Counted from the stretch's first letter, positions 1-32,045 are shown. The stretch: 32,045 bases of DNA from Chloroflexota bacterium (GCA_021787935.1 JAJYLC010000023.1:1-32045), one strand, 5' to 3'. A program made the numbers and translations. Notes: generated by a model not told the origin, from the letters alone.

Positions 1-786
1 CCGAGGGGTCAGGGCAATTACCCGGATCAGGCCGTCTTTGCAGGGATAGACCGGATAGACGGATGCCCCCATTCGTGTCTCGTGGGTTGGCGGAGGCCCG
101 CCCGGATTGAGAGCGTAGGAATAGTGCGGCACTATCCAGGGATATAGCCCGAGGCGTGACGTTTCATGTACAGAGACGTCGATGTACTGTCCTTCTCCTG
201 TGGTACCGCGCATCCACAGGGCAGAGAGTATCTCTATGTTGGCATGGAGAGAGGCTGCATCGTATGCTGGTGTGCCCGGACAGAGGCAGGGCTCTTTCCC
301 TGGGTAGCCGCTGGTTATCATGACGCCGCTCATGGCAAAATCTACAAGGTTGGAGCCTTTGCGGTTTTTATAGGGTCCCGAGCGGCCGAATTCGGTGATA
401 CTCGCCATAATGAGTCCGGGGTTTATCTCCTTGAGCGCAGGATAATCAAGACCGAGGCTCGCCATATAATCAGGCGGCGAGTTTTCGACCAGGACATCGG
501 CTGACTTGACCAGTTTCTTGAAGATATCTCTGCCGTCGGCGGTTTCCAGATTAAGGGTGATTCCTCGCTTGCCGGCGTTACGATGGAGAAAGTAGAGGCT
601 TTTTTCGAGATGGGGGATATCATCCACAAAAGGAGGTATCGAACGTCCTGGGTCTCCCTCAGGTTTTTCAATTTTTATGACATCTGCGCCCAGGTCTGCG
701 AATAGCTTCGTACAGTAAGCGCCCCTGCTGTCGGTCAAGTCCAGTATGCGGTATACACTCAGGGCACCCTCTTTTTTCTTTGCCAA
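1..786 (-). CDS. CaiB/BaiF family (class III) CoA-transferase, C-terminal part outside the window
   Basis: Class III enzymes move CoA between carboxylic acids, usually to activate a substrate for degradation. The visible 262 residues start with the family's N-terminal pattern (YRILDLT, then FADLGADVIKIEKPEGDPGR, then a LHRNAGKRGITLNL segment) and continue to the TGEGQYIDVSVHE stretch. The Asp in PAYDAASLHA lies where the family's catalytic Asp is expected. The start is a TTG at 784-786, preceded by a GAGGTG ribosome site; an overlapping frame has an ATG but does not encode this protein. The frame is open to base 1, so the gene is cut by the window edge, not broken. It is separated from the upstream polyferredoxin gene by a 391-bp leader and is probably its own transcription unit. 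Substrate unknown. Confidence 0.9.
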   Translation of the reverse strand, partial: MAKKKEGALSVYRILDLTDSRGAYCTKLFADLGADVIKIEKPEGDPGRSIPPFVDDIPHLEKSLYFLHRNAGKRGITLNLETADGRDIFKKLVKSADVLVENSPPDYMASLGLDYPALKEINPGLIMASITEFGRSGPYKNRKGSNLVDFAMSGVMITSGYPGKEPCLCPGTPAYDAASLHANIEILSALWMRGTTGEGQYIDVSVHETSRLGLYPWIVPHYSYALNPGGPPPTHETRMGASVYPVYPCKDGLIRVIALTPR

Positions 787-940
787 GCATGCACCTCGCT
801 ATAAAGAGATCGCTACGGCAGGAGCCTTTGCACACAAATTTATAACCCGGTGATTGAGACAATCCCAGCCCTAATAGCAGGATAAAACTTGAAGCCGCTG
901 CTGAATATGGTGCTAATCCTTTTTTGTACTCCTGCTGTCT

Positions 941-958
941 CCCCTAGTATTCTAGGGG
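941..958. repeat. Perfect inverted repeat CCCCTAG-4-CTAGGGG
   Basis: Seven-base perfect arms with a 4-base spacer inside the copy A leader. Only the right arm is partly kept in copy B (AAGGGG), so this dyad is particular to this copy. It could be an operator half-way between the CoA-transferase start and the hairpin at 977-1009; no assignment can be made. Confidence 0.45.
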
Positions 959-976
959 ATAGCACTATGTGAAATA

Positions 977-1009
977 GGGTTGGCTTGGTATGGATAACAG
1001 TGCCAACCC
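977..1009 (+). promoter_or_regulatory. Conserved hairpin of leader copy A
   Basis: GGGTTGGC (977-984) pairs perfectly with GCCAACCC (1002-1009) around a 17-base loop that includes TGGTATGGATAACAG. The same stem position and loop occur at 22747-22779. One stem pair is G-C here and T-A there, and three others are changed to G-T there. G-T pairs hold only in plus-strand RNA, which suggests a plus-strand transcript. Here that transcript would run antisense into the polyferredoxin gene. Confidence 0.5.
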
Positions 1010-1037
1010 CTGCTTCCGGTCAATGAGAGCAGAGCGA

Positions 1038-1058
1038 AAATAACAATAGCTGTTATTT
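1038..1058. terminator. AT-rich hairpin downstream of the polyferredoxin gene (weak terminator candidate)
   Basis: AAATAACA and TGTTATTT form an 8-base inverted repeat with a 5-base loop, about 120 bases past the polyferredoxin stop. On the minus strand the stem ends in TTATTTTCG, a short and impure U run, so termination would be weak. It could equally be a protein-binding dyad. Confidence 0.25.
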
Positions 1059-1177
1059 ATCCGCTTTAAATGAATCCCTCATCTGGCACAACAAACTCCT
1101 GTAGTCATTTTTTTCAGTACCTTTGCCGCTGGGTTAAGAAAAACAAAGTCAATGCCGCCGATTTAGATGTCTGCTCC

Positions 1178-2113
1178 TCAATGGCGTCCAGTCTTCTTTT
1201 TCGTTTTGCCCACCAGTTCCTCGACATCGAGGGGCTCGCCTTTGGACGAGTCCCTATCAAGAGTGATAGCCCCAGCCGGGCAGATGTCCTGACAGACGCC
1301 ACAGCCCATACACTTCGCTGTGTTTATAACCGCTTTCTGCTCTTTTTCATCTAGGCTGATGGCCTTAAATTGACAGTATTCCAGGCATTCTCCGCAACCG
1401 TTACAGTAATCGCCTACGTGGGACAGATAGCCTGAGGGGGCTATGATGGGGACTGTGCCCTCAAGCAGATTCCACATCTTGATACCCATGCAGCAGCAAG
1501 AGCAGCAATTGCAGATGGCGCTGAGCTTGTTGCCCATATCCTTCTTGAAATAGGCGGTGTGAACGTGTCCCCTTTTGTGTTCGGCTTCCAGAATGGCGAC
1601 AGCCTCTTCCTGGGTTACCTTGCGGTAATGGGGGTTCTGGTCGGCAATAAAGGAAGCTCCGGGGTCACCAACGAAGAAGCAGACTTCCATCGGCAGACAA
1701 GGCTTCTCGGATGCTGCTCTGCAGGGGCACCTTCCCACCGCAATAGACTGCGGGTTCTTCAGAATGATATCCTTGGCTATCTTGAACGGTATCACGGTCT
1801 CCGGTGTGATGAGAGAAAGGTCTGCCTTCTGTGTAACGAGCTGTATGGCGTCTTTAAGCTTCACCACTTTGCCATGGTAGATGCTAGTGGCAAAATCAGG
1901 TGCGCCGTCCGCGACACGCTGTACCGTGGCACGAACCAGGTCATCGAGACTTTTGTCTATCTTCTCTTCAGGCTCCCTGGCTGTCAGGCCAGAAGATTGA
2001 ATAGCATGATACATAAAGTGGTCGATATACTTCATATACACATAGGCTGAGAAGAAATCGCTCTTGCTCTCTTCAGGATAGGAATCGTATAGCTCTTTAG
2101 CCGAATCGCCCAT
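1178..2113 (-). CDS. Polyferredoxin with N-terminal cysteine-cluster domain and C-terminal 2[4Fe-4S] domain
   Basis: A 311-residue cytoplasmic iron-sulfur protein, probably an electron carrier. The C-terminus (about 230-290) has two classical cluster motifs, CNGCGECLEYC and CMGCGVCQDIC. Before it is a second cysteine-rich part: C129-P-C131-R, C139, C145 and a block at 201-208 with six Cys in eight residues (CNCCSCCC). The first 120 residues lack cysteine and look helical. I know this general architecture from anaerobic bacteria but not a characterised function. The ATG at 2113 follows AAGGAG at good distance. It lies 57 bases after the last of the six FAD oxidoreductase genes in the same direction, so it is likely cotranscribed and may pass electrons to or from those flavoproteins (inference). 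Confidence 0.85.
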   Translation of the reverse strand: MGDSAKELYDSYPEESKSDFFSAYVYMKYIDHFMYHAIQSSGLTAREPEEKIDKSLDDLVRATVQRVADGAPDFATSIYHGKVVKLKDAIQLVTQKADLSLITPETVIPFKIAKDIILKNPQSIAVGRCPCRAASEKPCLPMEVCFFVGDPGASFIADQNPHYRKVTQEEAVAILEAEHKRGHVHTAYFKKDMGNKLSAICNCCSCCCMGIKMWNLLEGTVPIIAPSGYLSHVGDYCNGCGECLEYCQFKAISLDEKEQKAVINTAKCMGCGVCQDICPAGAITLDRDSSKGEPLDVEELVGKTKKKTGRH

Positions 2114-2170
2114 AGTTCTTCTCCTTCCAACCTGCCTGGTGATCGTCTGCTTCCAGCTCAGCCGGAGAGG

Positions 2171-3817
2171 TCATTCGAGGTAGGTCTTAATGTATTGTTC
2201 CATAGGTTTGGTAGGCTTCCACCACTTTTTGATGCCTAAATCTTCGGCTACTTTGTTGGCACCCAGGTAGCCCGACCCTCCGAGCACCATGCCGCCCGGA
2301 TATGTTGAGGCACCGCAAACATAGAGACCTTCGATGGGGGTCTTGCTGCTGGAACAGTCCTGGTTGGGACGGAAACAGCCGAGTTGAATGGGCTTATAAT
2401 CGCCGTGCTTAATTCCGCCGCGGCGCATATTGGGGAAGCGGATTTCTATGCCCGCAGGCGTCTCATGGCTGGTCATGATAATGTTATCTTTTGTCATGTT
2501 TGGCGCCGCCTTACGCCACTTTTCCAAGACTGCCCCCTCCAGCTCCTTGCCTTTCTTTTCCCAGCCTCCTTCGATTTCGTATGGGGCGTGCATCTGGAAG
2601 AACGACACATACCCCCCCTTTGGAGAGCGGACGAGGTGTGGGTCTAAAAGGCTCTCGCAGGTGGCGTGACCGCCGAAGTTATCAGCGAGCTTGCCCGCAA
2701 CAACATTGTCCCAGTGAGCCAGGAGCTGCTCGGTACTCTCGATGCCGAAAATGACCATGAATGCGTTGTTGATCCAGGGGTCGTCGCAGGCATACTTTGG
2801 TGGTTCTTTGCTGACAACATGCAGGGTGTAGTAACTCCACTTGTCGTATTGCCAGCGCTCAATGGATTCCTTCAGGTCGGTCGGTAGATTCCTGGCTCCG
2901 ACGAGGTTGAGAAATGTGGAGTGCGGATCGAGTGTGGACATTACCACTTTGCTGCGAAGCACACGACCTTCTGCAAGCTGGACCCCGGTTGCGCGACCGT
3001 TTTCCATGATGATTTTGTTTACTTCGGCAGCATCAACAATAGTTCCACCGCTGCCAACAATCTCTCGCGCCAGGGCGCCGGCAAACTTGTGTGACCCGCC
3101 GTCGCAGTAACACTTATTAACGCCGCGCTGCAGCATGAGGGCAACAAACATACCTATCCCTGTCTCCCTGGGGTCCAGCCCCCACATGCAACTGGTATAA
3201 AGCAAAAGAGCCCTCACCCTGTCGTTTTCGAAGTTCCTGGTGATTATCTCCAGAGGGCTCTGCTCAACAAGCTCCAGCATCTCGTTACCGACCTTGGTGC
3301 GCTGCATGGCCATTGAAATTTCTATCGGTGCCATAGGCGGTATATAGGTAGCAGGTCCGATTATCTCATCGACTATCTTGCGCCACTTCCTCATCAGTTT
3401 ACCGAAGGCGATGGCGTCTTTATAAGACAACTTACTTATAGAGTCCTTGGTATCTTCCACCATACGTGTCAGTAGCAGGGATTGGCCGTCCTTGAACACC
3501 ATGCCGGTTTGAGCATTAGGTTTAAGCCACATTAAAGCATGGCGGTTCATATTGAAGTCCTGAAGCACGGGCATGTAATCAACCATCATATGATAGATGG
3601 CATGCATGTTAGAGTAATAGCCCGGGAATAGTATCTCTTCCGTAGCCAGCCCGCCTCCAACTTCGTAGCGCCGCTCTACCACAGCGACCTTTAACCCGGC
3701 TTTAGCCAGATACGCTCCGGCTATCAGACCGTTCGGGCCACCTCCAATGACGACCACATCCCAATTGCTTTCATCGGGAAACTCATCGAATATTTTCCCA
3801 ATCAATGGGTCTGACAT
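2171..3817 (-). CDS. FAD-dependent oxidoreductase, phytoene-dehydrogenase superfamily (COG1233), subtype B, copy 3
   Basis: A 548-residue flavoprotein. Residues about 19-50 form the Rossmann FAD site (WDVVVIGGGPNG, then VVERRYEVGGG). The C-terminus has the second FAD signature of the superfamily, GLYVCGASTYPGGMVLGG followed by ANKVAEDLG. The family removes or adds hydrogen at C-C bonds of hydrophobic compounds; the substrate here is unknown. The chosen ATG at 3815-3817 is directly served by AGGAGG eight bases away; an in-frame ATG six codons upstream would lie inside the preceding gene and has no such site. Only one base separates it from the stop of the subtype A gene, so translation is likely coupled. 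Same length and close sequence to the gene at 9035-10681. No transmembrane segment seen. Confidence 0.88.
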   Translation of the reverse strand: MSDPLIGKIFDEFPDESNWDVVVIGGGPNGLIAGAYLAKAGLKVAVVERRYEVGGGLATEEILFPGYYSNMHAIYHMMVDYMPVLQDFNMNRHALMWLKPNAQTGMVFKDGQSLLLTRMVEDTKDSISKLSYKDAIAFGKLMRKWRKIVDEIIGPATYIPPMAPIEISMAMQRTKVGNEMLELVEQSPLEIITRNFENDRVRALLLYTSCMWGLDPRETGIGMFVALMLQRGVNKCYCDGGSHKFAGALAREIVGSGGTIVDAAEVNKIIMENGRATGVQLAEGRVLRSKVVMSTLDPHSTFLNLVGARNLPTDLKESIERWQYDKWSYYTLHVVSKEPPKYACDDPWINNAFMVIFGIESTEQLLAHWDNVVAGKLADNFGGHATCESLLDPHLVRSPKGGYVSFFQMHAPYEIEGGWEKKGKELEGAVLEKWRKAAPNMTKDNIIMTSHETPAGIEIRFPNMRRGGIKHGDYKPIQLGCFRPNQDCSSSKTPIEGLYVCGASTYPGGMVLGGSGYLGANKVAEDLGIKKWWKPTKPMEQYIKTYLE

Positions 3818-3818
3818 T

Positions 3819-5537
3819 TTATTTGCCTCCTGCATGCAGCGGCACAGCAGATATTTTGCCTTTTTGTGGAATGTACCAGGGTGACGGATACCACCATTTC
3901 CCAGGCTCGGCTAAACCATCCTCAATCAATATGTGCATCAGGTTGTAGGGGATAGCCATCAATGCCAGACCGCCGGGGTGACACGCTGTCTGGTTGCATA
4001 AGTAGAGCCTTTCAATGGGTGTGCGGTATCGAGCCAACTCCGGGATAGGACGGTTTTCTCCCCACTGGTCGTCGCAATGGCGCGTACCGCACCAGGTCCC
4101 GCCGATAAGTCCTGAGTTACGAAACTCGGACTCATAGGGAGTGTTTGCCCAGTGGTGGACCAGGGTGTCATCGTTAAGATTCTCAATGGTCTGGCTGAAA
4201 GCTTTTCTCAGATAGGCGTTTATCTCTTCCTTGACTTTGTCCAGGGCATCGGGACCGCCTACAGTGTACTCAGGCGGTGGAACATAAGTATAGTAGGGCG
4301 AAGCTAAATAGCGTCCCGGGATGGTGCACTGTGGGTCAGCGGCATCGAACCTGTCGCCTGGGGTAGAAAGCCACATCAGCCTCTCTGGTGGCATCGTCGG
4401 TTTGCCCCTGCGTCCATCAACATCTGCTACGTGCTCATAGTAGATTGCCCGTGAGTCACAGGGATAAGGGCCGAGACCAGCATCGTCACCGGAGACCGGG
4501 TTTCTGAATTTGGGTCGGCAGCGCAGCTTTTCGCGGGTAAGCAGGTGGGAAACCCAAATGCTGCCGCCTTTTAGGCTGATGTCCTCTACCTTTCTCCTGA
4601 AGCTGGTACTTAAGTGTTGAGGCCCTACTAACTTAGTGAAGGTCTGCTTAACGTCAACGTCGCTGATTACAGCCTTATTTGCCCATATCTTCTTCTCATC
4701 GGTAGTAGCAGTTTCTCTTAATCTAACTCCAACCGCGCGCCCATCCTGGATAATAATCTCATCCACGGGGCAGCAGGTGCGTACAACCGTGCCATGTGCT
4801 ATAGCGCATCTTATTATGGAGTGGAAATAGTCATGCATACCGCCGCGGGGAACGCTGATTCCACCGTAAATCGTGAGGGTTATGTCACAGCCCAGAGCCG
4901 GTATGGCAACGCCCTCCCAGTGACCGGCAGCGCCTGAATACCAGGCCACCATAGCGTGCATAACCTTAATAGGTTCGGTCTCGAGATACTCGTCCATTAG
5001 GTCGAACATAGTCATATCGAGTAATTCTTCGGTCCAGACATCAGGCTGGTGACGCTTGTATACCTGCATATAGGGGACGTTCTCGGCAGTTACCTCAATC
5101 TCGGGGGGATGGGGTGGACACCAGAAGATGGAGCGCAGCAGTTCTTTGATAAATGGAGGGTCGGTAAGCATGCCGCTTATCTTTGCCCAGCCCATGGCGT
5201 CCTTGTCAGTTATCGGCGCTAAGCCCTGGGTAGTTGCAACACCCCTCACTTGCTGCTCAGCGAGGTTTTTAGACTGCGGACTCCAGTCCATGCGGAAGCC
5301 GTACTTGTGCAGCTCCAGTTGCTCGAATGCGGGTGCTGGACCAGCATACATGTACATGGCATGGGGAGTGATACGCACACCGGGAATAGGCTCGGTGTTC
5401 TCAACCGCGCCTCCTGCCTCAGGCCTCTCCTCCAGAACACAGACGCTGGCGCCACACTTGGCCAGATAAGCCGCTGTTCCTACTCCGTTGGGTCCGCCGC
5501 CAACGATGACAAAGTCATATCTTTCTTCCTTGGGCAT
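3819..5537 (-). CDS. FAD-dependent oxidoreductase, phytoene-dehydrogenase superfamily (COG1233), subtype A, copy 3
   Basis: A 572-residue flavoprotein, first partner of the third A-B pair. The N-terminal FAD site is YDFVIVGGGPNG with VLEERPEAGG about 25 residues on. The C-terminal FAD motif is altered compared with subtype B: LYLCNQTACHPGGLALMAIP instead of LYVCGASTYPGG plus GGxGxxGA. Subtype A proteins also share a distinctive tail, EPGKWWYPSPWYIPQKGKIS, ending in a conserved SAxP. The ATG at 5537 follows GGGGAGGAG. It is coupled to the next gene by a one-base gap. A and B share only the superfamily frame, so a hetero-oligomer or two successive reactions are both possible. Confidence 0.88.
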   Translation of the reverse strand: MPKEERYDFVIVGGGPNGVGTAAYLAKCGASVCVLEERPEAGGAVENTEPIPGVRITPHAMYMYAGPAPAFEQLELHKYGFRMDWSPQSKNLAEQQVRGVATTQGLAPITDKDAMGWAKISGMLTDPPFIKELLRSIFWCPPHPPEIEVTAENVPYMQVYKRHQPDVWTEELLDMTMFDLMDEYLETEPIKVMHAMVAWYSGAAGHWEGVAIPALGCDITLTIYGGISVPRGGMHDYFHSIIRCAIAHGTVVRTCCPVDEIIIQDGRAVGVRLRETATTDEKKIWANKAVISDVDVKQTFTKLVGPQHLSTSFRRKVEDISLKGGSIWVSHLLTREKLRCRPKFRNPVSGDDAGLGPYPCDSRAIYYEHVADVDGRRGKPTMPPERLMWLSTPGDRFDAADPQCTIPGRYLASPYYTYVPPPEYTVGGPDALDKVKEEINAYLRKAFSQTIENLNDDTLVHHWANTPYESEFRNSGLIGGTWCGTRHCDDQWGENRPIPELARYRTPIERLYLCNQTACHPGGLALMAIPYNLMHILIEDGLAEPGKWWYPSPWYIPQKGKISAVPLHAGGK

Positions 5538-5574
5538 ATTTATCTCCTCCCCGCTTGCTTGGTATATGGTACGA

Positions 5575-7239
5575 TTACGTAAGATACGTCTTTATATAGC
5601 GCTCCATCTCCTTTGTAGGTTTCCACCACTTTTTAACGCCCAAGTCCTCCGCTACCCTGTTAGCAGCGAGATAGCCAGGCCCGCCGAGCACTAGCCCACC
5701 GGGATAGGTGGAGGCTCCGCACAGATAGAGACCTTTAATAGGAGTGCTGTGGTTAGAGCAAGCCTCGTTGGGGCGGAAGCAACCCATCTGAATCGGGGTG
5801 TAGTCGCCGTGCTTGATGGAGCCGCGACGCATGTTGGGGAAGCGTATCTCAATATCCTTCGGTGTTTCCTGCTTGGCCATGACAATATTTTCCCGCTTCA
5901 TGTTAGGGGCTGCCTTCGCCCATTTGGCCAGCATTGCTTCCATAATCTCAGGGCCTCGCTTGTCCCATCCTCCGTCGATGCCATAAGGAGCGTGCATCTG
6001 GAAGAAGGAGATATGGCCTGGCTTCCGAACCAGATGCGAATCGAGGAAGCTTTCACAGGTGGCATGCCCACCGAGGCTGTTCTTGTCGATCTTGCCTGCT
6101 ACTACGTTATCCCAGTGTGCCAGGAGTTGCTTGGTGCTCTCGAAGCCGAATATAGTCATGAAGGACTCATCGACCCACTGGTCTTCGCAGGCATAGTGGG
6201 GAGCCTCTTTCGATACGACATGCACAGTGTTAAAGCTCCATTTGTCGTACTTCCAGCGTTCCACAGAATCCTTAAGGTCTGTCGGCAGCTTATTTTTATC
6301 CATAAGGTCAAAGAAGGTGGTGTGGGGATCAAGGCTGGATATGACCACGTCGCTATTGAGAGTACGGCCCTCCATAAGTTCAACACCTGTAACTGAGCCG
6401 TTATGCCTGTTGATCTTGATAACATCGGAGGACTCCAATATAGTGCCGCCAGCCCGGACTATCTCTCGTGACAGAGCTCCAGCCAGCTTGTGTGAACCGC
6501 CGTGTAGATAGCACTTATTCATGCCCCGGTCAATAAGGAGCGGGACATAGAAACCTATCCCCGTCTCCCTGGGATCCAGCCCCCACATACAACTGATGTA
6601 CAGCAGGAAAGCCCTTATCCGGTCATTCTCGAAGTGGTTATTAATGATATCGAGGGGGCTTTGCTCCACGAGTTCCAGCATCTCGCGGCCGATATCAGTG
6701 CGCTGCATAGCCACGGTAAGGTCTATAGGAGGCATAGCAGGTATATAGGTTGCCGGAGCCAGTATCTCGCTCACTATGCGCCGCCAGTTCCTCATCAATT
6801 TACCGAAAGCGACCGCATCTTTGTCAGAGTACTTATGGAAAGAATCCATGGTATCCTCGATCATGCGCGTTAGCAATAGTGAGCCGCCGTCCCCGAACAC
6901 CATGGCGGTCTGCAGGTTGGGCTTGATCCAGACCAGGCCATGGCGCTCCATGTCGAAGTCCTTGATGGCAGGCATAAAGTCGACCATGAGGTGATAGATG
7001 GCGTGCATGTTGGAGTAGAACCCTGGATATAGTATCTCTTCAGTGGCCAGTCCACCGCCGACTTCGTAGCGCCGCTCGACTATGGCGACCCTGAGGCCGG
7101 CGCGTGCCAGATATGCCGCTGTGATAAGGCCATTTGGTCCGGCTCCGATGATAACAGCATCCCAATCGCTCTCGGCAGGGAACTCGGAGAAGAAGCACTG
7201 GGGGTGTGGCTGACCGACAAGCTCTCTTTTCTGTTTCAT
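5575..7239 (-). CDS. FAD-dependent oxidoreductase, phytoene-dehydrogenase superfamily (COG1233), subtype B, copy 2
   Basis: A 554-residue flavoprotein with WDAVIIGAGPNGL near residue 25, VERRYEVGGGLATEEIL, and the C-terminal FAD signature GLYLCGASTYPGGLVLGG. The open frame extends 32 codons further upstream, but the ATG at 7237-7239 has AAGGAGG at proper distance and gives the family's usual N-terminus; the extra codons would overlap the upstream gene. It starts 11 bases after the stop of its subtype A partner. Compared with the other two B copies it has about six extra residues before the FAD domain, and otherwise aligns throughout, including the MWGLDPRETGIG and SFFQMHAPY blocks. Substrate unknown. 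Confidence 0.88.
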   Translation of the reverse strand: MKQKRELVGQPHPQCFFSEFPAESDWDAVIIGAGPNGLITAAYLARAGLRVAIVERRYEVGGGLATEEILYPGFYSNMHAIYHLMVDFMPAIKDFDMERHGLVWIKPNLQTAMVFGDGGSLLLTRMIEDTMDSFHKYSDKDAVAFGKLMRNWRRIVSEILAPATYIPAMPPIDLTVAMQRTDIGREMLELVEQSPLDIINNHFENDRIRAFLLYISCMWGLDPRETGIGFYVPLLIDRGMNKCYLHGGSHKLAGALSREIVRAGGTILESSDVIKINRHNGSVTGVELMEGRTLNSDVVISSLDPHTTFFDLMDKNKLPTDLKDSVERWKYDKWSFNTVHVVSKEAPHYACEDQWVDESFMTIFGFESTKQLLAHWDNVVAGKIDKNSLGGHATCESFLDSHLVRKPGHISFFQMHAPYGIDGGWDKRGPEIMEAMLAKWAKAAPNMKRENIVMAKQETPKDIEIRFPNMRRGSIKHGDYTPIQMGCFRPNEACSNHSTPIKGLYLCGASTYPGGLVLGGPGYLAANRVAEDLGVKKWWKPTKEMERYIKTYLT

Positions 7240-7250
7240 GTTTTTCCTCC

Positions 7251-8993
7251 TTAGCGGGTTGATACCGATGACGGACGGTTCGGTATTGCCGATATTTTGC
7301 CTTCTTCGGGAATGTACCAGGGCGAAGCATACCACCAGTCGCCTGGCTCAGCGATGCCGTCTTCTATCAGGATGTGCATCAGGTTGTAGCCGACAGCCAT
7401 CAGGCATAGGCCACCGGGGTGGGCGGATGACTGGTGGGAGAGATACAGGCCGTCAATGCCCGGTACGCGGTAGCGTGCCAGCTCGGGCAGCGGGCGCTCG
7501 TTCCACCACTGGTCCCGGTCACAGCGGAGTCCGTACCAGGAGCCGCCAAGCATCCCGGTGTTGCGGAACTCCTGCTCCCGAGGGGATTCCCCTAAGATTT
7601 GGATGATATTATCGGAATCAAGATTCTCGACCACCTGGCTGAGTGCTTTGCGCATGTATTCGTTCCACTTGACCTTGTCTTCCATCGCGTCCATGCCGTC
7701 CACGTTATACTCTGGCGTGGGGACCAGCATCCACTGGGGCCCGTTGATATAGACCCCGGGGCGGGTACTCTGGGGGTGACACTCGGCGTAGGTCTCACTG
7801 GCAACCATGCCGTACATCGCTCTCTCCGGAGGGATGGTGAGGTTGCGCTGATGCCCCATAACCTCCGTCACGTTTTCGAAGTACAGCTCCCGCGAGTCAT
7901 TGGGAAAGAACGGACCCGTGAAAGACCCGTAATCTTCGTACCTGTAGCCGGGCGTCTGGAACTTGGGGCGTACACGAAGCCGTTCACGGGTCAGATAGTG
8001 CGTCATGTAGAGGCTCCCGCCCTTGAGGCTGAGATCCTTGATCCTCTGCAGGAAGCCGCTGTCCAGATGCCGGGGCCCTATCATTTCGAGGAAGGTCGGT
8101 TTTATGTGAACGGCGCTTATCACCGCCTTATTCGCCCAGATCTTCTTCGCACCCCAGGTGGCATCGTCCCTGAGCCGTACACCGACGGCACGATCGTGCT
8201 CTATGATGATCTCCTCCACGGGGCAGCACGTACGCACGACGGCACCGTGAGCAATCGCACAGCGCAGCAGGGCATGATAGTAGCCGTGGATGTTGCCGCG
8301 CGGGGCCACGGGCATGGCGACGGCAGGCGGCATGACGGTGGCCACGCTGCACAGTGCCGGGATAGCTGCTCCCTCCATGTGGCCGTGGGCCCCCGATACC
8401 AGGGCTATCCATGCCTGGTTCACCTTGAAGGGCTCGGTATCCAGGTACTCGTCCATGAGGTCGAACATAGTCCACTCGAGTAGCTCTCTGGTCCACATGT
8501 CCGGCTGGTGCTGTTTGTATACCTGCATAAAGGGGATAGTGTTCTCATTGAGCTCGACGTGGGGGGGATGCGGCGGACACCAGAAAGTGGCACGCATCAG
8601 GTCTTTAAAGAACGGGGGATCGGTCAGCAGGCCGGTTATCTTGGCATAACCCATCTTATCTTTATCGGTCACCTTCGACAGGCCATCGGTAGTAGTCATG
8701 TACCTGTCAGTGTTAAATGGGACAATTGCGCCCGCCTTCCAGTCCATGCGGAAGCCGTACTTCCATAGCTCCAACTGCTCCCAGCCCGGAGCTGACCCTC
8801 CGTAGTTGGCGATGGCATGGGGCTGAATGCGCACACCGGCTATAGGTTCGCAGGTCTCCTGCGCTCCGCCGCACTCTGGCCTCTCCTCCAGCAGGCAGAC
8901 ACTTAGTCCGCACTTGGCCAGATAGGCTGCCGTAGTTGTGCCGTTGTGGCCGGCACCGATGATGACTATGTCGTACCTTTCTTCCTTGTTCAT
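7251..8993 (-). CDS. FAD-dependent oxidoreductase, phytoene-dehydrogenase superfamily (COG1233), subtype A, copy 2
   Basis: A 580-residue flavoprotein, the longest and apparently most divergent subtype A copy. The FAD loop reads GAGHNG where the other two A copies have GGGPNG, a change in the glycine-rich loop that keeps all three glycines. VCLLEERPECGG and the altered C-terminal LYLSHQSSAHPGGLCLMA follow the subtype pattern, and the tail GDWWYASPWYIPEEGKISAIP is present. The ATG at 8993 follows GGAGG. It lies 41 bases after the first pair's B gene, and its own B partner follows after 11 bases. Confidence 0.87.
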   Translation of the reverse strand: MNKEERYDIVIIGAGHNGTTTAAYLAKCGLSVCLLEERPECGGAQETCEPIAGVRIQPHAIANYGGSAPGWEQLELWKYGFRMDWKAGAIVPFNTDRYMTTTDGLSKVTDKDKMGYAKITGLLTDPPFFKDLMRATFWCPPHPPHVELNENTIPFMQVYKQHQPDMWTRELLEWTMFDLMDEYLDTEPFKVNQAWIALVSGAHGHMEGAAIPALCSVATVMPPAVAMPVAPRGNIHGYYHALLRCAIAHGAVVRTCCPVEEIIIEHDRAVGVRLRDDATWGAKKIWANKAVISAVHIKPTFLEMIGPRHLDSGFLQRIKDLSLKGGSLYMTHYLTRERLRVRPKFQTPGYRYEDYGSFTGPFFPNDSRELYFENVTEVMGHQRNLTIPPERAMYGMVASETYAECHPQSTRPGVYINGPQWMLVPTPEYNVDGMDAMEDKVKWNEYMRKALSQVVENLDSDNIIQILGESPREQEFRNTGMLGGSWYGLRCDRDQWWNERPLPELARYRVPGIDGLYLSHQSSAHPGGLCLMAVGYNLMHILIEDGIAEPGDWWYASPWYIPEEGKISAIPNRPSSVSTR

Positions 8994-9034
8994 GTACCAC
9001 CTCCCATAAGTTATTTGGTTAAGTAAGTATAGGC

Positions 9035-10681
9035 TTACGTCAGGTACGTCTTGATATAGCGGTCCATCTCAGGTGTCGTCTTCCACCACTTCTTGACACC
9101 CAGGTCTTCGGCCACCTTGTTAGCGCCCAGATAGCCCGGACCGCCGAGCACCAGGCCTCCTGGATACGTGGAAGCGCCACACACGTAAAGCCCCTCTATG
9201 GGTGTCTTGGTGCTTGAGCACTCCTGATTAGGGCGGAAGGAACCCAGTTGTATGGGCTTGTAATCCCCGTGCTTGATACCGCCGCGGCGCATGTTGGGGA
9301 AGCGGGTCTCGATATCCACCGGAGTCTCATGGACGGTCATGATGATATTCTCACGCTTCATGTTGGGAGCAGCCTTCTGCCATTTCGCTAGGACTGCTTC
9401 TTCCATCTCTTTGGCTTTCTTTTCCCAGCCGCCCTGGATTTCGTAGGGGGCGTGCATCTGAAAAAAGGAGATATGTTTGCTTGGCTTGTCGCTGAGGTGG
9501 GGATCGTGGAGGGTCTCGCAGGTGGCGTGCCCGCCGAAATTAGCGCCTATCTTGCCTGCTACCACGTTATCCCAATGCGCCAGAAGCTGCTCCGTGCTTT
9601 CAATGCCGAAAATGGTCATGAATGCATCGTTTATCCAGGGGTCGTCGCACTTATACCGGGGAGGTTCCTCAGAGGCAACATGTAGAGTATAGAAACTCCA
9701 CTTGTCGTACTTCCATCCGTCAATCAAAGCTTTGAAGTCTTTATCCATGTGCTGTGCTCCGACGAGGTCGAGGAAGGTGGTATGCGGGTCGAGAGTGGAC
9801 ATGACTACCTTACTGCGCAGGGTGCGCCCTTCGGCAAGCTCTACTCCAACAGCCCTGCGATTTTGCATTATTATCTTGCTTACCTCTGCATGTTCCAGAA
9901 TTAACCCGCCTGCTTTGATTATCTCCCTGCCCATAGCGCTGGCGAATTTATGCGAACCGCCGTAGCAATAGCATTTATTCATACCCCGGTCGAGGAGGAG
10001 GGGCACGAAGAAGCCTATCCCTGTCTCTCTGGGGTCCAGCCCCCACATGCAACTGGCATATAGCATAAGGGCTCGCACCCGGTCGTTTTCAAAGGTGTTA
10101 TTGATGATGTCCAGCGGGCTCTGCTCGATGAGCTCCAGCATCTCTTGTCCGACCTTGGTCTTCTGGAGTGCCATGCTCATCTCTATCGGTGTCATGGTAG
10201 GCACATAGGTGGCTGGAGCCACAATCTCGTCGACGATGCGCCTCCAGCTTCTCATCACCTTGCCGAAGTTGACCGCATCCTTAAAGGAGAACTTGCTGAT
10301 GGAATCCTTGGTGTCCTCTATCATTTGTGTGAGGAGCAGTGACTTGCCATCCTCGAAAACCATGGCCGTTTGCGCATTGGGCTTGATCCAGAGAAGCGAG
10401 GGCCCGTCCAGGTTGAAGTCCTTGATAACGGGCATGTAGTCAACCATCATGTGATAAATAACGTGCGGGTTGGAGGAGTAACAGGGATATAGTATCTCCT
10501 CAGTGGCCAGTCCGCCTCCGATTTCGTAGCGGCGCTCGACGAGAGCTACTTTCAGCCCTGCTTTAGCCAGATAAGCCGCTGCCATCAGCCCGTTAGGACC
10601 CGCGCCTATGATAACGACGTCCCACTCGCTATTTTCGGGAAACTCCTGAAACATATGTCCAAAAATATCATCAGTCGTCAC
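9035..10681 (-). CDS. FAD-dependent oxidoreductase, phytoene-dehydrogenase superfamily (COG1233), subtype B, copy 1
   Basis: A 548-residue flavoprotein. The start is the GTG at 10679-10681, preceded by AGAGGAGG; the frame is open for 38 more codons upstream, but these overlap the preceding gene and carry a basic, unrelated sequence. The FAD loop is WDVVIIGAGPNGL, followed by VERRYEIGGGLATEEIL; the C-terminal signature is GLYVCGASTYPGGLVLGG. By eye about two thirds or more of residues match the copy at 2171-3817, and the length is identical. It follows its subtype A partner by 22 bases, the widest spacing of the three pairs. Confidence 0.88.
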   Translation of the reverse strand: MTTDDIFGHMFQEFPENSEWDVVIIGAGPNGLMAAAYLAKAGLKVALVERRYEIGGGLATEEILYPCYSSNPHVIYHMMVDYMPVIKDFNLDGPSLLWIKPNAQTAMVFEDGKSLLLTQMIEDTKDSISKFSFKDAVNFGKVMRSWRRIVDEIVAPATYVPTMTPIEMSMALQKTKVGQEMLELIEQSPLDIINNTFENDRVRALMLYASCMWGLDPRETGIGFFVPLLLDRGMNKCYCYGGSHKFASAMGREIIKAGGLILEHAEVSKIIMQNRRAVGVELAEGRTLRSKVVMSTLDPHTTFLDLVGAQHMDKDFKALIDGWKYDKWSFYTLHVASEEPPRYKCDDPWINDAFMTIFGIESTEQLLAHWDNVVAGKIGANFGGHATCETLHDPHLSDKPSKHISFFQMHAPYEIQGGWEKKAKEMEEAVLAKWQKAAPNMKRENIIMTVHETPVDIETRFPNMRRGGIKHGDYKPIQLGSFRPNQECSSTKTPIEGLYVCGASTYPGGLVLGGPGYLGANKVAEDLGVKKWWKTTPEMDRYIKTYLT

Positions 10682-10703
10682 GAAGTTCCTCCTCTTGGTC
10701 GTA

Positions 10704-12431
10704 TCAGCGAGGTATTGCAGAAACCTTTTCCTTTTGGGGTATGTAATACGGCGACGGGTACCACCATTTGCCTGGCTCAGCGATACTGTCCTCAATAAGT
10801 ATGTGCATCAGGTTGTAGGGTATAGCCATGAGGCACAGCCCCCCCGGATGTCCTGTGGTCTGGTGACAGGTGTAAAGTCCTTCAATAGGAGTGCGGTATC
10901 GGGCCAACTCCGGCATAGGACGCCGCGTCCAAGATTGGTCACGGCAGTGGCGGGAGCCGCACCAGGTGCCGCCTATGAGACCTGTATTACGGAACTCCAC
11001 TTCCCGGCCGGTGGCTGACCAGAGGTGGATAATGTTTTCATCCTCAAGCCCGTCCAGCGCCTGACTGAAGGCCTTGCGCATATAAGCGTCCAGCTTGGCT
11101 TTTTCTTTGTCCTGCGCATCGATGCCTTCAATCTGATACTCCGGGACAGGGACATTCACCTCGAAGGCGGCTGAAATATATCCCTCGCGATATCTACCCT
11201 GACAATCGGTAGGATTGAATGCCTGGGAAGGAGTGAGGAACCACATCAACTTTTCAGGTGGCAAGGTGGGAAGGCTCTTACGTGCATCGCAGTCAGCCAC
11301 GTTTTCATAGTAGAGCTCCCGTGAGTCCGATGGGTAAACCCCTCCGGAGGCAACCTTTGCCGGTCCTGCAACACCTGTTTCGCTCTCCTGCATTGCTTTG
11401 AATTTCTTATTCCACTGTATAGGCTTGCGAGTATGGTAAGTAGATACATAAAGCGTGCCGTTCTTCAGGCTGATGTCCTTCACTTTCTGAATAAACGATG
11501 GGTCGAGATGCTCCCTGCCTATCATCTTGAGGAAAGTCTGTTTATAGTCTACGGCGGCTATCACTGCCTTGTTCGCCCAGATTTTCCGGCCGCCTATTGC
11601 CGCTGTCTCCCTCAAGCGCACTCCCATCGCTCGCCCGTCCTGCACTATGATTTCCTCGACAGGGCAGGCCGTGCGCACCACCGCGCCGTGGGCTACGGCG
11701 CAGCGGTGGATGGCATGGAAATAGCCGTGGAGGCCACCGCGCGGAATGCTGAGTTTACCTGTATTCGGTAGAATAAGAAGCTGTACACTGAGCAAAGCCG
11801 GGATGGCTACACCTTCCCAATGTCCGGCGGCTCCCGATGCCCAGGCTGCGAACGCCATAGTTACTTTGAAAGGCTCGCTCTCACAAAACTCGTCCATAAG
11901 CTCGAACATCGTCCAGTCACGCAACTCCGGTGTGCATACATCGGGCTGGTATTTTTTGTAAACCTGCATGTAAGGGGTGTTTTCATCCGTCACTTCCACT
12001 TCAGGGGGATGAGGGGGGCACCAAAAGGTGGCACGCATAAGCTCTCGGGTGAAGGGAGGTTGACCGAGCAGGCCGCCCAATTTGGCGAAGCCCATGGCAT
12101 CCTTTTCTGTGATGCGAGTCACCCCTTGAGTGGTAGTGTTGCCTGCAGTCAGCGATCTCATCATATCCTCGGGGTTCCAGACCATGCGAAAACCGTACTT
12201 GTGAAGCTCAAGCTGCTCGAAACCCGGGGCGGGGGATGCGTACATGAGCATGGCATGAGGATAAATGCGCACACCGGGTATAGGTTCGACAGTCTCGCAT
12301 GCGCCGCCACATTCTACGCGCTCCTCCAGCACGCAGACGCTCAGGCCGCATTTAGACAGGTATGCTGCCGTAGTCATCCCGTTAGGGCCTCCACCTATGA
12401 TGACAACATCATATCTTTCATCTCTGGACAT
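10704..12431 (-). CDS. FAD-dependent oxidoreductase, phytoene-dehydrogenase superfamily (COG1233), subtype A, copy 1
   Basis: A 575-residue flavoprotein and the first gene of the six-flavoprotein operon. YDVVIIGGGPNGM starts the FAD domain and VCVLEERVECGG completes the ADP-ribose contact. The C-terminal motif is the subtype A form LYTCHQTTGHPGGLCLMAIP, and the tail GKWWYPSPYYIPQKEKVSAIP is shared with the other A copies. The ATG at 12431 follows TAGGAGG. Upstream is a 475-bp gap with a TATAAT box and leader hairpins, so transcription of the whole run probably starts there. No carotenoid or terpenoid synthesis genes are nearby, so a classical phytoene-desaturase role is unlikely. Confidence 0.88.
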   Translation of the reverse strand: MSRDERYDVVIIGGGPNGMTTAAYLSKCGLSVCVLEERVECGGACETVEPIPGVRIYPHAMLMYASPAPGFEQLELHKYGFRMVWNPEDMMRSLTAGNTTTQGVTRITEKDAMGFAKLGGLLGQPPFTRELMRATFWCPPHPPEVEVTDENTPYMQVYKKYQPDVCTPELRDWTMFELMDEFCESEPFKVTMAFAAWASGAAGHWEGVAIPALLSVQLLILPNTGKLSIPRGGLHGYFHAIHRCAVAHGAVVRTACPVEEIIVQDGRAMGVRLRETAAIGGRKIWANKAVIAAVDYKQTFLKMIGREHLDPSFIQKVKDISLKNGTLYVSTYHTRKPIQWNKKFKAMQESETGVAGPAKVASGGVYPSDSRELYYENVADCDARKSLPTLPPEKLMWFLTPSQAFNPTDCQGRYREGYISAAFEVNVPVPEYQIEGIDAQDKEKAKLDAYMRKAFSQALDGLEDENIIHLWSATGREVEFRNTGLIGGTWCGSRHCRDQSWTRRPMPELARYRTPIEGLYTCHQTTGHPGGLCLMAIPYNLMHILIEDSIAEPGKWWYPSPYYIPQKEKVSAIPR

Positions 12432-12906
12432 AGTTTCCTCCTACCAAATGCACTGCGGAAATAAGCAAAGTAGGATTAAATGCTGGACATAAAAATACCA
12501 TCACAACCCTGCTCGCCAGTTTAGAGCAAAGCTGGTAACCAGCCGTTTCGACCAGTGCTAATTTATGCGATTATATCTAAGCCCGCTCATTTAAGATCTG
12601 CTTCTTTGAGAGGCAGGTCTAAAAAAAGAAGCCACAAACCCTATTGAGGGAATTGTGTCACATCTGTGGTGAGATATTTGTACTGCACAGTTGTGGGGGT
12701 GTCAATGGAGAAAACCCGATGTTTTTATGTAGTGATTATGGCATACGGGGGAGAGGTGAAATTGATGTAGGTTTGCTTAAATATTGTATTGGAATGACCT
12801 GTTTCGCAATCAAGCACATTCAGTTTAGGGTGGACTTGCATTTTGGGAAGGCCATCAGCTTCGGAGTTAAAGTCACATTTCACTGATGATTGCTCCGGAT
12901 GATATC
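12432..12906 (-). promoter_or_regulatory. Promoter and leader of the flavoprotein operon (475-bp gap without a gene)
   Basis: A perfect TATAAT lies on the minus strand at 12570-12575. No recognisable -35 box is found 16-18 bases upstream, which would fit an activator-dependent promoter. The predicted leader is about 130 bases and holds two small hairpins: TGCTC/GAGCA at 12510-12528 and GCTGGT-A-ACCAGC at 12531-12543. The rest (about 12621-12906) is AT-rich, and I see nothing I can name in it. A plus-strand frame at 12644-12886 was rejected as a gene. Confidence 0.5.
12594..12620. repeat. Dyad at the expected -35 area of the flavoprotein promoter
   Basis: AGATCTGC (12594-12601) and GCAGGTCT (12613-12620) form an 8-base stem with one T-G pair and an 11-base loop, followed on the plus strand by seven A. 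It covers the place where the -35 box should be, so it may be an operator. The U run is on the wrong side for a minus-strand terminator of the moaD/thiF unit. Confidence 0.35.
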
Positions 12907-13182
12907 TTACCCGCCGCTGATAGCGAGCACGAAGAAAAGCTCGTCGCCATCGTTCAGCGGCTTCGTCAGGTCATCGGCCGAGATTTTTTGTCCATTAACA
13001 AAAAACCATATCTGGGGTCGCAGATTGCCCTGCTTATCATAAAGCCATCTCTTTATTTTCGGGAATCGAGCTTCTAATTCGTGAAGGCATTCCACAGTGT
13101 TATTTCCTGTTACCTTCACAAACTCTTGACCGTCGGTAAATTTGCGGAATAGCGAAGATATTTTTATAGTGACATTCATCAT
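12907..13182 (-). CDS. MoaD/ThiS-like ubiquitin-fold sulfur carrier
   Basis: A 91-residue small protein of the MoaD/ThiS fold. It ends in the diglycine LAISGG, the tail that an E1-like enzyme adenylates and that can then carry sulfur as a thiocarboxylate. VKISSLFRKFTDGQ at the front and NDGDELFFVLAISGG at the end are typical for MoaD. Its ATG overlaps the stop of the thiF/moeB-like gene by four bases, so the two are co-translated partners. Placement next to a tungsten aldehyde oxidoreductase suggests work on the pterin cofactor; neighbouring AOR, MoaD and MoeB genes are a known arrangement. A role in thiamine or tRNA thiolation is less likely from context. Confidence 0.85.
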   Translation of the reverse strand: MMNVTIKISSLFRKFTDGQEFVKVTGNNTVECLHELEARFPKIKRWLYDKQGNLRPQIWFFVNGQKISADDLTKPLNDGDELFFVLAISGG

Positions 13183-13898
13183 CTACACTCGCAGCAATTC
13201 GGGTCTCTCTTCAGTCTGACTTCACTGAATTTCATGCTTAGTCCATCGTAAATCAAGAGCCTGTCTGTAAGCAATTCGCCTATGCCCAGGATATACTTCA
13301 ATACTTCGCTAGCCTGAATGCAGCCTATGATTGCAGGGGTAACTCCCACCACAGGGATCTTACCGGGGATAACGCCTTGGTACAAGCACCTCAAGCACGC
13401 TGTCTTGCCAGGGACTACTGTGGTGGCCCTGCCCTCGAAGCCGTAGACTGCCCCATGAAACAAGGGCAGTTTTTTCTTGACGGCAACCTTGTTTAACAGA
13501 AACCTTGCCGGAAGATTGTCCATAGCGTCCACTATCAAATAATCGCCCAGAATGTCGAACACATTATTCTCATCAATCGTTTCTTTTATAGCCTCTACAT
13601 TAATTTGCGGATTAAGCACCTCTAGCTTCTCTTTAGCCGAGTCAACCTTATCCCTTCCTATGTCCTTATCTGAGTGCAGCACCTGACGGTTCAAGTTGCT
13701 GAGCTCCACCTTGTCACCATCTATAATTTTGATTCTCCCCACACCAGCTACGGCTAAATAGGTTAAAATGGCAGAGCCGAGACCGCCGACCCCAGCAACC
13801 AAAACCTTTGCCTTCTTAAGTTTTTCCTGCCCCGATTTTGACCAGCCGGGAATCAGTATTTGTCTTTCATATCTTGCTAGTTCCGACTTGTCGAGCAT
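13179..13898 (-). CDS. ThiF/MoeB/HesA-family E1-like adenylyltransferase
   Basis: A 239-residue enzyme of the E1-like superfamily, expected to adenylate the C-terminal glycine of the MoaD-like protein encoded next. The ATP site is VAGVGGLGSA (about 34-43), followed by IIDGDKVELSNLNRQ and the GRDKVDSA block. The zinc-binding cysteines appear as C168-x2-C171 and a CCEC cluster at 235-238 close to the C-terminus. There is no rhodanese domain, so the length matches bacterial MoeB/ThiF rather than the longer sulfurtransferase fusions. The ATG at 13898 follows GAGAGGAAG. The gene lies 158 bases after the aldehyde oxidoreductase with a palindrome between, so it may be partly uncoupled from it. Confidence 0.88.
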   Translation of the reverse strand: MLDKSELARYERQILIPGWSKSGQEKLKKAKVLVAGVGGLGSAILTYLAVAGVGRIKIIDGDKVELSNLNRQVLHSDKDIGRDKVDSAKEKLEVLNPQINVEAIKETIDENNVFDILGDYLIVDAMDNLPARFLLNKVAVKKKLPLFHGAVYGFEGRATTVVPGKTACLRCLYQGVIPGKIPVVGVTPAIIGCIQASEVLKYILGIGELLTDRLLIYDGLSMKFSEVRLKRDPNCCECR

Positions 13899-13996
13899 CT
13901 TCCTCTCTCATCAATAGCAATGGCAGCAATGTTAAAAGCACTGTTTGATATTAACCCATTTGGCTTATCATTGCCAGCGGGTCTCTTAATTAATGG

Positions 13997-14028
13997 GAGT
14001 ACCTGTCCCCCGCGGGGGACAGGTACTC
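13997..14028. repeat. 32-bp perfect palindrome between the AOR and thiF-like genes
   Basis: GAGTACCTGTCCCCCG is followed immediately by its exact reverse complement, with the centre at CG|CG (14011-14014). It lies 29 bases past the AOR stop. As RNA it would fold into a very strong 14-bp stem and could end transcription or protect the AOR message, but no U run follows on the minus strand (CCATTAATTAAG instead). A perfect, GC-rich palindrome of this size also fits a REP-like dispersed element; only a genome search would tell. Confidence 0.85.
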
Positions 14029-14056
14029 GACTCAAGGAGGGCAGGGAACTTAAGGT

Positions 14057-15910
14057 CTATTTGTATAGTTTGGCGGCAAGCTCGGACAGGCCCAGGCTTA
14101 CCAGTTTTTCCTTCAAGGGGCGGCCCTTGGCATCCAGGCCCCTTGCTTTATAGTAATCTTTCAGCATTAGTTCTACATTGGGCACCGAGCCCGCAGCGCC
14201 ACCGTCAGGGAGCGGGGTCAAAATCCGCTTCGGCATTCGGTCGTCTGCGGCTGTAATTCCCATGAGATTGTTCAGACCCCTTTGAAGCATCCAGATACGC
14301 TCGCCACACTCCATGATTTCTTTTAGGTCGTAGTCAAAACCGGTGGCAGCCTTCAGCGCCTCCGCCAACTCGGTAATCGACATGGACATGAGGCCGAACT
14401 GGCACATTGTCGCTGCATTTGACAGCATTGCCACGTTTTCGCAGATAAAGTTAAGCTCACCTTTGCCCTCGTCAGCCTTGGGGTCGTAGCCGCCTGTTAT
14501 ACCAATGTCCGGCCAGGTGGTCCAGCTCGATTCAATCTTGCCTATCTCGGATGCCACGTGGCAGGCGCCACGATTGGACATCACGAAACCGAGGCCATGA
14601 CCATGGGACCCCCGCGAATCGTACAAAGCATACTCGAGGCCTTTAATCTCCACTGTATAATCTGCTGCATTCTTGCCTATCTTTTTAGCCGCACCGCGGC
14701 TGCCCTCCGCCAGCACATTGCCGAAGTCTTTGCGGTATGTTATCTTCTCCATCATCGCCAGGACATCGTCTGCATTCCCCCACCTCAACTGTCCCCCTTC
14801 CAGGTCCTTGGACGTAATTAGGCCCTTCTCGAAGCACTCCATGGCGAAGGCAATGGTGGCCCCGCAGCTAATGCTGTCCATGCCATATCGGTTCGCCATC
14901 TCATTCATTTTGAGGATGGCTGCCATGTTTTCAATAACCATCAGGGAGCCGAAGGCGCCGATTGTCTCATACTGGGGGCCGGGCCCCTCTGCAATGGCGT
15001 AGGGCCCCTCAGCTAGCTTTACTGTTCTCTTGCACGCTATGGGGCAGGTGTAGCATGCATGTGGCTTTATCAGGTAGGCACCCAGCGCACCGCCGCCGAG
15101 CAGCGGCCCCAGCCAGTTGCCGTCGCCCACCGTGTAATTCTTAACCGGCAGAACGCCGGTCATAGCATTTACGTCCACCCCCATTGCGGTACCGGCGCCT
15201 GTGAGGGCCTGCGTGATGACACTTTCCTTGACCTTAGCCAGAGCATTCTTGCGTACATTCTCGAACTCTTCCAGATCGGCTGGTATCACTTTGCCCGTGC
15301 CACTGATAACAATAGCCTTCAGCTTCTTGGAGCCCATCACCGCACCGCCGCCGCAGCGGCTGACTGAGCCCCATTTCGTATTCATTATGTTGGCAAACTT
15401 TACCAGGTTCTCTCCGGCAGGGCCTATCTCCAGCACGTCTGCTTTGTTGCCATGACGTTTCTTGAGAATATCCGAGGTTTCATATATATCCTTTCCCCAC
15501 AAATCGGAGGCGTCCTTAATCTCCACCTTGTCATCTGCTATCACGATATACACAGGTTTCTTGGAAGCGCCTGATATGGCAATTCCATCGTAACCTGCTC
15601 TCTTCATTTCAGCCGCGAAGTTGCCTCCGGCCGAGCCCTGTCCCCAGATACCTGTCTGAGGTGATTTAAAGGCTGCCAGCAGGCGTGAAGATGTGAAAAA
15701 GTTGGTCCCTGACAAAGGGCCAGCCATAAGGAAAAGTACGTTCTTGGCGGACAGTGGTTCAGTGTCGGGAGGAACACGATCAAAGAATAGCTTCGCTGCG
15801 AGCCCGGCCCCTCCGATAAATTTTCGCAACACATCGTCTTTTATCTCGGTAGTTTTGACTTTGCCACTGCTTAGGTCTATATCAAGTATCTTTCCTCTGT
15901 TTGTTCCCAT
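14057..15910 (-). CDS. Aldehyde:ferredoxin oxidoreductase family (tungsten/molybdenum bis-pterin enzyme)
   Basis: A 617-residue AOR-family protein. The family oxidises aldehydes to acids with ferredoxin, or runs the reverse, using a tungsten or molybdenum bis-pterin cofactor and one [4Fe-4S] cluster. The N-terminus NRGKILDIDLSSGKVKT and the GGAGLAAKLFF block are typical of domain 1. The cluster cysteines are visible as C286-x2-C289-x3-C293 (CYTCPIACKR), with the fourth as C503 in MCQFG, matching the spacing in known AORs. The ATG at 15908-15910 starts the normal N-terminus. It lies 69 bases after the synthase-fold gene, with no promoter seen between, so it probably belongs to the CoA operon. 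Substrate specificity within the family cannot be read from sequence. Confidence 0.93.
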   Translation of the reverse strand: MGTNRGKILDIDLSSGKVKTTEIKDDVLRKFIGGAGLAAKLFFDRVPPDTEPLSAKNVLFLMAGPLSGTNFFTSSRLLAAFKSPQTGIWGQGSAGGNFAAEMKRAGYDGIAISGASKKPVYIVIADDKVEIKDASDLWGKDIYETSDILKKRHGNKADVLEIGPAGENLVKFANIMNTKWGSVSRCGGGAVMGSKKLKAIVISGTGKVIPADLEEFENVRKNALAKVKESVITQALTGAGTAMGVDVNAMTGVLPVKNYTVGDGNWLGPLLGGGALGAYLIKPHACYTCPIACKRTVKLAEGPYAIAEGPGPQYETIGAFGSLMVIENMAAILKMNEMANRYGMDSISCGATIAFAMECFEKGLITSKDLEGGQLRWGNADDVLAMMEKITYRKDFGNVLAEGSRGAAKKIGKNAADYTVEIKGLEYALYDSRGSHGHGLGFVMSNRGACHVASEIGKIESSWTTWPDIGITGGYDPKADEGKGELNFICENVAMLSNAATMCQFGLMSMSITELAEALKAATGFDYDLKEIMECGERIWMLQRGLNNLMGITAADDRMPKRILTPLPDGGAAGSVPNVELMLKDYYKARGLDAKGRPLKEKLVSLGLSELAAKLYK

Positions 15911-15979
15911 TTCTACCCTACCTCCCTGATTATTATTATAAGATAAGACCTCCTAATTCTATTAATTTTGCTGACTACA

Positions 15980-17002
15980 CTAGTAAGGAGCGCGTTTCAG
16001 TTGCTCCCTGGCCCTGACGTAGGATGTATAAGTGATGCATTGTTTGCGATTGATATACTTTTCCAGGGGAATAAGCTGCTTTCTTTTCCTGGTTATGCCA
16101 TTACGCACGACCAGGCTCATGGCGTTGCTGGCTCCTGAGCCATAAGATGCGAGCAAAATCGTTTCATCTGGCTTTGCCTTATCCAGTACTCCCGCAAGGC
16201 TGATGAATGTCGAGCATGACCCCAAGTCGCCCAGAGTTGATGCAATTCCCGGGGCCAATCTGTCTTTCTGTATTCCCAGATCTTTAGCAGGTAAGCTCGG
16301 AATTCGCTCATCCGGCTGCGCAAATACTGCGTAGGTATAATCCTGTGCTTTCTTTCCCAGTTTCTCCAAAAGCCCCTTGCATGCCTCAGCTACGTGTTTT
16401 TGATAGCCATATTCTCGGTCAAACCGGTAATCGTTCAGGTTAGATACCCACGAATCTTTAACAGACCGCCATCTGTCCAGGAAAAAGGTAGAATAGGTAT
16501 GCAAACCCTCAAAGTCGGCGATAGCGCCTGCAGCGCTGATCACCATAGCTACGGCTCCAGCGCCGAAGTTGGCATCGCCTTCCGTGCCTGGAGCAGTAGC
16601 TCTGTTCTCTGCGCCGATAACGAGGCCGCATTTGATTCTTTTGGCAGCTATGGCATCTAGGCATCCTAAAAGCGCGTTGGCAAGCGCATTTAAGGAGCCT
16701 GAGTAATCTATCATGGTAGTTTCCGCAGGCAATCCCAGGGTTTCAGCCAGGATGGGGGTTACATATTGCTCTATATATGGTGAAGACGCTGTGCCGATGT
16801 ATATTGCCCCGATTTGGGCCGGATCGATGCCGGCATGTTTCATGGCATTGTCGGTGGCCTCGGCTGCCATGGTTACGATATCCTCGTCCGTCCCGCAAAC
16901 CGATTTTTCTCCTCCTGCCCAGCTACCCCAGGGAATAGCAGCTTCTTTTTGCTCAATCCTGTAACGTGGAATATAAACTCCGTAGCCGATTATACCAGCC
17001 AA
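15980..17002 (-). CDS. HMG-CoA-synthase-fold protein without the catalytic residues (stand-alone copy)
   Basis: A 340-residue thiolase-superfamily protein closest to the archaeal type of HMG-CoA synthase: IIGYGVYIPRYRI at the start, then DEDIVTMAAEA, and GSGASNAMSL near the end. In archaeal enzymes the catalytic residues lie in GSESHPY, EFACKAGT and FHQP. The matching places here read GTASSPY (Glu to Ala72), DYSGSLNA (Cys to Leu104) and FAQP (His to Ala228). All three are lost, so it should not form an acyl-enzyme; it may be a scaffold, as PhlA is in the PhlABC acyltransferase. The start is TTG at 17000-17002 after AAGGAGG. It follows its thiolase by 20 bases. Confidence 0.82.
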   Translation of the reverse strand: MAGIIGYGVYIPRYRIEQKEAAIPWGSWAGGEKSVCGTDEDIVTMAAEATDNAMKHAGIDPAQIGAIYIGTASSPYIEQYVTPILAETLGLPAETTMIDYSGSLNALANALLGCLDAIAAKRIKCGLVIGAENRATAPGTEGDANFGAGAVAMVISAAGAIADFEGLHTYSTFFLDRWRSVKDSWVSNLNDYRFDREYGYQKHVAEACKGLLEKLGKKAQDYTYAVFAQPDERIPSLPAKDLGIQKDRLAPGIASTLGDLGSCSTFISLAGVLDKAKPDETILLASYGSGASNAMSLVVRNGITRKRKQLIPLEKYINRKQCITYTSYVRAREQLKRAPY

Positions 17003-17022
17003 GTTAGCCTCCTTAATATATA

Positions 17023-18213
17023 TTACGGGGAGCGAGATAGAATGTTGACGGCAGAAACACCGAATGCAGGGCCACCTACATTATGCTGCAGCCCGATTCC
17101 ATTCTTGAGTTTCACCTGACGTTTATCTGCTTCCTCTCGCAGTTGGGTGACGAGCTCAAAGATCTGGCCCAGGCCGGTAGCCGCTATGGGGTGCCCGTGT
17201 GCTTTCAATCCCCCGCTGGGATTTATGGGCAGGCTGCCGTGCATGTCGAACTCGCCATCTTTGAGCTTTCGCGCAGCCTCACCTTTGCGGACAAAGCCTA
17301 CGTCCTCAGCGTTCATTAGCTCGGTGTTGGTGAAGCAGTCGTGCAGCTCGGCGAAGTCAACGTCGCTCGGCTTGATGCCTGCCATCTGGAAGGCACCTTT
17401 GGCCGCCCTGACTGTAGAAAGCTGCTCAATGAAGCTATTCCTGTCCCAGAGCTGGTTGTGGTCTACGCCTACGTTGCTGGCCAAAACATATACCGGCTTG
17501 CTAGTGTATTTCTTGGCCAAGTCGGCGCGACAAACAATCGCAGCGGCTGCGCCGTCGGTCTGAGGGCAACAATCGAACAGGTGAAGCGGCCAGCAAATGA
17601 CAGGGCTGTTGAGGACACGCTCCAGGGTTATCTCGAATTGATAATGTGCGTAGGGACAAAATGTCCCGTTATGATGGTTCTTGACAGCCACTCTGGCGAA
17701 GTCCTCCATGGTGTACCCGAGTTCGTACATCTGTCTGGTAGCATGCATAGCCTGAATGGCCGGGCCACCCTGCCCGATCATCCAGGCCGGGTGGTTGCCT
17801 GTTTCAGCGCCGCCGCCGCCGCCAGCGCCCCCCAGCGATTCAGCGGAAGGCTTGTCTCTCATTTTCTCTGCCCCGAGTGCCAGGACAACATCATACATGC
17901 CTGAAGCTACGCCGAGACAGGCGTGCCTGAAGGTATCACCTCCGGTGGGACAGGCATTTTCGAGTCTGGTACAGGGTATATTGCGGTTGCCTATCATGCT
18001 TGCCAGGGATTGCCCGCTCTGAGCGCCCTGGCCGATGAAGCCTCCGCTCCACTGTCCAAACCAGGCGGCCTTGATTTCTTTGGGGTCTATTCCTTTGTCA
18101 ACGTTTTTCAGACAATTTAGATACGCTTCCTGAATCATATTTTCCAGGCTTTTTTCAAAAAGCTCCCCAAACTTGATCATCCCCACCCCGATAACAGCAA
18201 CTTTGCCTCTCAT
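17023..18213 (-). CDS. SCP-x/Ltp-type thiolase, catalytic residues intact
   Basis: A 396-residue thiolase. The nucleophile is C88 in LENACPTGG; H291 in HDCFTNTE and H341 in AHGHPIAATG are the other active-site residues. The C-terminal QHNVGG replaces the CxG of degradative thiolases, as is usual in the SCP-x, Ltp and archaeal acetoacetyl-CoA thiolase group. A glycine-rich loop GGAGGGGGAETG near residues 128-139 is unusual. The family makes or breaks C-C bonds next to a CoA thioester, and members of this subgroup work in complex with DUF35 proteins. The DUF35 gene ends four bases upstream and the synthase-fold gene starts 20 bases downstream, so all three should be made together. ATG at 18213 after AGAGGAG. 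Confidence 0.9.
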   Translation of the reverse strand: MRGKVAVIGVGMIKFGELFEKSLENMIQEAYLNCLKNVDKGIDPKEIKAAWFGQWSGGFIGQGAQSGQSLASMIGNRNIPCTRLENACPTGGDTFRHACLGVASGMYDVVLALGAEKMRDKPSAESLGGAGGGGGAETGNHPAWMIGQGGPAIQAMHATRQMYELGYTMEDFARVAVKNHHNGTFCPYAHYQFEITLERVLNSPVICWPLHLFDCCPQTDGAAAAIVCRADLAKKYTSKPVYVLASNVGVDHNQLWDRNSFIEQLSTVRAAKGAFQMAGIKPSDVDFAELHDCFTNTELMNAEDVGFVRKGEAARKLKDGEFDMHGSLPINPSGGLKAHGHPIAATGLGQIFELVTQLREEADKRQVKLKNGIGLQHNVGGPAFGVSAVNILSRSP

Positions 18214-18217
18214 ATTT

Positions 18218-18619
18218 TTACTCCTCTACCAATCTGAACTTGTAGCCATAGACGTTCAGCCCTCTATCTGTGGTAAGCTTTCTGAGAACCATCTCCACCT
18301 TGGCGCCTATTTTGACGTCTTCAGGCGCGCCAAACTCTGTCATCAGCCCCTGGTATCTGCCGCCTCCCTCCAGGTCGACTATGACAGGCATGATAGGCGG
18401 CTCAAAGGTTGGTGGCGGCGCCCAGTTCACACAGAAGGTATGTATCGTTCCTCTTTTAGGGAGCTGGTATTCCTCAAGCTTTTGACTGCCGCATTCATGG
18501 CAGATTTTGGTTCGAGGATAGCTGATGTGGCCGCAATCCTGGCACTTGATACCTATAAGCCTGAACACTTCGGGGTTAAATCGCCAGAATACTGGCGATG
18601 CCGGTGCCGGTTGAGTCAT
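18218..18619 (-). CDS. DUF35 protein: zinc ribbon plus OB fold, acyl-CoA enzyme partner
   Basis: A 133-residue protein of the DUF35 family. The rubredoxin-like zinc ribbon is C26-x2-C29-x10-C40-x2-C43 (CQDCGHISYPRTKICHECGS). The OB-fold part follows at about 50-130, with the typical MPVIVDLEGGGR and GAKVEMVLRK strands. DUF35 proteins bridge thiolases and synthase-fold proteins or bind CoA in known complexes (archaeal thiolase/HMG-CoA synthase, PhlB, ChsH2 with Ltp2). Here the gene precedes a thiolase by four bases, which is the normal pairing. ATG at 18619 follows AGGAGG. The second DUF35 domain of this operon is fused to another protein (21074-22522). Confidence 0.9.
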   Translation of the reverse strand: MTQPAPASPVFWRFNPEVFRLIGIKCQDCGHISYPRTKICHECGSQKLEEYQLPKRGTIHTFCVNWAPPPTFEPPIMPVIVDLEGGGRYQGLMTEFGAPEDVKIGAKVEMVLRKLTTDRGLNVYGYKFRLVEE

Positions 18620-18670
18620 TGGTTAACCTCCTTACTCGATTTAGATGCAAAAACTGCCGTTAAGTTTGCC

Positions 18671-19861
18671 TTATCGTGGCAATTCCAGCCCTCTCATGGC
18701 AATTACATTTCTTTGAATCTCGGATGTGCCGCCTCCCATGTTCAAGCTGATACACTCTTGATAAGAGCTTTCAAACCTTCCCCTCAAAGGGGCCCATTTG
18801 GAGCCAGACTTCACTTGCCCGTAGAGGCCGAGAATCCTGGAGCCGGCATAGGCCAGGCGCTGTCCCAGCTCACTTCCGTAAACCTTTCCTGAGCAGGCCG
18901 TAACGGCAGCCGGGATAACAAATGCTTCCCCTTTCTGTTGCAGCCAGGCTACCTTGTAGGAGAGAGCAATCCCTACCTCCACGTCGATAGTCAATTGCGC
19001 CAGAAGTTGGCGGACCAGAGGCTGCTCCGAAAGGCGCTTACCATCTCGTTTAGTCTCTTTGCAATACTCTATAAGCTCTTCGAGGTTTCGTTTGGCCTCT
19101 GCCATAAACCCTATGCTAGATCTTTCGAAGTTCATGGTCATCAGGCTGACATACCACCCCCTGTGCTCGTCGCCGACCATATTTTCCTTCGGCACTTTAA
19201 CATCATCGAAGTACATTTCGTTAAACATATGGGTGCTGTTCATAGCCTTCACAGGGCGGACATTGATGCCAGGCGTGCTCATATCCACAAGGAAGAACGA
19301 AAGGCCGCGGTGCCGGGGTTGCTCTGGGTCAGTCCTTGCCAGCATAAAGCACCATTGAGCGCGATGCGCGCCGCTTGTCCAGGTCTTCTGCCCGTTGATG
19401 ATATAGTAATCTCCGTTCCTGACGGCCCTCGTCTTAAGGGAAGCCAGGTCGGACCCGGCGTTAGGCTCGCTCCAGCCCTGGCACCACATAATCTCACCAT
19501 TGGCTATGGGTGGCAGATGCTGCCGTTTCTGCTCCTCGTTACCTGACGCAAGGAGGGTGGGGGCAAGCATCCCCACGCCTTGTACGTCTATGCCCGGAGC
19601 CCTGTAGTACGCTTTAGCCGCATTGAACAGGAGTTGCTCCATGATAGGAGCTGCCTGCCCGCCGTATTCCCTGGGCCAGGGGCGGGAGAGCCATCCTCTC
19701 TCTCCAAGCCTCCTCGCCATATAGCGATGGAATCCCCATGCCTCATCGTTATCATAGATGCTTTCTGCACTCAGAGGTGGCGACTTTTTCATCTCTTCTC
19801 TGAAGAAATTCTCGAATTCCGCCTTCAGCGCTTCTTGCTCAGGAGTGAGACGGAAATCCAA
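18671..19861 (-). CDS. Acyl-CoA dehydrogenase family protein
   Basis: A 396-residue flavoenzyme of the acyl-CoA dehydrogenase family, expected to introduce a C2-C3 double bond in an acyl-CoA. Family signatures are WCQGWSEPNAGSDLASLKTRA in the middle and GGGTSEIQRNVIAMRGL at the end. At the position of the classical catalytic Glu before GTxxIQR there is Gly, so the base must lie elsewhere, as in some other family branches, or the activity has changed. A GTG start at 19870 is possible, but TTG at 19859-19861 gives the family's usual MDFxLTPEQ beginning and has a GGGGG site eight bases away; I prefer it. Soluble. It lies between the two thiolase/synthase sets, 30 bases after one and 51 before the other. 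Confidence 0.9.
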   Translation of the reverse strand: MDFRLTPEQEALKAEFENFFREEMKKSPPLSAESIYDNDEAWGFHRYMARRLGERGWLSRPWPREYGGQAAPIMEQLLFNAAKAYYRAPGIDVQGVGMLAPTLLASGNEEQKRQHLPPIANGEIMWCQGWSEPNAGSDLASLKTRAVRNGDYYIINGQKTWTSGAHRAQWCFMLARTDPEQPRHRGLSFFLVDMSTPGINVRPVKAMNSTHMFNEMYFDDVKVPKENMVGDEHRGWYVSLMTMNFERSSIGFMAEAKRNLEELIEYCKETKRDGKRLSEQPLVRQLLAQLTIDVEVGIALSYKVAWLQQKGEAFVIPAAVTACSGKVYGSELGQRLAYAGSRILGLYGQVKSGSKWAPLRGRFESSYQECISLNMGGGTSEIQRNVIAMRGLELPR

Positions 19862-19891
19862 TATGACCACCCCCTTTTAAAAATTGTTTAC

Positions 19892-21061
19892 TCAAAGCCC
19901 GACGATGCAGACGCTGACTGTGGGCGCCAGAGGCTCGTGTCCCATATTATGGGCGAGGCCCAGCTTGGGATTTTTTATTTGACGCTTGTCTGCCCTGCCT
20001 TGAAGCTGAAGGTAAAGCTCATACAGCATCCTTATGCCGGAGGCGCCGATAGGATGACCGAAGCACTTTAAGCCACCATCGGGCTGCACCGGCAGGGCTC
20101 CTGTCAGTTCAAAGGTCCCGGCATCGATATCCTCCTTCACCTTGCCTCTCTGGCTGAACTGAAGGTCTTCCATTGTTACAGCCTCGGTGATGGAGAAGCA
20201 GTCGTGTACCTCCGCCATGCTTATTTCTTTGCGGGGATTTTTGATCCCGGCTTCCTTATAAGCTGCCAAGCCGGCACGGTATCCTTCTTCTACATGGGTG
20301 AAATCGTAGTCTGTGGTCAAGCGGCCTGAGGTGGGGCTGGCACATATCTGCAGAGCCTTGATATATACCGGGTCCGGGCGGAACTTTTTTGCTAACTCGG
20401 CGCTGGTTATGATTGCGGCAGCGCCCCCGTCGGAAACACCGCAACAGTCGAACAGTCCCAGAGGCCAGGCGATGATGGGAGCATTCAACACGCGCTCCAC
20501 GGTTAGCACATTTCGCAGATGTGCCTTGGGATTCATAGAGCCGTTGTAGTGGCTCTTCACGGATATCTTAGCCAGCATAGTCTTGCCTTCCTGGGGGCTC
20601 AATCCATAGCGGTGAAAATACTTTGTCGCCATCATGGCGAACATGCCTGGCATAGTCGCTACGGCATGGGTGTGGGTTAAATTATCCATACCAGGCAGGC
20701 CGCTCGTGCCCTCGTCCTTGAGTTTCTCGAAACCGACAGCAAGGACGATATCGTAAATGCCGGCAGCCACAGAGTAGGAGGCGTTTCTCACGGCATCGTG
20801 TCCAGAGGCGCAGGCGTTCACGCAATGAGAAACAGGTTTAAATTGTAACCTCAGCGGCTCGCTTACAGAGCGTCCTCCGTGTCCGCTGAAAATGCTGCCT
20901 GCCCAGGCGGCCTCGATATCTTTAATCTCAATACCCGCATCGGCTAAAGCCTCGTTAACAGCTTCCACAATCAGGTCGCTGGGGCCTTTGCCCCACAATT
21001 CACCGAACCGGGTGCAGCCCATGCCTATAATGGCAACCCGGTCTTTAATGCTCCCCGACAT
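19892..21061 (-). CDS. SCP-x/Ltp-type thiolase, second copy, catalytic residues intact
   Basis: A 389-residue thiolase of the same subgroup as the one at 17023-18213, but clearly a separate paralogue. C84 in VNACASGHD is the nucleophile, H286 lies in HDCFSITE and H336 in FGHPIGASG. The C-terminal loop reads AHNMGHEP, with His after MG where the other copy has Gly, so the acyl pocket probably differs. It lacks the long glycine loop of the other copy. It starts 12 bases after the fused synthase-fold/DUF35 gene, at an ATG with AAGGAGG, and so probably works with it. The reaction could be thiolysis, Claisen condensation or retro-aldol cleavage; sequence does not decide. Confidence 0.9.
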   Translation of the reverse strand: MSGSIKDRVAIIGMGCTRFGELWGKGPSDLIVEAVNEALADAGIEIKDIEAAWAGSIFSGHGGRSVSEPLRLQFKPVSHCVNACASGHDAVRNASYSVAAGIYDIVLAVGFEKLKDEGTSGLPGMDNLTHTHAVATMPGMFAMMATKYFHRYGLSPQEGKTMLAKISVKSHYNGSMNPKAHLRNVLTVERVLNAPIIAWPLGLFDCCGVSDGGAAAIITSAELAKKFRPDPVYIKALQICASPTSGRLTTDYDFTHVEEGYRAGLAAYKEAGIKNPRKEISMAEVHDCFSITEAVTMEDLQFSQRGKVKEDIDAGTFELTGALPVQPDGGLKCFGHPIGASGIRMLYELYLQLQGRADKRQIKNPKLGLAHNMGHEPLAPTVSVCIVGL

Positions 21062-21073
21062 ATCTTGCCTCCT

Positions 21074-22522
21074 TTAACACCTGATGGGGCGAGCCTTCCA
21101 GTAATAGTTGGCGATGCCCCGATTGAAGTACACCTTCCTGAAGGTCATCTCAACCTTCATTCCAACCTGGACTTCAGCGGGGTTTCGGTCTGTGAGGTCA
21201 AAAAGCATCCTGCCGCCGTCTTCGAAGTCGATCAATACTACAGAGGAAGGTGGGTCCGGGGCTGGAGCCAGTTGGTCCAGGGTATAGCTAAACACAGTCG
21301 CCTTTTTTCTGGAGAAATCGTAGTCATCGAAGTCATCTACTGCACCGCATACTGCACAGACGCGGATGGGTGTGGTGGTGATGCCGCCGTTGTCATACTG
21401 AGGCGTCTGGCATTGTCTGCACTTGATTCCCCAAAGCCCTAAAAGGTCTTTTCTCTGCCTCCAGATTGCCGATACGGAGATGGGGCCTCTATCGGGACGC
21501 CTGGCCTGGTCAAGGGGCACGATTTCGCGCCAGCGCAGATAATCATTGTAGTTCTCCATCATATGCTTGGATTCCAGGTGTTTGGAGAATCCTCGGCGCG
21601 CCCCCAGTTTCTTGATGGCGTTAGTCACCTGTAGAACAAAAGCATCGGCGCCATTACCATAGCCAGCGAAAAGGATTTTCTCTCCGGGTTCAGCCTGTTC
21701 CAGTGCGCTTATCAGCATCACGAAAGGCATAGCTGAGCCCAGGAGCCCCACGTTCATGAAGATACCTGCCGGATCGAGCAATTGGGTAGCGTCAAAACCA
21801 AGCTCCGATGCAACTCTTCCGTGTCTTCTTACATCGCCTGGCGGATCGAAAACGACCTTAGCGAAGTCCTTGGGCGAAAGCCCGCACTTATTCATTACTC
21901 CTGATAAGACCTCGGGCATTACTCTGGAATAGCTTTCATCCATAACCATGCGGTCTTCCCAGGCGCGGATGAAAGTGTCGTTCTCGCTCCTCCATGTTGC
22001 CGCCAGTTCATCTGAGACAGAGTAGCTATCCAGAATTTCGGCAATAACGTTCTTCTTACCCACAAGAATCGCTCCGGCGCTGTCTCCTAAAGCCTGTTCG
22101 TTTATCCCGGAGGGAGGCGCCATTCTGGTATCTGATGCTGCCACCAGAATATTGCTGGCCCTACCGGCTTTTACGGCGTCCAGAGCGAATCCTAATGCTG
22201 TTGTCCCGGAGCGCAGCGAGCCCGTTACATCTGATGTCTGAATATCACGGCGCAGGTGCAGCGCCAAGGCCATTGTGGCCGAGCAAAGTTTCTCCTTGTA
22301 TGGAGATGTAGTGGTGGCAAAAAAGAGACCATCAACTGTGGCGGGGTCTAGGTCTGTCAGACAATCTATAGCTGCTCCCACAGCCATGGTCACACTATCC
22401 TCGTCATAATAAGCAATCGCCCTTTCTCCAGGTATAGCAAAGCCTCCCCAGGCCTTGGCAAATTTCTGCCGGTCTATGCGGTGCCAGGGGATATAGGCTC
22501 CATACGAGGTTATGCCTATCAT
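21074..22522 (-). CDS. Fusion of catalytic-residue-less HMG-CoA-synthase-fold domain and DUF35 domain
   Basis: A 482-residue two-domain protein, first gene of the CoA operon. Residues 1-310 have the synthase fold (MIGITSYGAYIPWHRI, DEDSVTMAVGA, AGYGNGADAF). Residues about 360-482 are DUF35: zinc ribbon C368-x2-C371 and C389-x2-C392, then the OB strands VVLIDFEDGGRML and GMKVEMTFRKV. The catalytic places of archaeal HMG-CoA synthase read ATTTSPY (Glu to Thr71), DVTGSLRSGT (Cys to Leu103) and FDPP (His to Asp226). Thus it lacks the same three residues as the stand-alone copy but with different replacements. The ATG at 22520-22522 follows AAGGAG; the 16 codons before it in frame are not needed. 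Confidence 0.85.
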   Translation of the reverse strand: MIGITSYGAYIPWHRIDRQKFAKAWGGFAIPGERAIAYYDEDSVTMAVGAAIDCLTDLDPATVDGLFFATTTSPYKEKLCSATMALALHLRRDIQTSDVTGSLRSGTTALGFALDAVKAGRASNILVAASDTRMAPPSGINEQALGDSAGAILVGKKNVIAEILDSYSVSDELAATWRSENDTFIRAWEDRMVMDESYSRVMPEVLSGVMNKCGLSPKDFAKVVFDPPGDVRRHGRVASELGFDATQLLDPAGIFMNVGLLGSAMPFVMLISALEQAEPGEKILFAGYGNGADAFVLQVTNAIKKLGARRGFSKHLESKHMMENYNDYLRWREIVPLDQARRPDRGPISVSAIWRQRKDLLGLWGIKCRQCQTPQYDNGGITTTPIRVCAVCGAVDDFDDYDFSRKKATVFSYTLDQLAPAPDPPSSVVLIDFEDGGRMLFDLTDRNPAEVQVGMKVEMTFRKVYFNRGIANYYWKARPIRC

Positions 22523-22672
22523 AAAAAATCTCCTTTCAACTATTAAAAGGGGCCTACGCCCCTTGTCCACCCCGGCCCTCTTCGCTCACTATCTGCAAGC
22601 CCATGCGTTATCCGGGTTATGGTGTTAAAGTCCCATTCCCTACTCTGAGGATAAAACCTTGGCCAGCCTCTG

Positions 22673-22701
22673 AGTATAGTGTTGGTACTTGTTTTAGTCT
22701 A
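22673..22701 (-). promoter_or_regulatory. Sigma70-type promoter of the CoA operon
   Basis: On the minus strand TAGACT (22696-22701) and TATACT (22673-22678) are separated by 17 bases; four and five of six positions match consensus. The predicted start near 22666 leaves a leader of about 145 bases before the ATG at 22522. Confidence 0.5.
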
Positions 22702-22711
22702 CTGCTCTTTC

Positions 22712-22740
22712 TTGACAACTCTTAAGGGGTAACACTATAT
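22712..22740 (+). promoter_or_regulatory. Sigma70-type promoter of the response regulator gene
   Basis: A perfect TTGACA (22712-22717), a 17-base spacer and CTATAT (22735-22740). The start would lie at about 22747, so the transcript would begin directly at the conserved hairpin and run about 105 bases to the regulator ATG at 22851. Copy A of this region has no match to the -35 box. Confidence 0.6.
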
Positions 22741-22745
22741 GAGGT

Positions 22746-22780
22746 GGTGGTGGCATGGTATAGACAACAGTGTTATCACC
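22746..22780 (+). promoter_or_regulatory. Conserved 5'-end hairpin, copy B
   Basis: GGTGGTGGCA (22746-22755) pairs with TGTTATCACC (22771-22780) as a 10-pair stem with three G-U pairs around TGGTATAGACAACAG. Compared with 977-1009, one pair is compensated (G-C to U-A) and the loop is nearly unchanged. It would sit at the very 5' end of the regulator mRNA and could be a protein-binding or stability element. It resembles no riboswitch that I recognise. Confidence 0.5.
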
Positions 22781-22850
22781 TGACATAATGTACACATGCC
22801 AGAATAGATGCTACTAGAAGAGCGAGCATGGTTCTGGGGAGGGTAGATAT

Positions 22851-23513
22851 ATGGAGAAAACGAGGCTTCTTGTTGTAGATGATGAGGCTCTATTCCGGGA
22901 GCTCTTATGCCGTACTCTGTCCGCAGAACCTGAGTTGGAAGTTATCGGGGTGGCGGGGGACGGCGAGACTGCGGTACAGCTTGCCAAAAAGGAGAAGCCA
23001 GATGTGGTGATTATGGATATCGAACTCCTCGGCAAGCTTGACGGGATTGAAGCAGCCCTGCAGATCAAGAAGGAGAGGCCGCAAACTGGGATTGTCATCC
23101 TGTCCGCTCACAGCGAGCGACGTTATGTGACGAGCTTGCCCCTTGAGGATATACAGGGGTGGGCATATCTTTTGAAACAGACAGCCCCGGACCTTGCCAC
23201 AGTGGTGCGCGCCATCGAAGGGAGCAAGGCAGGGATGGTAGTCTTGGATCCGACGGTAGTGGCGGGTCTGCGGCCCAGGCAGGGCTCGGCTGTGGCTAGG
23301 TTGAACCCCAGGCATCAGGAAGTGCTGGAGCTGCTCGCTCAGGGGTACAGCAATGCTGCCATAGCTCAACTGTTGAAGCTATCCCGTAAGTCGGTTGAAA
23401 CCTACATAAACGCTATATACCAGGAACTGCATCTTTCCCACGAACAGGATATTCACGCCCGCGTCAAGGCCACTCTCCTCTATCTGGAAAGCTCCAGGGG
23501 CCGTCAGGGATAG
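22851..23513 (+). CDS. NarL/LuxR-family response regulator
   Basis: A 220-residue two-component regulator. The receiver domain (1-125) has acidic residues D10 and D11, phospho-acceptor D56 in VIMDIELLG, Ser in ILSAHSE and Lys in LLKQ. The C-terminal LuxR-type helix-turn-helix is at about 150-215 (LNPRHQEVLELLAQGYSNAA, then SRKSVETYINAIYQEL). ATG at 22851 after GGGAGGG. It is the only DNA-binding partner for the nearby kinase and stands divergent to the CoA operon, so it may act on the duplicated element in front of both (inference). A hairpin and a receiver-only gene follow. Confidence 0.93.
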   Translation: MEKTRLLVVDDEALFRELLCRTLSAEPELEVIGVAGDGETAVQLAKKEKPDVVIMDIELLGKLDGIEAALQIKKERPQTGIVILSAHSERRYVTSLPLEDIQGWAYLLKQTAPDLATVVRAIEGSKAGMVVLDPTVVAGLRPRQGSAVARLNPRHQEVLELLAQGYSNAAIAQLLKLSRKSVETYINAIYQELHLSHEQDIHARVKATLLYLESSRGRQG

Positions 23514-23532
23514 ACGAGGAAAATCGTCAGGC

Positions 23533-23583
23533 TGGCACTATGTTATCTGTCCTCAGAGCCGTTACTCTAGTTATGGGCTGAGG
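23533..23583 (+). promoter_or_regulatory. Intergenic motif and hairpin between the two regulator genes
   Basis: TGGCACTATGTTATC (23533-23547) resembles, with two added bases, TGGCACTGTTATC on the minus strand of copy A, and may be a further regulator site. Just after it CCTCAG (23551-23556) and CTGAGG (23578-23583) form a 6-base stem. No U run follows, so it looks more like a partial attenuator or processing site than a terminator. Confidence 0.3.
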
Positions 23584-23613
23584 TGCAAGGGCTTATCAGA
23601 GGAGAGTTGCATA

Positions 23614-23982
23614 GTGTACAGAGTCATTGTTGTTGATGATGAGCCGGAGTTTCGCGAATGGCTTAAGTCGTTGATGGAAAATAGCAAAGACTTCAAACTA
23701 GTGGGCGAGGCTAAAACCGGTACGGAAGCTGTTTACCTCATTCCGTCCGTCCTGCCGGACCTTGTTATAGCGGACATGTATGTACCGGAGCCGGATGGTC
23801 TGGAGGTGGCGCGGTATGTTCAGCGCCATTTCTCAGGCATGAAAGCGATACTTGTTAGTGCCTACGAGGAACGAGTTTATGAAAGGCTGGCCAGAGAAGA
23901 AGGTGCACTGGCATTTATCCCAAAAGCGAGGCTTTCTCTGGATGCCCTGCGCCAGGCCCTGAAAGGGGAAGCAAAGCAGTAA
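23614..23982 (+). CDS. Single-domain response regulator (receiver only)
   Basis: A 122-residue CheY-like receiver with no output domain. D8 and D9 (VVDDEPEF), phospho-acceptor D54 in VIADMYVPEPDG, Ser in ILVSAYEE and Lys in FIPKARL are all present, so it should be phosphorylated. The start is GTG at 23614 with GGAG about ten bases upstream. The same strand carries the LuxR regulator 100 bases before. Its last 68 bases overlap the 3' end of the histidine kinase on the other strand. Likely roles are a phosphate sink, a relay or protein-protein control; the sequence does not choose. Confidence 0.9.
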   Translation: MYRVIVVDDEPEFREWLKSLMENSKDFKLVGEAKTGTEAVYLIPSVLPDLVIADMYVPEPDGLEVARYVQRHFSGMKAILVSAYEERVYERLAREEGALAFIPKARLSLDALRQALKGEAKQ

Positions 23983-26284
23983 CCTCAGTCCCTTCGCCCG
24001 GAGCGCTTCTAACAACGCACTTGCCGCCACCTACCTCAGCGTAGTCCTGCATCATCAATAAACCCCGGCCACCTGTGATGCTTCGTGGTTCGAACCCCTG
24101 GGCATTATCTCGCAGAGTTAGGGAGAGCCATTCCTCAGGAAGCAGCCTCAACCCAATAGTGATTTTGCTTGCCTTGGTATGCTTGACTACATTGGTCAGG
24201 GCTTCCTCGGCAATGCGATATGCTGCAAGCCTTACCCCCTCTGAAATCAACTGGGGATTTAGTCTTTCCCGCTGCTTGAGCTGTTCATCCAATTCCATCT
24301 CGATGTTCAAGGAGGCCTCAAATTGGTCTCCCAGAGACTGCAGAGCCGCAACCAAACCACGGCGCAGGATGGAGGGATAGAGCCTGTGGCTGATGGGGCG
24401 GACCTGGTTATCCAGCAATTCCCCCAATTTCTGACGCAGGTCCTTTATTTCTTGAGCCAGCTCTCCGGCGGGGGCCTTGTGCTCCAGTTCCGTAAGCCGG
24501 TGCAGCAGAATGATAAGCCTGTTCTGGACTGACCCGTGGAGTTGCTGCGCGATGTCTCTACGCATTGACTCCTGCGCAACTATAATGCGTTGCAGGGATA
24601 GCTGCAATTCCTCCGCTCTGGCCATGGCTGCCGCATGTTCAATCCGTTCCTGTTCCGCTATCTTGCGTTCGGTGATATCGCGGAAATTGGCGAGAATGCC
24701 GCCCACAACCGGGTCGTTAAGGAAGTTTCTAGCCATAACTTCAAGAGTACGCCACGAGCCGTCTCTGTGCTGTGTTCGCAGTTCGCCTTGTTGTGTAGAA
24801 CCGGGCTTTTTGACCAGTTCGGTGAATGTCTTAATGACATATGTCCTGTCATCTGGATGGATAAGCATAAATGCGTTCTTGCCTTTGTGCTCGTCAAGCT
24901 TGTATCCCAATACACGTTCAATCGAGGGGCTTTGGTACATGATGTCTCCATCACTGTTTAGTATCGCAACATCATCCAATGAGTTCTCTATCATCACCCG
25001 AAAATGCTCTTCTCTCTGTTTCAGCGCTTCCTGAGCATGCTGACGCTCGGTCACATCACGGTAATTAATAACAATACCTTTAACCGCCGGATTATTCAGA
25101 AGGTTATTCGCTGTCCCTTCCATGATGTGCTCCGTACCATCCTTATGCAAGTAGCGGATTCCGGCAGGTATTGCCTGCGCCGGGTGTTTGGCAAGTCTCT
25201 TGAATGTTTTGCTGACCCTTTCTTTATCGTCAGGATGAATAAAGTCGAGTATGCTCTTTCCAATCAATTCTTCGGGTTTTATGCCGAGTATCCTTTCTGC
25301 GGATGGACTTTCATAACTTATCGTCAGGTCTTCATTTACAATCGCGATGCCGTCCAGAGAATTCTCGATGAGCGCTCGGAAGTGTTCCTCTCTTTCCCTC
25401 AGCATTTCCTCTGCGCGCTTGCGTTCAGTGATATCCCGGGCGTTAACTACGAAACCCCTGACAGTGGGGTCATCGACGAGGTTATTTGTGATACCTTCAA
25501 CTACATGCCATGTGCCGTCTTTATGCAGGAAACGTACCTCCAGGGCCACCGGCTGGCGGGGATTCCGGGTGAAGTTGTCGAAGTTGGCGGTGATATACTG
25601 TACATCTTCGGGGGAAAGGAACTCCAGTGCATTCTTCCCGACTATATCTTCCGGCCTATGGCCGAGTGTCCTTTCCACCGAAGGGCTTACGTAACGGACA
25701 GTCATGTCGCTGTTTGTGATCAGGCTGATGTCCATAGAGTTATCGATGAGTACCCTGAAGTTTTCCTCTCTTTTCCTGAGCGCCTCCTCCGCCCTCCTAC
25801 GCCTGGTAACGTCTCTCATGACAGCGACCAGCGTTTTGGGAATCCCCTGAGCATCTTTGATGACCGAAGCGGCAAAACTGATAGCGATTTCCTCTCCAGC
25901 TTTGTTCACAGCGCCGATATCTATATGTTCAGAGGTGCCCTTCTCCAAGACCTCTTTCAAAGCCTCTTTTGCCCTCTCCTTATCAATCGATCTTCGGTAT
26001 GTAGGCAATTCAAGAGCAGACGTTCCCACCAGTTCACTTGCCTTGTATCCGAGTAGGCTTTCAAAGGCTTTGTTGACATAAACTACTTTGCCTTCTGTAT
26101 CTACCAGCATAACGCCATCGGGCATCTCTTCGATGGCCGCTGATCTGACGAGTTTGCGTTTAAGCTGTGTTGCGTCAACCCTGTCTATCTCGGAATTCGA
26201 CTTCTCAAGTTCCGCAACACGCTTGTGCAGAGCTTCCAGTTCCTTTATAAGCTGGTTTTTGGCCTTATCTGCATTTTTGGCCAT
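23915..26284 (-). CDS. Soluble histidine kinase with four PAS domains (HisKA_3/NarX-type)
   Basis: A 789-residue sensor kinase without transmembrane segments, so it should sense a cytoplasmic signal. After a short coiled coil (10-35) come four PAS domains at about 45-165, 175-290, 302-415 and 428-542, each ending in RDVT/RDITER. PAS2-4 are much alike and look duplicated within the gene. The phosphoacceptor is H583 in QQLHGSVQNRL; most relatives have LHD, so Gly584 is a change. The ATPase domain shows EEALTNVVKH (N698), DNAQGF and GGRGLLMM. The ATG at 26282-26284 gives a normal N-terminus; the frame is open for 125 more codons, but those have no protein-like character. Partner of the regulators at 22851 and 23614. 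Confidence 0.92.
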   Translation of the reverse strand: MAKNADKAKNQLIKELEALHKRVAELEKSNSEIDRVDATQLKRKLVRSAAIEEMPDGVMLVDTEGKVVYVNKAFESLLGYKASELVGTSALELPTYRRSIDKERAKEALKEVLEKGTSEHIDIGAVNKAGEEIAISFAASVIKDAQGIPKTLVAVMRDVTRRRRAEEALRKREENFRVLIDNSMDISLITNSDMTVRYVSPSVERTLGHRPEDIVGKNALEFLSPEDVQYITANFDNFTRNPRQPVALEVRFLHKDGTWHVVEGITNNLVDDPTVRGFVVNARDITERKRAEEMLREREEHFRALIENSLDGIAIVNEDLTISYESPSAERILGIKPEELIGKSILDFIHPDDKERVSKTFKRLAKHPAQAIPAGIRYLHKDGTEHIMEGTANNLLNNPAVKGIVINYRDVTERQHAQEALKQREEHFRVMIENSLDDVAILNSDGDIMYQSPSIERVLGYKLDEHKGKNAFMLIHPDDRTYVIKTFTELVKKPGSTQQGELRTQHRDGSWRTLEVMARNFLNDPVVGGILANFRDITERKIAEQERIEHAAAMARAEELQLSLQRIIVAQESMRRDIAQQLHGSVQNRLIILLHRLTELEHKAPAGELAQEIKDLRQKLGELLDNQVRPISHRLYPSILRRGLVAALQSLGDQFEASLNIEMELDEQLKQRERLNPQLISEGVRLAAYRIAEEALTNVVKHTKASKITIGLRLLPEEWLSLTLRDNAQGFEPRSITGGRGLLMMQDYAEVGGGKCVVRSAPGEGTEVTALLPLSGPGAGHPEKASLLG

Positions 26285-26326
26285 GAGCCGCTCACCCCTG
26301 CCGACTTTTTGCCGAGGACCGGTTTC

Positions 26327-26381
26327 TACCCGAATTCGCGGGTATAACAAAAAGCATATCAAAAACCTTAAATTAACGCAA
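26327..26381 (-). promoter_or_regulatory. Promoter of the histidine kinase gene with a downstream dyad
   Basis: On the minus strand TTGCGT (26376-26381) and TATGCT (26353-26358) are 17 bases apart, and TG one base before the -10 makes it an extended type. Just downstream TACCCG-AATTCG-CGGGTA (26327-26344) is a dyad in the early transcript, either an operator or a leader hairpin. Confidence 0.45.
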
Positions 26382-26477
26382 CTTGCAGGGAGGTTCTCTA
26401 ACGAACTGCGCCTATATAGCCGTAGAGGTGGAAAAGGCGGGATATAGTCGGTTACATACCAGGCCCTCGCCGGGGCT

Positions 26478-26506
26478 TTGACGGTTGCCGGATGCGAGGA
26501 TAGAAT
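26478..26506 (+). promoter_or_regulatory. Promoter of the ATC-hydrolase-family gene
   Basis: TTGACG (26478-26483), a 17-base spacer and TAGAAT (26501-26506), five of six matches in both boxes. The start would be near 26513, 45 bases before the ATG at 26558. It is divergent to the kinase promoter, about 100 bases away. Confidence 0.55.
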
Positions 26507-26557
26507 TATTAGGGTGAGTGCTCCGGTTTCTAACCATTGAAACGAAGGTGTTGAAAC

Positions 26558-27268
26558 ATGAGAGTGGAAGATATGAGGAACTACGGGAAAGGCTTGATGG
26601 ATAGTGTGCCCGACCCCGGAATGATGGAACGTGAGGGGGAGATGAGGAGGAAGATGCAACAGGAGTTAGAGGGGGAACTGGGAAGTGCGGGTGCGATACA
26701 GCTTATGTCTAGAATGAAGGAAGAGAGCGAGCGTATGAAAGCTCGGGATCTTTCCAGTCTGAAAAAGCATGGACTCCGTGATCAAAGATTCATAGGTTCA
26801 GTTATTAAAAGGATAGCGCTAATGAAGGCGCTGGCGGATATGATAGGCATGGAGAAGGCGTCCGCGTTACAGTGCAGGCTGGTGGAAAATACTATATGGA
26901 AATTGATGTCACCGATGTGGCCATCGGTAGATGACTATAAAGATTGCGGCGACTTCTTTGAAGCTTTCAAGAAATACGGCATGGCTGCTATGATTGCAAA
27001 TGCGCGTGCTGGGCTGCACGAAGTGGAGTTAGTGGAAGACTCACCCGTCGCACTTGCCTTTAACGTCAAGTATTGTGTCTGGCATGAAGCAGCCAAATTG
27101 TTCGGGGACCCCTACTTGTGTTACCCCTCGACATGCTACGGCGACGAAGTAACTATCCCGAGGGTGCTGAGGCATACTGGATATCAGTTCAAGCGTGCCG
27201 GGACTCTAGCCCAGGGAGCGCCAGTATGTGACTTCAGATATGAACTTATCGCAACTGGCGAGCATTAA
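26558..27268 (+). CDS. L-2-amino-thiazoline-4-carboxylate (ATC) hydrolase-family protein
   Basis: A 236-residue cytoplasmic protein. The C-terminal half has the family's conserved features: YCVWHEAAKLFGDPYLCYPS at about 172-191, then CYGDE, and GTLAQGAPVCDFRYE at the end. The first studied member opens the thiazoline ring in a pathway to L-cysteine, but most members are found in other settings and their substrates are unknown. C173, H176, C188, C193 and C224 are candidate functional residues. The N-terminal 60 residues are charged and rich in Met and Glu, unlike the short start of the reference enzymes. It has its own promoter. Its stop overlaps the stop of the convergent propeller gene in a shared TTAA. 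Confidence 0.75.
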   Translation: MRVEDMRNYGKGLMDSVPDPGMMEREGEMRRKMQQELEGELGSAGAIQLMSRMKEESERMKARDLSSLKKHGLRDQRFIGSVIKRIALMKALADMIGMEKASALQCRLVENTIWKLMSPMWPSVDDYKDCGDFFEAFKKYGMAAMIANARAGLHEVELVEDSPVALAFNVKYCVWHEAAKLFGDPYLCYPSTCYGDEVTIPRVLRHTGYQFKRAGTLAQGAPVCDFRYELIATGEH

Positions 27269-28842
27269 CGCTTGGCAACCCTATCTCGAATCATTACTAC
27301 ACCGAAGATGGTGGTAGAAATTGCTATCCCGCCATTGGGGTGCAGCCACATACTACCCTGCCAATTGTTATAGCCTATTCCCGTTCCTGCAAGTTTCTTG
27401 TATACCGTTTCGCCAGTTTTGAAATCAATAGCAGTGAGATACCATTTTGACCTGCAAAAGGACACCACCCGGTCGTAGATATACACAAGACCATTGCCCA
27501 TGGATAGCCTGAACCCGCCGACGCTCTTCTCGTTGGTTGACCAAATCTCTTTGCAGGTATATGTGCCGTCTTTATTTTTTACAGCGTCTACGCGAGTCAG
27601 CCCCGGTTCGACGGGGCGGGAGAAGGGGAATGTATGGGGCCCCCAGTTATTCTCGATAATCGCCGAATATACCCCGTTGCCGTTGCCCTTCTCGTCTGCA
27701 TGGGCAAAAGCAATGGCTGTGAGGTCTGTGGCGCTCTTGCCTTCTGCAAATAGGGGCACGCTGCCCACGATAGCGCCATCTGAACGCTTGATGAATAGCA
27801 AATTTATCCGCGGCTCTGCGTTGTCTGCAATGACAATCAGCCCCTCCTGGGGAGTGCCGGTTATGGTCACCGATGTTCCCGAGCCGATGCTGATCAGGCC
27901 GGCCTTTTTCTCAGTAGCTTTGGAATACCCCGAGCGCCAGTCTATGATGGGGCTGCCGGTGCTATCGTGGCTGAAGCGGTACATAGCTTGGTCGGAGATA
28001 ATAAAGACTCCATCCTCACCGACAGCAAAGGAGTTCTCAACCAGCTCACCCTGTATTCGCATCTGGCGGACCATACCGGTATCCACATTTATCGTGCCCA
28101 CTACTCCCTGTACACTTGCGAACCAATAATATTTACCGTCCCAGTCCGGCAGTACAAAAGCAGGGCTGTCGTCCGTACCGGGCACCATGTAAGACGAGAG
28201 GTCGTATTCACGCACCAGTTCGAATTTTTTGCGTTTCTCCATATCGGGAGCCTGGACGACCTGGACGGTATTCTTAGTCGTAGGCACTACGGCGCGGTCC
28301 AGGTGGTCAAGATAAAAGTACATCCCTGCGCCCAGATACTCCCAGGGCCTTATGCCTCTGAAGAAAAAAGTCCAGCTCCTGGGAGGTAGGTCATATGATG
28401 CCAGTTTCTCCAGAGTATCGGGATCCGTTAGCTCTAGCCACAATTTCATGCCGTTACCGCCGACCCCGACAAGACGTCTCTTGCTGTCGAAGGTAATTGT
28501 GCCGTATCCTCCAAAGCCCTCTGTCCTCGAGACGATTTCTGAATTTATCCCGAGTGGCCCGCTAGCTTCGTATGTGTCGCTGATATAGGCGTCGCAGTGC
28601 ATATTGCTGCCGGGATTGGGGGCCATAAACGCATGCTGAGGAACTTTCACATGAGGTACCGGATTGGAGAATTCTTTGGGATGAAACCGGATTAGCTTCT
28701 CGCGCTCTGACACCAGAAAGCGAAGCGGACAATTGGGGATCGGTTTTATCTTGCCCGGGCGCAGCTTCGTTATTAAGAAAATACAAATAGCGCTAATTAC
28801 CAGCGAAGCAAGTGCTATGTATGATAGGACTTTTTTTTTCAT
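27265..28842 (-). CDS. Membrane-anchored beta-propeller-like protein of unknown function
   Basis: A 525-residue protein with a signal anchor or signal peptide at about 7-25 (SYIALASLVISAICIFLITK), so the rest should be outside the membrane. The body is rich in short beta repeats with Gly and aromatic residues (GKYYWFASVQGVVGTINVDT, VGEDGVFIISDQAMYRF, GLVYIYDRV), as in PQQ-like or arylsulfotransferase-like propellers. I recall similar uncharacterised proteins in actinobacteria (blocks such as ENSFAVGEDGV and a late GxxYNN). It is the third gene of the cysC/sulfotransferase operon, 45 bases after the sulfotransferase, ATG after AAAGGAGAGG. A link to a sulfated product at the surface is a guess from context. 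Confidence 0.7.
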   Translation of the reverse strand: MKKKVLSYIALASLVISAICIFLITKLRPGKIKPIPNCPLRFLVSEREKLIRFHPKEFSNPVPHVKVPQHAFMAPNPGSNMHCDAYISDTYEASGPLGINSEIVSRTEGFGGYGTITFDSKRRLVGVGGNGMKLWLELTDPDTLEKLASYDLPPRSWTFFFRGIRPWEYLGAGMYFYLDHLDRAVVPTTKNTVQVVQAPDMEKRKKFELVREYDLSSYMVPGTDDSPAFVLPDWDGKYYWFASVQGVVGTINVDTGMVRQMRIQGELVENSFAVGEDGVFIISDQAMYRFSHDSTGSPIIDWRSGYSKATEKKAGLISIGSGTSVTITGTPQEGLIVIADNAEPRINLLFIKRSDGAIVGSVPLFAEGKSATDLTAIAFAHADEKGNGNGVYSAIIENNWGPHTFPFSRPVEPGLTRVDAVKNKDGTYTCKEIWSTNEKSVGGFRLSMGNGLVYIYDRVVSFCRSKWYLTAIDFKTGETVYKKLAGTGIGYNNWQGSMWLHPNGGIAISTTIFGVVMIRDRVAKR

Positions 28843-28887
28843 CTTCCTCTCCTTTGCGGTTTTATCTTGTGTTGTTTTACTTCGTCC

Positions 28888-30051
28888 CTATTGTATCCCG
28901 GCGGTCTTCTCCTCGCTCGCCGGCTTAAGGCGTTCATAGCCCAGTGCTTCAAATGCGAAATGCCAGTCTCGGTTTATTTTAGTTATGATACTATCATCTA
29001 AGTTCTTATGTGCTAGCTTCTGGTAACCTGCTATAGAGTCAAGGTAGGCGCGGAAGGCTGGCTGGGCCTCGGCGAATCCGGGCAGGCTTAGAGTCTCATA
29101 AATTTTACGCAATTGAGCTAAGGGTTCCTTATCTAGGTCCTCATATCTCACCTCAACTAAATTGCCTGCCGGGATGAGCGCTTTATCGGCCAGAAGCCTC
29201 TGCATTAGCTGGCTGTAGAACCGCAGGACCCAATTCTCATGTTCGCGCGGGTCAATTTCCTGCAGTTGTGCCCTCTCCATTACGACCCTGTATAAGTGCT
29301 GGGTGGAGCGAAATATATTATAAGGATTACGGTAGATGTGGATGAATTTTGCATTGGGGAATAGCTCGAGCAGGGTCTTGATGCGTGCGCTGTCGGCGCA
29401 GTTTTTAATAATCAGTCGCTTCCCTCCGGCCTTCAGTGAGGCTTTGCGTAGAACTACAAGGTAAATTTCTTTCCATTTAGAGATAATTGATTCAGGGAGG
29501 TTATAGAAATTGGTGACATATCTTTCGAAGAAGTAGGTGGCCCGCCGTGGGAAAGAATACATATGCAGGTATGAATAGGGCGACATGTTGGCAATCGCAA
29601 GGTCTTCCTCTTCGGGGTTGTCCAGCGAGAGGGGGATATTATCAATCTCTCTGGTAGGATGCAATTTCTTAGCTATCTGGTTGAACGGCTTCTTGAATAT
29701 TCTTTCATCAATCAAACATAAACCCGGGGCAAATGCCTGCCACATGGAGACACACCCCAGATTTTTGTCATTGATTAATAGATTATGCAGATGGGTTGTT
29801 CCACTCCGCCAGTGGCCAATTATAAATATCGGTGAGGGATGAACAACTGCTTTTCTAACGGTTCTACGGTATCGGAGTGATTCGTAGAGTCTGAAGGGGC
29901 TTGTGAACAATGTGACCAGTGTGACGAACAGCGCACGAGGAAGGAATTTTCTGTCTATATCTCTGTTACCCCACAGTAGCTTTAGCCAACTGCGTGATGA
30001 GCCGAATATAAACGGGTGTTCGAAGAGGCGAGCGCGCCTCTGTTGAGCCAT
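28888..30051 (-). CDS. PAPS-dependent sulfotransferase family protein
   Basis: A 387-residue enzyme expected to move sulfate from PAPS to an alcohol or sugar hydroxyl. The 5'-phosphosulfate loop is IIGHWRSGTTHLH (about 77-89) and the 3'-phosphate motif is KFIHIYRNPYNIFRS (about 235-249), with Arg and Ser in the expected places. A hydrophobic stretch at about 37-52 (LPRALFVTLVTLFTSP) could associate with the membrane. The His in the GHWRSGT loop is common in the Sulfotransfer_3 branch. The ATG at 30051 follows AGGAGG. It starts 29 bases after cysC, whose product makes its donor, so the two form a functional unit. The acceptor is unknown; a lipid or surface glycan are both possible. Confidence 0.88.
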   Translation of the reverse strand: MAQQRRARLFEHPFIFGSSRSWLKLLWGNRDIDRKFLPRALFVTLVTLFTSPFRLYESLRYRRTVRKAVVHPSPIFIIGHWRSGTTHLHNLLINDKNLGCVSMWQAFAPGLCLIDERIFKKPFNQIAKKLHPTREIDNIPLSLDNPEEEDLAIANMSPYSYLHMYSFPRRATYFFERYVTNFYNLPESIISKWKEIYLVVLRKASLKAGGKRLIIKNCADSARIKTLLELFPNAKFIHIYRNPYNIFRSTQHLYRVVMERAQLQEIDPREHENWVLRFYSQLMQRLLADKALIPAGNLVEVRYEDLDKEPLAQLRKIYETLSLPGFAEAQPAFRAYLDSIAGYQKLAHKNLDDSIITKINRDWHFAFEALGYERLKPASEEKTAGIQ

Positions 30052-30080
30052 AACACCTCCTCGAGCCAGCCATTAGGTCA

Positions 30081-30713
30081 CTAACATTTCCGGGCATTTG
30101 GAACGGAAGGGACGATATTTTTCTCTTCCAGGTAACTAATGATATGCTGAGCGCACTCCTCCAGACTGCATTTATCGGTCTCTATGATTATCTCAGGGGT
30201 CTCGGGCTCTTCATAGGGGGCACTCACGCCGGTAAATTCCTTAACCTCGCCCTTTCTTGCTTTTTGCCAGAGCCCTTTGGCGTCGCGCTTTTCACACTCC
30301 TTGACCGAGCATTTGCAGTAGACCTCAATGAACCTACCTCGAGGGTTCAATGCCCTAGCTTGCGCTCTGTCATCTCGATATGGGGAGATGAATGCAGTGA
30401 TAGCAATCACGCCTGCATCGGCAAACAGCCTGGCAACCTCGCCAATCCGACGGATATTCTCCTTGCGGTCTTCCGGCGAAAATCCGAGGTTTTTGTTAAG
30501 CCCGTGCCGAATGTTGTCGCCATCCAGCACGTAGGAATTGTAGCCCTTTTCAAACAGACGGCGCTCCACTTCGTGGGCCAACGTGGATTTGCCGGAACTG
30601 GGCAGTCCTGTCAGCCATATAACGATCCCTTTGTGCTGGTTTTTTCTTTCTCTGTCCGTCTGCGACACCAGGGGTTTGTGCCAGGTTATGTTCGTGCTCT
30701 TTTGCTCTGTCAT
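30081..30713 (-). CDS. cysC: Adenylylsulfate (APS) kinase
   Basis: A 210-residue kinase that phosphorylates APS to PAPS, the sulfate donor. The P-loop is GLPSSGKS (36-43), followed by DGDNIRHGLN (64-73) and GFSPEDRKENIRR, all signatures of the family. AFISPYRDDR (107-116) holds the active-site Ser at 110. The C-terminal GVSAPYEEPETPEI contacts substrate in the family. No ATP sulfurylase gene lies in the window, so APS comes from elsewhere. ATG at 30713 follows GGAGGAG. It is followed at once by a sulfotransferase, which points to sulfation of a product rather than to sulfate assimilation for cysteine. Confidence 0.95.
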   Translation of the reverse strand: MTEQKSTNITWHKPLVSQTDRERKNQHKGIVIWLTGLPSSGKSTLAHEVERRLFEKGYNSYVLDGDNIRHGLNKNLGFSPEDRKENIRRIGEVARLFADAGVIAITAFISPYRDDRAQARALNPRGRFIEVYCKCSVKECEKRDAKGLWQKARKGEVKEFTGVSAPYEEPETPEIIIETDKCSLEECAQHIISYLEEKNIVPSVPNARKC

Positions 30714-30866
30714 CTCTCCTCCGAGCTTATTCCGCGTTTTCGGATGACAGCCGGATCGAAGGTTTCACTACAGGCAGATAAATAGGTCACTGTTACAGGA
30801 TGCACCTGAGTCAGTTCAACCTGCAGTGATAATATGGCTAGCTATACCAGAATTTGAGAAACAGTG

Positions 30867-30889
30867 AACTGCCCTGGTACCCGGCAGTT
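30867..30889. repeat. Hairpin in the cysC leader
   Basis: AACTGCC (30867-30873) and GGCAGTT (30883-30889) form a perfect 7-base stem with a 9-base loop in the long cysC leader. The U run on the minus strand comes before the stem, so it is not a normal terminator. Confidence 0.4.
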
Positions 30890-30925
30890 AAAAACCGAGC
30901 CAGCCCGTCCCGCTCATTAAAAACA

Positions 30926-30969
30926 ATAGTCGGTCTCGACTATATGAGAAATTATACCATCGTTGTCAA
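30926..30969 (-). promoter_or_regulatory. cysC operon promoter with an operator-like dyad at the start site
   Basis: The minus strand has TGGTATAAT, a perfect extended -10 (TATAAT at 30951-30956). A TTGACA at 30964-30969 is too close (7 bases) to be its -35. Just downstream, where transcription should start, lies the perfect dyad ATAGTCGGTCTCGACTAT (30926-30943; 7-base arms, 4-base centre). Its size and place fit a MarR-type repressor site, and a marR gene lies divergently 200 bases away. The leader to the cysC ATG is about 230 bases. Confidence 0.55.
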
Positions 30970-31040
30970 GCTTTCTGACCTCCATTTTATCACAAGGTGC
31001 GCTTATAATATTATAGTTGCCTGATTTATCAGGGAGAGCA

Positions 31041-31056
31041 GCCCAATGAATTGGGC
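31041..31056. repeat. Dyad upstream of marR
   Basis: GCCCAAT-GA-ATTGGGC is a 16-base dyad with perfect 7-base arms. TAGTTGCC (31014-31021) and GGCAACTA (31054-31061) form a second, wider repeat that overlaps its right arm, so two exclusive structures are possible. This lies in the 438-bp gap between cysC and marR; the parts of the gap not listed show nothing I can name. Confidence 0.4.
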
Positions 31057-31074
31057 AACTACAAATTTTGAGAA

Positions 31075-31102
31075 TTGCCTGGTATCGTCAATCTGTGATA
31101 CT
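31075..31102 (+). promoter_or_regulatory. Possible marR promoter with overlapping dyad
   Basis: TTGCCT (31075-31080), a 16-base spacer and GATACT (31097-31102) with TG one base before it. The imperfect dyad GTATCGTCAATCTGTGATAC (31082-31101) covers spacer and -10, about 50 bases before the ATG, as expected for autorepression by a MarR protein. Confidence 0.4.
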
Positions 31103-31151
31103 ATTTTATTTAATCCTAAAAATCTCAATGAGTTAGAGGCATTGTTGAAAT

Positions 31152-31688
31152 ATGACCATGTATGATTACAAGTTTGCTGGCGCTTCTCTGACCGCGTGGG
31201 CACAGCTTCGTCATACCTGGATTGCGGTGAACAAGGTAGCTGAGATCAGGCTCGGTGAGATAGGTGCGACGCCGGAAAGCATCGCGGTGTTGTGGGCTTG
31301 CCGAGACTTTCCCGGACCTTTACGGCCTGCTGAGATAGCGCGGCTGGTATTTCGGGCGCCGCATACTGTTGCGGGGCTGCTCAAGCGGATGGAAAGGGAG
31401 GGGCTCGTAGTAAGAATACCCAAAAAGCCGGGGCACCCGTATACGGAAGTGAAGCTAACTCCCAAGGGCGAAAAGGCCTGCGCACCTGCGATAGAGATTC
31501 TGAAGGATGTGATTGCTGAGACCATGTCCGTTATGTCCGAGGAAGAACTCGAACAGCTTGGGAAAGTGACCAGGCCGCTGCAACTGAAGGCGCTCGAGAT
31601 GCTTAACATGAAGCTGAAGAAGTCGCCGGGAACCCCTGAAGCAGTCACCATGCCGGTTAAGGTACATAAGAGAAGCGAGAACAAGTAA
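31152..31688 (+). CDS. MarR-family transcriptional regulator
   Basis: A 178-residue winged-helix regulator. The DNA-binding part is at about 35-110: LRPAEIARLVFRAPHTVAGL is the helix-turn-helix, followed by LKRMEREGLVVRIPKK and the wing YTEVKLTPKGEKA. MarR proteins bind dyads as dimers and usually repress their own gene and a divergent one. Dyads lie at its own promoter and at that of the divergent cysC operon, so control of sulfation genes is plausible. The ATG at 31152 has only a distant AGAGG; the ATG two codons later is an alternative. The C-terminal tail of about 30 basic residues has no recognised role. Confidence 0.9.
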   Translation: MTMYDYKFAGASLTAWAQLRHTWIAVNKVAEIRLGEIGATPESIAVLWACRDFPGPLRPAEIARLVFRAPHTVAGLLKRMEREGLVVRIPKKPGHPYTEVKLTPKGEKACAPAIEILKDVIAETMSVMSEEELEQLGKVTRPLQLKALEMLNMKLKKSPGTPEAVTMPVKVHKRSENK

Positions 31689-31710
31689 TAGTGCCATTCT
31701 TGGGAGTCAC

Positions 31711-31789
31711 GATTCATCCCGACTTGTCGGGAAGAATCTGTGATAGTAACGCAAGGCTAAGGACGAGATTCTTCGCTAAAGCTCAGAAT
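31711..31789. repeat. Repeat-like intergenic segment with two hairpins after marR
   Basis: GATTC..CCCGA (31711-31722) pairs with TCGGG..GAATC (31727-31738) except for one A-A mismatch; it could help end marR transcription but lacks a U run. Then ATTCT (31768-31772) and AGAAT (31785-31789) form a second dyad. The phrase GAGATTCTTCGC...GCTCAGAATGAC resembles dispersed intergenic repeats that I recall from several bacterial genomes; this is memory, not a search. Confidence 0.4.
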
Positions 31790-31853
31790 GACATTTTGAC
31801 TTAGGTGTTGAATATCTCACAGGCCTTCACCTGGTAGTAGTCGGAGTATTGAG

Positions 31854-32045
31854 ATGCGTGTGCTGATTACAGGTGGGACGGGAAATTTAGGGGTTAGTGT
31901 TTACAGGGCCTTCGCAAAAGAGGGATTCACTGTACGCCTGCTGTGTCACAGAAAGAAGGCCAAAAGTCCAGATTCCAATTTAGAGGTCGTATGGGGTGAC
32001 ATAACGCAGCCGGATTCGGTCAGGAAAGCAGTGGATGGAGTCGAT
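31854..32045 (+). CDS. NAD-dependent epimerase/dehydratase family protein, 5' part only
   Basis: The first 64 residues of an extended short-chain dehydrogenase/NmrA-like protein. MRVLITGGTGNLGVSVYRAF is the Rossmann start with the GxxGxxG NAD(P) loop; the basic residues in LLCHRKKAK after the second strand hint at NADP. VVWGDITQPDSVRKAVDGVD is the usual third-strand block. The ATG at 31854 follows GGAG by about eight bases. The gene runs off the right edge, so catalytic residues cannot be judged. It is 165 bases after marR with a repeat-like segment between, so it is not clearly in the same operon. Confidence 0.88.
   Translation, partial: MRVLITGGTGNLGVSVYRAFAKEGFTVRLLCHRKKAKSPDSNLEVVWGDITQPDSVRKAVDGVD

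Follow-up and report, generated by a model that had tools for sequence, protein, structure and literature searches.

Two HMG-CoA-synthase-fold proteins without a catalytic triad as likely non-catalytic subunits of thiolase/DUF35 complexes in a Dehalococcoidia operon

What does a protein do that has the fold of HMG-CoA synthase (HMGS) and none of the Glu, Cys and His residues on which that enzyme relies? The question is raised by two proteins, H1 and H2, encoded close to each other on a contig of 32,045 nucleotides, which was analysed as a whole and is here called the window. The contig belongs to a genome of 2.68 Mb from the Chloroflexota class Dehalococcoidia, whose genus also includes the Dehalococcoidia MAG B_CHL_03.

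An operon with two thiolase sets and two HMGS-fold proteins without a triad

On the minus strand, the genes follow each other in the order H2, T2, acyl-CoA dehydrogenase, DUF35, T1, H1, aldehyde:ferredoxin oxidoreductase (AOR), MoeB-like, MoaD-like and six flavoproteins (Table 1). The operon thus holds two sets: H2, which brings its own DUF35 domain, with the thiolase T2, and H1 with the thiolase T1 and a separate DUF35 protein. We took H2 to start from an ATG; the mechanical open reading frame is longer and starts with a GTG at 22570. All four Cys residues of the H2 zinc ribbon are invariant in 12 aligned relatives. The order H2-T2-(acyl-CoA dehydrogenase)-DUF35-T1-H1-AOR is kept in other genera of the host family (loci L276-L282 and L115), where the acyl-CoA dehydrogenase is sometimes missing or the contig is broken, and the trio of H1, T1 and DUF35 is also found separate from H2 (L283-L286). 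The window operon contains neither a hydratase nor a 3-hydroxyacyl-CoA dehydrogenase, and a full round of beta-oxidation is not covered there. The structure closest to its acyl-CoA dehydrogenase, 4X28, is a cholesterol-catabolic enzyme of M. tuberculosis, and this nearness hints at bulky substrates.

Table 1. Features of the operon in the window, in the order of transcription.
Feature	Position	Strand	Description
H2, N-terminal part	21518..22522	-	HMG-CoA-synthase-fold domain without Glu/Cys/His (Thr71/Leu103/Asp226)
H2, C-terminal part	21074..21475	-	Fused DUF35 domain (PF01796); H2 as a whole taken as 21074-22522
T2	19892..21061	-	SCP2-type thiolase, Cys/His (HDCF)/His (GHP) intact; presumed partner of H2
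Acyl-CoA dehydrogenase	18671..19870	-	Closest solved structure 4X28
DUF35 protein	18218..18619	-	Stand-alone, zinc ribbon and OB fold; presumably links H1 with T1
T1	17023..18213	-	SCP2-type thiolase, Cys/His (HDCF)/His (GHP) intact; presumed partner of H1
H1	15980..17002	-	Stand-alone HMG-CoA-synthase-fold protein without Glu/Cys/His (Ala72/Leu104/Ala218)
AOR	14057..15910	-	Aldehyde:ferredoxin oxidoreductase, after H1 in the conserved operon

The triad was read against an archaeal HMG-CoA synthase (6ESQ chain I; E82, C114 and H238) by phmmer and in MAFFT alignments, and the two methods agree. Residues 3-336 of H1 align with this reference at an E-value of 4.8e-51, and residues 18-348 of the longer mechanical reading frame of H2 do so at 3e-28. 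In H1, E82 corresponds to Ala72, C114 to Leu104 and H238 to Ala218 (motifs GTASSPY, DYSGSLN and VFAQPD); the equivalent positions of H2 hold Thr71, Leu103 and Asp226 (ATTTSPY, DVTGSLR and VFDPPG). These readings bear out the first-pass annotation of the locus, which had assigned the same six residues by hand and had pointed to a GSL in place of the Cys motif in both proteins; aligned with archaeal HMG-CoA synthase and with PhlA, neither protein places a Cys, His or Glu at a triad position. The common GSL may be convergent, because the nearest fused relatives of H1 read Pro or Thr at the place of the Cys. A misalignment that masks a nearby Cys or His was considered and discarded, given that phmmer and MAFFT coincide and that no homolog in the clade has the Cys. 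Chance or gene decay was rejected likewise, because the Cys is missing, and the triad with it, throughout the clade and because dN/dS is about 0.05 (0.057 and 0.053 for the two genes, H1 and H2), which indicates strong purifying selection. The retained function of H1 and H2 is seen solely as constraint, namely in dN/dS and in newly fixed residues.

That the fold is otherwise intact, as had been proposed, agrees with monomer models from AlphaFold (mean pLDDT 86.4 for H1 and 76.6 for H2). Foldseek returns 6ESQ_I as the best structural match in the PDB for both models, with TM-scores of 0.87-0.89 for H1 and, by target length, 0.86 for H2; close behind come those chains of PhlABC and MucABC that have the HMGS fold. 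Judged by these models, the HMGS fold of the thiolase superfamily is kept in both proteins. The expectation that automatic annotation would call them HMG-CoA synthases proved right for one protein and one model: H1 passes the NCBIfam model NF003274 (293.9 bits, cut-off 244), but H2 fails it (201.8 bits), and neither passes TIGR00748.

Might H1 and H2 nevertheless be true HMG-CoA synthases that use other residues? Their overall similarity to the enzyme and the NF003274 score of H1 would speak for this, but the three catalytic residues are gone together with several others that are invariant in live, triad-bearing HMGS (H200, N241, Y272 and others are replaced in the dead clade, that is, the clade without the triad), and the host family encodes the enzyme IspG in 9/9 genomes and HMG-CoA reductase in 0/9. 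In a direct contrast within the Chloroflexota, HMG-CoA reductase occurs in 25/25 genomes with a live HMGS and in 0/25 with dead ones only, a larger count of dead-only genomes giving 0/34. The proposal that H1 and H2 are probably not HMG-CoA synthases is therefore supported by the residues, by the lack of HMG-CoA reductase alongside IspG and by the contrast between genomes, and we regard synthase activity through other residues as extremely improbable. In the Chloroflexota tested, the triad cleanly splits genomes with HMG-CoA reductase from those without it, and proteins labelled 'HMG-CoA synthase' in numerous genomes of anaerobic bacteria and archaea would wrongly be taken to indicate a mevalonate pathway.

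Descent and conservation of the dead family

The host genome encodes about 11 archaeal-type HMGS homologs, none of which has the triad, and a triad-bearing archaeal-type synthase was not found in it. The only match with both Cys and His, L012, was considered as the live HMGS of this genome and rejected: it reads L/C/H, its score of 83.5 bits falls below the cut-off (244), and it is a distant relative resembling KAS III. Members of the fusion family, in which the HMGS fold is joined to DUF35 as in H2, occur in other Chloroflexota, in Deltaproteobacteria MAGs, Desulfosarcina and Desulfotruncus, in Bacillus/Peribacillus (Bacillota), and further in a Nitrospinae MAG, in Candidatus Methanoliparum and in a Bathyarchaeota MAG. 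The Cys is absent from every clade member examined, and the places of Glu and His vary freely.

A quick, unrooted tree gathers all triad-bearing HMGS in a single clade (SH-aLRT 97), from which a branch with SH-aLRT 96 divides the fusion family together with H1; PhlA and the 9VBO chain, whose row in the alignment is very long, form a third branch separate from the family of H1 and H2. H1 clusters with fused proteins, some of which retain Glu or Asp (E/P/Q, E/T/Y and D/P/Q at the triad positions). This grouping suggests that the Cys was lost before the Glu in H1's group, and that H1 separated from its DUF35 secondarily. The unfused H1 has a separate DUF35 in its operon, and only 4/163 fused genes have a second DUF35 nearby (159/163 have none), as expected if each set needs one DUF35. 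Genes that recur next to the fusion family encode acyl-CoA dehydrogenase, MaoC/FAS1-type hydratase, SDR, enoyl-CoA hydratase, CoA-transferase III and AMP-ligase, the kind of setting in which a beta-oxidation thiolase occurs.

The dead clade has fixed several new residues, which H1 and H2 share: E88 (101/114), R144 (89%), D126 (84%) and G272 (98%). They may act at the interface, in holding CoA or in a new role. Conceivably, the HMGS-fold subunits have acquired a new catalytic function in a pocket remodelled around Glu 88 and Arg 144. Both residues are absent from live HMGS, purifying selection is strong, and new conserved residues with a charge leave room for a new activity; yet the places of E82, C114 and H238 vary freely in the dead clade, unlike an active site, and conserved charged pairs may just as well be structural. 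We consider a new catalytic function unlikely.

Pairing with intact thiolases

If the HMGS-fold proteins are not catalysts, what of the thiolases beside them? We collected co-directional pairs of neighbouring HMGS and thiolase genes and removed near-copies, which left 219 non-redundant pairs. Next to a dead HMGS, the thiolase has its Cys in 169/169 pairs and lacks it in 0/169; next to a live HMGS, 27 thiolases have the Cys and 20 (20/47) are Cys-less (Fisher p 1e-15, a value that ignores shared descent). The two His are also kept in the thiolase genes complete enough to read. Clustering at 60% reduces the table of live HMGS with Cys, live with Cys-less, dead with Cys and dead with Cys-less thiolase to only 2/1/81/0 (p 0.04), and the counts rest on few independent events, namely 2-3 losses in the thiolases besides one dead clade and PhlA/MucA. 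A single event probably gave rise to the dead HMGS clade, and the pairing therefore shows consistent maintenance across several phyla, in which the genes stay co-directional, and not many independent trials. The mirror image, Cys-less thiolases in HMGS operons, is found in other Chloroflexota and a few archaea; in the thiolase tree, the Cys-less state takes 2-3 losses or gains, all on the side of the live HMGS.

Three observations go beyond the first-pass annotation: the spread of the clade across several bacterial phyla and archaea, its pairing with intact thiolases, and the mirror-image pairs. Searches of the open-access literature brought up no account of the fused family, nor any of the mirror-image pairs.

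From a broader perspective, we lean slightly towards the view that the window holds two members of a large class, undescribed in the literature searched, of thiolase complexes from several bacterial phyla and archaea. In this class, the HMGS subunit would have been turned, far back in time, into a non-catalytic, DUF35-fused part and then multiplied into many substrate-specific paralogs, about 11 of them in the host genome. Its mirror image would be the live HMGS with a Cys-less thiolase, which Chloroflexota and some archaea have in their mevalonate operons; in the sampled pairs, either active site may be lost, never both. If true, this would define a widespread class of thiolase complexes whose HMGS partner is dead and which uncultured Dehalococcoidia probably use on complex organic matter. 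The mirror-image pairs also offer a natural experiment on the reason for keeping a dead partner in a multi-enzyme complex, be it as scaffold, CoA pocket or regulator.

A proposed chamber with one active half, and its known counterparts

How might a dead HMGS-fold protein serve a thiolase? In the archaeal complex, thiolase and HMGS are held together by DUF35 over a shared CoA site (PMC12329534). In Pseudomonas PhlACB, PhlA has Gly115 at the place of the Cys and Cys83 at that of the Glu, and acyl transfer involves residues of the thiolase-like PhlC only, with Cys88 as the catalytic one (PMC6392133). PhlA had been named as a precedent for the present proteins, aptly so given these data, and it is after PhlA that we infer a scaffold role for H1 and H2. 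By these precedents, H1 and H2 would be the non-catalytic halves of a chamber, and the constant adjacency of the dead family to an intact thiolase argues that its members are most likely non-catalytic parts of complexes of the fat-degradation type.

We thus think it likely that H1 and H2 are catalytically dead pseudo-HMGS subunits of two adjacent thiolase/DUF35 complexes, which would work in the manner of PhlACB and MucABC and probably cleave beta-ketoacyl-CoA; the complexes are predicted from homology and the conserved pairing of genes, and the part of the dead subunits in them, as scaffold or in holding the substrate, is inferred, as is the reaction. We envision a first complex of H1, T1 and the separate DUF35 protein and a second one of H2, with its fused DUF35, and T2. 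In each, DUF35 would bind both partners, as in the archaeal complex and PhlACB, and the pseudo-HMGS dimer would close a shared cavity and help to hold the CoA-bound acyl chain, while the chemistry would be left to the thiolase alone, with its Cys/His/His. The reaction would most likely be thiolysis, the CoA-dependent cleavage of a bulky beta-ketoacyl-CoA, in a pathway resembling beta-oxidation.

Alternatively, the same three-part assembly might carry out a CoA-independent C-acyl transfer like PhlACB or MucABC and yield an aryl or alkyl ketone. The HMGS-fold partners in those systems are dead too (C/G/Q in PhlA, C/E/Q in 9VBO chain A), and PhlA is the top PDB match of H2 by sequence. However, T1 and T2 are far nearer to the archaeal thiolase 6ESQ_A (E-values 5.7e-77 and 4.2e-59) than to PhlC (1.9e-22 and 1.1e-21), PhlA and MucA sit on a separate branch of the tree and the neighbouring genes are those of acyl-CoA catabolism, which makes such a transfer unlikely. 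Another scenario has T1 and T2 act as retro-aldolases of the Ltp2/Sal type, with the HMGS-fold subunits merely carrying DUF35. Steroid aldolases do have DUF35 partners of thiolase-fold proteins (PMC12329534), and the nearness of the operon's acyl-CoA dehydrogenase to 4X28 would fit; but T1 and T2 retain the thiolase Cys and both His, and their nearest solved structures are thiolases. We consider retro-aldol cleavage very unlikely here, and a steroid aldolase was rejected because of the C/H/H residues of both proteins.

Among known systems, the archaeal thiolase/HMGS/DUF35 complex (6ESQ) shares with the predicted assemblies the same three folds and a thiolase with Cys/His/His, and it supplies the top PDB match by sequence for T1, T2 and H1 and by structure for H1 and H2. 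It differs in that H1 and H2 lack the HMGS active site, that H2 has DUF35 fused on, and that the neighbours in the window and the family resemble acyl-CoA degradation and not the mevalonate pathway, in a family without HMG-CoA reductase. PhlACB (PpATase, Pseudomonas) and MucABC (Streptococcus; 9VBO/9VBT) likewise combine an HMGS-fold subunit without Glu and Cys, a thiolase-fold subunit with Cys and His and a DUF35 part. Unlike the clade in the window, which is widespread, multi-copy and mostly made of DUF35 fusions, they serve the C-acylation of secondary metabolites, and PhlA and MucA lie on another branch of the HMGS tree, with no grouping by descent (SH-aLRT 96, quick tree). The benzoylsuccinyl-CoA thiolase BbsAB, which acts on a bulky beta-ketoacyl-CoA, is similar in joining an SCP2-type thiolase with a DUF35 partner, but it is not known to have an HMGS-fold subunit, and the window proteins score far under the cut-offs of the NCBIfam BbsB and BbsA models (193.8 against 750 bits for T1, 42.9 against 250 for DUF35). 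Finally, the steroid side-chain aldolases Ltp2-ChsH2 and Sal-Shy also bind DUF35 to a thiolase fold (PMC12329534), but their chemistry is retro-aldol, with altered thiolase residues where T1 and T2 keep C/H/H, and they have no HMGS-fold partner.

Mosaic divergence of the operon

Between the window (15980-19870) and the locus L276 of a same-genus genome, divergence of the operon is a mosaic. The dS is 2.04 for H1 (the stand-alone HMGS-fold protein), 1.46 for the separate DUF35 gene, 0.99 for T1 (the presumed thiolase partner of H1), 0.66 for H2 (the HMGS-fold protein fused to DUF35) and 0.36 for the aldehyde:ferredoxin oxidoreductase (AOR). This pattern of dS would fit an exchange of the DUF35-T1-H1 segment.

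Genes around the operon

The regulator and kinase beside H2 stay adjacent to it in several relatives (L277, L280, L282 and L115) and possibly represent a substrate sensor. Copies of the flavoprotein module share 69-75% (a-copies) and 55-62% (b-copies) identity. The 525-aa protein has no Pfam match, and its gene order with the sulfotransferase and the APS kinase is conserved in L115.

Neighbouring features of the window
Feature	Position	Strand
CrtI/CrtO-like flavoprotein module, two genes, three times in tandem	2171-12431	
AOR, accompanied by MoeB-like and MoaD/ThiS-like genes of its own	12907-15910	
LuxR-type response regulator and multi-PAS histidine kinase, divergent, adjoining H2	22851-26659	
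ORF matching ATC_hydrolase (PF14196)	26558-27268	+
525-aa protein, sulfotransferase and APS kinase, side by side	27265-30713	

HMGS-like proteins in other lineages

In Desulfobacterota, HMGS-like domains lie inside open frames of ~900 aa (L191, L204 and further places, about 910-940 aa), ~2x the usual length, and these frames may possibly also be fused to thiolase. In other Chloroflexota (L027-L055) and in the archaeal set (L229, L231, L233, L234), HMGS operons hold an HMGS bearing the catalytic Glu/Cys/His triad, and the adjacent thiolase-like gene has lost the Cys, which is replaced by Gly, Asp, Glu or Gln. This arrangement is the reverse of that in the window, where an HMGS-fold protein devoid of the triad is paired with a Cys-bearing thiolase.
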